This document shows positions 1 to 61,214 of a DNA stretch of 61,214 nt, in pieces; the stretch's first letter is position 1, and each line of letters begins with the position of its first letter. Position numbers and translations under genes: made by a program. Below the pieces are notes generated by a model. The model saw only the letters and a list, made by a program, of their open reading frames with translations. It was not told where the DNA came from and searched no databases. Source of the stretch: Acidobacteriota bacterium (lineage in GTDB: Bacteria; Acidobacteriota; Terriglobia; Terriglobales; Acidobacteriaceae); NCBI GenBank assembly GCA_003225075.1, contig QIAP01000049.1, forward strand, positions 1 to 61,214. Reading direction: 5' to 3'.

Positions 1-1843
1 AGCACCAGCATTCGCCATAGCAGCCCGGAACGATTCCTGCGGCCGCCCACGTGCTCGTGGACAAGCTGTCGCACTGCCGCCGCTTTGAAGTAGCCGCGCT
101 GCAGGGTTCGCGGCTCGAGAAGAACCCGGAAGAATTCTTCTTTCAATTCATTCTTCATCCACTCCACCAGCGGCATTTGAAAGCCCTGCTTACGGCGATG
201 CAGCAGCTGGGAGGGAATTCCCAACCGCTCAGCAAGCTTCTTCAGAATGTACTTACGTGTGCGGTGGCGGAATTTCCATTCGATTGGCAGCCCTGCGACC
301 CACTCAACGTACTCCTGATCGAGCATCGGTACGCGTACTTCCAGTGACGTAGCCATGCTCATGCGATCGACCTTCGCCAGAATGTCGGCCGTGAGGTAAG
401 TCTTGGTATCAAGGTAGAGCAACCGGCTGAGCGGATCGCTCGCTGGCGCATCGTCGTAATAACGCCGGAACTGATCCAAGGGATCCGGCAACCTTTTCGC
501 ATTTTCAAGGAATTCCGGAGTGAACAGAGCGCGTTCGCGATGTAACGCAGGGAAGAACGAAATATCATCGAGATAACGTTCTCGCGCGCGTAAGGAAGCA
601 TTCCAAGCCAGATTTCGGCCATACGTCGCCGCGGGCAATCGATGATGCAGACGATCCCTATATAGCTCGCCCGCCCAAGCGGGAATCTTGTCGTACCCGC
701 GCCGGTTCATGGCGGTGGTGTAACGGTCATAGCCGGCAAAGAGTTCATCTCCGCCATCGCCAGAAAGCGCGACGGTCACGTGCTGGCGCGCCATCCGGCA
801 AACATAATAGGTGGGCAGCATGGAAGAGTCGCCAAACGGCTCCTCCAACATTTCCGATAGGAAAGTCAGCGTTTCTTCAATATCGGGGTCCACCGTGAGT
901 TCGTGATGATCGGTACCAAACCGCTCCGCAACAGTGCGTGCATAGGCGGCTTCATTGAACTGCTCATGCCGGAAGCCAATAGAAAACGTTTTCACCGGGC
1001 CCACACTGGCCCGCGCCATTAGGGCTACTACCAGAGACGAGTCCACCCCGCCGCTGAGCAACGCTCCCAATGGGACATCGCTAATCAGGCGAATGCGAAC
1101 TGCTTCGGCAAGACGGCGCTCCAGTTCTTCCAGGCACTCTTCTTCTGAAATCGGTTTATGTGTTCCGTAAGCCGGCACGTCCCAGTACTGCCGGACACTG
1201 ATTTGCCCATCCGCATATTCCAGCAGGCACCCCGGAGGAAGTTTTGCAATGCCTGTGAACGCCGTTTGGGGATCGGGAATGTAGCCGAAGTAGAAGTACT
1301 GCAGCAACCCTTCGGGACTGACTTCTTTCAATTGCGGGGCAACTGCCAGTAATGCTTTGATTTCAGAGCCAAACAACAACCTGCCATGGGAGAGAGCGTA
1401 ATGCAAAGGCTTCTTGCCCAAGCGATCACGTGCCAGCAGCAGCTTTTGTTTGCGATCGTCGTATAGCGCGAGAGCAAACATTCCCCGGAGCTTCTTTACA
1501 CAATCGGCACCCATTTCTTCGTAAAGGTGCACAATGACTTCAGTATCAGAGTGGGTGTAGAACTGATGCCCCCGGGCTTCCAGCTCGGCGCGCAATTCGG
1601 GGAAATTGTAAATTTCGCCATTGAACACGATCCAGACACTCTTGTCTTCGTTATGAATCGGCTGCCGTCCGCCCACGAGATCGATGATGCTAAGCCGCCG
1701 CATGCCGAGCCCGACCGGTCCCTCAGCATAGATGCCTTCATCATCGGGCCCGCGGTGGACGATGGTCTGGCACATTCGACGCACTTCATCCGCATCGATT
1801 CTTTCGTCGCGTCGCCCGACAATTCCCGCTATCCCGCACACTC
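1..1843 (-). CDS. asnB: Asparagine synthase-type amidotransferase (partial, C-terminus off window)
   Basis: Glutamine-dependent amidotransferase of the asparagine synthase family; it transfers ammonia from glutamine to an acyl-adenylate. The GTG start at 1841-1843 gives a mature N-terminus CGIAGIVG with the class II glutaminase nucleophile Cys2, and a GGAG lies about 10 bases upstream. The RGPDDEG motif follows near residue 30, and the ATP pyrophosphatase loop SGGVDSS lies in the second half. The frame is open to base 1 (614 codons), so only a short C-terminal tail is missing. It is the last visible gene of the leftward EPS operon, 51 bases after the methyltransferase. Exosortase-linked EPS clusters commonly contain such amidotransferases, so it more likely amidates a sugar or polymer precursor than makes free asparagine; that role is inference. 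Confidence 0.9.
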
Positions 1844-1894
1844 TGGCTCTCCAATGTCGATAATGCTTGCTACTCTGTGACCGTCCTACTGTAT

Positions 1895-2683
1895 CTACTT
1901 CACCAATTCCATGACCTTTATCGCGGCATAGTGATTAAGAGACGGGAACCTGCGCAACACTCGCGCATCCAGGTGGTAAAGATCCCGCACCCGCTTGCGG
2001 TCGATAGGAAGATGTTGTGCCAGCCGCACATAGGGTAGAAGAAAGGCTTTGTCACTGCTGCCGGCGAATCCACGAGCGAAATTCGCGAGTTCCTGATCGG
2101 TGAGCGGCCGCTCAAACGGAGAAACGTCCGGGTGCCGGTAAGGGATAAGCTTCCGGATCGCACGCAGCATCCGGGAATTACGAACCGGTTCCTGGAAGAT
2201 GGCTTTTCCATTCTTTCGTAACACGCGGCGCACCTCCGGAGCTGCCAACGCAAGGTCAAGGTGATGCAAAATGGCCATTCCGAAAACTATGTCGACCGAG
2301 TTGGAACGCAAAGGAAGATTGTGAGCTGACGCCACGAGGAACGTAACGTCGCCGGATACGCCGTTCAGCTCGAGGCGCCGCTTTGCCAGCTCTATAAGGG
2401 ATTGCGACAAGTCCATGGAGATGACCTTGGCTCCCCGCTTGACCAGGAGGAGGGTGTTCTCTCCATTTCCGCAGCCAAAGTCGAGCACCACTTTACCGCG
2501 GACGTCGCCCAGCAAATGATAGGCATATTCGAGCGGAAAAGGTGTATCGGCAGGCGGGTTCATATAGCGAGAGATATTGAAGTCACTGACGCATAGGCCA
2601 TCGGGATCAGTGCCCGAGGCCTCGTTGGCGCTCCTTTCGATCTCCGCTTTCTCCCACCGCGCCAATTCCCCGGCTTGCTGCAT
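1895..2683 (-). CDS. Class I SAM-dependent methyltransferase
   Basis: 262 residues. Motif I is VLDFGCGNGENTLLL at about residues 69-83, followed by an acidic residue (MDLS) for the SAM ribose and a later motif DIVFGMAILHHLDL. This is the usual Methyltransf_11/25 fold. It lies between the O-antigen ligase-like gene and the amidotransferase on the same strand with gaps of about 35 and 51 bases, so it is probably co-transcribed and may methylate a sugar or lipid-linked EPS intermediate. The substrate cannot be read from the sequence. The C-terminal 100 residues (basic, with aromatic residues) resemble no motif I can name. Confidence 0.85.
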   Translation of the reverse strand: MQQAGELARWEKAEIERSANEASGTDPDGLCVSDFNISRYMNPPADTPFPLEYAYHLLGDVRGKVVLDFGCGNGENTLLLVKRGAKVISMDLSQSLIELAKRRLELNGVSGDVTFLVASAHNLPLRSNSVDIVFGMAILHHLDLALAAPEVRRVLRKNGKAIFQEPVRNSRMLRAIRKLIPYRHPDVSPFERPLTDQELANFARGFAGSSDKAFLLPYVRLAQHLPIDRKRVRDLYHLDARVLRRFPSLNHYAAIKVMELVK

Positions 2684-2718
2684 CCAATCTTCTCCCTTGG
2701 TTTCCCGCTCCTATCAAA

Positions 2719-4026
2719 TCAAACTCTCGCGTAAGCTCCCTCTATGGGTTGAGACACTTTCAAACGGTTAGTCGATTGGGGAATTGGTTTTTCGGAAGAG
2801 GAAATGGCGATTCGGCGCAGGGCAACCGTGTATGCGACCAGAAAATATGGGAACAGCTCGTAGGCCGTGTCTGAGAAGAACGCTCCCATCAAATACGCTC
2901 CAAAACTTGCCACCAGCGCCCCTGCAAAAAGACGGAACTCAGGATCCTTTTTGAAGCGGGCTGTTTTCTGCACCACCCGCAGATTGCGGTAAACAGACGC
3001 CATCACCAGCAAGAACAAGAGAAGCGCGGGAATGCCGGCTTCCGCCCCCAGCTCTGAATAGGTATTGTGGGCCACGCGCCAGGTGCCGGTGACGGCAGGA
3101 AAGTTTCCCGGACCAATTCCAACCAGGGGATGTGTAATCATCAAGTGAACACTCAACCTAAGTAACTCTTTGCGCGCTTCCGCGGATCCGCGGTCGAGAT
3201 CACCCTGAACGCTTCCGAAAACGATGCTCTGCAGTCGTTGGTAATACTGGGGTGGAGCGAATGCCAAAACTAGTACCGCAAAGATGCCTGCCAGCAGCAC
3301 TAGATGGAAACGCCGTCCTTTGACACCAAATTCCCAAACGCAAAGTAAGCCAGCCAACACCAGCGCAAGAAAACCGCTGCGCGAATAGGTGGCGACTACG
3401 GCGTAAAGCATGGCGAGAATCCCAAAGCCCCATACGGCTTTCTTGAGCGGTCCCCGCGCCCGCAGTAAAAAGGCCAAACATAACGACCAGTTCAGCGCAA
3501 TATTGATAGCCAGATCATTAGGGTTTTCGAAGATACCGCCGAGTGCTCCGGAGAGCCGCCCCTGTACCGTGCGATGAAGCAAAATCGAAGCAATAGCCGT
3601 GACGACCATGGCCGCGGCCTGCACCCATAGCAGCTTGCGAAGCTGCGGCAAATTCGTGACTAGCATGCTCACCAGGATAGCCACGATGACGCCTTTCGAA
3701 TACTTTCCAAAGACCGTCGCAAAGGCACCGCCACGCCAGTAAGCGAAAGGAATGGTCAAACACATCTGCGCACCCAACAGGAGTAAGAGCTTGACCTCCA
3801 GCGGGAACTTAACCTTGCCCTTTTGCGTCATCAAGCCGGCAATCAAACCAACCACCGCAAGCCCCCCAGCTATTTTTGCCACCGAGATGACGTTCAGTCC
3901 AGGAATCACATCTTCCGGTCGCGCGTAGTACAAGAACGAAAACACCAGCAGCGCCCAGTAAGCAAACGAGGACCGTTGCTTCTTTTCCGATATCGGATTG
4001 CCGATGCCAGCGGCTACAGTTGCCAT
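2719..4026 (-). CDS. O-antigen ligase / Wzy-type polymerase family membrane protein
   Basis: About 435 residues from the ATG at 4026. A further in-frame ATG at 4059 would overlap the upstream gene; I prefer 4026 because GGAG sits about 10 bases upstream. There are ten or more hydrophobic segments. The large loop before the C-terminal helices contains HPLVGIGPGNFP and the HNTYSELGAEAGIPAL signature typical of the Wzy_C/O-antigen ligase family. Such inner-membrane proteins polymerise or ligate undecaprenyl-linked glycans. Placed in an EPS operon beside a priming transferase, it is the likely EPS polymerase, but ligase and polymerase cannot be separated by sequence alone. Confidence 0.85.
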   Translation of the reverse strand: MATVAAGIGNPISEKKQRSSFAYWALLVFSFLYYARPEDVIPGLNVISVAKIAGGLAVVGLIAGLMTQKGKVKFPLEVKLLLLLGAQMCLTIPFAYWRGGAFATVFGKYSKGVIVAILVSMLVTNLPQLRKLLWVQAAAMVVTAIASILLHRTVQGRLSGALGGIFENPNDLAINIALNWSLCLAFLLRARGPLKKAVWGFGILAMLYAVVATYSRSGFLALVLAGLLCVWEFGVKGRRFHLVLLAGIFAVLVLAFAPPQYYQRLQSIVFGSVQGDLDRGSAEARKELLRLSVHLMITHPLVGIGPGNFPAVTGTWRVAHNTYSELGAEAGIPALLLFLLVMASVYRNLRVVQKTARFKKDPEFRLFAGALVASFGAYLMGAFFSDTAYELFPYFLVAYTVALRRIAISSSEKPIPQSTNRLKVSQPIEGAYARV

Positions 4027-4046
4027 TAACTCAATTCTCCGAAATC

Positions 4047-5165
4047 CTATCGGCCCCACACTGCGCGCCGGCCGGTGATAAAGTTAGCAAATGCTACGAT
4101 CGCTGCCGTATTTAACACCACGAAGGTGAAGGCAGCATCGGCGGCTCGTGCCACTGGGCCTTTCAATCTTGCGACCGCCAGCAGGCTCAATCCGTAGAAC
4201 GCAAGCTGGGCAACCAATGCGACCGTGTAAACCGAGCCCGAGAGCAAAGCGGAGGTTAGGAATGCCAGCACTAATGCAAATGGCACCATCAAGCGCATCA
4301 GCTTATGACTCACGAACTGAAAACGAATCGGATTGTCCCGGCTTAACAACCAGGGCGCGAGCTGTACGAGTTGATAGTTGCCGCTCAACGTTCTTACCTT
4401 TCGAGCAAACTCACGGCCCGGGCCCAGGTCCGGTTTATCCCACGCCCGGGCGCGAGGCTCGAATATTACTCGTGCCCCTTGGCGCACGACTTGCATGGGA
4501 AGATAGACGTCATCCAAAATCGTTTCCGGCGGCACAGGTACCAATAATCGGCGGCGGACCGCATAAAGCGCGCCAGTCGCTCCAACTACAGAGCCGCAGG
4601 CCGATTCCAGTTCGCGAATTTTTTTCTCGATGACCCAATAGAGCCCCAGTCCTTTGGCTGCTTCTCCCGCATCGGGGTCTCCCAGCATCAACTCACCGCT
4701 GACACAACCAACTTCCGGGTCGGCGAAATTTTCCGCCAGGAGCCGTACCGCCTTAGACTCGATAATCTGCCTCGCATCGGTAAAAACAATGACCTCGCCG
4801 CGCGCAACCTCGATGGCATCATTCAGTCCAGAAGCTTTGCCCCTGGATTCCAGATTCAGGACGACTCGAACCTGTTGGTTGCTGGCATACTGAGACAAAA
4901 TCTCGTTAGTTGCATCCGTCGAGCCGTCGGACACCACTACAATTTCGTACTGCTCGGCCGGATAATCCAGCTTCAGGAGGTTCCGTAACTTGCGCTCGAG
5001 CACATGGGCCTCGTTGCGAACTACCATCGCAATGGACACAACAGGCTCGTAGGGCGCCGATTTGACCAATTGGCAACGCCATCGACGGCGCAGCCACAGC
5101 CATCCCGCGTACCCTACGTAGGTGTACGCGATCACGGCTGTCGATGCCCAGAACACCCACTTCAT
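4047..5165 (-). CDS. Glycosyltransferase family 2, membrane-associated
   Basis: 372 residues. An N-terminal membrane helix is followed by a GT-A catalytic domain (about 40-270) with VVSDGSTDATNEIL, the DxD-like FTDARQ, a GELMLGD stretch and the acceptor-side DDVYLPMQVVRQG, then three to four C-terminal membrane helices. This is the cellulose synthase/hyaluronan synthase-like layout. The start overlaps the stop of the preceding sugar transferase gene (ATGA), so translation is coupled. It probably adds a sugar to the lipid-linked EPS repeat at the cytoplasmic face. The QxxRW motif of processive synthases is not evident, so it may be non-processive. Confidence 0.88.
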   Translation of the reverse strand: MKWVFWASTAVIAYTYVGYAGWLWLRRRWRCQLVKSAPYEPVVSIAMVVRNEAHVLERKLRNLLKLDYPAEQYEIVVVSDGSTDATNEILSQYASNQQVRVVLNLESRGKASGLNDAIEVARGEVIVFTDARQIIESKAVRLLAENFADPEVGCVSGELMLGDPDAGEAAKGLGLYWVIEKKIRELESACGSVVGATGALYAVRRRLLVPVPPETILDDVYLPMQVVRQGARVIFEPRARAWDKPDLGPGREFARKVRTLSGNYQLVQLAPWLLSRDNPIRFQFVSHKLMRLMVPFALVLAFLTSALLSGSVYTVALVAQLAFYGLSLLAVARLKGPVARAADAAFTFVVLNTAAIVAFANFITGRRAVWGR

Positions 5166-6532
5166 TGGGCGCCCCGTCCCAATAGGACAATTTTGAGCGT
5201 CTGAAACATGATCAGCAAATCGAGTCCCAGGGAAGCATTCTTAATGTAAAAGAGGTCATACTGGAGCTTCTCTCGGGCATCATCTACCGTGTTGCCGTAT
5301 TTGTATCGAACCTGCGCCCACCCCGTAATGCCAGGCCGAACCACGTGCCGCACCGGATAATAAGGAATTTCCTTGCTCAGCCAGTTCACAAACTCGGGTC
5401 GCTCAGGCCGCGGACCCACAAACGCCATATCTCCCTTTAGCACGCACCACAACTGCGGGATTTCGTCCAATCGTGAAATTCGGAGGAATTTGCCCGTTCG
5501 CGTGATGCGGGGATCATCATCACCGGCCCAGGTAGGACCGGTGTCGGCTTCAGCGTCCTGACGCATGGTGCGGAACTTGTAGCAATAAAAAATGACGTTG
5601 CCACGCCCTACCCGCTTCTGCCTGTAGAGCACCGGTCCTGAGGAGTCCAACTTAATGGCAAGAATTACAAAGGGAATGACCGGAAGCACAATTAACAAAG
5701 CGATTGAGGACACCAGGAAGGAAAGCATGCGCCGCATCAGCATAAAGCTGGGGCTGAAACGAAATCCGTCCGCGAAAATCAGTGAACTGGGATGAAGCAA
5801 TTCTACTTCTATTCTCCCCGACATCTTTTCCAACCAAGTGGTAGCTTCTTCGATCTTCACGCCCTTGAGACGCAATTGCAGCAATTCCTGGACGGGAATC
5901 GTGCCGCGACGGTCAGGCATGGCAACGATGACCCTGTGCACTCCCGCCTGCACAATGTTCATCAAATGGGAAGCGACCGATTCCCGAGTGAGCGCGCCGT
6001 CCAGATTTCCAGTCCAGCCAACCACTTCAATGCCTAACTCGGAGCGCTGACGTAAACCTTGCACCAAACGCTGCGCTCTCTCGCCAGTCCCCAGCACATA
6101 GACCCTCTCTCGAAGGTATGGCTGTTGCACCAGCCAACCATAGGCGGTCCGCCAGCCGAAGAGCGCCAGCGTGAGAATGATGAGCCCCATCAATGAGGAT
6201 CCGTTCCCCAACAGAAACCTGGGGAAGACCATTCCAACAAGGGCCAGCATGAGCGCCATTAATCCCGGCACCAGCAACAGACGGAAATAAAGGTCACCCT
6301 TGGCGTTGAAGCGCTCCGGATCGTACAGGTCAAACCAGTGGAAACAGATAAGTACTAATGCCGTCACCACCAGGATTTTCACATAGCCGTACTCGTAATT
6401 GAGTACCAGATAGCTATCGGCGCGGAACTGCAATACCGCGCCCAGGAGGAACGAAGTCCAAACGATCAGCGCTTCTCCGCCCAGCAAGATCAGCGTGCGA
6501 ACTGGGTAGTAAACATTGAACAGGCGAATCAC
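5162..6532 (-). CDS. Exopolysaccharide polyprenyl glycosylphosphotransferase
   Basis: 456 residues. It has four to five N-terminal membrane helices, a Rossmann-like CoA_binding_3 domain with RVYVLGTGERA (about 142-152), another hydrophobic segment near 275-295, and a C-terminal Bac_transf domain. That domain contains YRQKRVGRG, the FRTM motif, ITRTGKFLRISRLDEIPQL and GPRPERPEF. The family transfers a sugar-1-phosphate to undecaprenyl phosphate, the priming step of EPS assembly. The domain order matches the sugar transferases usually found in PEP-CTERM/exosortase EPS clusters. It ends in the ATGA overlap with the GT2 gene and starts 3 bases after the kinase-like gene. Confidence 0.93.
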   Translation of the reverse strand: MIRLFNVYYPVRTLILLGGEALIVWTSFLLGAVLQFRADSYLVLNYEYGYVKILVVTALVLICFHWFDLYDPERFNAKGDLYFRLLLVPGLMALMLALVGMVFPRFLLGNGSSLMGLIILTLALFGWRTAYGWLVQQPYLRERVYVLGTGERAQRLVQGLRQRSELGIEVVGWTGNLDGALTRESVASHLMNIVQAGVHRVIVAMPDRRGTIPVQELLQLRLKGVKIEEATTWLEKMSGRIEVELLHPSSLIFADGFRFSPSFMLMRRMLSFLVSSIALLIVLPVIPFVILAIKLDSSGPVLYRQKRVGRGNVIFYCYKFRTMRQDAEADTGPTWAGDDDPRITRTGKFLRISRLDEIPQLWCVLKGDMAFVGPRPERPEFVNWLSKEIPYYPVRHVVRPGITGWAQVRYKYGNTVDDAREKLQYDLFYIKNASLGLDLLIMFQTLKIVLLGRGAQ

Positions 6533-6535
6533 GCT

Positions 6536-7483
6536 TTACCCCTGTACCGTTTCCTGCATTTCCTTATTGTTTCCGTTAACGCCGTAGTAATACCGGCTGT
6601 AAGGCGACGAGTCTGCTTCAATACCGTTTAGCACGACGCCTATTAGATGCTTGTCCTGAAACTCGAGCCGCGCCTTTCGTGCCATGCCAAACGGAGTGGT
6701 GTTGGAGCGCACCACGATCAGCACGCCATCGCAGAAATTGGCCAAGAGGCTCGAGTCGGATACTGGCACCGTGGGCGGTGAATCAATGATGATCCAGTCG
6801 AACAGGGGCTCCACTCGCGTGAGCAGAAACTTCAACCGGCCGTTGGCCACAAGTTCTGCTGGATTCGAAACCGTCCGTCCCGATGGAATAAAGAACAGAT
6901 TTTCCATCGGTCCTCGTTGCATGACTGAAAACTCGTCGCTTTCGCCCAACAGGTACTCCGAAAGACCCGGAGTGCTGCTGGTTCCCAGTGCCTGGTGTAA
7001 ACGCGCCCCACGCAGATCTGCGTCGATGAGCAGCGCCCGGCGGCCATGTTGCCGTACCATGACCTGCGCCAGGTTAGCGGCCACGAAGGTCTTGCCTTCT
7101 TTGGGCAGGGCACTGGTAATCAGCACTTTTTTCAGAGGCATCTTCTCTCGCATCTGATAAAGGCGCGAGCGCAAGGTGCGAAATTCCTCCGCTCCATATT
7201 TCCGTTCATCGTCATTGAAGAACAGCATGCTCTTCGGATCTGGATTCCACTCGCTCTGCGCGCAACGGGCCAAGAGTGTGTCGAAGGTAAACGCGTTCGA
7301 GAATGCTGGACCTGCTGCGGCGGCGGACGCTGCGGTGGAGAGTGGCGCGCGTTCGATCACTGGGGGCATCCCCGCAGCCTCAACAGCGGGAACGTCCATC
7401 GGGTGCAAAGACTCTACGTGACCTCCCTGAGATGCTGCTCTCTCCTGTTCAGCTCTCTTAAGGGCTTCATGAATTCGACTCAT
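6536..7483 (-). CDS. CpsD/CapB-type tyrosine autokinase of the exosortase EPS system
   Basis: 315 residues. The N-terminus MSRIHEALKRAEQERA is typical of the autokinase found in exosortase-linked EPS loci. BY-kinase nucleotide motifs are present: Walker A ALPKEGKTFVAANLA, Walker A' LLIDADLRGARLH and Walker B IIIDSPP. The C-terminus has only a short tyrosine cluster (YSRYYYG), which could be the autophosphorylation site. Its start overlaps the stop of the ATPase gene by 4 bases (ATGA). It probably works with the Wzz-like protein two genes upstream to control polymer length and export. The kinase activity is a family inference. Confidence 0.9.
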   Translation of the reverse strand: MSRIHEALKRAEQERAASQGGHVESLHPMDVPAVEAAGMPPVIERAPLSTAASAAAAGPAFSNAFTFDTLLARCAQSEWNPDPKSMLFFNDDERKYGAEEFRTLRSRLYQMREKMPLKKVLITSALPKEGKTFVAANLAQVMVRQHGRRALLIDADLRGARLHQALGTSSTPGLSEYLLGESDEFSVMQRGPMENLFFIPSGRTVSNPAELVANGRLKFLLTRVEPLFDWIIIDSPPTVPVSDSSLLANFCDGVLIVVRSNTTPFGMARKARLEFQDKHLIGVVLNGIEADSSPYSRYYYGVNGNNKEMQETVQG

Positions 7484-8436
7484 ATTTTCCTTTCCTTGGG
7501 GAGGTCTGGATCAGACTGACGTAAGCGTTCTGCAAGTGTGGCCAATGTCCTCAATGCTTCCACTACATCAAACTTATCGGTGGTATTTGACTGAGGCGCG
7601 GGCGTCATGGCCGCCGAAGCGACGTTGTCGCTGAGATCGAAATCCCTGACAACGGTTTCGACCACCGCTGGCGCAACTACCTTCTGCTGGTCGACGAATG
7701 CACTCACCAGGCAATGTTCGCAGAGCAGGTTGACCACGCGTGGAATGCCGCTTGCATACCGATGAATCAGCGTCACCGCATCGGGATCAAATATCTGCTG
7801 CCCGTTCGAGCCCGCAATCCGCAACCGCTGTGTGACATATGCCCGCGTTTCTTCCAGCGCAAGAGGATGTGTCTTGGCTCGCAGCGTAAGTCGCTGCCGA
7901 AGCTGCCGCAATTGTGGTTGCTTCAATTTCTGCTCCAACTCCGGCTGGCCCACCAGGACGATCTGCAGTAATTTCTCGGTAAAAGTCTCCAGGTTGGTCA
8001 TAAGACGAATCTCTTCCAGAACCTCGTCACTCAGGTTCTGTGCCTCGTCCACAATCAACACCGCCGTCTCGCCCGCGCGGTACCGGTCGAGCAGCCAGTT
8101 GTAAAGCCGTAGCAAGACTTGACTCTTCGATCTGGAATCGCACGGAATGCCGAAGTCCGCCATCATGTAATCCAGGAACTGGGGCACATTCATGCGTGAA
8201 TTAAAGATGAAGGCAGTCGCCACCTGCTGAAGCCGCAACCATTCCAGAAGCTTGTTGATGAGGGTCGTCTTTCCGGTTCCCACTTCCCCCGTCAGCAACA
8301 CGAATCCCTTGCGGCTCTGGATGCCATAAGTCAGACACGCCAGGGCTTCTTCTGTATGCCGCGTCAGGAACAGATAACGCGGATCCGGATTGACATTAAA
8401 AGGATTCGCTTTTAATCCGAAAAATTCCTTGTACAT
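7480..8436 (-). CDS. ExeA-like AAA+ ATPase of the exosortase EPS system
   Basis: About 318 residues from the ATG at 8436; a longer reading from 8541 would run into the Wzz gene and adds a basic tail atypical of the family. The N-terminus MYKEFFGLKANPFNVNPDP is typical of ExeA/GspA-like ATPases. Walker A is TGEVGTGKTT and Walker B is VLIVDEAQNLS; a C-terminal helical lid follows. In exosortase-associated loci an ATPase of this kind accompanies the chain-length and kinase genes; its role is unproven. It starts 10 bases after the Wzz-like stop and is translationally coupled to the kinase gene. Confidence 0.9.
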   Translation of the reverse strand: MYKEFFGLKANPFNVNPDPRYLFLTRHTEEALACLTYGIQSRKGFVLLTGEVGTGKTTLINKLLEWLRLQQVATAFIFNSRMNVPQFLDYMMADFGIPCDSRSKSQVLLRLYNWLLDRYRAGETAVLIVDEAQNLSDEVLEEIRLMTNLETFTEKLLQIVLVGQPELEQKLKQPQLRQLRQRLTLRAKTHPLALEETRAYVTQRLRIAGSNGQQIFDPDAVTLIHRYASGIPRVVNLLCEHCLVSAFVDQQKVVAPAVVETVVRDFDLSDNVASAAMTPAPQSNTTDKFDVVEALRTLATLAERLRQSDPDLPKERKI

Positions 8437-8446
8437 GATGGTCGCT

Positions 8447-9997
8447 TTAGACCTCGACTGTCTCTTTCTCCTTACTTTCCTCAGGTGGTTGTTTCGACCG
8501 GCCCCAGAACTTATGGTTCTCGTCCTTGGTCTCGATACCATCCGTCAGCCAGGGCACCGAAACCAGCATCGGGAGGCCAAGTGCAGCAGCAACATCTTGC
8601 TCAGTTCGTATCGCCTTGTCTCGCAATTCGAGCCACAGGGCCAGTCCAAGTCCGAGGGCAAGTCCCATCCCTAAACCACCGCCCGTAAAAAGCAAGCGAT
8701 TGGGGAAGCTGGGAGTATCGGGCAGGTTCGCGGGATTCAGCAAACGCATCTGTTCGCCCTGTTGACGCCGTTCCATATCGGACGCCATCTCCGACTCACT
8801 CTTCTTTGCGAGCAGGTCCTGATAGAACTTCAATGCCGTGTCATAGTCGCGAGTCAGAGATTTGTATTGTTCCTCCACTGCGGGACTGAGCGCCACGCGC
8901 CCCTGATACACCCTGATGTCATCCTGCAGGCGTTTTTGGTCGCGCGACGCCTGCGCAATGACTCCATCGTATTGATGCACTTGTAGCCGCAGCTGTCGTA
9001 TTTCAGGGGGCTCATTCAGGTTGCCTTTGTCGGGAGAGTCACTGCCTTTCGATGCTGCGGTATTGACTTCGGCAAGCCTCTTTTTGACCTCGGCGATATC
9101 TGCCTTGGTCTTGATCACATCGGGATGGTCGTCGGTGTAGCGAGCCTGCAGTTGTAGAAGCTGGGTCTGCAAAGCGGTCAGTTGTTGATCCAGACTCTGC
9201 GGGTTGTTAGACGACTGGGACGATTTCCAGGCCGAAACCTGTTGCGCCAGCAGGGACTCGGTGTAGGCCTTGTCTTGCTGCGCCCGATTTAACGTCTGCG
9301 TGTTGGCGTCGAGCTGCGAATTCAACCCCATGAGGATCTTCATGTTGTTGTCTTCGTCCCCGGGAAGTTGCCCCATATACTGCCTTTTGAACACTGCCAG
9401 CTTGCTGTCCAGGCCGTCGAGATTGCGCTTGGCATCGGCCAATTGGCGCGTTAAAAAATCGGTGGTGCTCTGCGCCACTTGCTCGCGGGTCTTCAGGTTC
9501 TCCTCCAGCAACATCGAAGTGAGCGCGTCACAGATCTGCTGGGCTTGTCGCGGGTCTGAGGCGGTGAAGTTTACATAGAATCCGGGCACGTCGTTGTGTC
9601 CGGGCCTCTTTTTGTTGCTGGCCGGGCTCAGATCGGATTCCACCGGTTGGATCGTGAGGTTCTGCCGAATCTCGTCCATCACGTCGTCCGGGTTCCTGCC
9701 CTTGGCGAGCCCAAGCCGATCAATCATCGGCTGGAGGCGATTGCGGCTCAGCACCTGCTGCTGCATGGTCGCGATACGTTGGGTCAGGTCTTCAGTGACA
9801 ACTGACTTTACGTAGCCTTGTGGCACCTTCTGCTCTTCAACCAACACCAGTGACTGTGAGGTGTACTTGGGCGAGAAGGCATACGAGATCAGAAATCCAG
9901 CAACCGGTGCCAGCAGCGCCGGGATAAGGATCACCTTCACCCGACGCCGAAGCATTGCCAGATAGTCATCAATCGTTAATTCGCGATTTTCAATCAT
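8447..9997 (-). CDS. Wzz/GumC-type chain-length determinant protein
   Basis: About 516 residues. An N-terminal membrane helix (VILIPALLAPVAGFLISYAF) comes soon after the start. A large periplasmic coiled-coil region follows, rich in Gln and Lys, including an LQTQLLQLQARYTDDHPDV stretch. A second helix (LLFTGGGLGMGLALGLGLAL) precedes the cytoplasmic tail, with the proline-rich motif LPDTPSFPNR just before it. This is the polysaccharide co-polymerase layout. I favour the ATG at 9997 (MIENRELTIDDYL); an ATG at 10024 or a TTG at 10036 are alternatives and none has a strong Shine-Dalgarno. The kinase domain is encoded separately downstream, so this is a split GumC/BY-kinase arrangement. Confidence 0.88.
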   Translation of the reverse strand: MIENRELTIDDYLAMLRRRVKVILIPALLAPVAGFLISYAFSPKYTSQSLVLVEEQKVPQGYVKSVVTEDLTQRIATMQQQVLSRNRLQPMIDRLGLAKGRNPDDVMDEIRQNLTIQPVESDLSPASNKKRPGHNDVPGFYVNFTASDPRQAQQICDALTSMLLEENLKTREQVAQSTTDFLTRQLADAKRNLDGLDSKLAVFKRQYMGQLPGDEDNNMKILMGLNSQLDANTQTLNRAQQDKAYTESLLAQQVSAWKSSQSSNNPQSLDQQLTALQTQLLQLQARYTDDHPDVIKTKADIAEVKKRLAEVNTAASKGSDSPDKGNLNEPPEIRQLRLQVHQYDGVIAQASRDQKRLQDDIRVYQGRVALSPAVEEQYKSLTRDYDTALKFYQDLLAKKSESEMASDMERRQQGEQMRLLNPANLPDTPSFPNRLLFTGGGLGMGLALGLGLALWLELRDKAIRTEQDVAAALGLPMLVSVPWLTDGIETKDENHKFWGRSKQPPEESKEKETVEV

Positions 9998-10038
9998 CCC
10001 AATGTTCCGTTCCGGTCGCCCCATGGCGGCCTGCAAGG

Positions 10039-11535
10039 TTAGTCAAGCCTGATCGGTCGAGGATGCCAATCCAGACCAAAGGAAAGCACATGCCGCTGCG
10101 AACCGCGGCTACAACTCGTGGTGAAAATAAAATTCGGTCCTACGGTGCAAAACGAACTGTCAAACGCCAGGTCGCTGAACTGATAAGCCATAAACAAGCT
10201 GAAATCGGGCCCTAACTGCCGATGCAACCCGCCACCCGCGTATCCGTAGTTGTAAAACGCGGAATTCACGCCAAATAACAGATCCTGTTGCACCCGCTTG
10301 TTATGCGTATAGCCGACGTCGGCATAGAGATCCCATAATCGTCCCAGCTGCCGTTCATAGTTCATTCGCGCGATATCACTGACGGCTCCGGGAAAGAAGC
10401 CTGATCCGTTAGTGTCGTACCGGTCGTAATAAAGACCGACGCTTGCCTTGGGAAAGCGATAACGAAGCATGGCGCGTCCGCTCGCCGATAAGTGCTGATG
10501 CCTGCCCAACACGTCATTGGTCTGAGTAAGCTGTGGTCCGCCTCCGATGACAAAGTTCATCCGGCCGGAGATTGTGTGCCCGTAAAGCACGCTCGCTACG
10601 TGGGTGGCGAACGTGTCGGCGCCCCCCCCAGGGAAGCGAAAGTTCTGATATCCGTATACCAAAGCGATTTGATCGCGCCGGCTCAACGAATAGTTGTATC
10701 CCGCCTGTGTGGTCACTTGCCGGCTGTCGATCAGGCCCAGATTATTGTTGGTAAAGTGCATTAATCCATAAGCTCCCGCAACGGTGACAGAGGCACGGGG
10801 CGAGAGATTCTGGACGACGTCAGCCAGTCCGAGATTGGTAATTCGGGGCTGCTGGCCCAAGGTTCCAAACTGTCCTGGACCGAAGAAGTCAAAATTGGAG
10901 CGGCCGCCGAACACACCGCCGCCTAAAAATCCATTGCCGATACCGCCGGCACCCAGTTGCAATCCACTGGCGCCTCCGAAGGAACCGCCTCCGAACGACC
11001 CCTCAGGCAGATAGCTGAAGGAATCGCGAAGAGACAACTGACCGGTACGCCACAGGATCTTCTGGTCGGCATTTAAGTCGTGCACCTGATTGGCGCCGAT
11101 GCCCTTGGCACCGTAGAAGGCTGCTCCTGCGACGTAGTTCAGAGCCGTATCGTAGCGACTCCACAAGCGCTGTAAGGTGAGGCTTCCCATGGCGCGCGTG
11201 ACGGAATGTATAGACGAGTTTCCCGCCTGGCCGGCAATATTCGAATCCGCTGACTCGCTTATCTCGAGGCCCGGGAGCAAGAAACTGCGGGGAGTAATTG
11301 TGGGTTCCAGGGCGGGTTCATCCAATCCCGACAGCGGCGGGTTCTCAATAGGCCGCGGCGGCGGATTGTCCTGCCCGAAAGCCGGGGGCGGAGGTGTTCC
11401 TTCCTGCTGGCCGCTACCGGCAGGTTGCTGAGTGCTACCCGCGCTTTGCTGCGGCCCTGAGACGGATTGCGCCCACGCAGAGCCCCACGCCAGAACTAGC
11501 AGCAGCAACGACGTCGTTTGTCGGAGTTTGATCAT
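10039..11535 (-). CDS. Outer-membrane beta-barrel protein of the EPS locus
   Basis: About 498 residues from the ATG at 11535, which has AAGGA 5 bases upstream; this start gives a clean signal peptide ending near AWA-QS. A low-complexity Gln/Pro/Gly linker follows. The remainder alternates polar and aromatic residues in short beta-strand periods, with Gly-rich turns and frequent YxF/YxY ends, as in porin-like barrels. It sits between the Wza-like and Wzz-like genes, where exosortase EPS clusters often carry an uncharacterised barrel protein. It may form an outer-membrane conduit or anchor; function not assigned. Confidence 0.75.
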   Translation of the reverse strand: MIKLRQTTSLLLLVLAWGSAWAQSVSGPQQSAGSTQQPAGSGQQEGTPPPPAFGQDNPPPRPIENPPLSGLDEPALEPTITPRSFLLPGLEISESADSNIAGQAGNSSIHSVTRAMGSLTLQRLWSRYDTALNYVAGAAFYGAKGIGANQVHDLNADQKILWRTGQLSLRDSFSYLPEGSFGGGSFGGASGLQLGAGGIGNGFLGGGVFGGRSNFDFFGPGQFGTLGQQPRITNLGLADVVQNLSPRASVTVAGAYGLMHFTNNNLGLIDSRQVTTQAGYNYSLSRRDQIALVYGYQNFRFPGGGADTFATHVASVLYGHTISGRMNFVIGGGPQLTQTNDVLGRHQHLSASGRAMLRYRFPKASVGLYYDRYDTNGSGFFPGAVSDIARMNYERQLGRLWDLYADVGYTHNKRVQQDLLFGVNSAFYNYGYAGGGLHRQLGPDFSLFMAYQFSDLAFDSSFCTVGPNFIFTTSCSRGSQRHVLSFGLDWHPRPIRLD

Positions 11536-11542
11536 GATTTCC

Positions 11543-12178
11543 TTACGGGACAACAATCGTGTCTCCCGGCTTCAGGACGATATTTTCATCTATGGCTTCG
11601 CCCTTAACCACTTGTTTGTAGTTGAAAGGGAGCTTTTGCTGTTTGCCATTCATAATGCGAAGAATGTAGATTCCCTTCGTATTGGCGAATTGGGTAAAGC
11701 CCGCACTGGCCAATGCTTGCAGTACGGTCATATTGGGCGTAAGCGGCATAGCCCCGGTATGCAGAACTTCACCCAGTACAAAAATGCGTTGGCTGTTCAT
11801 CGCCGTGACCACAACCGTCACCCGCGGGTCGGCGATATATTTCTTGAGCTTTTCCGTCATTGCTGCGGCCAATTGCATGGGCGTCAGCCCGGCAGCCTGC
11901 ACGTCATCAAGAAGAGGCATTGATATCTTCCCGTCCGGGCGCACGGGAAGGGTTGCGGTCAAGTCTGGCTCTTTCCATACCGAGATGTGAAGCGTGTCAT
12001 CAGCACCTATGACGTAACTCGGTCCCGCGACTGATCCCGGTTCGCATTGTGTGCATTGTGCCTGAGCTGCCGGTGCGGACTTTGCCTTATCTTTTTCCGT
12101 GCCGCTGCTCTGCGCGCTCGCCTCTATCAACAGCGCGACCGTCGACAATGCCATTACAATGCCTATCTTGCGCTTCAT
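11543..12178 (-). CDS. Polysaccharide biosynthesis/export protein (Wza-like)
   Basis: About 211 residues from the ATG at 12178, preceded by AGGAGAGAGTA. A signal peptide (MKRKIGIVMALSTVALLIEA) is followed by a Poly_export domain with YVIGADDTLHISVWKEPDLT and RPDGKISMPLLDDVQAAG, then one SLBB-like domain with IFVLGEVLHTGAMPL and VLKPGDTIVVP at the end. No lipobox Cys is evident at the cleavage site, unlike enterobacterial Wza. The family forms the outer-membrane export channel for EPS. It lies 16 bases after the AAA+ regulator gene and 7 bases before the barrel gene. Confidence 0.92.
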   Translation of the reverse strand: MKRKIGIVMALSTVALLIEASAQSSGTEKDKAKSAPAAQAQCTQCEPGSVAGPSYVIGADDTLHISVWKEPDLTATLPVRPDGKISMPLLDDVQAAGLTPMQLAAAMTEKLKKYIADPRVTVVVTAMNSQRIFVLGEVLHTGAMPLTPNMTVLQALASAGFTQFANTKGIYILRIMNGKQQKLPFNYKQVVKGEAIDENIVLKPGDTIVVP

Positions 12179-12194
12179 TACTCTCTCCTGGGAG

Positions 12195-13148
12195 CTAGGA
12201 AGCCCCGTATTCCCCGTAGCCAATCTGCTTCAATTTGTAGAGCAAAGCCTTGTAACTGATCTGTAGTTCCTCGGCGGCGCGCCGTCGGTTCCACCTCGTC
12301 CGGGTCAATACTTTAAGGATGAGAACCTTCTCCGCTTCCCGGGAAGCGGCACGAGCGGCCTGTTTCAAAGAAATCCGTTCCCCATTTAACGGCCGGTCTG
12401 ACTTCGTCAGCATCGACCGCAGCCCGCCCATGGCGACCGACTCGTCTCCCAAAGCCACAATTGCCTTGGCGGCATCCTCCAATTCGCGGATGTTCCCCGG
12501 CCAGGCATAATCTTGAAATAATTGCTGGGTTTGCGCACTCAGCACTGGCACCGGCCGCCGGAAATCCTCGGCATATTTTGCGAGAAAGAAACTCACCAGA
12601 TAGGGAATGTCATCGCGACGCTGCCGCAGCGGGGGCAAGCGCAGGCAAATTCCGCTGATGCGGTAATACAAATCTTCGCGCAATCGGCCCGACTTTACCT
12701 CAGCTTCAAGATCGCGTGAAGTGCCACATATTAGCCGCGCGCCAAAAACTGCTTTATGTCCGTTCTCCTCGCTCTTAGATAGTGCTTCAAACAGCTTTAT
12801 CTGGCAGTCAGGACTCAGGTCGCTGATTTCTTCCAGGAACAGCGTCCCTTGACCGAATAATCCGTCCGTTCCGCCGTTGAGATATTCGGGTCTCACGGTA
12901 GCGCAATGAGCGCTGCGGAAAACGTCCCCCTCATGCCGGGACATTTGGTGCATCCTCTGGGCCATGCTGCGCTTGCCCGACCCCGCCTCACCAATCAGTA
13001 GCACTGGAAGGTCACCGCGGGCCAGTTCCCGCACCATTGCCTCTACCGCCTGCATACTCGGGCTTACTGCCTCAACAAACATCGTTCTCCCCTGGTCGGA
13101 ACTCGGGACTGTCGTCTCTTCCCCTCTATGTGGAAAATCTCTATCCAT
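12195..13148 (-). CDS. AAA+ Fis-type regulator lacking the sigma-54 GAFTGA loop
   Basis: 317 residues, related to sigma-54 enhancer-binding proteins but altered. No receiver domain. Walker A is GEAGSGKR (53-60); Walker B is GTLFLEEISDL (101-111), Glu replacing the usual Asp. Between the HC motif (residues 81-82) and Walker B there are only 18 residues, against 36 in both other activators of this window, and the missing part contains GAFTGA, the loop that contacts sigma-54. RLREDLYYRI, PGNIRELE and a C-terminal Fis-type helix-turn-helix (about 285-310) remain. It is the first gene of the leftward EPS operon, 16 bases before the export gene. It likely binds DNA and ATP but may not remodel sigma-54 holoenzyme. 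Confidence 0.88.
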   Translation of the reverse strand: MDRDFPHRGEETTVPSSDQGRTMFVEAVSPSMQAVEAMVRELARGDLPVLLIGEAGSGKRSMAQRMHQMSRHEGDVFRSAHCATVRPEYLNGGTDGLFGQGTLFLEEISDLSPDCQIKLFEALSKSEENGHKAVFGARLICGTSRDLEAEVKSGRLREDLYYRISGICLRLPPLRQRRDDIPYLVSFFLAKYAEDFRRPVPVLSAQTQQLFQDYAWPGNIRELEDAAKAIVALGDESVAMGGLRSMLTKSDRPLNGERISLKQAARAASREAEKVLILKVLTRTRWNRRRAAEELQISYKALLYKLKQIGYGEYGAS

Positions 13149-13579
13149 GTTTACCCGGCGAACATGCAGCTATTTTGGACAAGTCCCAGAGTTCTTTGAA
13201 AGCACGACTGCTGCCATCTGCAGCAAATTGCAAATATGGGATGAGGCATCAGCTGAATAGTGTTTTCTATTAGTTAGATGAATATCCGAACCACCGGGCG
13301 TGCGCCGCATAGTGCCTTAACCTAACACCCTCCGGCACAAAAGAGAAAAGATTTGCCCATCTTAGGGTAATCATCGCCAGATTAATTGGGCACAATAAGG
13401 CAATAACCTACTTAAGTCTTTATTTCCCTGAATGATAGGAATGGTCCTCTCATATAGATAGAACAGTCGAGGTAGCCGCTTCCAACCCTTATCCTTCCCT
13501 GCCAACTATTAACGATGAAGTACAGGGATACATTGCGCCTACATCTCCGTTCGCATATTCTCTGTCTATCTTTTCCAGC
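13149..13579. promoter_or_regulatory. Divergent intergenic region between EPS operon and exosortase operon
   Basis: 431 bases with no credible ORF; A+T-richer than its flanks. It must hold the promoters for both divergent operons. A sigma-54-like stretch TTGGGCACAATAAGGCAAT (13386-13404, plus strand) has the GG and GC elements but a spacing one base short of the consensus, and a minus-strand candidate near 13310-13325 is one base long. Neither fits the strict rule, so I do not assign a sigma-54 promoter. No hairpin or riboswitch was recognised. Confidence 0.5.
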
Positions 13580-14494
13580 GTGAGCCCAGTCGCACAGATA
13601 GATCCGTTTGCACGGACGCGGAACTTTTCCGCCCGCCGCATTGTCTGGGCCGAATCGTTCGTCTTGCTGTTGCTAGTTGGCTGGCTGTATTTCTCGATTG
13701 TGCTGCACTTGGCCGGGCAATGGTGGCGCGACCCAAATTTCTCCCACGGCTTTTTCGTTCCCCTCTTTTCTCTGTTTGTGCTCTGGCAAAATCGCTCAAA
13801 GCTGGTAGCAATGCGTTTGAAGCCCTCTTGGTGGGGACTTCTCATTCTGGGCTTTGCTCTATCTACCCTGATCGTTGGTGTGTTGGGAGCGGAGCTGTTT
13901 CTCTCGCGGCTCTCTCTGTTGCTGGTAATCGCCGCGCTGGTTGTCCTGTTCGCCGGTTGGGAATCGTTCGCTGCCTTACTTTTTCCCTGGGCATTTCTGA
14001 TTTTGATGATCCCTATTCCCGCCATCATCTTTAACCAGATCACATTTCCCTTACAGATCCTTGCTTCCAAGCTGGCTGGTTTCGTGTTGCCACTGGCAGG
14101 GGTACCGGTTCTCCGGGAGGGAAATATCATCATGCTGCCCGAGATGGCTCTCGAAGTGGCGGAAGCCTGCAGCGGCATTCGCTCTCTGCTTTCTCTCGGG
14201 ACTCTGGCAATCATTTACGGCTACCTGATGGAGAGCAGAATTGTCAGTCGAATTCTTCTTGCCCTCGCCGCTGTTCCGATCGCCGTCGCCGCGAACAGCA
14301 TGCGGATTGTCGGTACCGGCCTGCTGGTGCAGTACTGGGACCCCGATAAAGCAGCGGGCTTCTTTCATGATTTCTCGGGATGGCTCATCTTTGTGGTGTC
14401 TCTGATCATGCTCTTCGTTCTGCACCGGCTGTTACGTCTGCTCTTGAGACGAAGTACTGAGGACACAGGCGTGATTGGAGAAGGCGGCAACTGA
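13580..14494 (+). CDS. Exosortase (EpsH/XrtA-type transpeptidase)
   Basis: 304 residues with about eight membrane helices. The conserved exosortase catalytic residues are visible: Cys197 in ACSGIRSLLSL, Arg242 in AANSMRIVGTG and His263 in FFHDFSGWLIF. The family cleaves PEP-CTERM sorting signals at the periplasmic face, analogous to sortases. The GTG at 13580 is the only start that keeps the first helix, but its ribosome site is weak, so the exact start is uncertain. EpsI follows as a separate gene; in some proteobacteria the two are fused. It is divergent from the EPS operon. I cannot decide the XrtA subclass without model scores. Confidence 0.93.
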   Translation: MSPVAQIDPFARTRNFSARRIVWAESFVLLLLVGWLYFSIVLHLAGQWWRDPNFSHGFFVPLFSLFVLWQNRSKLVAMRLKPSWWGLLILGFALSTLIVGVLGAELFLSRLSLLLVIAALVVLFAGWESFAALLFPWAFLILMIPIPAIIFNQITFPLQILASKLAGFVLPLAGVPVLREGNIIMLPEMALEVAEACSGIRSLLSLGTLAIIYGYLMESRIVSRILLALAAVPIAVAANSMRIVGTGLLVQYWDPDKAAGFFHDFSGWLIFVVSLIMLFVLHRLLRLLLRRSTEDTGVIGEGGN

Positions 14495-14495
14495 C

Positions 14496-15206
14496 GTGAT
14501 ACGTTCTCACTTGCAATTCGCACTCGCTGCCGTGCTGCTCACCGTAACTGCACTTTTTCTCCAGGCGCGCGGTAGGAGCGAAGTCTTTCCACCACGACAG
14601 CCGCTGTCCTCGTTGCCCCATGAACTAGCTAACTGGGTTGGAACCGATATCACTCTTCCTAAAGACACCCTCGAGATTCTGGGCCCCGGTGACTTCCTGC
14701 TGCGCCTGTATCGGTACGCCTCGCCACAAAACGAATCCCCAGGAAATAATCCGAGTCGTGACGTATCGGCCAAGGCTGCTTCGGCAAACGATCGGGATGT
14801 GGATCTTTTCGTCGCATACTTCCCCAGCCAGCGCGCGGGGGATACCATTCACTCCCCCAGGAACTGCCTTCCCGGCGCAGGCTGGTCACCTCTTGAATCC
14901 AAGCGGATTACGATTTCTGTTCCCGGCCGTGCGTCATTTCCGGCGAACCGTTACGTGATCGGAAAAGGCGTGGAGCGGCAACTGGTCCTGTATTGGTATT
15001 GGGCCCATGATCGCGGTGTCGCCAGTGAGTACTGGGCGAAGTTCCACCTGGTGGCGGATTCCATCCGCATGAACCGCAGTGATGGAGCTTTGATCCGTGT
15101 GACGACCCCGCTGAAGAGAGGGGAAAACGCCAATATGGCGGACGAACGCCTGCTTTCATTTGCCGGCCAAGTTGTTCCGATCCTCGACAACTACATACCC
15201 CGCTGA
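14496..15206 (+). CDS. EpsI-family exosortase-associated protein (DUF3485)
   Basis: About 236 residues from the GTG at 14496, one base after the exosortase stop, with AGGCGG 8 bases upstream; an in-frame TTG at 14475 is less likely. An N-terminal membrane helix (FALAAVLLTVTALFL) precedes a periplasmic domain with the family motifs LPHELANWVGTDI, VDLFVAYFPSQRAGDTIHSPRNCLPGAGW and LVLYWYWAHDRG. EpsI proteins accompany exosortases in EPS loci; the HSPRNCLPG motif with its conserved Cys is characteristic. The biochemical role is not established. Confidence 0.92.
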   Translation: MIRSHLQFALAAVLLTVTALFLQARGRSEVFPPRQPLSSLPHELANWVGTDITLPKDTLEILGPGDFLLRLYRYASPQNESPGNNPSRDVSAKAASANDRDVDLFVAYFPSQRAGDTIHSPRNCLPGAGWSPLESKRITISVPGRASFPANRYVIGKGVERQLVLYWYWAHDRGVASEYWAKFHLVADSIRMNRSDGALIRVTTPLKRGENANMADERLLSFAGQVVPILDNYIPR

Positions 15207-15407
15207 CAATTCTGGACACGCGAGACGGATGATCTCCGAACACACTCGGGCTTGGAGTTTATCTCTGGTCAATCACGTTGCCGACTATCTCCCTACACTG
15301 CGGAGTGACGCGAGTTACTTCCTCTGGCTTGCCACTTGAAGTACCTTAGTGCTAGCTACTCTGGAAAACCTGTTGGCGTAATTTGCGCGCCGCATTGGGA
15401 GAATTTG

Positions 15408-17690
15408 ATGAGGCATTCCCGCGCTTTCCGTTTGGTTTTGATTTTGGGTTTTACCGCCTCTGTGTTGATTGGTTGTTCGCGGGACCCCAACGTCCGCAAA
15501 CAGAAATATTTTGAAAGCGGCCAGCGTTATTTCGAAAAAGCAAAATATCGCGAGGCGGCCATTCAGTTCAGCAATGCAGTCCAAGTGGATCCCCGTTTCG
15601 TCCAGGCCCACTATCATTTGGCACAGACTTATCTGAAACTCCAGGAATGGACTCGCGCTTATCAGGAGCTCTCCCGGGCCATTGAAATTGACCCCGACAA
15701 CTATCAGGCAAGGATCGATCTCGCCAACCTGCTGATTGCAGGTCGCGACTTCAAGCAGGCGCAGGACCAGACTGACTTCCTGATGGCCAAACAACCGAAT
15801 AATCCAGAAGGTCACATCGCAGTTGCCAATCTCGATGCCGCCCGGGACAATCTTGTCGCCGCCCTGCAGGAAATGCAGAAAGCGGCAGAACTCGGCCCCG
15901 ATCGATGGGAAACCTATTTGAATTTCGCTCTCTTACAGATTCGCGCTAACCAGTCCGATGCTGCGGAAGCAAATTTCAAGAAAGCTGTCAGCTTGAATCC
16001 CAAGGCGATAAGCGCTCAGCTCGCCCTTGGCAGTTACTACCAGTCGCGAAGCCGCTTTCCGGAAGCGGAACAACAATTCCGGCATGCGATGGAAGCTGAT
16101 CCAAAGGATCCCGATTCTCGTGCCGCATTGGTACGTGTGTACATGGCAGAGGGGAAGAAGGCGGAGATCGAAGAGTTTCTGAAAGAGGTCAAACGCGATC
16201 TTCCAGACAAATCGGTCGGCTACCGCATGCTCGGGGACTACTATTTCGCCAGCGGCGATCTGGATAAAGCGGTTACCGAATACGGATCGCTGAACCAGGA
16301 GCATCCCAAAGACATTCAAGTCAAAAAGAACTACATCCAGCTCTTAATTCTCAAGAATCGAATTGCCGAAGCTCGCAAATTGGATGATGAAGTCCTTAAG
16401 ACGAGTCCCTCGGATACGGAAGCGCTGATTTTTAAGGGCGAGATTCAAATCGCCGATGGCCATGGGAATGACGCCGCTGAGTCTCTCCAATCTGCGCTCA
16501 AGGCTGATCCCAACAACGGTGTCGCACACTATCAGCTTGGGGTTGCATTTGACCAGATGGGCAATTTGGGGCGCGCAGAAAATGAGTGGCGCGAAGCTGG
16601 GCGCGTCCGTCCGGACCTACCCGACGTCCAGCACGCTCTGGCGGCAGTCGCTTTGCGCAAAGGCGACATGCAGGCGCTGGATCAAAGTGCAGATCAACTC
16701 ATCCGCCTGCAGCCCACAGTCGCCGATGGCTATGTGCTTCGGGCGATGGCGGAAATTAACCTGAACCGACTGGCCCAAGCCGAAACAGACATCCGGAAAG
16801 CCATGGAAGTCGCCCCGCAAAACCCCATCGGCTATAACCAGATGGGAAGATTGCGTCTAACGCAGAAGCAATACAGCCAGGCGGAAAAGTATTTTCGGCA
16901 GGCTCTGGAACGCGATCCTGCTTCGACAGATGGCCTGAACGGTTTGATGAACGTCTACCTGGCGCAAAAACAAACTGACCTCGCCATCACCGCCGCTAAC
17001 GCACAGTTAGCAAAGGTTCCGGATAGCAGTGCCTTTCACGATCTACTCGGCACGACTCTTTTTAACGACAAAAAAGATATGAAAGGCGCAGAAGCAGAAT
17101 TTAAGAGAGCCGCCGAACTTGACAAGAATAATTCTGACGCACTCGTAAAACTTGGTCAGGTCCAGGCAGCAGAAGGTTCCGCGGACCAGGCCATCGCCAC
17201 TTATCAGCAGTCTCTGAACAATAATCCGCGCGAAGTTCGCTTCTATATATTGATCGGCGAATTATTCGAGTCCAAGCGGGATCGGGAGAAAGCGAAACAG
17301 ATGTATCAAAAGGCGCTTGAAATCCAACCGGAAAATGCGCTGGCGTCTAATAATCTCGCTCGCGTAATGCTGCAGCAGGGCGACAATGTAGACGTTGCCC
17401 TCGCCATGGCACAAACGGCGCGACGCGGTATGCCTGATTCCCCAGCTTCGGCCGACACGCTAGGCTGGGCCTACTATCAGAAAGGAGCCTACAATACCGC
17501 AATTGATCTGTTCAAAGAAGCTTTGAAGAAGAATCCAGATGACGCCACGTTTCACTATCACCTCGGCCTTGCCTATCAAAAAGACAATCAACCAGCCCTT
17601 GCCAAACAACATCTCGAGCGGGTACTGAAGATCAATCCCAAATACACAAACGCAGAAGACGTTAGAAAGGCTTTGGGGCAGCTGATCTAA
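15408..17690 (+). CDS. TPR-repeat lipoprotein of the exosortase system
   Basis: About 760 residues from the ATG at 15408, preceded by GGGAG; an upstream ATG at 15336 would bury the signal peptide. The lipobox LIGC puts the lipidated Cys at residue 23. The rest is roughly 20 tetratricopeptide units of about 34 residues (for example the A..ALQEMQKAAELGPDRWE and A..YFRQALERDPASTD types). Large TPR lipoproteins of this kind recur in PEP-CTERM/exosortase EPS loci and probably scaffold the export machinery. The 200-base gap after epsI holds no recognisable terminator, so co-transcription with the exosortase is plausible. Confidence 0.92.
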   Translation: MRHSRAFRLVLILGFTASVLIGCSRDPNVRKQKYFESGQRYFEKAKYREAAIQFSNAVQVDPRFVQAHYHLAQTYLKLQEWTRAYQELSRAIEIDPDNYQARIDLANLLIAGRDFKQAQDQTDFLMAKQPNNPEGHIAVANLDAARDNLVAALQEMQKAAELGPDRWETYLNFALLQIRANQSDAAEANFKKAVSLNPKAISAQLALGSYYQSRSRFPEAEQQFRHAMEADPKDPDSRAALVRVYMAEGKKAEIEEFLKEVKRDLPDKSVGYRMLGDYYFASGDLDKAVTEYGSLNQEHPKDIQVKKNYIQLLILKNRIAEARKLDDEVLKTSPSDTEALIFKGEIQIADGHGNDAAESLQSALKADPNNGVAHYQLGVAFDQMGNLGRAENEWREAGRVRPDLPDVQHALAAVALRKGDMQALDQSADQLIRLQPTVADGYVLRAMAEINLNRLAQAETDIRKAMEVAPQNPIGYNQMGRLRLTQKQYSQAEKYFRQALERDPASTDGLNGLMNVYLAQKQTDLAITAANAQLAKVPDSSAFHDLLGTTLFNDKKDMKGAEAEFKRAAELDKNNSDALVKLGQVQAAEGSADQAIATYQQSLNNNPREVRFYILIGELFESKRDREKAKQMYQKALEIQPENALASNNLARVMLQQGDNVDVALAMAQTARRGMPDSPASADTLGWAYYQKGAYNTAIDLFKEALKKNPDDATFHYHLGLAYQKDNQPALAKQHLERVLKINPKYTNAEDVRKALGQLI

Positions 17691-17723
17691 TTTCAACTGG
17701 CAGTGGATATTTACGTCCCAGCC

Positions 17724-19910
17724 TCAAGGAAGCAACCCAAAGACTGTGAGCTGGTTCCGGCCGGCAACATAGACTTTGCCATTCACCACGGTCGGCACAC
17801 TGAACTTCACTGACAAGCCAGCCGCGTCGCGTGTCGCATTTTGATTTGAGCTGTAGAGCAGGTTGGCGAGATTAGTCGCATCGAAGGCCAGGAGCACCGC
17901 CTGGCCGGTATTATTCAGGTAAGTACTTTCCTGCAGAACCCACATAATCCCATTCGATGTGCCATTGGCGGAAATCGACGGTGTGGGTGCGGGATAGAGG
18001 AATGTAACCGACGTCTGCGAACTCGGGGGAGTCGAAAGCATTCCGCTCACCGGGTCGATCGAATAAGCTTTGACACGGTCCGCGATGTTCTGCTCTGATG
18101 CACCACCCAGGTATAGGGTTCGGTTCCATGAGGCGGGAGAGTTCCAAGCCCCCGGATTCGCGCCCGGTATCGACTGCAGGACATGATCGGTCGTGGTGTC
18201 GAAGTGCCCCATGTTATCGCGGTCGATCACGTAAATCCTGCCCTCCTTGCCGCACAAAAAAAGCAAGTGTTGAGGAGAACCAAACGGCTGGTCTAGCAGC
18301 AAAACTCCACCCGCGCCTAAATCCACATCTCCAGCGTTTAAGCTGGCGTAATTGAATGGCGTGAAGTAATCGGAAACAGCGAATGTGCCTGCGATCGCCG
18401 GGCCGAGTTTAACTACGCTGCTCCCATAGTTTCCGCTCGCCACATTGAAAGACCCGTTTCCCGTGGCAAACAAAACCGAGCTGCCATCACCCGCGGGGCC
18501 CGCACCGCTTGCCCATATCCCACCCTCCGTTCCGTTCGCAGTCGCATTCCAAACGGCCATCTGATTCAGGTTTTGCGCATCGTAGGCAACGACCCAGCCG
18601 TGGTAAGGGTCGACATCGCACAATGAGGCCCAAGCGATGTAGACAAGACCGTTTTGCAGGAGCAAGGCCGGCCGCTGATTCTCCGATTGTGGGTTGAAGG
18701 ATACTTTACCGTTTAGCGAACCCGCGCCAGTTCCGTTCACAGTCGCCTGAATGAGCACGGGACCGCCAAACTTCTCCGCCCCGGTGCCCACATCGAGGGC
18801 GTGCAGTCGCTGCACAAAAGTGCCGTTTTCCTTTGTCCTGGCCACCACATACAACGTGCCATTTGCAGGATCAATTACCGGCGTTCCTGTAATGCCAATT
18901 TCTGGACGTAGTGAGGTGCAGCTTACGTCCGCCGTGGAAAGAGTGGTGATGCCATTGGCTGGGTCGATGAAGTTTTCTTGCCACAGCGGCAGCCCGCTGT
19001 GATCGGCATCAAAAGCATAGACGCTATCGTGCTCAGTCGCCACGTACACCACATTGTGCGTACCTAGTCCAGGCACGGTCACGTTCGGCATGTAGAGCGG
19101 TTGTGCGTACCCTGCGCCATCAATCAAGACTGAAAATAGCTTCCCGAAGTTTGCAGTATTGACATTCTGCGGGGTTAGGATGATCTCCTTCACGTTCTGT
19201 CCGGTGCGCGCGTTGTCGTTGTGGTAGGTGAGTACGCTGGCCGGTGTTCCGGTGTTGGCATTCACCGTCAAGTTCGCAGCACTGCTGGTAACTGAGCCCA
19301 AAGAATTGCTCACCACGACTGTGAACGCGGAACCGCTGTCCCCCAACGCGGTCGGAGGCGTGATGTACGTTGCCGAGGTTGCGCCCGAAATGGAGACTCC
19401 GTTCTTGTGCCACTGGTAGGTTAAGGGAGGCGTTCCAGCCGCCCAGACACTGAATGTGGCCGTTTGGCCTGCTTTGACTGTCTGGCTGGCGGGCTGGATG
19501 GTAATCGATGGTGGGCCGGCATTGACATGAAGAATGGCCGCCCTGCTGCTCACGTTTCCCACGGAATTGCTAACCACCATGACGAATTGAGATCCACTAT
19601 CGGCGGCGGTCGTGGCGGTCATGGTGTAACTCGAAGATGTGGCGCCAGAAATGGCAGTGCCGTTCTTCTGCCATTGATAATTGAGCGGAGCCGTGCCGGT
19701 CGCAGCGCCAGTGAATGTCGCTGCTTGCCCTTCGGTCACCGTCTGGTCCACCGGCTGCGTTGTGATTGTTGGGGCGATCGGGTCAGTGCTGGTGCCGGAA
19801 CCACCGCCACAACCAGTCAGATTCAAAAGGAGAAGCGCGGTAAAGAAGAATAGAAAACAATATGCTCGCGTCGGCCGGTAGGGTCTAAGGAAAGTCTTAT
19901 ACGCTCTCAT
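17724..19910 (-). CDS. Lipoprotein with two Ig-like domains and a PQQ-like beta-propeller
   Basis: 728 residues. A signal peptide ends in LTGC, giving lipidated Cys34, then a Gly/Ser/Thr linker. Two tandem Ig-like domains (about 45-130 and 133-217) each contain an L.YQW.KNG..ISGAT..[ST]Y motif. The C-terminal 500 residues form a propeller-like domain with repeated VVYVATEHDSVYAFDAD and GRIYVIDRDN blades. No PEP-CTERM tail. The exact start lacks a strong Shine-Dalgarno. It lies 41 bases downstream of the sigma-54 activator gene on the same strand and may be co-transcribed with it. Adhesion or carbohydrate binding is possible; I see no catalytic motif. Confidence 0.82.
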   Translation of the reverse strand: MRAYKTFLRPYRPTRAYCFLFFFTALLLLNLTGCGGGSGTSTDPIAPTITTQPVDQTVTEGQAATFTGAATGTAPLNYQWQKNGTAISGATSSSYTMTATTAADSGSQFVMVVSNSVGNVSSRAAILHVNAGPPSITIQPASQTVKAGQTATFSVWAAGTPPLTYQWHKNGVSISGATSATYITPPTALGDSGSAFTVVVSNSLGSVTSSAANLTVNANTGTPASVLTYHNDNARTGQNVKEIILTPQNVNTANFGKLFSVLIDGAGYAQPLYMPNVTVPGLGTHNVVYVATEHDSVYAFDADHSGLPLWQENFIDPANGITTLSTADVSCTSLRPEIGITGTPVIDPANGTLYVVARTKENGTFVQRLHALDVGTGAEKFGGPVLIQATVNGTGAGSLNGKVSFNPQSENQRPALLLQNGLVYIAWASLCDVDPYHGWVVAYDAQNLNQMAVWNATANGTEGGIWASGAGPAGDGSSVLFATGNGSFNVASGNYGSSVVKLGPAIAGTFAVSDYFTPFNYASLNAGDVDLGAGGVLLLDQPFGSPQHLLFLCGKEGRIYVIDRDNMGHFDTTTDHVLQSIPGANPGAWNSPASWNRTLYLGGASEQNIADRVKAYSIDPVSGMLSTPPSSQTSVTFLYPAPTPSISANGTSNGIMWVLQESTYLNNTGQAVLLAFDATNLANLLYSSNQNATRDAAGLSVKFSVPTVVNGKVYVAGRNQLTVFGLLP

Positions 19911-19951
19911 GTCTCGGGTTCTAGCGTCGAGTCTTGGTGACGGTTAAGACT

Positions 19952-21013
19952 CTAATCCGCGGCCACAGTCGAATTTGCCAATTCAGCCTGCCGGCGTCGC
20001 GTGCGATTAGAAGGCAGTCCCGCATCGCGAATCTTATAAAGCAGCGCGCGGTAGCTGATGCTTAGAGCTCGAGCCGATTGCTTTCGATTCCAGTGATTGG
20101 CTTGCAGCACTTTTAGGATCACCTTGCGTTCCAGTTCGCGCACCGCCTGGCGGGTCAACTTTTTTAGCGAAATAGGACCGTCGAGATTAATGTCCGGATT
20201 GAACATTTCCTGTTCACGCGTTACCAGGTCGCTGCTGATAGCCTCTTCATTACCCAGAATCACGTAGCGTTTCACCAGATTTTCAAGTTCCCTGATATTC
20301 CCGGGCCAGTGGTACTTCTGCAGGAGACCCATTACTTCGCCCGATAGCGCCCGCGCGCGGCAGTTGTACTTGCGGTTGTAATACTCCAGGAAGTAATGCA
20401 CCAGATCTTCGATGTCGCCCCGCCTTTCGCGCAGGGGCGGAAGGTACAGATTTACTACGTTGATGCGATAGAACAAATCCTGGCGGAATGTTCCACTTTC
20501 AATTTCATGCTCCAGATGCCGGTTGGTCGCGCACACCACCCGCACTTCGACTTTCTTATCCTCTTGCGCTCCAATACGGCAGAATTGGCCATCCTGCAAT
20601 AGCTGCAGCAACTTGGATTGAAGTCCCAGATCCAATTCAGAAATTTCATCCAGAAATAGGGTTCCCCGATGTGCCATCTCCACGCGGCCCGGTTTCATTC
20701 CGAAAGCGCCCGTGAACGCGCCCTTTTCGTAGCCAAAAAGCTCACTTTCCAGCAACGTGCCCGGAATCGCGGGGCAGTTGACTTTAACGAATGGCCCACT
20801 CTTCCAAGGCGACAAGGTGTGGATCATACGGGCAATGATGTCCTTGCCCGTGCCGCTTTCGCCTTGAATCAGCACTGGGACATTTGCGCCAGCCACCTTG
20901 TCCAACCGCTCCCGTAGCGCTTGCATGCCCTCGGAATGGCCGAAGATGACGGCCTCGGGCGGAATTTCGCCAAGGGCTTGAATCAGAGCACTAACAGAAT
21001 TTGTCGTCGTCAT
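19952..21013 (-). CDS. Sigma-54-dependent transcriptional activator without receiver domain
   Basis: About 353 residues from the ATG at 21013; a longer reading from 21088 adds a Cys-rich stretch that looks non-coding. The AAA+ domain carries Walker A GESGTGKD, an intact ELFGYEKGAFTGAF sigma-54 contact loop, Walker B GTLFLDEISEL, the arginine-finger region and PGNIRELEN. The C-terminal Fis-type helix-turn-helix is NHWNRKQSARALSISYRALL. It has only a short N-terminal extension and no receiver or GAF domain, so activity may be set by expression or a partner. Upstream and on the same strand is a PilZ gene; downstream is the Ig/propeller lipoprotein. Confidence 0.92.
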   Translation of the reverse strand: MTTTNSVSALIQALGEIPPEAVIFGHSEGMQALRERLDKVAGANVPVLIQGESGTGKDIIARMIHTLSPWKSGPFVKVNCPAIPGTLLESELFGYEKGAFTGAFGMKPGRVEMAHRGTLFLDEISELDLGLQSKLLQLLQDGQFCRIGAQEDKKVEVRVVCATNRHLEHEIESGTFRQDLFYRINVVNLYLPPLRERRGDIEDLVHYFLEYYNRKYNCRARALSGEVMGLLQKYHWPGNIRELENLVKRYVILGNEEAISSDLVTREQEMFNPDINLDGPISLKKLTRQAVRELERKVILKVLQANHWNRKQSARALSISYRALLYKIRDAGLPSNRTRRRQAELANSTVAAD

Positions 21014-21155
21014 AATAGATTTCTCATTGCCACACCGCGTACTGGTGCACCCGGAGAGCCAAACGAAAGAGACACATCCCCTAGGCACTAAAAACGCTGT
21101 TAACTACACCATTTCTAAAAACTTAGAGAGCCTCGCCGACAAGAGATATTAGACT

Positions 21156-21182
21156 GCTGAGGTGGACCTTTTAGGCCTCAGC
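21156..21182. other. Inverted repeat between PilZ gene and activator gene
   Basis: GCTGAGG at 21156-21162 and CCTCAGC at 21176-21182 form a perfect 7-base stem around a 13-base loop. It lies 26 bases beyond the PilZ stop on the minus strand, but no T-run follows, so it is at best a weak terminator or an operator for the activator gene. Confidence 0.35.
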
Positions 21183-21208
21183 GAGGCTTTGGCTGTGGGA
21201 AAAGATTT

Positions 21209-21592
21209 TCACACGGAAGAAGTAAGTTTCCGTCTTACCCGGGTGGCCTTGGCACTGGAATGGTTCAGTAGAGGACGAGAGAATTTTAGACCGAGCAGAT
21301 AGTAACCTTCGGCGTGGGTTACCCTCACCGCCTTAGCACGCAATGTTCGGGAGGCCCGGGGGAGGCTAGCGGCGGCGGCCAGAGGTGCGCTGGGAATTTC
21401 GAGTAGAACCTGTGCTGAATGCGGCAAAGCTCGGCGCACTGCAACCAGGGCTCCGCCAGCGCCTATGTTCAGTGCGGTTGCGAACTCCAGGAATTCTTTA
21501 CCCTTTTCGTCACGGCTGCGCACAAAAACGGGGATTGCCAAGGGTAAACGCATCCACTTGCGCCGATCAATTTCTGGTCCCCTTCGAATCAA
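21209..21592 (-). CDS. PilZ-domain protein
   Basis: 127 residues. The cyclic-di-GMP-binding pattern appears as RRKWMRLPLAIPV (RxxxR-type motif, about residues 10-22) and, about 27 residues later, ALNIGAGGALV in place of the usual [DN]xSxxG. The Ser of the second motif is replaced by Gly/Ala, so nucleotide binding is uncertain. The start is TTG at 21592 with AAGGGG upstream; no better start exists in frame. Adjacent to the sigma-54 activator, it may report cyclic-di-GMP to surface or EPS functions. Confidence 0.72.
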   Translation of the reverse strand: MIRRGPEIDRRKWMRLPLAIPVFVRSRDEKGKEFLEFATALNIGAGGALVAVRRALPHSAQVLLEIPSAPLAAAASLPRASRTLRAKAVRVTHAEGYYLLGLKFSRPLLNHSSAKATRVRRKLTSSV

Positions 21593-21823
21593 GAAGGCCC
21601 CTTAAAAAGCTAGCTTTATCTTCCATTTTCCCGCACCTGGGGGGCCAAACCAGGGTGACTAGGGATGAAGTCACGCGAGTCAGCCTCGAAAAACGGATGT
21701 GGATTTATCAAATAGCCCATCCCTTAAGGCATTTGGTTATCGGGGATTCTTTCGCCAATTGGCTTTGGACACCCCTAACTGGGCATTTGGCATGGGGAAA
21801 CAGTGCAACCTTTTACCACTCTG

Positions 21824-21839
21824 TGACAACTAAGTGTCA
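21824..21839. repeat. Small inverted repeat upstream of kinase promoter
   Basis: TGACA (21824-21828) and TGTCA (21835-21839) are exact inverted pentamers separated by 6 bases, 7 bases before the -35 hexamer. The spacing suits a dimeric activator, but the repeat is short. Confidence 0.3.
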
Positions 21840-21846
21840 TTTCCCG

Positions 21847-21874
21847 TTGACAGGTGGAAAAAGTGTGGCATACT
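21847..21874 (+). promoter_or_regulatory. Candidate sigma-70 promoter for the kinase-regulator pair
   Basis: TTGACA (21847-21852) is a perfect -35; 16 bases later CATACT (21869-21874) matches the -10 consensus at four of six positions. It predicts a leader of about 70 bases before the ATG at 21949. Confidence 0.45.
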
Positions 21875-21948
21875 TAAGATGCTACCAGCAATCCCCTTGG
21901 ACAGTTTTTGTCCCCTCCCCGCCGTGCCAAACCACGCGTTCGTAGACT

Positions 21949-22875
21949 ATGTCTCTAACACCTGACAATACGTGTCTCTCGCAGCCAGGTGAATCCAAAG
22001 CCGTGGAAGATCTTCGTCCTACGGATCCATATTCTCAACTGGCGAATCAGCAGGAACTGTTTCAGGAATATACCCAGCTTCGTGAGCGTTTTCAGCGGAC
22101 GACGAACGCCCTCGCCTCCGCCGCTCACGATCTGAAAACTCCGCTGGCAATTTTGAATGGCTACATGGAACTGCTGCAGAGTGAAAAACTGGGTACGTTG
22201 AACGAGAGACAGCGCGAAGTTTTGCGTGATATGCACATTAGCGGCCAGCGCTTGCAACATTTCATTCAGGATTTCCTGACCTTCAGCGTTCTCGAAACCG
22301 GTGGATTGAAGATGCAGTATGAGGCCGGCGACATGAATACTTGTCTCTCCGAGGTCTGCCGTCTCTGGTCACCGCGTTTTCAGGAAAAAGGACTCGCGCT
22401 CTATTTTCTCGCTAACGACAAGTTGCAGCCCTTTCCATTCGATTCCGCCAAAGTGCAACGCGTGGTTTCGAATTTTCTGGAGAACGCCTCCAAGTTTACG
22501 CCCGCGGGAGGCACGGTATGGCTGCATGCAGAGCCGCACATGTGGGAACGTCGAAATGCGACCAAGCCAGGAGTGCGCGGTGAACGCCGCCGCCAGAATG
22601 TTTCTCAACCAAACTCGACCAAGGTAAGCGTTTCGGACACTGGACCCGGGATCCCGCCTGAATATCATTTGGAAGTGTTTGACGATTTCTTCCGATTACC
22701 TACGAATGAAAATCAGGAAGGGATGGGTCTGGGCCTGGCGATTGCCCGTCGCCTGGTGCATGGCATGGGCGGCAAGATTTGGGTCGAAAGCGAGCCCGGT
22801 GCGGGATGTAAATTCTCCTTTCTGGTTCCACTCCAGCCCGCAGCTAATGTCTCCACTCGAGGAAAAAGCAAATGA
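21949..22875 (+). CDS. Cytoplasmic sensor histidine kinase
   Basis: 308 residues without a membrane segment. HisKA H-box is AHDLKTPLAILNGYMELL with phospho-acceptor His60; the N-box is NFLENASKFTP, the G1 box DTGPGIP and the G2 box GMGLGLAIARR. The first 50 residues are a short helix-forming region with no PAS or GAF domain. Between N-box and G1 a basic, low-complexity stretch (about residues 199-220) is inserted. The stop overlaps the start of the response regulator (ATGA), so the pair is a translationally coupled two-component system. The input signal is unknown; it could be a soluble or protein partner. Confidence 0.93.
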   Translation: MSLTPDNTCLSQPGESKAVEDLRPTDPYSQLANQQELFQEYTQLRERFQRTTNALASAAHDLKTPLAILNGYMELLQSEKLGTLNERQREVLRDMHISGQRLQHFIQDFLTFSVLETGGLKMQYEAGDMNTCLSEVCRLWSPRFQEKGLALYFLANDKLQPFPFDSAKVQRVVSNFLENASKFTPAGGTVWLHAEPHMWERRNATKPGVRGERRRQNVSQPNSTKVSVSDTGPGIPPEYHLEVFDDFFRLPTNENQEGMGLGLAIARRLVHGMGGKIWVESEPGAGCKFSFLVPLQPAANVSTRGKSK

Positions 22876-24284
22876 CTGATGCGGCCAATATCTTACTGGT
22901 CGACGACGAACCGGGGATGCTCCGTTACATTCGGACCCTGCTCGAAGTGGATGACTATAAAGTCGAAACTGCTTCCACCGGTGAAGAGGCCGTAGATCGG
23001 GTGCAGAAGGGCCTGCAGCCGGACCTGGTGCTTCTCGATCTACTGATGCCGGGCATTGACGGCTTGCAAACACTCGAACAATTGCGGCAACTCCAGCCCA
23101 GCGTCAAGGTTGTGATGCTTTCCTGCGTGAACGACACCCGCAAGGTGGTGCAGGCGATGCGCCTGGGAGCGCATGATTATTTAACCAAGCCGTTTCAGAA
23201 AGCTGAACTCGACGCAGTTGTCGATCAATGTCTGGGCACCACCCAGCAGGCTTATGCCGGTGAGGTCGAGGAACTTTGCGATGACGTATTTTTTGTCGCT
23301 GCCAGCCCGGCCATGCGTAAGATTCGTTCGCAGGCCGCCCTGGTAGCTAATGTAGACATTCCAGTTCTGCTCCTGGGCGAGAGTGGTACCGGCAAAGAAG
23401 TGTTGGCCCGGCTGCTTCACAAGCTTTCTCCGCGCGCCCACCGGACTTTCCTCAAAGTCAATTGCGCCGCGGTTCCCGGCGATTTGCTGGAGAGCGAATT
23501 GTTCGGTTATGAAGCTGGAGCATTTACCGGCGCCACTCATCCCAAGCCAGGTAAGTTTGAAATCTGCAATAAGGGAACGATTCTACTCGATGAAATCGGA
23601 GAAATGCCGCCGCTCCTGCAAGCCAAGCTGCTGCATGTTTTGCAGGACGGTCAGTTCTCACGTCTGGGTAGCCGGACCGTAACTAAAGTGGACGTGCGCA
23701 TTCTCGCCGCCACCAATATCAACATCCCCGAAGCACTGGCCACCAAGCGCTTGCGCGAGGATCTTTATTACCGGCTCAATGCCTTTACCTTGCAAATCCC
23801 ACCATTACGTGAGCGCAAGGAGGAGGTTCCCATCCTGTTGAAGCATTTCATGTCGCGCATGTCGGAGCGCTACGCCCGCTCGCCGCTCCCGTTAACCCAG
23901 GTCCTGCTTGCGGCATGTCACGAGTACTCGTGGCCCGGCAACCTGCGCGAACTCAGTAACTTTGTGAAGCGTTATTTGATTTTGGGAGATGAGAAATTGG
24001 CCGTGGCCGAATTGAATCCCAAGAACGACAGCACCGGGGGCGCGCGCGGGGAATACGGCGCCAAAGTATCCGCGGATCAGGCTGGCGGTTTGAAGTCGCT
24101 TGCCCGCAACGCCAAAGATGAAGCCGAAGCGGAAGCCATCACTAAGGCGCTCGAGGAAACCAACTGGAACCGGAAGCAAGCCGCGGCGTTACTGCAAATC
24201 AGCTACAAGGCGCTACTGTACAAGATCCGTCAATACGGAATCGCGCAGACGAAAAGCCACCACAAACTAACCGCCGGCGCTTAG
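22872..24284 (+). CDS. NtrC-family sigma-54 response regulator
   Basis: 470 residues: receiver domain (about 5-120; acidic pocket DDE at 11-13, phospho-acceptor Asp56 in VLLDLLMPG, Lys in LTKPFQ), AAA+ domain (Walker A GESGTGKE, intact GAFTGA loop, Walker B GTILLDEIGEM) and a Fis-type helix-turn-helix at the end (TNWNRKQAAALLQISYKALL). It should activate sigma-54 promoters when phosphorylated by the overlapping upstream kinase. The layout resembles PrsR-type regulators of exosortase systems, but the kinase partner is soluble, unlike PrsK, so the assignment to EPS control is inference. Confidence 0.94.
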   Translation: MTDAANILLVDDEPGMLRYIRTLLEVDDYKVETASTGEEAVDRVQKGLQPDLVLLDLLMPGIDGLQTLEQLRQLQPSVKVVMLSCVNDTRKVVQAMRLGAHDYLTKPFQKAELDAVVDQCLGTTQQAYAGEVEELCDDVFFVAASPAMRKIRSQAALVANVDIPVLLLGESGTGKEVLARLLHKLSPRAHRTFLKVNCAAVPGDLLESELFGYEAGAFTGATHPKPGKFEICNKGTILLDEIGEMPPLLQAKLLHVLQDGQFSRLGSRTVTKVDVRILAATNINIPEALATKRLREDLYYRLNAFTLQIPPLRERKEEVPILLKHFMSRMSERYARSPLPLTQVLLAACHEYSWPGNLRELSNFVKRYLILGDEKLAVAELNPKNDSTGGARGEYGAKVSADQAGGLKSLARNAKDEAEAEAITKALEETNWNRKQAAALLQISYKALLYKIRQYGIAQTKSHHKLTAGA

Positions 24285-24359
24285 GCCCGCCAATCTTCCC
24301 GCTCCTAATTTCGATAAGGGATTGCCACGATTGTCTGTGATCGTACTTCACGAGCCTAT

Positions 24360-25985
24360 TCACTTCTTCGCCAAATAGGTCCTCGCCACGGACAGTTCGC
24401 TACGCGCAGTCTGACTATGTGCGCAGTTATTCAGAAGCTTGCTGTAGTACCGCCGGGCCCGTACACCATCACCCGCAAGCTCGGCAGCTCGCGCGGCGCC
24501 AGCCAGGCTATGGAATCGCTCCGGTGCACTCTGCAATGAAGTTTCGTAAGCCAACAAGGCTTCGGCTGGACGGTTCAGTTCGAGCAGTAAGTCCCCCAAC
24601 AATTCAGCCGCCGGAAGCACGGCCCCGGGCGTAATAGGGTGCTTGGCCATCGAGCTCTCAAGGTCAGCGGCAGAGCGCATTAAAGCGATCGTCTGATCTT
24701 CGTTATCACCGTGCTTCGTTTGCGCGTGAGCCAGCCACGCGGAATCTTCTCGTACCAACACCTCTGTCTGATCCGCCCAGTAATCCTGTCTGGATTGCCG
24801 AAGCTGATCTCTTATTGCCTGAACTTTGTTTAGGCTCTGCCGAGCGGCAACGAAGTCGCCCGTGTGAGCATATCCCATGGCCTTGGCCCAATAAGTAACA
24901 GCTTCCGTGTACGGAAACGCACTGGGTCGAGGAACAAGTGCAGCCGCTTCCGCCCAGCTTCGGCGTTCCATTGCATAACGCGCCGGCACCACGGCGAGAA
25001 CGTAGCTGCCGGTGAGGTTGTCCGGTTGAATCTTCGAAATTTGACTGACCTCTTTGACCAGTGCCGCAGCGTCTTCGTCCTGCCCGCCTTGCAACAATGA
25101 GTAAACCAGATAGTCGGTAGGGTGTAGCCGCTGGTCCCAGGCCGCGTCCATGTTGACGTCTCGCTCGTATTTCTTGCCTGCCTTCACAGCAGCAAGATTT
25201 GAGTTCGCGGCGTCATCCCACAGCCCTACCCGCACGAAAATGTGTGACGGCATGTGCAATGCGTGCGGTACTGCCGGAGCAATCCTGGCATATCGCCGGG
25301 CAGCCTCGAGTCCCTGGCTAGCGAGCACCGGATTGTCATAGCTGTGGAGGATGTAGTGCGCCACACCGGGATGGTCAGGCTGGGTGGTTAATATCTTTTC
25401 CAATATGGCGCCGGCCTGGCGCTGATTGGCGTACGTCTTGTCTGTGGGCGACGCAGAGGCCACCAGAGAAAGAGCGTAGAAGACGGCGGCCTCGGAATCC
25501 TGCGGATTGCTCCGATACACTCGCTCCATGGCTTGCGAATACGTACGATTGCGGCTGAGATAGTCAAGGCTGGGATCGGCTTCATAAAAGGCGCCAAGAG
25601 CAGCAATGTAGGCGCGCTCCCGCTCGGTCTTGGCCTCCAGCGCTTTCGACTTTCTGATCGCGGACACGCCCTTCTGCAAAGCATCGGCTGTTGGCGGTTC
25701 CCAGAGTGGATGGTAGTAACTCATGGCCACGCCCCACCATGCCATGGCACAAGTGGGATCGGCGTCAGCGACGGAAGAGAAGGAGCGAGCCGCCTCCTCG
25801 TACCAGAACGAGTGCAACATCGCTACGGAGCGGGAAAAAACCTTCTGCGCGGCTGGCGAGCAGGACACTGGGAAGCTAACGCTTCCCACCTCCCCAATAG
25901 CAGGGCCGTGATCGTGCCCTTGATCGGCCGGCAACCATACAGGAATCACTACGAGAAGAAGCAGAATGCGTAGTTTGGGGGCCAT
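24360..25985 (-). CDS. Secreted TPR-containing protein
   Basis: 541 residues. A signal peptide (LRILLLLVVIPVWLPA) is followed by a His-rich HDHG stretch and helical repeats of TPR type, including AAQKVFSRSVAMLHSFWYEEA and AMAWWGVAMSYYHPLWEPP. C-terminal units (PAEALLAYETSLQSAPERF) are clear TPRs. This family is common in soil bacteria next to secreted proteins and has no known reaction. It is convergent with the response regulator gene and follows the SBBP gene on the same strand by about 110 bases. The role is probably periplasmic scaffolding. Confidence 0.8.
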   Translation of the reverse strand: MAPKLRILLLLVVIPVWLPADQGHDHGPAIGEVGSVSFPVSCSPAAQKVFSRSVAMLHSFWYEEAARSFSSVADADPTCAMAWWGVAMSYYHPLWEPPTADALQKGVSAIRKSKALEAKTERERAYIAALGAFYEADPSLDYLSRNRTYSQAMERVYRSNPQDSEAAVFYALSLVASASPTDKTYANQRQAGAILEKILTTQPDHPGVAHYILHSYDNPVLASQGLEAARRYARIAPAVPHALHMPSHIFVRVGLWDDAANSNLAAVKAGKKYERDVNMDAAWDQRLHPTDYLVYSLLQGGQDEDAAALVKEVSQISKIQPDNLTGSYVLAVVPARYAMERRSWAEAAALVPRPSAFPYTEAVTYWAKAMGYAHTGDFVAARQSLNKVQAIRDQLRQSRQDYWADQTEVLVREDSAWLAHAQTKHGDNEDQTIALMRSAADLESSMAKHPITPGAVLPAAELLGDLLLELNRPAEALLAYETSLQSAPERFHSLAGAARAAELAGDGVRARRYYSKLLNNCAHSQTARSELSVARTYLAKK

Positions 25986-26097
25986 TATTTTCGCCGCCTC
26001 TCAAAACGATTGCACAAGGGTACGCAAATATTAGGCGAGCGCGGTTGCGGAGTTCAACTTTCTCTGCGCACGAATAAGATGTGTCCAGGCTTCGCCG

Positions 26098-29000
26098 CTA
26101 CTGCACAACCAACGTCACCGTCGTGGTACGCGATGCCGTCCCCGAAGTTGCCGAGACCGTCACGGTATACGTCCCCGCGGGCGTGCCCCCCGAGGCGGTA
26201 GTCGTAGTCTTGGTAGAACTGCCGCAGGCGGGCAACCACAGCGTGAGTGCCAGCAAAACGCCAAATAGCATCCCGCCAAGCAGCTTTTGTTTTTTCGAGC
26301 CTCTCTGGCCTGATCTGCTGAACGAAGATCTTCCGCTTATTCCTAAACCCAGCAGTGCCAGTACCGAAACCGACAGCCAGGTTCCATAAAGCGGCCCGTT
26401 CCATGGCGTATTCGGAGGCAAGATGCTCTCGGGCCGTAGTAAAGCCGTAGTTGTCGGACGAGCGGTCGTGTTGATCACCAACCCCGTCTGTACCGGGCTC
26501 GTAGTCGGCATTACGGGGTTAGTGGAAAACTGACAAGTGGTTCCAGACGGCAACCCTGAAGAACAGCTCAGTGACACATTTGCGTTAAATGTGGGAATCG
26601 GCGTCACTGTAGCTGTGTAGGTGGCGGGCGCACCCGCAGTGACTGTGGCGGTACTAGGGGCCGCGCTGACGCTGAAGTCCGTCACGGGAACGCTGGCTGA
26701 GGCGCTGATGGGAGTGGATGAACCATTCACCGTCACTGTGGCGCTGTTACCGAGCGCCACCGCCGTAGTCGGCGTCAGGATTACGGTCACCGTGGCGGTG
26801 GCTTGCATGGCAAGGGACCCGATCGCGCAAGTAATAGTCGGTGGAGTCCCGGTCGCGCCGGTGCAAGAAGCTCCCGTCGAGGCGCTGGCCGAAGTGAAAG
26901 TGGCGTTGCCGGTGGGCAGGTTGTCAACAAACGTGACACCTGCCGCGGGATCGGGACCGTTGTTCTTGATGGTATACGCAAAGCTCGCCTGATTACCAAC
27001 GCCCACCGATGGCGTCGGCGTCACCGCCACCGTCACTGCGATATTGCTCAGGGCCCCCAACTTGGTAACAAAGGCGTCGGTTGCGCCACCCGGCGCACCT
27101 TGGAACGGGCTAACGGTTGGGAAGTTGGCCGAATCAGTCTCGCCCGCTACGTAGGTCGTGCCGTTTGCATCCACGGCGATGCCGGTACCGCTATCGTTCC
27201 CAGTGCCGCCCAGGAATGTCGAGTATCCACCCGTGGTCGTGGTTGGAATCAGTGCTACAAATGCATCCGTGCCACCGCCGATTGCACCTTGCGTCGCATT
27301 TAACAAGTGAAAGTTTGTGGAAGCGGTGGATCCGGTGACGTGGGCGTTTTGGATGGAATCAACTGCGATGGCAAGTCCGATATCGGTTGCATTGCCGCCG
27401 AGGTAGGAAAAATAATTCAACGGGAATATCGTGCTTCCGGTGGCCGGATTGCCGAACTTGGCAATGAACGCGTCAGTTCCGCCGGCGTTGGCAGTCTGGA
27501 ATGCGGTGGCACTCGGAGCAATTGGCTGTGCGATGTCGGTCGAGGTCGTCGAACCCGTCACATAGGCGTTGCCCGCTGAATCCACTGCGATGCCATTGCC
27601 AATGTCATCACCGGTCCCGCCCAGATAAGTCAGATAAAGTTCTTGTGATCCGGGTGCTGCCGCAGGATCAAATTTCGCAACGAAAGCATCCAGCGCCGAT
27701 GGATTCGGGGGAGGGCAACTCGAAAGACAATTCAGGCTTCCCTGGTTGGCGTTTAAAGTCGGCATATCCTCGAAATTAGTTCCACCTGTGAGGTAAACCT
27801 TGGCATTGCTGTCTACCGCGATTCCGCCACCTTGCGTCACTCCGCCGGCAGGACTGCTGCCGCCCAGATAGGTTGAATACACCAGGCTTGCTGTACCGGA
27901 AGCGATGGTATTAACTTTGCTGAAGAAGAATTGGTTGGTCGTCTTAGAGCTAGTCTGGAATGCGCCTGCGGTGGCGGGAAATCCGGACGAGACATTTGTC
28001 GAAGTTGTGGTTCCGCTAACGTATGCATTCGCCCGATTGTCGATCGCCACCCCAGTCGCAATGTCGGTGCGATTTCCCGATAGGTAAGTAGAATAGATCA
28101 ATCCGCTGCCATCAGACTTTATGGCAGTCACGAAAACGTGTTTGCCGGCAGAAACCGGCGCCGATTGAAAACCATTCATTGTAGGGAAATCCGGCGAATC
28201 GGTGGTTCCCGCCACATAGATGTTGAAGCCGGCATCCACCGCAATCCCCGCGCTCGAGTCGGTACCGCTCCCGCCGAAGTAGGTGGAGAATAGGAGCGGC
28301 ACCGCTCCGCTCGGACTGAACTTGGTGACGAACGCATCCTGTGGACCATTAAGTGTCGTCCCGTGGGAAGAAAGAGGCGTTTGGGTCGGGAAATTGGGGG
28401 AAGTGGTCGAGCCGGTGACGTAGAAGTTATTGCCGGAATCTACCGCAATTTTCGGAGAAGTTTCGTCACCGCTGCCGCCCAGAAATGTCGAATAGCTCAA
28501 CACTGGATCGATGACTAACGCCCGCGTGCGATCATACTTGCCGATCTCGAATCCGATCTTGTTCTGTGCCCGCAGAACGAATCGAGCATTCACTGGCTGC
28601 TTCGCCTCGCCTGTCTTCTGGTAAACGCGGGGAGCGTTGAGGAGGACATTTCCCCCGTTAGTTTGCAGCACTGCATCGCCCGCAGAGTTCAACCTCACTC
28701 GATCCGCTCCCTCGAACGTCAGCCCGATCACTTCGGGATTGGTTCCGGCAGCAACTTCAAAATCGTACTCAAGCCGGCCCTGATTACCGTAATAAACCAG
28801 ATCAATTCCCGGATAGACATCGCTGTAGCGAACGCGGGCAAACTGCGCCACATTGCGGTGCCACTTGGCAGGATCATTCCCGATCAAATAATTACTCCTT
28901 CCCGGAAGTCGATCGAGGCCGCTGGTTCGCGAGTAAGGATTCGCACCCGCCAGCTTCATCCGGAGAACGGACGATTTGTTAGCGAAACGCCGATTTCTGA

Positions 29001-29355
29001 CTCCAGGATGCTGAAGTTCCAGAACTGCCTCGTCGGATGTTAAGAACAGACCGTATCCAATTCCCCGCGCCAGGAACCTCACTAGTGGTTCGCTTTGCCC
29101 GTAGTTTGCCTCAAAAATCAAAGGCAGTTGGTCATACACGGCTCGAGCCCGGGCCACACTTGAAACTGATGAAGCCGCTGCCAAATCTTCGTCCAAGGCG
29201 AAAACAGTCGCTGTCCCTATCACGTTGCCACCGTGCGGGTGCACATCAGCCCCGAACCATAGCGCCGTCGCGCCCATAGCCACCAGAAGCATGCCCGCCA
29301 CAAGAATACGATTCCGGGAAAAGCGTGTTCCCAACTCAAGGCAATTCAATTTCAC
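26098..29355 (-). CDS. Giant secreted SBBP beta-propeller / DUF11 protein
   Basis: 1085 residues. The GTG at 29355 has a perfect GGAGGAG 6 bases upstream. The N-terminus has a membrane/signal segment (ILVAGMLLVAMGATALWFG), then a beta-rich domain (about 70-280, with FEANYGQ and RSNYLIGNDP). About eight SBBP propeller repeats follow, with GGSGDE and AVDSGNNFYVTGST signatures (about 285-770). A DUF11-type domain (about 775-875, TPSVGVGNQASFAYTIKNNG) and a further beta domain come next. The end is unusual: one hydrophobic helix, an Arg/Lys-rich stretch, a second hydrophobic helix ending LPACGSS, and a short Thr/Ser/Gly beta tail (GTPAGTYTVTVSATSG). Probably an exported adhesin-like surface protein. 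Confidence 0.85.
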   Translation of the reverse strand: MKLNCLELGTRFSRNRILVAGMLLVAMGATALWFGADVHPHGGNVIGTATVFALDEDLAAASSVSSVARARAVYDQLPLIFEANYGQSEPLVRFLARGIGYGLFLTSDEAVLELQHPGVRNRRFANKSSVLRMKLAGANPYSRTSGLDRLPGRSNYLIGNDPAKWHRNVAQFARVRYSDVYPGIDLVYYGNQGRLEYDFEVAAGTNPEVIGLTFEGADRVRLNSAGDAVLQTNGGNVLLNAPRVYQKTGEAKQPVNARFVLRAQNKIGFEIGKYDRTRALVIDPVLSYSTFLGGSGDETSPKIAVDSGNNFYVTGSTTSPNFPTQTPLSSHGTTLNGPQDAFVTKFSPSGAVPLLFSTYFGGSGTDSSAGIAVDAGFNIYVAGTTDSPDFPTMNGFQSAPVSAGKHVFVTAIKSDGSGLIYSTYLSGNRTDIATGVAIDNRANAYVSGTTTSTNVSSGFPATAGAFQTSSKTTNQFFFSKVNTIASGTASLVYSTYLGGSSPAGGVTQGGGIAVDSNAKVYLTGGTNFEDMPTLNANQGSLNCLSSCPPPNPSALDAFVAKFDPAAAPGSQELYLTYLGGTGDDIGNGIAVDSAGNAYVTGSTTSTDIAQPIAPSATAFQTANAGGTDAFIAKFGNPATGSTIFPLNYFSYLGGNATDIGLAIAVDSIQNAHVTGSTASTNFHLLNATQGAIGGGTDAFVALIPTTTTGGYSTFLGGTGNDSGTGIAVDANGTTYVAGETDSANFPTVSPFQGAPGGATDAFVTKLGALSNIAVTVAVTPTPSVGVGNQASFAYTIKNNGPDPAAGVTFVDNLPTGNATFTSASASTGASCTGATGTPPTITCAIGSLAMQATATVTVILTPTTAVALGNSATVTVNGSSTPISASASVPVTDFSVSAAPSTATVTAGAPATYTATVTPIPTFNANVSLSCSSGLPSGTTCQFSTNPVMPTTSPVQTGLVINTTARPTTTALLRPESILPPNTPWNGPLYGTWLSVSVLALLGLGISGRSSFSRSGQRGSKKQKLLGGMLFGVLLALTLWLPACGSSTKTTTTASGGTPAGTYTVTVSATSGTASRTTTVTLVVQ

Positions 29356-29453
29356 GAACTCCTCCGATTGCTCAATTTCGTGGAGAGGAAGAAGAACGGC
29401 GCAAACAGCAACGCGGCTCCTCGCGCCTGCGAAGCAGCAAGCTTACTTACCAT
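29352..29453 (-). CDS. Possible 33-residue leader ORF coupled to the SBBP gene
   Basis: An ATG at 29453 opens 33 codons and its TGA overlaps the GTG start of the SBBP gene (GTGA). The peptide has a Lys early, a hydrophobic middle (AALLFAPFFFLS) and a basic end. There is no good Shine-Dalgarno before its own ATG, so translation is doubtful, but the exact stop-start overlap makes translational coupling possible. Confidence 0.25.
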   Translation of the reverse strand: MVSKLAASQARGAALLFAPFFFLSTKLSNRRSS

Positions 29454-29985
29454 TTGAACTGAGTGAAAATAAACAACAACTTAAACATCTGACGAATAGA
29501 CTGTCAAGTTGAGGCGCCTACGCCGCGTATGAGCCGCGTGCCGAAATCCCAAGCGAAAGATCTCTTTCTTGAGGCCGCCGCCGAAATTCCGTATCCGAGC
29601 AAAAACGCCACGGCTTCCTCTTCTGATGCGCCGCATGGCCACGCGAGATGCCGCGTTATGGCACAAAGGTGCCTGAAGGAAATTATCAATCCTCCCCATC
29701 TTCGCAACTCTTCTGCAACGGGTTGCATGCCGACAAAAAGGTGATCCCGTCCGGTTCAGAACTCGTTGATCCTGCATTGAAAAAGCACCAGGATACTCAC
29801 ACGCCCATGGCAGTGCGATTGCTCCACTCATAAGCAAGTTTTCTTGTAAGGGACTTTTCTCCCACAAGACATCCCTGGCTATTTGGCGCATGCCGGAGCA
29901 TTTACCGACTCAATTCCCTGCTTCTTTTGCTCTTGCAAACTGCCGACAGCTTAAGTAACTCTTGAGAGAGGGAATGTAGGGGTCG
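29454..29985. other. Intergenic region, no gene recognised
   Basis: About 530 bases between the SBBP gene (leftward) and the PilZ gene (rightward). Open frames here have no start signals, no motif and poor codon bias. No tRNA arm, riboswitch or repeat family was recognised. It should contain the two divergent promoters. Confidence 0.5.
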
Positions 29986-30414
29986 GTGAACAATCAAAAT
30001 TGGAGTGAGATGCTTCTGAGACGCGAGAAAGATACCGTGGAACTGACGCACGAACGACGAATTATGCGGCGTTTCGACATGCGTTTGCCCGCGGCAGTTC
30101 GGGTGGCCGGCGGTCAAATGGACGAGTTCCTGACTGAAACCCAGAACGTTAGCGCGCGCGGCGTGTTCTTTTACCTGGACCGTCCGGTCGAGGAAGGCTC
30201 GCGGGTCGAAGTTACCATGACCTTTCCCCCGCACGTCACGCTCACCGACCCGGTTCGCGTTCGCTTTACGGCTCGGGTAATCCGGGTCGAGCAGCCTCTG
30301 CCTTCCGCGCGCATCGGCATCGCTGCAGTGATCGAAGAGTACGAATTTCTTCGCTCAACTGGAGCAGCAGAAGGTTTCCCACAAATGCAGAACCAGTGGA
30401 AGACCAGCAACTGA
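29986..30414 (+). CDS. PilZ-domain protein
   Basis: 142 residues (GTG at 29986; an ATG at 30010 with GGAG 4 bases upstream is an equally good start). The motifs MRRFDMRLPAAVRV and, about 27 residues on, TQNVSARGVFFYLD match the RxxxR and [DN]xSxxG cyclic-di-GMP pattern better than the other PilZ protein of the window. The rest is a single beta-barrel (VEVTMTFPP, RVRFTARVIRVEQ). It is a single-domain receptor that probably acts on a partner protein. Convergent with ccmD. Confidence 0.85.
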   Translation: MNNQNWSEMLLRREKDTVELTHERRIMRRFDMRLPAAVRVAGGQMDEFLTETQNVSARGVFFYLDRPVEEGSRVEVTMTFPPHVTLTDPVRVRFTARVIRVEQPLPSARIGIAAVIEEYEFLRSTGAAEGFPQMQNQWKTSN

Positions 30415-30435
30415 AATAGCGCTCTTCCACCACCC

Positions 30436-30555
30436 TTACTTTCGGTTTAACTCGTCAATCTCTCTTCGCAGAGTCGCGTACCGTCGCACTAACGATCCCA
30501 GATACAAAATGTGGATAATCCAAGTAGCAGCATAGGCAGCATACAAGACCTTCAC
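30436..30555 (-). CDS. ccmD: CcmD-like small heme-exporter subunit
   Basis: 39 residues. The GTG at 30553-30555 overlaps the ccmC stop (GTGA). One membrane helix (AAYAATWIIHILYLG) is followed by a basic and then coiled tail (RRYATLRREIDELNRK), exactly the shape of CcmD proteins, which tether holo-CcmE to CcmABC. The position directly after ccmC supports the call. Confidence 0.85.
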   Translation of the reverse strand: MKVLYAAYAATWIIHILYLGSLVRRYATLRREIDELNRK

Positions 30556-31241
30556 CGCGTGCCCCCCGGCTGGACCATGGATTCAAGCGCCTGAGCCTCC
30601 TCTACATCCTTCTGCAAACGCTCCAACCGGTAACGCGACCAACACACCAGGAAAGCGAAGCAAAGGAATGCTGCCCAATTAAGCAGCAACACGTGCATCA
30701 TGCGGGGGTCAATCGATCCTCCACCGCCAATTACCGGCTGCGGATGTTGCGTGCGGAAAAACCAGATCGAAAAATAAACCAGCGGCACATCCAGGGCGCC
30801 GAAAACAGCTAAAACCGCCGCCAGCAGCGGCGTTTGTCCACTACTGGAAAAGCGGCGCAACATCAGGTAGCTGACATAAATCAGCCATAAAACCAACGTC
30901 GAAGTGAGGCGCACATCCCATGTCCACCAAATGCCCCACACCGGACGCGCCCACAAAGGTCCGGTTACGAGCACGACAGTGCAGAAGACCACACCAACTT
31001 CAGCAGTGGTCACAGCAATCGCATCCGCAATTGGGTTGCGCCGGATCAAATACGCAACCGACGCGCCAAAATTGATGAAGAACAGCAGGAATGCCGTCCA
31101 TGCCGAGGCCACATGATAATAAAAGATCCGCTGCACGTTGCCCATTGTCTGCTCTGTGGGAGCGGCGATGAGGGCTTCGTAGAGTGCATAACTCAGCAAG
31201 GCGGCAGTGAGGATGCCGAGAATGGGAAATACGCGTTTCAT
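30552..31241 (-). CDS. ccmC: Heme exporter / cytochrome c maturation protein CcmC
   Basis: 229 residues with six membrane helices. The tryptophan-rich heme-handling motif WGIWWTWDVRLTS is present near residue 105, between conserved His residues (YYHVASAW and the later MMHVLLLNW). CcmC loads heme onto CcmE in the periplasm. The start overlaps the ccmB stop by 4 bases, and the stop overlaps ccmD. Confidence 0.95.
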   Translation of the reverse strand: MKRVFPILGILTAALLSYALYEALIAAPTEQTMGNVQRIFYYHVASAWTAFLLFFINFGASVAYLIRRNPIADAIAVTTAEVGVVFCTVVLVTGPLWARPVWGIWWTWDVRLTSTLVLWLIYVSYLMLRRFSSSGQTPLLAAVLAVFGALDVPLVYFSIWFFRTQHPQPVIGGGGSIDPRMMHVLLLNWAAFLCFAFLVCWSRYRLERLQKDVEEAQALESMVQPGGTR

Positions 31242-31915
31242 TCTGCGTGCAATACTATTTCAAATAACAGAAGACAACCGGTAGTAAACACCACATCGTA
31301 GGCTAGAAGCAACACGATCCAGACTTTGGCGGACGCCTCCCCGGTAAGAATGAGTGTAGTGGCATTCACCGTCGCCAGCAACGCGGGGATAGAAATCGGA
31401 AACAATAGCAGCGGCAGCATGATTTCGCGGCTACGGGTGCGCAACGACATGGCCGCAAAAAAGGTTCCATTCACCACTATGGCCCAGGTTCCAAGTGCGC
31501 TTACTGGAATCAACTGCCAGGTCGGGCCGAGCGCCCGCAGACTGTAGAAGATTATGAACAGCGGCGCCATCAGCGCCTCCAGCACGCTCACAAAAATAAA
31601 GTTTCCCAGGGCCTTGGAAAGGAAGAGCGCACTGGCGGGCGCCGGCGAAACCCGATAAGCGTCGAGGACTTGGTTGCGCAACTCACGCGCCCAGGTTTGG
31701 TTCAACGCAACCACCGCGGCAAACAGAAACGCCACCCAGATGAGTCCGCCCGCAATCTGCCGCGATTCTTCCGCAGTCGGATTGAACGAAAAGCTAAAGA
31801 TGACCACTACTAGCAACGCAAAGAACAGCATCGCATTAATGGCATCCTTCGATCGCCACTCGAGACGCAGGTCTTTCGCTAGCGCGGCGCCGGTGATTGC
31901 TGCCAATCGGCTCAT
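31238..31915 (-). CDS. ccmB: Heme exporter membrane subunit CcmB
   Basis: 225 residues with six membrane helices. The N-terminal LAKDLRLEWRSKDAINAMLFF and the LNQTWARELRNQVLDAYRVSP loop are typical of CcmB, the permease of the CcmAB ABC module that releases holo-CcmE. It is coupled by 4-base overlaps to both ccmA and ccmC. Confidence 0.94.
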   Translation of the reverse strand: MSRLAAITGAALAKDLRLEWRSKDAINAMLFFALLVVVIFSFSFNPTAEESRQIAGGLIWVAFLFAAVVALNQTWARELRNQVLDAYRVSPAPASALFLSKALGNFIFVSVLEALMAPLFIIFYSLRALGPTWQLIPVSALGTWAIVVNGTFFAAMSLRTRSREIMLPLLLFPISIPALLATVNATTLILTGEASAKVWIVLLLAYDVVFTTGCLLLFEIVLHAE

Positions 31916-32619
31916 CGCTCCTCCGGTTCTCGCCGGCTAGACTGAGAATCTGAGGTTCGGCTGACGATCTGTCCTTCGCGCATCCATACAAATTCGTCGG
32001 CAGCGCCTTCAAGAAGCTGCGCCTGATGCGTCACCACGACGATGGTCTTGCCGGAGTCGCGCATCTGCGCCAGCAGTTCTACTATCTCACGCGCCGAAGA
32101 TACATCCACGTTGGAGAAGGGTTCATCCAGCAAAAGAACTTTGGGATCATGGATCACCACCCGCGCCAACGACATCCGCTGCCGCATCCCCTGCGAATAC
32201 TGACCCACAGGACGCGCGAGTTGCGGATCGAGTCCCACCAGGCGAATCACTTCGGCGCAGCGCTGGTCATTCCTGATTCCGTACAAACGCGAAAAATAGC
32301 GAAGGTTCTCTACTCCGCTCATCTCGTCATACAACAGCGACGGGTGAGCCATATAGCCGAAGTACCGGCAAACAGAATGAATATCAAGGTTTCCCAAAAC
32401 TGAAATGCTGCCGCGGGTAGGTTTTGTCAGTCCAGCCAGCGCGCGCAGGAAAGTGGTCTTGCCCGCACCATTGTCGCCTATCAACGCATACATCCGCCCC
32501 GCGTCGAAGACTGCGCTTACGCCCCGCAGAGCCACAAAGCGTCCAAAATATTTGACGAGATTGTTAACGCTGATGACGGGAGAAAGGGATGAAGGATGTG
32601 TGGCGTCGGTATCGGTCAC
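31912..32619 (-). CDS. ccmA: Heme exporter ATP-binding subunit CcmA
   Basis: 235 residues. ABC ATPase motifs: Walker A GDNGAGKTT, signature YSQGMRQRMSLAR, Walker B VLLLDEPFSNVD, and the switch His in VVVTHQ. ATP hydrolysis by CcmAB drives release of heme-loaded CcmE. It is the first gene of ccmABCD, 116 bases after ccmE. Confidence 0.93.
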   Translation of the reverse strand: MTDTDATHPSSLSPVISVNNLVKYFGRFVALRGVSAVFDAGRMYALIGDNGAGKTTFLRALAGLTKPTRGSISVLGNLDIHSVCRYFGYMAHPSLLYDEMSGVENLRYFSRLYGIRNDQRCAEVIRLVGLDPQLARPVGQYSQGMRQRMSLARVVIHDPKVLLLDEPFSNVDVSSAREIVELLAQMRDSGKTIVVVTHQAQLLEGAADEFVWMREGQIVSRTSDSQSSRREPEER

Positions 32620-32666
32620 TGGACAGCGCTAAGAAATGTTAACAATGTCCTCCCCGCGCAGCCAAG

Positions 32667-32695
32667 AATCTATGCATTTCCTGCATAATTTGCAA
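32667..32695 (-). promoter_or_regulatory. Candidate promoter for ccmABCD with palindromic spacer
   Basis: On the minus strand, TTGCAA (32690-32695) and TAGATT (32667-32672) are 17 bases apart. The spacer contains the inverted hexamer TATGCA/TGCATA (32671-32687), which partly overlaps the -10. Each hexamer matches consensus at about four of six positions. Confidence 0.3.
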
Positions 32696-32735
32696 ATAGA
32701 CAGAATTGTCGCTTACAGATTCTAGAGAATTTCGG

Positions 32736-33224
32736 CTACTGTGGCGCGCCCGGCGAGCCGCTGACTCGGACTTGCGTAACACTTTTTACCGGCTCGGTAG
32801 CTGACGTTCCGTTGGCCGGCGCTCCCTGCTTCGGCGCATATTTAGAAGCGCACTTGGCCTGTAGTTGTTTGGCGTGAAAAACTCCGTCTCGTCCAAAGCT
32901 CCCGTCAGCTAACGCTTGCGAATCGTCTTTAAACGTATCGGGTGGCGCTTCCGTGCCATTATAGATCACCGGTAGGATTTGATCTTGCTCCACCAGCATG
33001 AACTCAACACGCGTACCGGCACGCCGGATCGAGCCAGGCTTCACGTTACCGGCTACACGCAAGCGTCTGGTATAGGCAATATCACCCATCCCGCGCAGTT
33101 CACTGATGGTAACGTAGTAACTCTTGCTATCCTGCACGCCCGTGTATGCCAAAAATCCCAACGCGAGCAGAATAACCACGGTGGCAGATCCGAATTTTAG
33201 ATACGTGCTGGTTTGCTTCGACAT
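32736..33224 (-). CDS. ccmE: CXXXY-type heme chaperone CcmE
   Basis: 162 residues: N-terminal membrane anchor (TVVILLALGFLAYTGV), then the OB-fold heme-chaperone domain (LRVAGNVKPGSIRR, LPVIYNGTEAPPDTFKD, GSFGRDGVFHAKQLQAKC). In most CcmE proteins heme is bound to His in an HxxxY motif; here the aligned residue is Cys125 (C-A-S-K-Y129, codon TGC). This CXXXY form is known from Desulfovibrio and archaea, where the Cys binds heme. The gene precedes ccmABCD on the same strand. No ccmF or ccmH is in the window. Confidence 0.93.
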   Translation of the reverse strand: MSKQTSTYLKFGSATVVILLALGFLAYTGVQDSKSYYVTISELRGMGDIAYTRRLRVAGNVKPGSIRRAGTRVEFMLVEQDQILPVIYNGTEAPPDTFKDDSQALADGSFGRDGVFHAKQLQAKCASKYAPKQGAPANGTSATEPVKSVTQVRVSGSPGAPQ

Positions 33225-33319
33225 ACCGATATCCCAATTCTAATCGCCAGACTGTAGCTGCACAATTGATCCTGGTCAAGCCCGAAATGATACAGCAGAT
33301 CAGAGTTGAGTTCGTGCCA

Positions 33320-33976
33320 TCAGGAAATCATCTGGAAACTCAGATCACTTCCGTTTGCATGGTTCGTAACCAGCTCAATCGCTCGTTCTGCCGGTACATT
33401 CAAATCGACCTTTCCGGCGAAGGAGATAATCATCATGACAAATTGCCTGGTCGAACTGGTGATCATAGAGCGTTCAGAATCGCTGGTTGGACTGCCAAAT
33501 GGCCCCTCATCGTCGGCAAAGACTGGCAGATCTGCGATGTTGATCAAATCCTTTCCAATGCCCTTGTACGATTCCCCTGATGTCCCGATGCGAAAAACAA
33601 TCTCGCCTACAATTCTCGCCAGATCATAAGATCCCACAGGCAAGAAACTCTCCAGTGACACCAGATTGTTGATGTCCACTAGATTATTAATAAAATACAG
33701 CGCTTTTCCCAAGGTTACCCGCCGCAATAATGCTTCCGCCGAACCTCTGTACCTCGAAGGGTCTTTGCCCAAAGACCTATAGGCGTCCCTGGTAGCGGCA
33801 ATATCGGAGTTGGACACTATCTCCGGACTAGTGATCTGACTGGATAACTGGGCTGCACAGGCATTTAACAATTGCACGAGGGCATCAGCCGATTTACCCA
33901 CTGAGACGCTGCCCTGAATACAGACGATCTGAAGCGCCGGACAATGCTGCTTCAGGTTACGGTCAATGGAGAGCAC
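33320..33976 (-). CDS. B3/4 (PheRS beta-like) domain protein
   Basis: 218 residues from a GTG at 33976. The central motif RDAYRSLGKDPSRYRGSAEA, followed by KALYFINNLVDINNLVSLES and PVGSYDL, is characteristic of free-standing B3/4 domains related to the editing domain of phenylalanyl-tRNA synthetase beta. Such proteins may hydrolyse mischarged aminoacyl-tRNA, though this is unproven for most. It is on the ccm strand, 95 bases before ccmE, and may share its transcript. Confidence 0.85.
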   Translation of the reverse strand: MLSIDRNLKQHCPALQIVCIQGSVSVGKSADALVQLLNACAAQLSSQITSPEIVSNSDIAATRDAYRSLGKDPSRYRGSAEALLRRVTLGKALYFINNLVDINNLVSLESFLPVGSYDLARIVGEIVFRIGTSGESYKGIGKDLINIADLPVFADDEGPFGSPTSDSERSMITSSTRQFVMMIISFAGKVDLNVPAERAIELVTNHANGSDLSFQMIS

Positions 33977-34038
33977 TGGTTACTGGCTGACTTCCTCTCA
34001 TTGAAATTTGCAGCAAGCCCGCGACTTTTAAAGAGTTT

Positions 34039-36084
34039 CTACCACACTCGGCAGGCGTTCTCCCGCACCATGGGCTGTCCGGCTTTGCAACCCCAGGCCT
34101 GCTGAAATTCCGGCATGTTCTCTACTACTCCGTTGACCCGGTAGCGTCCGGGAGAGTGTGGATCAACGTTCACCAGCATGCGGGAAAGCTCCGGACGCCG
34201 CTTTTCGCACCATACTCGTCCAAAGCCGAGGAAGAAGCGTTGCTCGGGCGTGTAGCTATCGATCTTCTCGCCATGCCTGCCGCTCTCGCCGAGCATTTCG
34301 CGGAGCGCCATCAACGCAATTCGGGCACCGCCATTGTCGGCCGTATTCTCTCCCAGCGTCAGCTTGCCATTAAGCTTCAGGTCATCGATAGCAACGAAAT
34401 TGCCGTACTCATCAGCCACGCAGCTTGCGCGTTTTTCAAACTCCTTGCCGTCCTGTTCCGTCCACCAGTCACGCAAATTGCCTTGCGGATCGAACTTTCG
34501 CCCCTGGTCGTCGAAGCCATGCGTCAATTCGTGACCGATTACCAGGCCGATACCGCCAAAGTTGATGGCGTCATCCATGCTTTTATCGAAGAACGGCGGC
34601 TGCAGAATTCCGGCGGGAAAAACGATTTCATTTCGTGAGCCGCTGTAGTAGGCATTCACAGTCGGTGGTGTCATGCCCCATTCTTTCCGGTCAAGCGGCT
34701 TGCTGATCTTCGCGATCTGGCGCTTCGATTCGAATTCATTGGCCCGTAGGAAATTTCCAATCAGGTCTCCGCGCTCTACCATCAGCGAACTGTAGTCTCG
34801 CCACACATCGGGATAGCCAATCTTATTGCGAATGGCATCGAGCTTAAGCTTGGCCTGTTTCTTGGTGTCTTCCGACATCCAAGGCAAGCCACGAATGTCC
34901 TGATCCAGGGACTTCTCGAGAGACTTCACCATCTTCAGCATGCGCTGTTTGCCGTCGGCGCCAAATGTGATATCCACATACTTCTGACCCAAAGCCTCGC
35001 CCAACGCCTGATCGGTCGCATCCACGCAGCGTTTCCAGCGATCCTGAATCTCTGCCTGTCCGTTAAGGTGCTGTTGCATTTTGAAGTTTGCGTCGACAAA
35101 AGGTTTTGAAAGCCACGGCGCTGCCGAATCCAGCAGATGCCAACTCACATAGGTCTTCCAGGCGTCAAGCGACTCAGACTCGATTACCGCATTCACCTGT
35201 TTGAAGAATTCAGGATTCGCGACGTTGAGCTCTGTAAAGCTGGGCGTGCCCATATCTCTAAAGTAACGATCCAGATAAAAGTTCGAGGCCAATGTGAACG
35301 CTTGATCCCGACTCATTTTATGGTCGCGATTCTTGGGATCACGTCGCGCCGTGCGGTCCATCGATGCTTTCGCTAGCGCTGTTTCAATGCGCAGGATTGT
35401 CTGGGCCGACACCGCCGCTTGCTGGGGGGATTGCCCCGCAAGGGTGAACATCTGGGTCGCATAATCGGTCAGATGCTTGCGCATCTCACTCATCTTGGCG
35501 TCGTCTTTGATGTAGTAATCGCGATCGGGGAGCGTCAATCCGCCCTGATCCACATAAGCGATTACCATCTCGGCATTGTGCAGGTCGGGCGCGGAATAGA
35601 ACCTGAACAACGGGTTCGGTCCCATCAGGTGCACGCGGGCAATTGCATCGATCAGTGCGTTCTTATCGTTCACTGCGGCAATGCGAGCCAGTTCGGGCTT
35701 CAGAGGATCGAGGCCTTTCGCGTCCACCGCCCTGTCGTCCATGCAGGAGCTGTAGTAATCGCCAATCTTCTGCTCAACCGGGCTGCGACTTGCGTCATTC
35801 ACAGAAGCTTTTTGCAGAATGTCACGTTCCGTGACAAGGTTCCGCTCGTAAAGCTCGGTAAAGCTCACCCACTCCGTCTGGTCGGCGGGAATCTCGGTAT
35901 TCTTCAGCCAGTTGCCGCAGGCGTATTGATAAAAGTCAACACAGGGGTCAGTCGTTTTATCGATGTTTTCGATGCTGAATCCGGCTGAGGGCTTCGTTCC
36001 GGCTGGTTTCGTGGCAGGAGAAGGCTGTGCAAAGCTGAGAACGGCGCAAAGCAAAATATGTACGGCCACGTTAGAAAAGCGCAT
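34039..36084 (-). CDS. Secreted M13 family zinc metallopeptidase (neprilysin/PepO type)
   Basis: 681 residues. The signal peptide ends near SFA-QP. The N-terminal helical domain begins with DPCVDFYQYACGNW; the C-terminal catalytic domain has the zinc motif GHELTHGFDD and the third-ligand/ENTADNGG motif, plus NAYYSG, and terminates in the family's CxxW-like CRVW. Full length, so likely active. The family cleaves oligopeptides on the N-side of hydrophobic residues; here it would act in the periplasm or outside. Divergent from thiC. Confidence 0.95.
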   Translation of the reverse strand: MRFSNVAVHILLCAVLSFAQPSPATKPAGTKPSAGFSIENIDKTTDPCVDFYQYACGNWLKNTEIPADQTEWVSFTELYERNLVTERDILQKASVNDASRSPVEQKIGDYYSSCMDDRAVDAKGLDPLKPELARIAAVNDKNALIDAIARVHLMGPNPLFRFYSAPDLHNAEMVIAYVDQGGLTLPDRDYYIKDDAKMSEMRKHLTDYATQMFTLAGQSPQQAAVSAQTILRIETALAKASMDRTARRDPKNRDHKMSRDQAFTLASNFYLDRYFRDMGTPSFTELNVANPEFFKQVNAVIESESLDAWKTYVSWHLLDSAAPWLSKPFVDANFKMQQHLNGQAEIQDRWKRCVDATDQALGEALGQKYVDITFGADGKQRMLKMVKSLEKSLDQDIRGLPWMSEDTKKQAKLKLDAIRNKIGYPDVWRDYSSLMVERGDLIGNFLRANEFESKRQIAKISKPLDRKEWGMTPPTVNAYYSGSRNEIVFPAGILQPPFFDKSMDDAINFGGIGLVIGHELTHGFDDQGRKFDPQGNLRDWWTEQDGKEFEKRASCVADEYGNFVAIDDLKLNGKLTLGENTADNGGARIALMALREMLGESGRHGEKIDSYTPEQRFFLGFGRVWCEKRRPELSRMLVNVDPHSPGRYRVNGVVENMPEFQQAWGCKAGQPMVRENACRVW

Positions 36085-36290
36085 CGTATGCCCTCGTTTG
36101 AACAGAATGGTGATTTTAGGCCCGGAAGCTTAGACGATCAACTGCGTGAACGTTATAGTTGTTGCTCATTATCCTCGTTTGGCACGTAACAAGTGCTCGC
36201 CCGCTGATGCAACCGTGAAATTTCTAATCGCAGCCAGTGCCGAACTATTTTTCCGGTAGTCGATGATGAAACGCTCGTTATCACGCAGCG

Positions 36291-36296
36291 TATAAT
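36291..36296 (+). promoter_or_regulatory. Candidate -10 element for thiC
   Basis: A perfect TATAAT 37 bases before the preferred thiC ATG; the -35 position (GAAACG) is poor. It would leave a leader of only about 30 bases, and no thi-box (CTGAGA, CCTGATCTGG-like) is visible between 36085 and 36332. Confidence 0.35.
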
Positions 36297-36317
36297 AAAT
36301 TCTTGGATATCGCGTAA

Positions 36318-37793
<1,476 letters not shown>

Positions 37794-37832
37794 GACGGAT
37801 GCTGTCTTACGGGGAGAGGACGCGGCTTCCGA

Positions 37833-40709
37833 CTAGGTTCCAGCAGCGCTAGCCGCTGCTTCCGGTGCTACACCTCCATTCAACGCGAGCGTGATTTTCG
37901 CTTCGATGTCTTGCCTTGCCGCCGTAGCGATGTACTCGCCCAACGCGCGGTAGCTCTCAAACTGCACCTCGTTAAACCATTGATCGGCGGTTGACTGATG
38001 AGGAAAATCTGGATGCTCCTCGGCGTAGCTCCTCACTCCTGCCGCCAGACGAGCAGCAAGAGGGGCCTTGACATCATCCACCGGAAGGCTTGCCTTCACG
38101 TAGATCAACATTCCGCGGTCTGCAGGGTCCGGCCCGTAGTAAATGTCGCCAATCGTATAGTTCTTCACGCTCACACATTGCCCGCTCTGAGGCTTGATGT
38201 CAGAGACGCTGATCTTGATATCCACACCGAAATCGGTGCGGCACTTTTCGATGACGCCCATTAAGTCTGCACAACTATAGGCCCCGTCCGCACCGCTGTC
38301 ACAGGCCATGATCAGCCGGCAGCGACGTTTAACCAACTCATAAATCGCGAGGTTCTCGAAGTGTCCACCATCTGAAAGGTAGACGTAATTACTCTCCTCG
38401 TTGCTCTCGGCTACCAATTCAGAAAGAAGGTATACCAGCCCCAGGCGCGGCCCCGGACTTTTCCATGTCTTCCAACGCCTGGGATTTCCCATCCACCACC
38501 CCAGACGGACATCGAATAGAGTCATGAAGAAAGCGGTGGCCGGTGAAGTGTAGTGTCCCATGTTGGGGCTAGCCGCTGCCCCAGAGATGGCCATGGCCGT
38601 TCCTAGCGAGATCCCCTGATTTGACCCCAGCTTGTCTTTTCGTCCGAGTGCGGTGGGCAGATAAGAACCCGCGGGTGGATTACCAGATGTTGAGCCGAGA
38701 TCATAGCCGCAATACAGCGGCGTAAAAACGAATGACTTGGCTTTCCGCTCCTGAAATCCAAGTTCTCCACCGTGGGTTGCGTTCAAGGCAGCATTCAGGA
38801 TCGGATAGGGACCGGGATACCCATCCTTTAGTTCCCCCAGTGCCACATCGTCTTTCGGATCGAAACCCGTAAATGACTGCGGCCTGCGAGCGGCGTTGGA
38901 AGCTCCCAGATAGCAGCGCACCAGGCGATTGCGGTAGAAGTGATGCATGGAGAAGTCGTTCACGTCCACGCGCCACGACAGGATGCCCGCTAATGCGATT
39001 AATCCAAGGGGGGCGGCCAGAACGTATTCCCAATTAGATGTCCCCTTAGACAGAATCTGCCAGTACAGGTTCTTGACGACATCCGCAGGAAGGTGGGCCG
39101 CTGGAAAATTCGCGGGTGTCCACAGCGTTATGGTTTCACTCCTTAATAGAAACCATCCCATGAGCACGTGAATTACGGTGGAAAGGATGATCAGCAACCC
39201 AGCGGCGAAAACATAAGGGGCGACCTTCGCGATGATTTGCAGAGCGCGAGGTGACTTCAACAGGCCCGCCAACGTGAACTTGCTATCAGCTTTCTGGCCC
39301 GGAATGATCTTTTCGACGCCACTCTTTTCACTCTTACTCGCGGGTATACCAGCCAGGATGGAAGCGATCCAAGCCATTGCGGCGGCGATGTTCACGCTTC
39401 CCCCGACCGCCCCTTTACCAAGAAGAAGCCTAACGGCCAATGGTCCGAAGATTACAATTCCAAACACCACCAACCAGGTAATCATCGTCACCAACAGGCG
39501 GCCGCCCGCACGAGCCCACCATTCCCGCACCAAGTCAACACAGCCTCGCCCCAAAAGCCCAAGTTGTAGCACCGCTATGAACTGCAATAGCAGCATGACT
39601 GTTACTGTTCCAAAAATTACCACCCGCCAAATATTCTGATCATTTGGTGGAACAGCTCCCATATACCAGGCATAGCGGTTTAACAGGTATCCCCCCAAGG
39701 CGCCCGCACCGGCTGCCGAAAATATAAGCGCCGGCCACGAGATCACGGGCTCTTCAGACTTCTTGTCGTCTGATTCCTTCTCTTCTGGTTTACCCGGGTC
39801 GGGAGTAGTTCTCGAAGTTCCAAACATCAGAAATGCGAGGAGCCAGGTGCCCGTGTAATAGACCGCCGCGCCGGGGATCCAATACTGAAGCGTCCCACGG
39901 GCGATCCCGTCCCACCTCCACATGCCGATGTTGAACAGCAGTGCGGCAAAAAAGAATAGCGCCATTGATAACGCTACTCGATTTCGAAGAAACCAATTGC
40001 TTTGCTGGTGCTCCCATGGCGTGAAATCCATCATGCTTCTGGCCATACAAAGAGTAGCAACCAATACCAGGCAGGCTCCGGCGATGAGAGAGAACTGCGG
40101 ATGGGGCAGGAGATCATCGCGCGTGGCGAGCACCAGCACGGACGGCAACAAGATCATTCCTGACAGGAAGAGGACCAGCACAATGAAATTGAGAATGACA
40201 TTCCTCAGCCATGTCCCCACCATGGCTCCTGCATCTGCTGAAAATAGGCCCGTTTGTGGTGTCAGATAATTGGCGTAATTGCGTAACCAGTGGACCGGAG
40301 CATATTCGGCAGGTTCACCAATCTTGTATTGCTTGCGGCATAGCGCCTCCTCCACGGGAGTGAACTTTCCAGGAGGGTCCCATCTTTGAATGATCGCAGC
40401 CAGCCATGAGCCGATGTATCCACCGCCCGACACCGTGGAAAGGTAATCGAACTTGCTCAACAATCCCTTCGCCGCGAGACCTTGCAGTATGCCGAGATTG
40501 AAAGTGGCGCTGCGGATGCCGCCGCCGGAGAATGCCAGTCCAATCAAACTGTCCTTGGCCGGTGCAGCGTGTGTCACGCCGCGGGCCTCGCGCGACCTCT
40601 CGATCTGTTCCAGTTCGTCAGTAAAAACTCGCGTGAAGGTGACAGAGGTTGGCTTGTTCTTTTTTACTGCGGATGGTTTCCCAGCTATGGGAGCTGCGCT
40701 TTTAGACAT
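37833..40709 (-). CDS. Membrane-inserted patatin-like phospholipase
   Basis: 958 residues. The N-terminus carries the patatin oxyanion loop SGGGIRS (61-67) and the nucleophile elbow TVSGGGYIG with Ser94. About 600 residues of largely hydrophobic sequence follow, with eight to ten membrane helices (roughly 165-600). The C-terminus returns to the patatin fold with the catalytic Asp780 in YLSDGGHFENLAIYEL. The dyad Ser94/Asp780 is therefore split by a membrane domain. The elbow has Thr rather than the first Gly of GxSxG. Probably a lipid acyl hydrolase acting at the inner membrane; substrate unknown. Convergent with thiC. Confidence 0.85.
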   Translation of the reverse strand: MSKSAAPIAGKPSAVKKNKPTSVTFTRVFTDELEQIERSREARGVTHAAPAKDSLIGLAFSGGGIRSATFNLGILQGLAAKGLLSKFDYLSTVSGGGYIGSWLAAIIQRWDPPGKFTPVEEALCRKQYKIGEPAEYAPVHWLRNYANYLTPQTGLFSADAGAMVGTWLRNVILNFIVLVLFLSGMILLPSVLVLATRDDLLPHPQFSLIAGACLVLVATLCMARSMMDFTPWEHQQSNWFLRNRVALSMALFFFAALLFNIGMWRWDGIARGTLQYWIPGAAVYYTGTWLLAFLMFGTSRTTPDPGKPEEKESDDKKSEEPVISWPALIFSAAGAGALGGYLLNRYAWYMGAVPPNDQNIWRVVIFGTVTVMLLLQFIAVLQLGLLGRGCVDLVREWWARAGGRLLVTMITWLVVFGIVIFGPLAVRLLLGKGAVGGSVNIAAAMAWIASILAGIPASKSEKSGVEKIIPGQKADSKFTLAGLLKSPRALQIIAKVAPYVFAAGLLIILSTVIHVLMGWFLLRSETITLWTPANFPAAHLPADVVKNLYWQILSKGTSNWEYVLAAPLGLIALAGILSWRVDVNDFSMHHFYRNRLVRCYLGASNAARRPQSFTGFDPKDDVALGELKDGYPGPYPILNAALNATHGGELGFQERKAKSFVFTPLYCGYDLGSTSGNPPAGSYLPTALGRKDKLGSNQGISLGTAMAISGAAASPNMGHYTSPATAFFMTLFDVRLGWWMGNPRRWKTWKSPGPRLGLVYLLSELVAESNEESNYVYLSDGGHFENLAIYELVKRRCRLIMACDSGADGAYSCADLMGVIEKCRTDFGVDIKISVSDIKPQSGQCVSVKNYTIGDIYYGPDPADRGMLIYVKASLPVDDVKAPLAARLAAGVRSYAEEHPDFPHQSTADQWFNEVQFESYRALGEYIATAARQDIEAKITLALNGGVAPEAAASAAGT

Positions 40710-40910
40710 AAGAACCCTCGCGCCCCCTCAATACTTGCAGACGAGGAAAGTAGCAGAACCGGTGTGGAAGTCAAGAGGAAAAACGGCACAAATACTTCAC
40801 TGACTTTTGTCACTTTTCGTGCGTTTCGAGGCCTTGGGGTAGCATTCTGCAAAAGTGGGCTGCCGTGGAGTACTTCATGGCCGAAGATTGGAAGCGGCTA
40901 ATGAAACTGC

Positions 40911-40922
40911 GGTTCTAGAACC
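40911..40922. repeat. Perfect 12-base palindrome
   Basis: GGTTCTAGAACC lies in the 240-base gap upstream of the patatin gene and downstream of the heptad-repeat gene. It could be a binding site; no further support. Confidence 0.25.
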
Positions 40923-40951
40923 AGATCAGAGTGCCTGGAACCTGAGACATC

Positions 40952-42187
40952 TCAATGCAAATCAGAATAGTGCTTGACGTCGGAACTCTGTGCGGAGTGT
41001 TGTTTGGCTGGAGCCGTGGACCTCTTCCCAAAATAACGCACTATCACTTCCGGTTCGCCGGAACGACGTGGTGGAGTCGCTTTAGCAGCAACGGTTGAAG
41101 TGGATGCTTCCGCGTTCGTGACCAATTCGCCGATTAGCGATCCGGCCGGAATCGCTTGCGCCGCCGGTTTGATTGCGGCTCGCGGGGGTAGTCTATCGGC
41201 GTGTTTGGTCACCGCTGGTGCAAATGGAACTTGTTGTTCAGCTTGACCCGATGGATGGACGATGCCGGCAGGCAATGGTGCTCTGCGATGAGCAATTGGT
41301 CCGATCAGCAAGACAAAAACCGCCAGGGCAGCACAGCCGGTGGCAACCTTCCAGAAAAACACGTCCGAACGCGCCCTGTCAGCCAGTCCCCGCGCTTGCT
41401 GCAGCGCGTACTCCACACCTGAAAGAATCGGTTGCCTGAGCCTCTTCGTGTATCGAACGACATATTGCGACTGTCGGAACCTAAATCTTTGATGTCGCAA
41501 CATCTCACGGGTTTGTCGAAGCACTACCTTTGATCTACGAAGTGCGATCTGTGATCTTCCCACCACTATCTTTGATTGTCCGACCGCATATTGCCCGGAG
41601 ACCGCCGCCAATCTGGCGGAGGCGAGCCTCAGGGAGCGAGCCGCCTTTGCCACTGACCGCGCTTTCTTCACCCCTGCTTGGGTGATGAGATCAAAATCTA
41701 CACCAGGAAGCACGGCTTTCCCCGGTGGCGATTGGGTTTCGTTTCGCACGTGCTCCGTTCGGCACACCTCAACAGTTATGGCTTCGGTCGAGTGCCCACG
41801 TGGCTGCACCTTGATCACTGGAGGTTCAGCGATACCAGGAATCTCCGCTGCGGTTCCCTCAGAGCCTGGCGCAATTTCGCTTTTGGTATCGGAAAGCGCC
41901 GACGCGGCAGCAACGGAATTCTGTGCCACTGCGCTGACGTTTTCGGGACGAGTTGTCACAGCCTGAGAGGCGAGGGCTTCGGACCGCAACATGCCGGCGG
42001 GCGCCACAGCCGAATTCTCATTGCTCTTTAATGGCGCTGGTTCGTGAAGGAATGGAATCACTGCGATGGGTACGTTCGACATAACGCCAGGCTGCGCGCT
42101 TTGGATCTCAAAGCCACGGGCCCGCAGTTGTGACGCAATCTCCTGCGATTCTTCCGTGGAACGTGCGACGATACGTGCCAGTGGCAT
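40952..42187 (-). CDS. Heptad-repeat single-pass membrane protein, function unknown
   Basis: About 411 residues from the ATG at 42187; a longer reading from 42232 is possible, and neither start has a clear Shine-Dalgarno. The N-terminus (about residues 4-35) looks like a small folded domain; a Pro/Ala/Ser-rich linker follows. About residues 205-252 are seven consecutive heptads of the form [ST]-[KQR]-x-[AVL]-[VL]-[RG]-[RQHY], strongly basic. Then come one membrane helix (VATGCAALAVFVLLIGPIA, about 281-300) and a disordered tail. I do not recognise the family. The basic heptads next to a membrane helix suggest contact with lipid, polymer or nucleic acid. Confidence 0.7.
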   Translation of the reverse strand: MPLARIVARSTEESQEIASQLRARGFEIQSAQPGVMSNVPIAVIPFLHEPAPLKSNENSAVAPAGMLRSEALASQAVTTRPENVSAVAQNSVAAASALSDTKSEIAPGSEGTAAEIPGIAEPPVIKVQPRGHSTEAITVEVCRTEHVRNETQSPPGKAVLPGVDFDLITQAGVKKARSVAKAARSLRLASARLAAVSGQYAVGQSKIVVGRSQIALRRSKVVLRQTREMLRHQRFRFRQSQYVVRYTKRLRQPILSGVEYALQQARGLADRARSDVFFWKVATGCAALAVFVLLIGPIAHRRAPLPAGIVHPSGQAEQQVPFAPAVTKHADRLPPRAAIKPAAQAIPAGSLIGELVTNAEASTSTVAAKATPPRRSGEPEVIVRYFGKRSTAPAKQHSAQSSDVKHYSDLH

Positions 42188-42368
42188 ACGCTTCAAGTGG
42201 ATGGTACGTACTGAAAAGAAACTCGGCGCCAACTACCGCAGGGATTTCTCTTGGCACCCTCCCGCGGCCCTTAGACGCGCTTGCGGACATCTCAGTTTAC
42301 TGCAATCACAAAAAAAATCGGAACAACAAATCTCCGCGTCGCAGAAGTGAAAACTTTTGCAGCAAGTG

Positions 42369-44540
42369 TCAACGATAGCCATTCAGAACCTTAGCCGCAC
42401 GGTCTAACGCGGCGGCTAATACCGCGATTTGTTGCCCAGTCTGCTCGGGGTTCCCCTTATCTATAGCCTCGTTTACCCCAGGAATGACTACCGCGGCATA
42501 TCCCGTGTATCGTCCCGGAGCATAGATCGCATGCCGATACCAGGTACGATCCGGCAACCCGTCGGGAATCAATAGCGCGCGTTCGGCTTTGCGCAATGTC
42601 TGGTTGAGGTTCGTGGGATTAACCCGCAGTTTTCTCTGCTTATCGGCGATTTTTGAGCCAGCTTCTTGAAAATGACGGGCGGCCTCGGTCGCGGTGGTAA
42701 AGTTAGGCGTTCTGTTCCCGAATTTGGTTTCTGCTTTCTTCTTCGCAGCGTCTATGTAGGCAGCAATTTCCTTTCCATATTCTTCGTAGTCATAGGGCAG
42801 CACATCAGAATCTGCCATGCGCAACACTTCCAGCCCGTACACGCGAGCCATTTCTTGTTCGTAGGTGAAATCGGGATCACCAAATTTCTTGAACCAGTTG
42901 AAGTTATCGAACGCGGAGTGATAAACGCCATACGGGCCGGTTGAACCAATGTCCGTCGACGGCACCCCCAAATGCTGCAAAAATACCGTGTAGTCTGACC
43001 CGCTCCCCAAATCACCTACCGGTACATCAGCCGTAGTCTGCGCCTCGGGAGGACGATACGTTCCACCGCTGGCCTCCTCCTGCGGCCCTGCACCGGCTTT
43101 ATTAGCCTTTCCCCAAGCCTCATACACTGTGCCCCCCTTGGGGCTGGGTACGGCTTTGGTCACCTCACGAATGAATTGTTTCAGGCTTGGTACCGACGAC
43201 GCCCCAAACTTCGGTCCGGAAACCGCTACGTCCACGTTGAAGTATGCGGCCGCGTTGGCTAACTCGTCTGCGTGCTGCTCACCCCACTCCGTCGAGCCGA
43301 TCAGACCTTGTTCCTCAGCATCCCAACTCCCGAAAACAATCGTCCGCTTTGGCTTCCAGCCTGATTTAAGCAACTCGCCGATCCCGTGTACCGTCTCCAG
43401 CATCGCCGCCGTGCCGCTGTTGGGATCTACCGCGCCATAGACCCACGCGTCCCTATGATTTCCCGCCACGACCCACTCATCCGGCCATTCGCTTCCGCGA
43501 ACTAGCCCCGTTACATCCCAAATAGTGCGGAACTGATAATCCTGCTTCAAATGAATCTTCACTTTAGCGGGGCCGGGCCCCACATGGTAGGTAAAAGGTA
43601 GTGCTCCTTGCCAGTCGCGGGGAGAGTCCGGCCCGCCAAGGTGCTGCAGAATCGGCCAGGCATCAGCATAGGAGAGCGGGGTTGTCGGAATTTTCGGCAT
43701 CTGCAAAGATTGCTCCGCCGGGACTCGTTTTGAATCGGGCAGCGACGTCACGGACGCCACACCTGGCGTTGTGGGATCACCTGCAAACTCGAACATGTAG
43801 CCGATCGAGCCGCGCTGCGCCCCGGTGTCAGGACGCCACGGGCCCTGCGGATATTTATCGCCCCGACGCCACCCGTCGTCGGCCGGATCGGAATAGATGA
43901 GCACGCCCGCCGCCCCGCGCTCCTGAGCTACAAACGCTTTCACTCCCCGAAAGTTTTGCCCATAGCGCACCACCACAATCTTTCCTCGCACATCTACCTT
44001 CATCTGCTCGAGTTTCTGAAAATCCTCTGGCGAACCATAATTCGCATACACCACATCCCCTTCTATATCCCCTGACGGGGACATCGCGTTGTAAGGAGTG
44101 ATCACGCGCGGATCATCCTGAAAGGGGTCTCCCTCCACGTGCTCGCGGGTTGGCCCATGCATCTTGACGCCATCCGGAGCAGTCACGTCCACGCTGATTT
44201 CTGATGGATAGTTGAACCAGACGCGGTACTCGATGATTTCTGTATTCAGCCCAGCCTCACGGAATTCTTTCGCCACATACTCCGCCGTAGCCTTGTCTTC
44301 CGGCGATCCCGCAACATGGGGGGCCTGGGTCAAAATACGCAAGTGCTCCTCCGCAAGTTTAGGATCGGGCACCGCCAAAAATCGAGATTCCAGGGTCATT
44401 TCGACAGTAGGATCGCGGAAACCAAAGATTTGCGACTGCGTTCTCGGAGATTCGCCGGGTGGCGGTCCCCCAGCCTCAGTCGTGGCAATGCTGAACGAAA
44501 GAAGAATGAAAACGACGAATACTTCGGGGAAGATTCTCAA
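42369..44540 (-). CDS. M28 family zinc peptidase (glutamate carboxypeptidase II-like)
   Basis: 723 residues. The TTG start at 44540 has GGAG 5 bases upstream and gives a signal peptide (VFVVFILLSFSIA). Domain order: M28 N-terminal part, PA domain insert (about 150-270), M28 catalytic core (NHRDAWVYGAVDPNSGTAAM, GSWDAEEQGLIGS, GSDYTVFLQHLG) and a C-terminal helical dimerisation domain. This is the transferrin-receptor/NAALADase arrangement. Two-zinc ligands His, Asp and Glu are present. It releases C-terminal acidic or other residues from peptides outside the cytoplasm. The peroxiredoxin-like gene lies just upstream on the same strand. Confidence 0.93.
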   Translation of the reverse strand: MRIFPEVFVVFILLSFSIATTEAGGPPPGESPRTQSQIFGFRDPTVEMTLESRFLAVPDPKLAEEHLRILTQAPHVAGSPEDKATAEYVAKEFREAGLNTEIIEYRVWFNYPSEISVDVTAPDGVKMHGPTREHVEGDPFQDDPRVITPYNAMSPSGDIEGDVVYANYGSPEDFQKLEQMKVDVRGKIVVVRYGQNFRGVKAFVAQERGAAGVLIYSDPADDGWRRGDKYPQGPWRPDTGAQRGSIGYMFEFAGDPTTPGVASVTSLPDSKRVPAEQSLQMPKIPTTPLSYADAWPILQHLGGPDSPRDWQGALPFTYHVGPGPAKVKIHLKQDYQFRTIWDVTGLVRGSEWPDEWVVAGNHRDAWVYGAVDPNSGTAAMLETVHGIGELLKSGWKPKRTIVFGSWDAEEQGLIGSTEWGEQHADELANAAAYFNVDVAVSGPKFGASSVPSLKQFIREVTKAVPSPKGGTVYEAWGKANKAGAGPQEEASGGTYRPPEAQTTADVPVGDLGSGSDYTVFLQHLGVPSTDIGSTGPYGVYHSAFDNFNWFKKFGDPDFTYEQEMARVYGLEVLRMADSDVLPYDYEEYGKEIAAYIDAAKKKAETKFGNRTPNFTTATEAARHFQEAGSKIADKQRKLRVNPTNLNQTLRKAERALLIPDGLPDRTWYRHAIYAPGRYTGYAAVVIPGVNEAIDKGNPEQTGQQIAVLAAALDRAAKVLNGYR

Positions 44541-44591
44541 TTGTGCTCCAGCAGTTTTGTTGTCAATTCCTGATCACGGACTCCGTCACAC

Positions 44592-45101
44592 TCACAGCCT
44601 GCCTAACGTCTCCAGCGCTTCATCCAGTTCGGGCGCCTGTTCCAGTGTATAAATTTTGCGAAATGCAATCCTTCCGTTTCTATCCACGACAAAAATCCCC
44701 CGTTCGCTCGCACCCGCATAGGGTTCCTGCTCCCTGAACACGCCATATTTGCGGCTCACTTCGCCATGCGGCCAGAAATCGCTGCATAGTGGAAAATCGA
44801 GTGGTCCGATCTCACGTTCCCAGGCTGTCGTATTCATGATCGAATCCACACTAATGCCCACGACTTCCGCCCCACGCAGCGCAACTTTTTCCCGCTCCAC
44901 CTGATACTTCACTATCTGATTCGCGCTGACCGGATCCCAATTGAGCGGATAAAATGCAAGAACTAAAGTTTTCTTCGCGTTCTGCTCACTCAGACGAAAC
45001 CTTTTCTTTACGCCTGCGAACAGCGCTGGCAGGTCGAAGTCGGGCGCCAAATCGCCCAACTGCGGTCCGGCAACCGGATGTGCGGACAAGACACCTCCCA
45101 C
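44592..45101 (-). CDS. Peroxiredoxin-fold protein lacking the peroxidatic cysteine
   Basis: 169 residues of AhpC/TSA type from a GTG at 45101 (GGGAGG 8 bases upstream). The fold motifs are conserved: GDLAPDFDLPA, LVLAFYPLNWDPVSANQ, VVGISVDSI, FPLCSDFWPHGEVSRKYGV and ERGIFVVDRNG. In the family the FYP..W.PVC.NQ motif carries the peroxidatic Cys; here it is Ser59 (codon AGC). The only Cys is Cys106 in FPLCSDFW. Peroxidase activity by the normal mechanism is unlikely. It could be a sensor, chaperone or catalytically altered form. Divergent from the methyltransferase gene. Confidence 0.9.
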   Translation of the reverse strand: MGGVLSAHPVAGPQLGDLAPDFDLPALFAGVKKRFRLSEQNAKKTLVLAFYPLNWDPVSANQIVKYQVEREKVALRGAEVVGISVDSIMNTTAWEREIGPLDFPLCSDFWPHGEVSRKYGVFREQEPYAGASERGIFVVDRNGRIAFRKIYTLEQAPELDEALETLGRL

Positions 45102-45178
45102 GCGAAGGTCCTCCCAGAAGAAACGAAGATTTTACTACCTGCCGGAAAAGTGAGCTCGCCCCGCGCTAAACTAATTTC

Positions 45179-45952
45179 ATGGCCGTTCTAGATGCTACCC
45201 AACGCTTTTCGTCGCGCGTCGAAAGCTATGTCCGATATCGCCCCGGATATCCTCCCGAGATCGTCGATCTTCTGCAGCGTGAGTGTAGGCTGACTCCAGA
45301 TTCCGTAATCGCGGATATCGCCTCCGGCACGGGTTTTCTTACGCGCATTTTCCTGGCAAATGGGAATCGCGTCTTCGGCGTGGAACCCAACTCCGAAATG
45401 CGCCAGGCTGGCGAACGATTACTCGGTGAGTATACAAATTTCGTCAGCGTGGACGGCACAGCAGAAGCCACTACCCTGGACGCTCGTAGCGTAGATTTCG
45501 TCACCGCCGCCCAAGCCGCCCACTGGTTTGATCGTGACAAAGCCCGACGGGAGTTCGTGCGCATTCTCAAACCCGCTGGCTGGTGCGCGCTCATCTGGAA
45601 TGACCGCCGCACGGACGCAACTTTCCTTCGGGCATACGAACAGTTGCTGCTTACCTATGGCACAGACTACAAGGAAGTGCGCCACGTTGGGAACGACACC
45701 GCGATAAGTATCGATTCTTTCTTCGCGCCTTCGACTTTCAAGACTCAGATTTTTGCAACCCGCCAGGAATTTGACTACGACGGCCTTGAGGGCCGCTTGC
45801 TCTCTTCTTCCTACACTCCGCAACCAGGCCATCCCAATTACCCGCCTATGCTGCGGGAATTACGAAATATCTTCGATGCCTATCAACAGAAAGGACTGGT
45901 GACGTTGCATTACGATACTCGCGTGTATTACGGCCAGTTACAAGCCAGATAG
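45179..45952 (+). CDS. Class I SAM-dependent methyltransferase
   Basis: 257 residues. Motif I VIADIASGTGFLTR, the acidic loop FGVEPNSEM, and VDFVTAAQAAHWFD form the Methyltransf_11/25 core. The N-terminal FSSRVESYVRYRPGYP is typical of a common uncharacterised bacterial group. Substrate unknown. Its start is 77 bases from the divergent peroxiredoxin-like gene. Confidence 0.88.
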   Translation: MAVLDATQRFSSRVESYVRYRPGYPPEIVDLLQRECRLTPDSVIADIASGTGFLTRIFLANGNRVFGVEPNSEMRQAGERLLGEYTNFVSVDGTAEATTLDARSVDFVTAAQAAHWFDRDKARREFVRILKPAGWCALIWNDRRTDATFLRAYEQLLLTYGTDYKEVRHVGNDTAISIDSFFAPSTFKTQIFATRQEFDYDGLEGRLLSSSYTPQPGHPNYPPMLRELRNIFDAYQQKGLVTLHYDTRVYYGQLQAR

Positions 45953-46001
45953 TGTTTGGTCAAGCACCGAATGTCAGTGCAAACTCCTCAAGCCTGATTA
46001 A

Positions 46002-47498
46002 ATGAAGCTTCCGCTGATTCCAGGAAATCCAAGGATCAACGTGCCAGAAGAAAAAACCTTTCACATGTCTCCGGATGATTTCCGTCGTCACGGCCATGTC
46101 CTTGTGGACTGGATCGCCGACTATTACGCCCACATCGAATCGTTCCCAGTGCTTTCGCGCGCCGAACCCGGCCGGATTCGCGCTTCACTTCCCCCCCATG
46201 CGCCCGCCACCGGTGAGCCCTTCAACACTATGTTGCACGATGTCGAGAAGCTCATTCTTCCTGGCATCACCCACTGGCAGTCGCCGAATTTCTATGCCTT
46301 TTTTCCATGCAATTCTTCCGGACCCGCGATTCTGGGTGATCTGCTATCTTCCGGGCTGGGCGTGCAAGGCATGCTCTGGGCCACCAGTCCGGCGTGCACC
46401 GAACTTGAGACCCATGTGCTCGACTGGCTGGTGCACATGCTCGCCTTGCCGGAGAAATTCCTCTCCAGCAACACTGGCGGCGGGGTAATCCAGGACACAG
46501 CCTCAAGCGCCTCGCTCTGTGCTCTGGTGGCTGGCCGCGAGCGTGCCACCAACTTCGCCAGCAATCAAAAAGGCTGTGATGGGCGCCTTGTCGCCTACAC
46601 TTCCGCTCAGGCGCATTCTTCGATTGAAAAAGCTGCCAAGATTGCTGGCCTCGGTCGCGACAACCTGCGGCTGATAGAAGTCGATAAGAACTTCGCTATG
46701 CGGCCCGACATACTCGCTCGTCAAATCGAGGAGGACCGTCGTGCCGGACTCCTTCCCTGCTTCGTCTGTGCCACCGTGGGCACCACTTCATCCAACGCAC
46801 TTGACCCGGTCCCGGAAATCGGCCGCATCTGCCGCGAACGCGGAATCTGGTTCCATGTGGACGCGGCCATGTCTGGCACTGCTGCCCTCTGCCCGGAATT
46901 CCGCCACATCCACGACGGACTCGATTACGCCGACAGCTACTGCTTCAATCCACACAAGTGGATGTTCACCAATTTCGATTGTGATTGCTTCTACCTAGCC
47001 GATCGAAAGGCGCTGATACAAACCCTCAGCGTTCTACCGGAATACTTGCGCAACCAGGCCACCGAATCTGGCGCCGTGATTGACTATCGCGACTGGCAGA
47101 TCCCTCTGGGGCGGCGCTTCCGGGCGCTTAAATTGTGGTTTGTGATTCGCCATTACGGCGTTGAGGGTTTGCAGCACCACATCCGCCGCCACGTCGAGTT
47201 GGCCCAAAAATTTGCGGGCTGGATAATAAAGGACGATCGCTTTGAACTCGCCTCGCCCGCGCCGCTGAATCTAGTCTGTTTCCGCCACAAGGGCGGCGAT
47301 GCCGTCAATCAGTCACTAATGAACCGTCTGAACGCTGGCGGCGATCTTTATCTCACGCATACAAAGTTGAACGACAAATTCACCATTCGTCTTTGCGTCG
47401 GACAAACCAACACCACGGAGCGGCACGTGGAGCGTGCATGGCAGCGAATTCAGGAAGAAGCAGCGCGGTTAGACAATTCCGCGAGAAACACAGCTTGA
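46002..47498 (+). CDS. Group II PLP-dependent aromatic L-amino acid decarboxylase
   Basis: 498 residues. The family order is conserved: ESFPVLSRAEPG near the N-terminus, HWQSPNFYAFFP, the STSNTGGG-like LSSNTGGGVIQDTASS, HVDAAMSGTAALCPEFR (PLP-stacking and Asp), and the Schiff-base Lys in CFNPHKWMFTNFDC. The enzyme decarboxylates aromatic amino acids (Trp, Tyr, DOPA or Phe) to amines in the cytoplasm; the specificity cannot be read from sequence. The first 20 residues are an extension, and an internal start at codon 22 is possible. Convergent with the transketolase genes. Confidence 0.93.
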   Translation: MKLPLIPGNPRINVPEEKTFHMSPDDFRRHGHVLVDWIADYYAHIESFPVLSRAEPGRIRASLPPHAPATGEPFNTMLHDVEKLILPGITHWQSPNFYAFFPCNSSGPAILGDLLSSGLGVQGMLWATSPACTELETHVLDWLVHMLALPEKFLSSNTGGGVIQDTASSASLCALVAGRERATNFASNQKGCDGRLVAYTSAQAHSSIEKAAKIAGLGRDNLRLIEVDKNFAMRPDILARQIEEDRRAGLLPCFVCATVGTTSSNALDPVPEIGRICRERGIWFHVDAAMSGTAALCPEFRHIHDGLDYADSYCFNPHKWMFTNFDCDCFYLADRKALIQTLSVLPEYLRNQATESGAVIDYRDWQIPLGRRFRALKLWFVIRHYGVEGLQHHIRRHVELAQKFAGWIIKDDRFELASPAPLNLVCFRHKGGDAVNQSLMNRLNAGGDLYLTHTKLNDKFTIRLCVGQTNTTERHVERAWQRIQEEAARLDNSARNTA

Positions 47499-47526
47499 GG
47501 TGTATGTATCGGTAAGAGAAGAACGA

Positions 47527-48501
47527 CTACTTCCGCTTCAGGACCCGCTTCACCGCAGACACAACATTCGATGCGGTTAGCCCATACTTTTCCATCAGCT
47601 GATCCGGCGCGCCTGATTCTGCAAACGTATTCTGAATTCCGACGAATTCCATTGGCACGGGAGTCGACAATGCAACTGCCTTCGCCACCAGAGATCCCAG
47701 GCCACCTTCGAGTACGTGCTCCTCCGCGGTAACAATCGCGCCGCACTCCCGTGCCGCTCTTGCGACCGCCGGTTCGTCCAGCGGCTTGAGAGTGTGCATA
47801 TCGATCACCCGGGCGGAAATTCCTTCGTCTTCGAGCTGGGATTGCGCTATCAGCGCTTGTGCCACCAGAAGTCCGCAGGCAATGATCGCAACGTCGTTTC
47901 CGGTGCCGTGCACCTTAGCTCTGCCGATCTGAAAACTGTCCTCGGCACCATAAATGATCGGCGCCTTCGGACGTCCCGTACGCATATAGATCGGCCCCGA
48001 GTGCTCCGCCATGGCCTTCACTAGCGCTCGTCCCGAGAACTCATCCGACGGCACCAGCACTGTAAATCCGGGCAACGCGCACATCAGTGCATAATCCTCA
48101 ATCGCCATCTGGCTGGGCCCATCTTCGCCGATCGAAATTCCGCCATGTGAGCCGCAGAATTTGGCATTCACGTGCGGATATGCCACGCACATCCGCAACT
48201 GGTCGTACCCTTTGTCGCATAGAAATACTGCGAAAGATGATGCAAATGGAATCTTCCCCGACAGCGCCAGCCCGCTGGCAATTCCCACCATGTTCGCTTC
48301 AGCAATGCCGCAGGTAAAGAACCGTTCCGGAAATTGTTTCTCGAACTTAGCGCTATAAGTAGATTTCGCCAGGTCCGCATCCAGCACCACCACGTTCGGA
48401 TTCGTCTTCCCCAACTCGGCCAGAGCCTGGCCATAGGCTTCCCGCGTGGCGACCCCCATCTTGAGTTCGAATTTCGTCTTCACCGTTGTGCTGGTTCCCA
48501 A
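47527..48501 (-). CDS. Transketolase C-terminal subunit
   Basis: 324 residues. This is the pyrimidine-binding plus C-terminal part of transketolase (ATREAYGQALAELG, DLAKST, RFFTCGIAEANMVGIASGLA with the catalytic Glu, FCGSHGGISIGEDGPSQ). The TTG at 48501 has GGGAGG a few bases upstream; an ATG at 48459 also exists. It pairs with the N-terminal subunit 90 bases upstream to form a split transketolase of the pentose phosphate pathway, as in archaea and many Acidobacteriota. Confidence 0.94.
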   Translation of the reverse strand: MGTSTTVKTKFELKMGVATREAYGQALAELGKTNPNVVVLDADLAKSTYSAKFEKQFPERFFTCGIAEANMVGIASGLALSGKIPFASSFAVFLCDKGYDQLRMCVAYPHVNAKFCGSHGGISIGEDGPSQMAIEDYALMCALPGFTVLVPSDEFSGRALVKAMAEHSGPIYMRTGRPKAPIIYGAEDSFQIGRAKVHGTGNDVAIIACGLLVAQALIAQSQLEDEGISARVIDMHTLKPLDEPAVARAARECGAIVTAEEHVLEGGLGSLVAKAVALSTPVPMEFVGIQNTFAESGAPDQLMEKYGLTASNVVSAVKRVLKRK

Positions 48502-48591
48502 GTTTCCTCCCGTTCATGTGGGGCGGCCACCCGTCGGCAGTCCAGCGCGAACCTACGCTTGACAGCAGCAGTCCTGAAACACTCAAGTCTC

Positions 48592-49434
48592 CTACACAAC
48601 CGCTGCTTCCAACTCCTGCACTGCCGCTTGCACCTGCTCCGGCTTGGGCGCAATGCCGTGCCACTCCGGATTATTCTCCATGAAGGACACGCCCTTACCT
48701 TTGATCGTGTGCGCAACAATCGCAGTGGGCTTGCCAGCCTTACCGGTACGCGCCTCTTCCAACGCGGGAATAACTTGCTCGAAGTCGTGTCCATCAACTT
48801 CCACCGCAAACCAGCCAAATGCGCGAAATTTCTCCGCAAGCGGCGCGGGATCAAGAATGTCTTTCACGAATCCATCCAACTGCTGCCGGTTGTTATCCAC
48901 AATACAGGTGAGATTCGCCAGCTTGTGAAACCCGGCAAACATGGCGGCTTCCCAGTTCTGTCCTTCCTGAACTTCACCATCACCCACCATCACAAACGTG
49001 TGATAGTCGCGCTTGTCGAGCTTCGCTGCCAGCGCAGTGCCAATCCCGATGGACAAGCCTTGCCCCAACGAACCCGTTGAGGTCTCGAGAATCGGCAATA
49101 TGCGTTTGTCGGGATGTCCCTGCAGCGGCGAACCAAGCTTGCGCAGAGTATTCAACAGAGCAGAATCAATGTAGCCGGCTTCAGCGTAGGTCGCGTACAG
49201 GGCGGGGCAACCGTGTCCCTTCGACAGAATGAAACGGTCGCGGTCCGGCAAGTTGGGATTCTTGGCATCATGCCGCATCACGCGGAAGTAAAGCGCAATG
49301 AGCAATTCCACTTCCGACAATGACCCGCCGGGATGTCCACTGCCGGCAGCGCCAATCATCCGCACGAGGTTGACACGCATCCGGCGGGCGATGCGCTTCA
49401 GTTCGTCCACTGAGGGCGCGGTCCGATCGGTCAT
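48592..49434 (-). CDS. Transketolase N-terminal (TPP-binding) subunit
   Basis: 280 residues. TPP motif GDGEVQEGQNWEAAMFAG ... NN, SKGHGCPALYA, and GSLGQGLSIGIG are present. The ATG at 49434 overlaps the GAF protein stop (ATGA), and its Shine-Dalgarno GGGAG is inside the end of that ORF, so translation is coupled. Forms the transketolase heteromer with the downstream C-terminal subunit. Confidence 0.95.
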   Translation of the reverse strand: MTDRTAPSVDELKRIARRMRVNLVRMIGAAGSGHPGGSLSEVELLIALYFRVMRHDAKNPNLPDRDRFILSKGHGCPALYATYAEAGYIDSALLNTLRKLGSPLQGHPDKRILPILETSTGSLGQGLSIGIGTALAAKLDKRDYHTFVMVGDGEVQEGQNWEAAMFAGFHKLANLTCIVDNNRQQLDGFVKDILDPAPLAEKFRAFGWFAVEVDGHDFEQVIPALEEARTGKAGKPTAIVAHTIKGKGVSFMENNPEWHGIAPKPEQVQAAVQELEAAVV

Positions 49435-49937
49435 TTTTCTCCCACTGCTGCGGAGATACTTCGCTTACCTTCCCCCGCCGGCTGAGGACGTCGAGCCGGC
49501 ACTTCTGCCATGCGCGCAGCAGCCACGGCTTCTCGCGCTTTGCGCACAATATATTTTCCTCGGCCCGTCAGAAAACGAGCCAATAGAGTGGCAAGCTTTT
49601 TCAGCAGAATCCGCTCCGCGGGAGAGAATGCATTCTCGCGATCACTTTCCACCGCGAGCACGCCAAGTTTACGACTTGCGATTTTGATCGCAACTAGAAT
49701 CTTCGACCGCGTGTTCGGCAGGGCGAGCGCATCTACGCTTGTTTCGGTGCTTGCGCCCAGCAGTTGTTGGCGATTCTCCTCGATCGCCAGGTAGATCCCC
49801 ATCCAGGAATAATGGCGGCCCTGGCACATGGTTTCAATGACGTCGTCCAGCGGAGAATGGTGGAAGGAAGGTTTGTTTGCAGCCAGCAACTGCTCAATCT
49901 GAGTAAGCACTTGGGGAGCGGAGCGATAGGTTTTCAA
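49431..49937 (-). CDS. GAF-domain protein
   Basis: 168 residues from a TTG at 49937. A single GAF fold covers about residues 25-130 (SWMGIYLAIEENRQQLLGAS, SKILVAIKIASRKLGVLAVESD, FSPAERILLKKLATLLARFL), followed by a basic, Ala/Arg-rich tail. No output domain. It might sense a small molecule and is translated just before transketolase, which is an unusual pairing. Ligand unknown. Confidence 0.8.
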   Translation of the reverse strand: MKTYRSAPQVLTQIEQLLAANKPSFHHSPLDDVIETMCQGRHYSWMGIYLAIEENRQQLLGASTETSVDALALPNTRSKILVAIKIASRKLGVLAVESDRENAFSPAERILLKKLATLLARFLTGRGKYIVRKAREAVAAARMAEVPARRPQPAGEGKRSISAAVGEK

Positions 49938-50065
49938 TCGCGAGTCCTGAAGGCAGATTTTGTAGGAAACGCCCCTAGTCTAACCGCAGTGGAAATGCCG
50001 GTCAACGCTTTCGAGTGTGCATCGAGGATGGTGCACCATTGGGCGGGAATTCTGACGGAAGACCT

Positions 50066-50998
50066 TCAATCCGCGGGCACGGGCGCAGGCCGCCCAACTG
50101 TGGGACTCTTCTTAGGGTGGTGTTCTGGATTAACCTGCGGTTCGGGCGTCAGCCACTTACGAACTTCGGGCAGCGCCGCCCGCATCACTATTTCTCCCGC
50201 TCGCACCAGGTCCTTCGAGCGCACGAAATCGTCATATTCGAACCCTTTGACATCCGGTTCGATTACCAGGTCGGCTGCTTGCTTCCACACGCCGCAGTTC
50301 ATATCTTGCGCAATGGCAAAGCACTGTCCGATCACATCAAAAACGTGTCGCGGTCCGGCTGCGGTCGTCCAGCGGCCCCTCAAGTACACCGCCAGCACTC
50401 GATCAGCGCCCATCTCCCGTAATGGAACCGTTGGCACAGCATGCGCGAGCATGCCATCCACTAGCAATCGTCCGCGAATATTCACCGGCAAGAACATTCC
50501 CGGATATGCGCAACTGGCGCGCACCGGGTCAATCAGCGGACCAGAATGAAAGACTACTCCCTCGCCGGTCGAAAAATCAGTCGCCGTTATCGCCAAAGGA
50601 ATGCGCAGTTCTTCAAAATTTTTAACTCTCAAGACTTTGCTCAGGAAACCAATCATGCGTTGGTTAGTTGCGAAGCCGTAGCGAGAAACTGTCCATCGCG
50701 CAAAATCTCGAAACCGTACGTGAGTGGCCACGTCTTCGAGTTCCGCTGCCGACATGCCACCGCAATAAAGCGCGCCAATGAGCGCACCCACGCTGGTACC
50801 AGCCACAATACTGATGGGAATTTTTTCTTCTTCGAGGACCTTAAGCACGCCAATGTGGGCCACGCCGCGGGCGAAGCCCCCGCCCAGCGCCAATCCAATT
50901 CGGGGGGCCAGCGAAACCGGATCGAGTCCACCAATAGGCCGCGAAAGCTCACGCCCAAAGGCTCGAACCGACCGTATGATCATACCCAGACTCTTCAC
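50066..50998 (-). CDS. Patatin-like phospholipase (RssA/YchK-like)
   Basis: 310 residues from a GTG at 50998 (an ATG at 50983 is an alternative). Oxyanion motif GGGFARGVAHIG, nucleophile elbow AGTSVGALIGAL, and the catalytic Asp in LLVDGMLAHAVP give a complete dyad. No membrane segment. The C-terminal tail is Pro-rich. The family hydrolyses acyl groups of membrane lipids or is a serine hydrolase of unknown target. Divergent from the Nudix gene. Confidence 0.92.
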   Translation of the reverse strand: MKSLGMIIRSVRAFGRELSRPIGGLDPVSLAPRIGLALGGGFARGVAHIGVLKVLEEEKIPISIVAGTSVGALIGALYCGGMSAAELEDVATHVRFRDFARWTVSRYGFATNQRMIGFLSKVLRVKNFEELRIPLAITATDFSTGEGVVFHSGPLIDPVRASCAYPGMFLPVNIRGRLLVDGMLAHAVPTVPLREMGADRVLAVYLRGRWTTAAGPRHVFDVIGQCFAIAQDMNCGVWKQAADLVIEPDVKGFEYDDFVRSKDLVRAGEIVMRAALPEVRKWLTPEPQVNPEHHPKKSPTVGRPAPVPAD

Positions 50999-51110
50999 CG
51001 GAACCCCACATCCCGGTTGCCCGGAAACCTAATCCACCATCTACCAATAGGATGCCACTTTCCCCACAAGTGATGCAGACCACGTTCGTGCTATGGAGCA
51101 TTACGAAGGG

Positions 51111-51130
51111 GCGGTTACCGGCGGTTACCC
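51111..51130. repeat. Tandem decamer in divergent promoter region
   Basis: GCGGTTACCG followed directly by GCGGTTACCC. The 10-base period places both on the same DNA face, as expected for adjacent protein contacts. It lies between the patatin (left) and Nudix (right) genes. Confidence 0.3.
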
Positions 51131-51176
51131 CCTTTGCCCTATCGTCTCAGCCCTCCTTGTCAGATAAGTGCGCGGA

Positions 51177-51707
51177 ATGACTAAGTTCCATAATCCTGTT
51201 AACTTGTGGGCCATGGTCCGCGAGATTTCCGCAGGCGGAATAGTTATCCGGCGCTTGGAAAACGCCTGGTGGACGGCTGTAATTGAGCCCCGGAAGGACG
51301 ATCTGCAAAAAGAAGCTGTTCTGGCCGCTACGTCAAAGCCCCAAAAGGTATTATTCGCCTTGCCCAAGGGCTTGGTCGACCTTGGCGAAAAGCCGGAACA
51401 AACCGCGTTGCGGGAGGTTCGCGAGGAGACCGGCATCACCGCGCTCCCGATTGCCAAACTCGCCGATATCAAATACGTTTACGTCCGCAGTTGGAGCGAT
51501 AACCTGCGAGTTTTCAAGATCGTAAGCTTCTATCTGCTGCGTTACCAGTCAGGAGAAATCGATGACATCGCTCCTGAGATGCGCATCGAGGTCAACCGCG
51601 CTCTCTGGATCCCGCTTGCCGACGCCGCCAAGAAGCTCGGTTACAGCAATGAACGCAAAGTCATCCGTCTGGCCGAGGAATATTTGCAATCTCATCCGGA
51701 GGTTTAA
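51177..51707 (+). CDS. Nudix hydrolase
   Basis: About 176 residues from the ATG at 51177 (a GTG at 51168 or ATG at 51213 are alternatives). The Nudix box is GLVDLGEKPEQ..ALREVREETGI (GX5EX7REUXEEXGU satisfied), within a beta-rich core starting REISAGGIVIRR. It cleaves nucleoside diphosphates linked to another group; substrate not predictable. The VIT1-family gene follows 6 bases later and is probably co-transcribed. Confidence 0.93.
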   Translation: MTKFHNPVNLWAMVREISAGGIVIRRLENAWWTAVIEPRKDDLQKEAVLAATSKPQKVLFALPKGLVDLGEKPEQTALREVREETGITALPIAKLADIKYVYVRSWSDNLRVFKIVSFYLLRYQSGEIDDIAPEMRIEVNRALWIPLADAAKKLGYSNERKVIRLAEEYLQSHPEV

Positions 51708-51713
51708 CTTCGA

Positions 51714-52409
51714 ATGTCGCGCGCACAGCACGTTGAAAAACACTTCACCGCTGGAAATTTTGTCCGTGACGTTGTGATTGGCATGTCCGACGGCCTCACT
51801 GTTCCCTTCGCGCTGGCCGCCGGCTTGTCTGGCGCCGTGCAGCAGACTCACATCATCGTGATTGGAGGCCTGGCGGAAATCGCAGCCGGCTCCATTGCCA
51901 TGGGCCTCGGCGGGTATCTCGCCGCCCGAAGCGACGCCGAACATTATGAGCAGGAACGGGTGCGCGAATACCGCGAGATCAAAGAGCTTCCCGACGAAGA
52001 GATGGCCGAGGTCGCTCGCGTGTTTCACGCTTACGGTATGACCGAATCAGAAAGCGTTCCCGTAGTCGAAGCCCTGAGCCGCCGTCCCGACGCCTGGGTG
52101 GATTTCATGATGCGTTTTGAATTGGGACTCGAGCAGCCGGACCCGAAGCGCGCCGTGACCAGTGCGTCCACCATTGCCGGTGCGTACATTGCCGGGGGTT
52201 TCATTCCACTCTCTCCCTACATGATCCTTGGGAATGCCTGGCAAGGACTAATAGTTTCCGCCGTGGTAACGCTGGCTGCGCTGGGAATCTTCGGATACAT
52301 TAAAGGCCGCTATACCGGCTCCAAACCCTTCCGCAGCGCATCACAAACGATGGTGATCGGTGGAGTTGCGGCCACCGCAGCCTTTGTGCTTGCAAAGCTC
52401 ATCTCCTGA
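51714..52409 (+). CDS. VIT1/CCC1-family iron/manganese transporter
   Basis: 231 residues. The N-terminal KHFTAGNFVRDVVIGMSDGLTVP motif and first helices with EIAAGSIAMGLGGYLA are the signature of the VIT1/CCC1 family, followed by a charged cytosolic loop (EHYEQERVREYREI) with Glu residues that bind metal in this family, and three more helices. It exports Fe2+ or Mn2+ from the cytoplasm. Close to the Nudix gene (6-base gap). Confidence 0.93.
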   Translation: MSRAQHVEKHFTAGNFVRDVVIGMSDGLTVPFALAAGLSGAVQQTHIIVIGGLAEIAAGSIAMGLGGYLAARSDAEHYEQERVREYREIKELPDEEMAEVARVFHAYGMTESESVPVVEALSRRPDAWVDFMMRFELGLEQPDPKRAVTSASTIAGAYIAGGFIPLSPYMILGNAWQGLIVSAVVTLAALGIFGYIKGRYTGSKPFRSASQTMVIGGVAATAAFVLAKLIS

Positions 52410-52584
52410 TCCGTTGTTAAAACATTTGTTCTTGACATGGTATATAAGTGCGCTCCTACGATCAATCAGGTAATAGGGCGCATGTCCTGCCATCCTCACC
52501 CCACATAAAGACGGCATGCGCCAGTTGTTTTCTTGAACACCTCCGACGTTTCTCCAGTACGTACTTTGTCGATCTTCCAGCATA

Positions 52585-53103
52585 ATGGGCTCCGTGAACT
52601 CCTCCAGCATCTCGATCCACCGGAACAGTAGGCCGAATAAAAGATTCTTGTCCCGGCGCCTGATCCTTGATGCATGGAAAAGAACCGTTCGGGCGGTTCC
52701 TTTTTGGCTCACGATGCTGATGTTCCTTGCGACCGCTCTGTTTGCTCGCAGCCGCGCCGCGTCGTTGTCCAACGTCGATCCGGAATACATCGTGGCCCTG
52801 TCGACGGCCAACCGCTTTCTTCATGCCTGGCAGATACAAGACCAGGAGACTGGTATCCTCCTGCTGAGCGATACGCTCAAGCAACAGTCCTCTGTTGACC
52901 GGCTACAAACTTACTTCTCCGGTTCCGCGCAACAGGCATTCGAAATCAGCCGCGGAAAAAGACTTCGGCCGGGTTGTTACACCTTTCCTGTGGCGATTTT
53001 CGACTCCCTCGCGAGCGATCACAAAAAGACTCGTCCCCACTCCTCCCGGATCGTCGTGATCCACACCGGAAAGAACGACTGGGCCGTGGATAGACTACCG
53101 TAG
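52585..53103 (+). CDS. Hypothetical membrane-anchored protein
   Basis: 172 residues. A basic N-terminus and one membrane helix (VPFWLTMLMFLATALFA, about 38-54) are followed by a soluble domain of about 110 residues with a VDPEYIVALSTANRFLHAWQ helix, a QTYFSGSAQQAFEISRG segment and a terminal beta hairpin (RIVVIHTGKNDWAVDRLP). No family recognised. The start has no clear Shine-Dalgarno. A possible promoter lies upstream: TTGACA (52432-52437) and TACGAT (52457-52462), spacing 19. Confidence 0.6.
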   Translation: MGSVNSSSISIHRNSRPNKRFLSRRLILDAWKRTVRAVPFWLTMLMFLATALFARSRAASLSNVDPEYIVALSTANRFLHAWQIQDQETGILLLSDTLKQQSSVDRLQTYFSGSAQQAFEISRGKRLRPGCYTFPVAIFDSLASDHKKTRPHSSRIVVIHTGKNDWAVDRLP

Positions 53104-53201
53104 CCCTTCCGCACATTTGGACATTCAACTCAACACATTCGATTGCTCCGCTCACGCACTCTTCCATCTACAATCTAAATTCGACCCCGGAGTCGTTCTT
53201 G

Positions 53202-55652
53202 ATGAAGCGCATCCACAAAGTCGCCGTCCTGGGAGCTGGCACCATGGGCGCCCGCATTGCCGCCCACTTCGCCAATGCCGGAGTGCCAAGTTACCTGCTG
53301 GACATCGTCCCGCAAGATGCCGAGGGATCCGCGCGCAACAAGGTCGCCGCCGCGGGACTAGAGGCCGCGTTGAAATCCAAGCCTGCGGCCTTCTTCGAGC
53401 CGTCGCTATCGCGCCTGATCACGATTGGCAATTTTGAAGACGACCTCAAGCGCTTGGTCGAAGTTGACTGGATCATTGAAGCCGTCGTCGAGAACCTCGA
53501 TCTAAAGCGGGCGCTGCTTAAAAAAGTCGAAGGCGGGCGTAAGCCAGGAACCATCATCACAACTAACACCAGCGGCCTTCCAGTCGCGAAGATTGCTGAA
53601 GGTTTCTCCGATGACTTCCGGCGCGCCTGGTTTGGCACCCATTTTTTCAATCCGCCACGCTACATGCGCTTGCTCGAACTCATCCCTACCCCTGAAACCG
53701 ATCGCACCTTGCTCGATGCCGTCGCGCATTTTTGCGATGTCCAACTAGGTAAGGGCATCGTGCGCGCCAAAGATACGCCCAACTTCATCGCCAATCGCAT
53801 CGGCACTTTTTCCGTGCTCAACGTCATGCGCCTGATGCAGGAGATGAACCTCACCATCGAAGAGGTGGACGCACTCACCGGCCAGGCAGTCGGCTGGCCC
53901 AAATCCGCCACCTTCCGCACCATCGACCTCGTCGGCCTCGACATCCTCGGCCACGTGGTCGCCAACATGACGACTCCCGATGTAGGCGCGAGTGTCTCGC
54001 CCGTGCAACTCGACGAGCGCAGCGATCTGAAGTTGCCCGACTTCTACAAGCAAATGCTCGAACGCAAGTGGCTAGGCGATAAGACCAAGGCCGGTTTTTA
54101 TAAAAAGGTCAAAGCTGCTGAAGGCCAGGAAGACGAACGCCTCGCCGTGGACTGGAAAACACTCGAGTACCATCCCCGGCAGAAGCCGAAGTTCCCCCTG
54201 CTCGACATGGCGAAGAACGTCGAAGAAACTGGTGCGCGTCTCCGCATGTTATTAGGCCTCGAAGGTGTCGGCCCGCAGAAGGGCGACAAGGCGGGCGCAT
54301 TCCTCTGGTCTGCTCTGTCGGATCTTTGGACGTATTCCGCCAATCGCGTCGCCGAAATTTCTGACACGGTCGTCGAAATCGATCGCGCCATGCGTCTCGG
54401 TTTCAACTGGGAACTAGGTCCGTTTGAGCTGTGGGATGCGGCCGGAGTCGAAATCACCGTCGCACGCATGAAAAAAGAAAACCGTGCCGTCGCGCCCAAT
54501 GTTGAGAAGTTGCTCGCCTCCGGGAAAAAGTCGTGGTACAAGGATGATCCCACGACCGCTTCAACTCGCGCCTATTTCGATCTCGCGACTTCCGCTTACA
54601 AACCGGTCGAAGTCCCGCCGGGCGTGTGGTCGGTCAAGGCCGCCAAGAAATCCAAAGGCGTGGTAAAGAAGAATTCCGGCGCCTCGCTCGTCGATCTCGG
54701 CGACGGTATCGGTTGCATCGAATTTCATTCCAAAATGAATTCGATCGGCAGCGACATCGTCCAGCTGATTTCGCAAAGTCTCAAACCTGGCGGCCCCGGC
54801 GATAACTTCGACGCCTTCGTCATCACCAACGATGCCGCCAACTTCTCCGTCGGCGCCAACCTGATGCTGCTGCTCATGTCCATCCAGGAAGAAGAGTGGG
54901 ACGAGGTTGACCTCGCCATCCGCACCTTCCAGGGCATGACGCAGGCCATCAAGTTCTCGCCGAAACCAGTGGTAGTCGCGCCCTTCGGCCTCACCCTCGG
55001 CGGCGGCACTGAAATTTCGCTGCACGCCCCTGCCCTCCAACCGCACGCCGAGCTTTATATGGGACTGGTGGAAGTCGGTGTTGGCCTGCTCCCCGGTGCC
55101 GGCGGATGCAAAGAGATGCTGTTGCGCGCGGTGGACAGCGCACAAGCAATCCGGGCCGGTGGCAGAGGCGAGTCGGTCGAACTGATGGAAGCGATGAAGA
55201 AAGCCTTCGAGACCATCGCGACCGCGAAAGTCGCAACCTCCGCGCACGAGGCTCGCAGCCTCGGCTTCCTGCGAAATTCCGACAGCATCACCATGAATCG
55301 CGAGCGCGTCCTCGCAGACGCTAAATCTCGGGCGCTGGAAATGGTTCACGCCGGTTACGAACCTCCTCTCCCACGCACCGACATTCCCGCACCCGGCGAA
55401 AACATCTTGGCCGCGCTCAAGATGGGCGTCCACCTCATGCGCCAAGGCGACTACATCACCGAATATGAAGTAAAGCTAGCCACCAAGATCGCTGAAGTCG
55501 TGTGCGGCGGCAACGTAACCCCCGGTACTCCGATCAGCGAGCAGTACGTGCTTGATCTGGAGCGCGAGGGATTTAAATCCCTGTGTGGAGAGAAGAAGAC
55601 GCAGGAGCGAATTCAATACACGCTGAAGACAGGGAAGACACTTAGAAATTAA
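53202..55652 (+). CDS. fadN: Bifunctional 3-hydroxyacyl-CoA dehydrogenase / enoyl-CoA hydratase
   Basis: 816 residues from the ATG at 53202. The dehydrogenase is N-terminal (NAD-binding VAVLGAGTMGARIA at 6-19; HFFNPPRYMRLLELIPT with the catalytic His; two C-terminal dehydrogenase domains to about 470). The hydratase/crotonase domain is C-terminal (about 510-700) with LGGGTEISLHA and GLVEVGVGLLPGAGG carrying both catalytic Glu residues. This order is that of Bacillus FadN, not E. coli FadB. It performs the second and third steps of beta-oxidation. The thiolase and acyl-CoA dehydrogenase genes follow in the Bacillus fadN-fadA-fadE order, but a toxin-antitoxin pair is inserted after this gene. 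Confidence 0.95.
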   Translation: MKRIHKVAVLGAGTMGARIAAHFANAGVPSYLLDIVPQDAEGSARNKVAAAGLEAALKSKPAAFFEPSLSRLITIGNFEDDLKRLVEVDWIIEAVVENLDLKRALLKKVEGGRKPGTIITTNTSGLPVAKIAEGFSDDFRRAWFGTHFFNPPRYMRLLELIPTPETDRTLLDAVAHFCDVQLGKGIVRAKDTPNFIANRIGTFSVLNVMRLMQEMNLTIEEVDALTGQAVGWPKSATFRTIDLVGLDILGHVVANMTTPDVGASVSPVQLDERSDLKLPDFYKQMLERKWLGDKTKAGFYKKVKAAEGQEDERLAVDWKTLEYHPRQKPKFPLLDMAKNVEETGARLRMLLGLEGVGPQKGDKAGAFLWSALSDLWTYSANRVAEISDTVVEIDRAMRLGFNWELGPFELWDAAGVEITVARMKKENRAVAPNVEKLLASGKKSWYKDDPTTASTRAYFDLATSAYKPVEVPPGVWSVKAAKKSKGVVKKNSGASLVDLGDGIGCIEFHSKMNSIGSDIVQLISQSLKPGGPGDNFDAFVITNDAANFSVGANLMLLLMSIQEEEWDEVDLAIRTFQGMTQAIKFSPKPVVVAPFGLTLGGGTEISLHAPALQPHAELYMGLVEVGVGLLPGAGGCKEMLLRAVDSAQAIRAGGRGESVELMEAMKKAFETIATAKVATSAHEARSLGFLRNSDSITMNRERVLADAKSRALEMVHAGYEPPLPRTDIPAPGENILAALKMGVHLMRQGDYITEYEVKLATKIAEVVCGGNVTPGTPISEQYVLDLEREGFKSLCGEKKTQERIQYTLKTGKTLRN

Positions 55653-55660
55653 GTCTTCAG
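55623..55660 (+). other. Inverted repeat spanning the fadN stop
   Basis: CTGAAGAC (55623-55630) and GTCTTCAG (55653-55660) form a perfect 8-base stem around a 22-base loop that contains the stop codon. No T-run follows, so it is at most a weak terminator or stability element. Confidence 0.3.
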
Positions 55661-55691
55661 TCTAAGGCCGTACATCTTTAGCCTATGTCGT

Positions 55692-55720
55692 TAACATACG
55701 TATTGACAATATGTACGTTA
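55692..55720. promoter_or_regulatory. Imperfect palindrome over the toxin-antitoxin promoter
   Basis: Two 14-base arms (55692-55705 and 55707-55720) centred on the A at 55706 match at 12 of 14 pairs. The centre contains a perfect -35 TTGACA (55703-55708); a TACTAT -10 candidate lies at 55727-55732 (spacing 18). A repressor bound here would block the promoter, the usual autoregulation of toxin-antitoxin operons. Confidence 0.5.
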
Positions 55721-55751
55721 CACACGTACTATGACTCTTGGAGACTTGAAG

Positions 55752-56126
55752 ATGACTTACATCGAACCCCAGACAGTTTGCGCCCCTCGGGCTTCCGTTC
55801 GCGCGGTCGAGATAATCTACAACGAAGGATCCGGGAAATGGTCGGTCGCACGAGTGAACTGGGAAGACGAGGATAGAATCGGAATTCGGTGGAATGGTGG
55901 CGACGGTCCCGGGGTTGGCAATCCGCAATCCCGGGGAAGGGCAACTTGGTTCATCGTCCCCGAGCCTCTGCAGCAGGTCGTCCTCGAGAAAGTCGAAGAG
56001 CTAAGCATTTCGGGCCCAGGCGGTCTGGTGGAAAAGTACACCGAAATGTCCAACGATAGGGCACGCGAGCGCGAAGCAGAGGAGTGGTCGGAGGGGCTGA
56101 TCGGCGATGCATCCGCGGAGGGGTGA
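55752..56126 (+). CDS. Putative antitoxin with an unusual N-terminal domain
   Basis: 124 residues from the ATG at 55752, with GGAG 8 bases upstream; an earlier ATG at 55731 is less likely. Residues about 15-84 form a small beta-rich domain (VEIIYNEGSGKWSVARVNW, GIRWNGGDGPGVGNPQSRG, ATWFIVPEPL) that does not look like the AbrB, ribbon-helix-helix or HTH domains expected of an antitoxin. Residues about 92-124 are a charged helical tail (EKYTEMSNDRAREREAEEW..GLI) like the MazE segment that binds MazF. The stop overlaps the toxin gene by 20 bases. Antitoxin role is inferred from position and tail. Confidence 0.65.
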   Translation: MTYIEPQTVCAPRASVRAVEIIYNEGSGKWSVARVNWEDEDRIGIRWNGGDGPGVGNPQSRGRATWFIVPEPLQQVVLEKVEELSISGPGGLVEKYTEMSNDRAREREAEEWSEGLIGDASAEG

Positions 56127-56439
56127 GGTCTGGTGGGTGGCATTCGATCCGGCCGTGGGCGGCGAAATCCAAAAGGCCCGCCCAGCGGTGATCGTCAGCA
56201 ATAATGCGGCGAACACGGTCCTGAATCGCGTGATCGCGGTTCCGCTCACGAGTCAAATCGCGAAAGTCTATCCTGGAGAAGCTATGGTCACGCTGAATGG
56301 CGAACCGCGGAAGGCGATGGCCGATCAACTCACGACCGCTTCGAAAAAACGTATGCGCTCCAAGCTGGGCGAACTGTCCGTCTCCGATGTAGCCGCCGTG
56401 GAAAAAGCAATCCTTCTGCAGTTAGGCATCCGCCGCTGA
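56107..56439 (+). CDS. MazF/PemK-type endoribonuclease toxin
   Basis: 110 residues. The MazF fold is clear: RRGEVWWVAFDPAVGGEIQKARPAVIVSNN at the N-terminus, VIAVPLTSQI in the centre, and AMADQLTTASKKRMRSKLGELS then a C-terminal helix. The conserved RGE[VI]W and the Thr/Ser after PL are the usual catalytic/RNA-contact elements. It cleaves mRNA at short sequences. It is encoded after, and overlapping, the antitoxin, and just before the thiolase gene. Confidence 0.93.
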   Translation: MHPRRGEVWWVAFDPAVGGEIQKARPAVIVSNNAANTVLNRVIAVPLTSQIAKVYPGEAMVTLNGEPRKAMADQLTTASKKRMRSKLGELSVSDVAAVEKAILLQLGIRR

Positions 56440-56511
56440 CGCAATCGCAAATCGTTCGCGGGCTTGAACCCGGCCGGAATGACAAGCATCAGATACTATT
56501 TAGGAGTGTCC

Positions 56512-57690
56512 ATGCGTGAAGTCATCATCGCCTCCTGCGTCCGCACGCCCGTAGGACGCGCCTTCAAAGGCACGCTCCGCGCCACCCGTCCTGACGAACT
56601 GGCCGCGATCGCCATCAAGGGCGCGCTCGAGCGGGTGCCGCAGATCGATCCCAAAGAAATCGAAGATGTCATCCTCGGCTGCGCCATGCCCGAGGCCGAA
56701 CAAGGGATGAACGTGGCCCGCATTGCCTCGCTGCGTGCGGGACTGCCAGTCGAGGTCTCAGCGCTCACCATCAACCGTTTCTGCTCCTCGGGACTGCAGG
56801 CGATTGCTATGGCGGCCGAGCGCATCATGAGCGGTGGCGCGGAGGTGATCGTCGCCGGCGGGACGGAATCCATGTCCATGATCCCGATGGGCGGACACAA
56901 GATCTCTCCCAATCCCTGGCTCGTAGATCACTATCCCGATGCCTATCTTTCCATGGGCCTCACCGCTGAGCGGCTGGCCACGCGTTTCGGAATCACGCGC
57001 AAAGCGGCGGACGAATTCTCGCTGCGCAGTCATCAGAAGGCTCTGGCCGCGATACAAGCTGGCAAGTTCGCGGACGAAACTGTTCAAGTGCCGGTCAGCT
57101 TCACTACCCCGAATGGCTCGAAGCCCAAGCGACAGGAGATCATCTTCAAAGTCGACGAAGGCCCCCGCGCCGATACATCCCTTGAAGCTCTGCTTGCGCT
57201 CAAGCCCGCCTTCCACGCCAAGGGCAGCGTGACCGCAGGCAACTCTTCGCAGATGTCCGACGGCGCGGCCGCCACGGTGGTCATGTCCGCAGAGCGTGCC
57301 AAGGCTCTCGGTATCAAACCGCTGGGTCGCTTCCGGTCGTTCGCTACCGCGGGATATAAGCCGGAGGAAATGGGCCTCGGCCCCGTGTTCGCCATTCCCA
57401 AAGCTTTGAAGATGGCAGGACTCAAGCTCTCCGACATCGACGTGATCGAACTGAACGAAGCCTTCGCTGCGCAATCGCTCGCGGTAATTAGGGAAGCCGG
57501 ACTCGACCCCGAACGCGTCAACCCCAACGGCGGTGCTATCGCCCTCGGACACCCCCTCGGCTGCACCGGCGCCAAACTCACCGCATCCATCATTCGCGAA
57601 CTGAAGCGTCGCAATGCGCGTTACGGGATGGTGACGATGTGCGTCGGCGGGGGCATGGGTGCAGCCGGTATCTTCGAAAATCTGGATTGA
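56512..57690 (+). CDS. fadA: Acetyl-CoA C-acyltransferase (thiolase)
   Basis: About 392 residues from the ATG at 56512, preceded by AGGAG. Acyl-binding Cys in [15 protein letters not shown], His in [18 protein letters not shown], and the second catalytic Cys in [17 protein letters not shown] are present, as in degradative thiolases. Last step of beta-oxidation. It follows the toxin gene and is 167 bases before the acyl-CoA dehydrogenase. Confidence 0.96.
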
Positions 57691-57806
57691 CCTCGAAGAC
57701 ACCAAGGCACAATTATTCCATTCCTTTAGCTGTACGCTCTAACAACACAGTGTCGATGCCAAACGTAATCTAGCTCAAAGACTGAGGCGGGTTTTAGAAT
57801 AAGAAG

Positions 57807-57834
57807 TTCTCTGTGGCTCTGTGCCTCAGTGGCA
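57807..57834. repeat. CTCTGTG/GTGCCTC-type intergenic repeat, copy 1
   Basis: TTCTCTGTGG and TGTGCCTCAGTGGCA, closely resembling the sequence at 60492-60523. A partly complementary stretch (ACACCAAGGCACA) lies near 57699-57712. It precedes the acyl-CoA dehydrogenase start. Confidence 0.35.
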
Positions 57835-57857
57835 AGCGGGACTTTCGAGGGAAACAA

Positions 57858-59654
57858 ATGTCCACAACGGCAGTACCCAGTAGCAAGATCATCGGCGGCA
57901 GCTTCCTCCTGGAAGAACGCCGTCCAGATGAAGTTTTCACTCCTGAAGACTTCACCGAGCAGCACCAGCTCATCGCCCAGACAGCCGAAGAGTTTGCTGT
58001 CAACGAAATCGTCCCCAACATCGAAAAGATGGAGCATAAGGATTTCTCGATCACCCGCGACCTGCTGAAGAAAGCCGGCGATCTGGGTCTCAGTTCCGTC
58101 GAAATTCCCGAAGCCTATGGCGGCCTGGAAATGGACAAGGTTACCGCTGCCGTCATCGCCGACCACATCGCGAAGTACGCGGGCTTCGCTACGACCTGGG
58201 GCGGACACACCGGCATCGGCACCCTCCCGCTCGTTTATTTTGGAACCGAAGATCAGAAGAAGAAATATTTGCCGCGACTCGCAACCGGTGAAATCGTCGG
58301 AGCCTATGCGCTTTCGGAAGCTTCTTCCGGCTCCGACGCCCTTAATTGCCGCGCTCGCGCTCAGCTTTTGCAGGACAAGAAGCACTACATTCTGAACGGC
58401 GAGAAGATGTGGATCACCAACGCCGGCTTTGCCGACCTGTTCACCATCTTCGCCAAAGTCGATGGCGAGAAATTTACCGCGTTCCTGGTTGAGAAGACTT
58501 TCCCTGGCTTCTCCATTGGTGCGGAAGAACACAAGATGGGAATCCGCGGATCTTCTACCTGCCCCATCATCCTCAACGACTGTAAAGTCCCCGTCGAAAA
58601 TGTTCTTGGGGATATCGGCAAAGGACACATCATCGCCTTCAACATTCTCAACGTCGGACGTTTCAAGCTGGGAGCGATGTGTGTGGGTGGGGCGCGCGTC
58701 TCCCTCGCAAATGCCATAGGCTACGCCAGGCAGCGCAAAGCATTCGACAAAGTCATTGCCGATTTCGGACTGGTCCGCGAAAAGTTGGCCAACATGGCTG
58801 TGGGTATCTTCACCGGCGAGTCCATGGTCTATCGCACGGTTGGCATGATGGACGTCGCGCTTGGCGAAATAGACAAATCCAGCCCCGACGCCTCCAAAGA
58901 AACTCGCAAGGCCATTGAAGAATATGCGGTGGAGTGCTCCATCATCAAGGTTTGGGGCTCGGAGATGATTGATTATGTGGTGGACGAGACGGTCCAGATT
59001 TATGGCGGCTACGGTTTTGTTGAGGAATATCCCGCTGAGCGAGCTTACCGCGATGCCCGCATCAATCGCATTTTTGAAGGCACCAACGAGATCAACCGTC
59101 TGATCATCACGAGTTTCCTCTTGAAGCGCGCTATGTCCGGCCAATTGCCGCTCATGCCCGCCATCAAGAAGCTGATGGATGAAGTCCTCTCTGGGCCCAC
59201 CACGAGCGAAGAAGTAGAAGGTCCGCTGGCAGACGAACGCAAGTTGGTTGCAAACGCCAAAAAACTCGGGCTCTTTGCCGCCGGCGCCGCCACCCAGAAA
59301 TACATGCAGGCGATCCAGGACCAGCAGGAAGTCATGGGAGCGATCTCCGATATGGTGATTGAAACCTATGCGATGGAATCCGCAGTGTTACGAACCCAGA
59401 AGCTGATCAAGCGCAATGGCGAGAGCCTATCTTCCCTTCCCATTGCGATGACTCGCGTTTACCTGTCGAGCGCGATGGAGAAAATCGAAGCTGCGGCAAA
59501 AAAGGTGATCGCGGCCGTCGCGGAAGGCGACACGCTGCGAACCCAACTCGCAATTTTGCGCCGTCTGGCAAAGCACGCGCCATTCAATGTAATCGAGTTG
59601 CGTCAGCAGATCGCGCAGAAGGTGCTGGATGCGGGCAAGTACGTGATAAGTTAA
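57858..59654 (+). CDS. fadE: Acyl-CoA dehydrogenase, long (VLCAD/Bacillus FadE-like)
   Basis: About 598 residues from the ATG at 57858 (GAGGGA upstream; an upstream start at 57813 is disfavoured). FAD-dependent dehydrogenase core to about residue 400: YALSEASSGSDAL, MWITNAGFADLF, QIYGGYGFVEEYPAERAYRDARI and the catalytic-loop FEGTNEINR. A C-terminal extension of about 190 helical residues is like that of VLCAD and Bacillus FadE. It catalyses the first beta-oxidation step and passes electrons to ETF. It completes the fadN-fadA-fadE order. Confidence 0.95.
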   Translation: MSTTAVPSSKIIGGSFLLEERRPDEVFTPEDFTEQHQLIAQTAEEFAVNEIVPNIEKMEHKDFSITRDLLKKAGDLGLSSVEIPEAYGGLEMDKVTAAVIADHIAKYAGFATTWGGHTGIGTLPLVYFGTEDQKKKYLPRLATGEIVGAYALSEASSGSDALNCRARAQLLQDKKHYILNGEKMWITNAGFADLFTIFAKVDGEKFTAFLVEKTFPGFSIGAEEHKMGIRGSSTCPIILNDCKVPVENVLGDIGKGHIIAFNILNVGRFKLGAMCVGGARVSLANAIGYARQRKAFDKVIADFGLVREKLANMAVGIFTGESMVYRTVGMMDVALGEIDKSSPDASKETRKAIEEYAVECSIIKVWGSEMIDYVVDETVQIYGGYGFVEEYPAERAYRDARINRIFEGTNEINRLIITSFLLKRAMSGQLPLMPAIKKLMDEVLSGPTTSEEVEGPLADERKLVANAKKLGLFAAGAATQKYMQAIQDQQEVMGAISDMVIETYAMESAVLRTQKLIKRNGESLSSLPIAMTRVYLSSAMEKIEAAAKKVIAAVAEGDTLRTQLAILRRLAKHAPFNVIELRQQIAQKVLDAGKYVIS

Positions 59655-59724
59655 GGCGTAGGTTTCGGACCCACTCCCATATTCCTCAGTTGCTAACTGC
59701 CCGCCCCGTAGGTAGTCTAACCAG

Positions 59725-59753
59725 TTGACCCAGCACTGTCAGGCCCATAAGAT
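59725..59753 (+). promoter_or_regulatory. Candidate promoter for the DUF2911 gene
   Basis: TTGACC (59725-59730), 17-base spacer, TAAGAT (59748-59753). The transcript would start just at or within the hairpin at 59758-59777. Confidence 0.45.
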
Positions 59754-59757
59754 CGCT

Positions 59758-59777
59758 CTCAGCCGCAAGCGGCTGAG
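59758..59777 (+). other. Perfect hairpin in the 5' leader of the DUF2911 gene
   Basis: CTCAGCCG and CGGCTGAG form an 8-base perfect stem with a CAAG tetraloop, 33 bases before the ATG. No T-run follows, so a leader-stability element is more likely than a terminator. Confidence 0.4.
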
Positions 59778-59810
59778 TCCTGAATGCTGACTGCTCACCC
59801 AGGAGAAACC

Positions 59811-60365
59811 ATGCAGAAACGTATCGCCTTCCTTACCTTGTTGATCATTACCCTCACAGTCGCAGCCGCCGCGCAGCAGGACAAGAGCAAGCGTCCCAGC
59901 CCACCTGCCCACGCGCAATGCAAGTTCGCTGACGGCAAGACCATTAACGTGGACTATTCGAGCCCCCGCGTCAGCGATCCCAAGACCCATCAACCGCGCA
60001 AAATCTATGGCGGACTCGTGCCCTACGGCAAGGTATGGCGCACCGGGGCAAATGAGTCCACTACGTTCGTTACTGATACCGACCTCACCATCGGCAGCAA
60101 AGACGTTCCCGCCGGCAGCTACACCATCTTCACCGTACCCAACGAAGACAAGTGGACGCTCGTTATCAGCAAGAAAACAGGTGAGTGGGGTACGGATTAT
60201 CCGGGCGAAGACAACGATCTGGCGCGTGTAGACATGTCGGTATCCAAGACCTCTGCTCCGGTTGAGAATTTCACCATCGCCTTCGATCAAAAAGGTGATA
60301 GCTGCGCCATGCACCTAGACTGGGAGAACACCCGGGCATCGGTGGACATTACAGAAAAGAAATAG
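59811..60365 (+). CDS. Secreted DUF2911 protein
   Basis: About 184 residues from the ATG at 59811, with AGGAG 5 bases upstream. A signal peptide (IAFLTLLIITLTVAAAA) precedes a beta-sandwich domain with the DUF2911 signatures VDYSSPRVSDP, YGKVWRTGANEST, VPAGSYTIFTVP and TGEWGTDYP. No enzymatic role is known. It is transcribed from its own promoter and is convergent with gcvPB. Confidence 0.9.
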   Translation: MQKRIAFLTLLIITLTVAAAAQQDKSKRPSPPAHAQCKFADGKTINVDYSSPRVSDPKTHQPRKIYGGLVPYGKVWRTGANESTTFVTDTDLTIGSKDVPAGSYTIFTVPNEDKWTLVISKKTGEWGTDYPGEDNDLARVDMSVSKTSAPVENFTIAFDQKGDSCAMHLDWENTRASVDITEKK

Positions 60366-60392
60366 AATTTCACAGAGAAGAAGTAGAATTTC
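60359..60392 (+). repeat. Short tandem duplication at the DUF2911 stop
   Basis: GAAATAGAATTTC (60359-60371, containing the stop) and GAAGTAGAATTTC (60380-60392) are 21 bases apart and match at 12 of 13 positions. Confidence 0.5.
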
Positions 60393-60421
60393 GAACGAGT
60401 ACATCGTTACCGCAATAAAAC

Positions 60422-60473
60422 TACGATTGACGAATTGAGACTCTCGCGTTGCAAACTCAAATCGTCAATCGTA
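60422..60473 (-). terminator. Strong hairpin downstream of gcvPB
   Basis: Arms of 18 bases (60422-60439 and 60456-60473) pair at 17 of 18 positions around a 16-base loop. Reading the minus strand, the hairpin is followed by GTTTTATT, so it is a likely intrinsic terminator for gcvPB; being near-symmetrical it may also stop the convergent DUF2911 transcript. Confidence 0.6.
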
Positions 60474-60491
60474 TCTCTTAAGACAAATTCG

Positions 60492-60523
60492 CTCGGTGCC
60501 TCCGCGCCTCTGTGGCTAACTCT
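60492..60523. repeat. CTCTGTG/GTGCCTC-type intergenic repeat, copy 2
   Basis: CTCGGTGCCTCCGCGCCT and CTCTGTGGCTAACTCT, related to copy 1 at 57807. It runs into the gcvPB stop codon (60516-60518). Confidence 0.35.
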
Positions 60524-61214
60524 CAGGTTTCCAACGCAGCACCGGCCTACGAGCGGCACCGACTTCGTCCAGGCGGGACACGCGCGTAGAGTGCGGAGCA
60601 TCGAGCACCAACTGTGGATCTTCTTCGACTTCTTCGGCAATCGACTTCATGGCTTCGATAAAAAGATCGAGCTCCTCTTTCGACTCGCTTTCCGTTGGCT
60701 CGATCATCAGCGCGCCCGGCACAATCAGGGGGAACGCCGTGGTATAGGGGTGAAAGCCATAGTCAATTAGGCGCTTGGCAATGTCCATCGTCTTGACACC
60801 CTTTTTCGCTTGCAGCTTGTCGCTGAATACGACTTCATGCATTGTGGGCGTAGAGTAAGGCAGATCGTACGCGCCTTCGATTCCTTTCCTTATGTAGTTG
60901 GCGTTGAGGACGGCATCTTCCGTGGTCTGCCGCAAGCCATCAGGCCCGTTAGCCATAATGTAGGCCAAGGCTCGCACGAACATTCCGAAGTTCCCATAAA
61001 AAGCGCGCACCCGCCCCACCGAATGTGGACGATCATATTCGAATCCCAGCGTGCCATCAGACTTGATGATCACCACCGGCTTGGGCAGATACGGTTCCAG
61101 CATCTGCTTCACCGCCACCGGACCAGAACCCGGCCCGCCTCCGCCATGGGGTGTAGAGAAAGTCTTATGCAGGTTGAGGTGCATCACGTCCACACCGAAA
61201 TCGCCGGGGCGAAC
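60516..61214 (-). CDS. gcvPB: Glycine dehydrogenase (decarboxylating) subunit 2, C-terminal part
   Basis: The visible 233 codons are open to the window edge, so the N-terminal half lies outside. The PLP-binding Lys is in [37 protein letters not shown] and the C-terminal [18 protein letters not shown] are typical of the beta subunit of the two-subunit P-protein. It decarboxylates glycine in the glycine cleavage system and hands the aminomethyl group to GcvH. It ends inside a short repeat and is followed by a strong terminator hairpin. Confidence 0.95.

Follow-up and report, generated by a model that had tools for sequence, protein, structure and literature searches.

Enhancer-binding proteins (EBPs) contact sigma-54 through the GAFTGA motif, and TyrR is an EBP relative without this motif. 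Others have been described. In the portions of the literature consulted here, NtrC of Caulobacter and of Rhodobacter capsulatus and VpsR of V. cholerae are presented as GAFTGA-less EBPs that act at sigma-70 promoters (PMC10274813). VpsR works with sigma-70 polymerase and c-di-GMP according to passages of a paper that elsewhere terms it sigma-54-dependent, and which also names R185 and N186 of FleQ as c-di-GMP residues (PMC9303241). From similar extracts, FleQ represses or activates EPS operons (PMC10723142), a sigma-54 site with an upstream activator motif accompanies exosortase systems in Proteobacteria (PMC1569441), and PspF is inhibited in trans by PspA (PMC3791423). A 2025 survey of sigma-54 regulons retains only GAFTGA-bearing EBPs (PMC12316311), and the words Acidobacteri, exosortase and exopolysaccharide are absent from its main text by term search.

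The locus studied here lies in a 61,214-nt stretch of DNA (the window), in which an EPS operon is headed by a GAFTGA-less EBP paralogue, hereafter the loop-less protein (Table 1). Like the GAFTGA-less NtrC proteins, it is an NtrC-type EBP with an L1 deletion spanning GAFTGA, and loss of NtrC in Caulobacter leads to a mucoid, EPS-dependent phenotype (both as given in parts of PMC10274813). Those proteins are whole response regulators with a kinase, whereas the loop-less protein lacks a receiver, has a degenerate Walker B and sensor I and is encoded behind a predicted promoter of the sigma-54 type. VpsR is likewise a GAFTGA-less EBP that controls an EPS locus, and its AAA+ fold is matched about as well as those of many ordinary EBPs, but it uses sigma-70 and c-di-GMP as far as the excerpts go, and the loop-less protein has no N-terminal domain and a sigma-54-type promoter. 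FleQ of Pseudomonas aeruginosa is comparable as an EBP that represses or activates EPS operons; it also serves sigma-54 promoters and partners FleN, whereas here the loop is lost. The PspF/PspA pair provides a sensor-less EBP under an inhibitor in trans, although PspA, in the text seen, is alpha-helical and no EBP, and the putative inhibitor here is a paralogue of the activator. The PrsK/PrsR/PrsT PEP-CTERM system shares the sigma-54 site with its upstream activator motif, the exosortase and PrsT; in the sections available, its motif is confined to Proteobacteria and precedes PEP-CTERM genes (PMC1569441), whereas the enhancer site here differs from the TTTACA core named in that paper, precedes an EPS operon and is joined by an activation-dead paralogue. 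In titles and abstract openings of the open-licence literature, we found no account of a loop-less paralogue inside a sigma-54 operon or of a loop-less family in Acidobacteria, nor of self-limiting feedback by a dead paralogue of sigma-54 activators. GAFTGA-less EBPs are already known; what is new is a loop-less paralogue heading an operon with a conserved sigma-54 promoter.

Table 1. Genes, protein motifs and predicted control elements of the window (window coordinates)
Feature	Coordinates	Strand	Basis
Loop-less AAA+ EBP paralogue, 317 aa, ATG start	12195..13148	-	ORF translation, Pfam; no N-terminal sensor domain matched
Site of missing L1/GAFTGA loop, residues 83-100, 18 aa vs 36	12849..12902	-	alignment
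Walker A GEAGSGK, residues 53-59; G56, G58 and K59 in 61/61 relatives	12972..12992	-	alignment
Degenerate Walker B LFLEE, residues 103-107	12828..12842	-	alignment
Fis HTH recognition helix LQISYKALLYK, residues 295-305; invariant in 61/61 except 2nd position	12234..12266	-	alignment
Predicted sigma-54 -24/-12 promoter TGGCAGCAGTCGTGCT, 52 nt before ATG of loop-less gene, into EPS operon	13201..13216	-	
Predicted enhancer site (UAS) GGGCAAATCTTTTCTC, upstream of sigma-54 promoter at a start-to-start distance of 142 bp	13343..13358	-	
Predicted EBP1 sigma-54 promoter TGGCTCTCCGGGTGCA, 32 nt before EBP1 ATG	21046..21061	-	
Predicted EBP1 UAS GGGAAAAGATTTTCAC, 151 bp upstream of EBP1 promoter	21197..21212	.	
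Poly_export/SLBB EPS export protein, next operon gene, ATG at 12178	11543..12178	-	Pfam/profile match
Conserved operon protein without Pfam hit, outer-membrane type by eye	10039..11556	-	Pfam search, synteny
Wzz-type chain length protein	8447..10036	-	Pfam
XrtA/PEP-CTERM-type ATPase; true start possibly internal	7480..8541	-	301.9 bits, slightly below cut-off 324.5
EPS tyrosine autokinase-like protein	6536..7483	-	TIGR01007 above cut-off
EpsB-type glycosyltransferase	5162..6532	-	TIGR03013
Glycosyltransferase family 2-like protein	4047..5165	-	every match below cut-off
Presumed O-antigen-ligase-like membrane protein (label assumed by us)	2719..4059	-	synteny
Exosortase, divergent	13580..14494	+	profile match
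EpsI family protein	14475..15206	+	profile match
PrsT TPR protein	15336..17690	+	profile match
EBP1, intact GAFTGA, 353 aa from ATG, no sensor domain matched	19952..21013	-	Pfam
Histidine kinase-like protein beside EBP2	21949..22875	+	label from sequence reading
EBP2, response regulator with intact GAFTGA	22872..24284	+	Pfam

Pfam searches of the loop-less protein returned a two-piece match to Sigma54_activat (PF00158; 91.8 bits against a cut-off of 20.2), the best piece covering profile positions 94-165 of 168, together with the AAA lid and the Fis HTH (PF02954, 41.4 bits). Cys82 of the HC motif is separated by 18 residues from Gly101, which stands ahead of Walker B. The same spacing was 36 residues in all 16 EBP1 and all 13 EBP2 sequences, both window activators included, and 14-28 residues in all 61 loop-less relatives from the same family (Acidobacteriaceae). 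The 36-residue stretch of the intact EBP1 and EBP2 holds GAFTGA or a close variant, which sequence comparison found to be missing from the window protein. In Walker B, EE replaces DE, and the sensor I Asn is replaced by Ser144; the arginine-finger motif REDLYYR and the sensor II motif GNIREL are present. An earlier note on this DNA had described Walker A, the arginine-finger region and the Fis HTH as kept, 18 residues in place of 36 between the HC motif and Walker B, GAFTGA lost and Walker B reading LEE, and its counts proved exact. Of the features of a sigma-54 activator, the protein thus has the AAA+ domain, arginine fingers, sensor II and Fis HTH, and lacks GAFTGA in L1, the Walker B DE and the sensor I Asn. 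It did not reach the cut-offs of the PrsR (TIGR02915; 158.6 bits against 502.6, with no receiver match) or PspF (TIGR02974; 132.5 against 443.55) models. It also differs from TyrR, having no N-terminal domains and scoring only 136.1 bits with the TyrR model (NF008085; cut-off 576).

Conservation among the 61 relatives was uneven. The arginine fingers are kept at R157 in 58 and at R163 in 50, and sensor II at G218 and N219 in all 61 and at R221 in 45; some members of the family have thus lost the second arginine finger or the sensor II Arg. Catalytic residues have decayed as well: the Walker B Asp is left in 8/61 and the Glu in 52/61, and the sensor I Asn in none. The recognition helix is near-identical across the paralogues (ISYRALLYK in EBP1, ISYKALLYK in EBP2 and LxISYKALLYK in the loop-less form), and the three therefore probably recognise the same type of site. 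An AlphaFold2 model of the loop-less protein (pLDDT 87.8, pTM 0.73), a check proposed at the outset, matched the structures of sigma-54 activators, with NtrC1 (1ny5) at Z 24.7, rmsd 2.1 and 220 aligned residues. The FlrC, PspF and NtrC1 structures matched at Z > 23, and FleQ and PspF chains fell between NtrC1 and VpsR (7v2b; Z 22.8, rmsd 2.9, 215 aligned), with many ordinary EBPs at similar Z.

Of 200 family genomes, at least 47 had the loop-less form, and reading of these 47 loci showed GAFTGA in none of them. An exosortase matched in 46 of these 47 genomes versus 70 of the 153 others (Fisher p = 3e-12, with relatedness uncontrolled). A sample of 200 genomes of the class gave 51 profile matches (E 1e-80 or better); 43 came from other families, and 40 of these were inspected (G306, G348 and G352 were left out). 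Thirty-eight of the 40 are loop-less, with 17-31 residues in place of 36; the loop is intact in the other two, which belong to family f9 and also precede the EPS export gene. An assembly error or local deletion, which the earlier note had named as a finding that would overturn its reading, is ruled out since the loop-less form is common to so many genomes.

In both trees the loop-less proteins make up one side of one branch, with 61 of 100 rows in the family tree (support 100/100) and 53 of 86 in the class tree (support 100/99). Repeated independent loop loss within this main clade is unneeded, given the single branch in both trees. The trees are unrooted, and the midpoint root used to draw the class tree falls within the loop-less side, setting L226 apart; the clade would have one origin if the trees are rooted among the intact EBPs, the part that holds the genome's other EBPs. 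Outside the family the Walker B Asp is kept in 37 of 38 class members, the Glu in 26 and the sensor I Asn in one. With the Asp kept outside the family and mostly lost inside it, its decay seems to have followed the loss of the loop and of the sensor I Asn. The loop-less gene is under purifying selection, judged from close pairs (dN/dS 0.049-0.100 in seven of nine, the other two being saturated), which makes a pseudogene unlikely. Some members sit on long branches in the family tree.

Several sequences were dropped before these counts, namely L088 and L089 (whose reads are partial or in two frames), the EBP1 of L056 (run of N) and of L132 (run of N in L1), and a divergent second copy in L101. 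L130 and L131 were excluded from the loop-less clade counts. The loop-less gene of L089 (8812-9884) and L088 (4909-6142) occupies two overlapping frames, reflecting a frameshift or sequencing error. The more divergent second copy of L101 (G154; 16106-17086, minus strand) lies near a second Wzz/kinase pair, and its arginine-finger region no longer matches. A record named Verrucomicrobia AV16 (L059) has a loop-less gene whose branch, next to acidobacterial ones, is very short; the contig is perhaps misbinned.

Gene order at the locus is well conserved. The stop codon of the loop-less gene lies 16 nt before the ATG (12178) of the Poly_export gene, so the protein does head the EPS operon as first proposed. 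In a family synteny sample of 64 stretches of 7 kb or more, with some genomes represented twice, Poly_export was the next recognised gene in 60, at an open-frame gap of no more than 153 nt. Of the other four, L089 has the split gene and then Poly_export, and three stretches end before Poly_export. Among class loci Poly_export came next in 35 of 38, with a different EPS gene in L228, L241 and L246. On the opposite flank, the nearest recognised gene was a divergent exosortase in 53/64 family stretches, which answers the question of the earlier note whether the deletion is conserved beside exosortase EPS operons; the figure of 16/38 at class level indicates that the tie to the exosortase is weaker outside the family. 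EBP1, the kinase and EBP2 sit past PrsT in the window and in several relatives, and the genome has rpoN. An intact EBP1 is the nearest upstream recognised gene, on the same strand and 302-462 nt off, in three of the 38 class loci (L222, L231 and L232). The same EPS genes occur without the loop-less gene at eight loci from four sibling genera.

Other arrangements were seen at individual loci. In L225 (6106-7161, plus strand) and L227 (6529-7617, minus strand), both f9, a GSFTGA-intact EBP precedes the EPS export gene where the loop-less gene would otherwise stand, and these EBPs do not group with the loop-less clade in the class tree. The stretch from exosortase to loop-less gene, mostly 0.5-0.9 kb, reaches about 3.4 kb in L058 and 5.2 kb in L087 through insertion. 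An EBP1-like protein in L235 (G360; 12217-13359, minus strand) has GSFTDA instead of GAFTGA.

Promoters were sought with a strict sigma-54 pattern, GG-N10-GC. A -24/-12 match on the operon strand between the exosortase and the loop-less gene was found in 44 of 51 deduplicated loci, compared with 4 on the other strand and a mean of 1.8 (maximum 6) in shuffled sequences; the seven loci without a strict match include some with near-matches by eye. At class level 28 of 37 loci matched, against 11 on the other strand and a shuffled mean of 0.9 (maximum 4); L210 is omitted for its short upstream stretch although it has a match. A palindromic UAS, GGGNAAANNNTTTCYC, was present upstream of the promoter with at most one mismatch and at 40-260 bp in 38 of 42 loci (shuffles mean 0.23, maximum 2). 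Its distance from the promoter had a median of 134 bp and a 10th-90th percentile range of 128-145 (41 loci). The consensus was built from the same loci, so the count of 38/42 is on its own circular. A partly independent test came from EBP1: in the window, a layout matching that of the EPS operon, with sigma-54 promoter and UAS, precedes the intact EBP1 gene, and 7 of 16 EBP1 rows, two of which share one genome, pair a UAS with a relaxed promoter pattern. The spacing is 151 bp in the window; with the relaxed pattern, six of the 15 other rows show 151 or 141 bp, and a strict sigma-54 promoter lies upstream of EBP1 in 6 of 16 rows. For EBP2 and the kinase no consistent UAS pair was found, and the strict promoter occurred in 1/14 and 1/15.

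At the eight loci without the loop-less gene, a strict sigma-54 match precedes the export gene in six, four of which have a UAS with at most two mismatches at 128-185 bp; a seventh match, in L135, lies deep in an open frame and is doubtful. These loci keep the sigma-54 match, and intact EBPs thus seem sufficient there. In L133-L137 and L142, which lack the gene, there is often a second sigma-54-like match toward the exosortase, such as TGGCAGGTCAATTGCT in L136. Across the class the UAS was matched only weakly and at scattered distances. Genome-wide, the sigma-54 pattern alone was uninformative (15 matches versus 14 for the reversed control), and the UAS with at most one mismatch gave 74 matches versus 25 in the control. 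Beyond the EPS operon and EBP1, the 29 loci of the first 30 UAS matches plus the window contained three relaxed pairs (L156, L162 and L166). The other exact genomic UAS matches are G000:C29:18154, C182:15558 and C244:18599 (L153, L155 and L156). L156 has a relaxed sigma-54-like match 147 bp from the UAS, before a 397-aa frame, and may be a further target; L153 and L155 have no such relaxed match near the exact UAS.

A second case of loop loss was found at the same operon position. In G018 (L130 4240-5394, plus strand) and G021 (L131 4777-5850, minus strand), an EBP1-like protein heads the EPS operon with GAFTGA degraded and Walker B still DE. Both cluster inside EBP1, apart from the main loop-less clade (100/95), and by this placement theirs is a separate loss. 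G018 has an additional EBP1-type gene with 70% identity to the window EBP1, and in G023 and G144 the EBP1 at the EPS operon head is intact. No sigma-54 match was found upstream of the EBP1-type operon heads in G018, G021, G023 and G144, and the second loss may therefore belong to another control mode. That an EBP1 copy lost its loop separately at the same operon head suggests that the position selects for loop loss.

The conserved sigma-54 promoter and enhancer site indicate that intact EBPs probably drive EPS expression through sigma-54, with a loop-less protein that is probably unable to drive its own operon. Having lost the L1 loop and key catalytic residues, it could not remodel the sigma-54 holoenzyme, and activation through sigma-54 is not expected of it. 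That the loop is missing from a protein whose own operon has a conserved sigma-54 promoter points to a dead paralogue acting in self-limiting feedback, and we hypothesize, with a probability of about one in two, that the loop-less protein is an activation-dead anti-activator in negative feedback on the EPS operon. In this scheme EBP1, and perhaps phosphorylated EBP2, would bind at the palindromic UAS and from there open the sigma-54 promoter, and the loop-less protein would be the first product of the operon. With its intact Fis helix it would occupy the same UAS as the activators, and with Walker A, arginine fingers and lid intact it may enter their rings; competition with the activators, or their poisoning, would then cap EPS transcription. 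Loop loss, its distribution and long conservation, operon position, the promoter and UAS motifs, the invariant helix and the decay of Walker B and sensor I are all read from sequence. We infer binding of the UAS by the loop-less protein from its helix and the shared motif, and mixed rings and a negative sign of its effect would follow from the same reading. Of what the earlier note had inferred, descent from sigma-54 activators with the contact loop lost and the DNA helix kept, fixed at the head of (mostly exosortase-linked) EPS operons, stands. Its suggestion of a repressor or decoy on the same sites is now the best-fitting reading, with binding as a deduction from helix and motif. Independence from sigma-54 can fit the protein but not the operon, which carries the sigma-54-type promoter in 44 of 51 loci.

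A sigma-54-independent activator role is a rival reading only. It belongs to an explanation along the lines of VpsR and FleQ, by which the loop-less protein would be a ligand-switched activator or repressor at a sigma-70 EPS promoter, needing ATP binding but no hydrolysis. The extracts consulted do describe GAFTGA-less EBPs at sigma-70 promoters (PMC10274813, PMC9303241) and FleQ at pel (PMC10723142). The Walker A lysine is kept in 61/61 while catalytic residues have decayed, and the fold matches VpsR, but VpsR was not ranked above many ordinary EBPs. The conserved promoter is also of the sigma-54 type, sigma-54 being the pattern searched for, and the protein has no N-terminal domain. The c-di-GMP residues of FleQ, R185 and N186, which we take to correspond to Gln64 and Arg65 of the window protein, vary on this assumed mapping, the first position being Arg in 21/61 relatives and the second mostly Arg (46/61). 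We regard this explanation as unlikely.

A co-activator role also has a low probability. Here loop-less protomers would give DNA binding and ring stability and EBP1 the L1 loops and ATPase, in positive feedback. The ring features kept in most relatives would suit such a role, and an operon-encoded subunit could equally be a co-activator. In the part of PMC12054792 available, protomers of the PspF ring differ in state and protomer 1 makes the largest sigma-54 contact, from which it follows that not every subunit need carry the loop. Against this, the EPS locus occurs in sibling genera without a loop-less gene, in most cases with a sigma-54 match (the eight loci above), and some relatives no longer have the second arginine finger or the sensor II Arg. 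That the protein is an ex-regulator kept for a non-transcriptional role, or a nascent pseudogene, would fit the decay of its AAA+ motifs, the two-frame locus L089 and the long branches, but is made very improbable by the dN/dS of seven of nine pairs, the invariant recognition helix and the fixed position.

The anti-activator reading has consequences beyond this locus. The GAFTGA-less EBPs found in the literature act at sigma-70 promoters (PMC10274813), and the loss described here falls within an operon with a sigma-54 promoter. As a more tentative extension, the class may contain a family of natural 'poison subunits'. Such a paralogue would have lost the sigma-54 loop a single time, kept nucleotide binding, ring contacts and its DNA helix, and become the first gene of a sigma-54 operon restrained by its own anti-activator, at a position that selects for such loss. 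The question of mixed rings in EBPs becomes testable with natural proteins. Acidobacteria are an abundant soil group, and for their exosortase-linked EPS the locus supplies candidate cis-elements and regulators.
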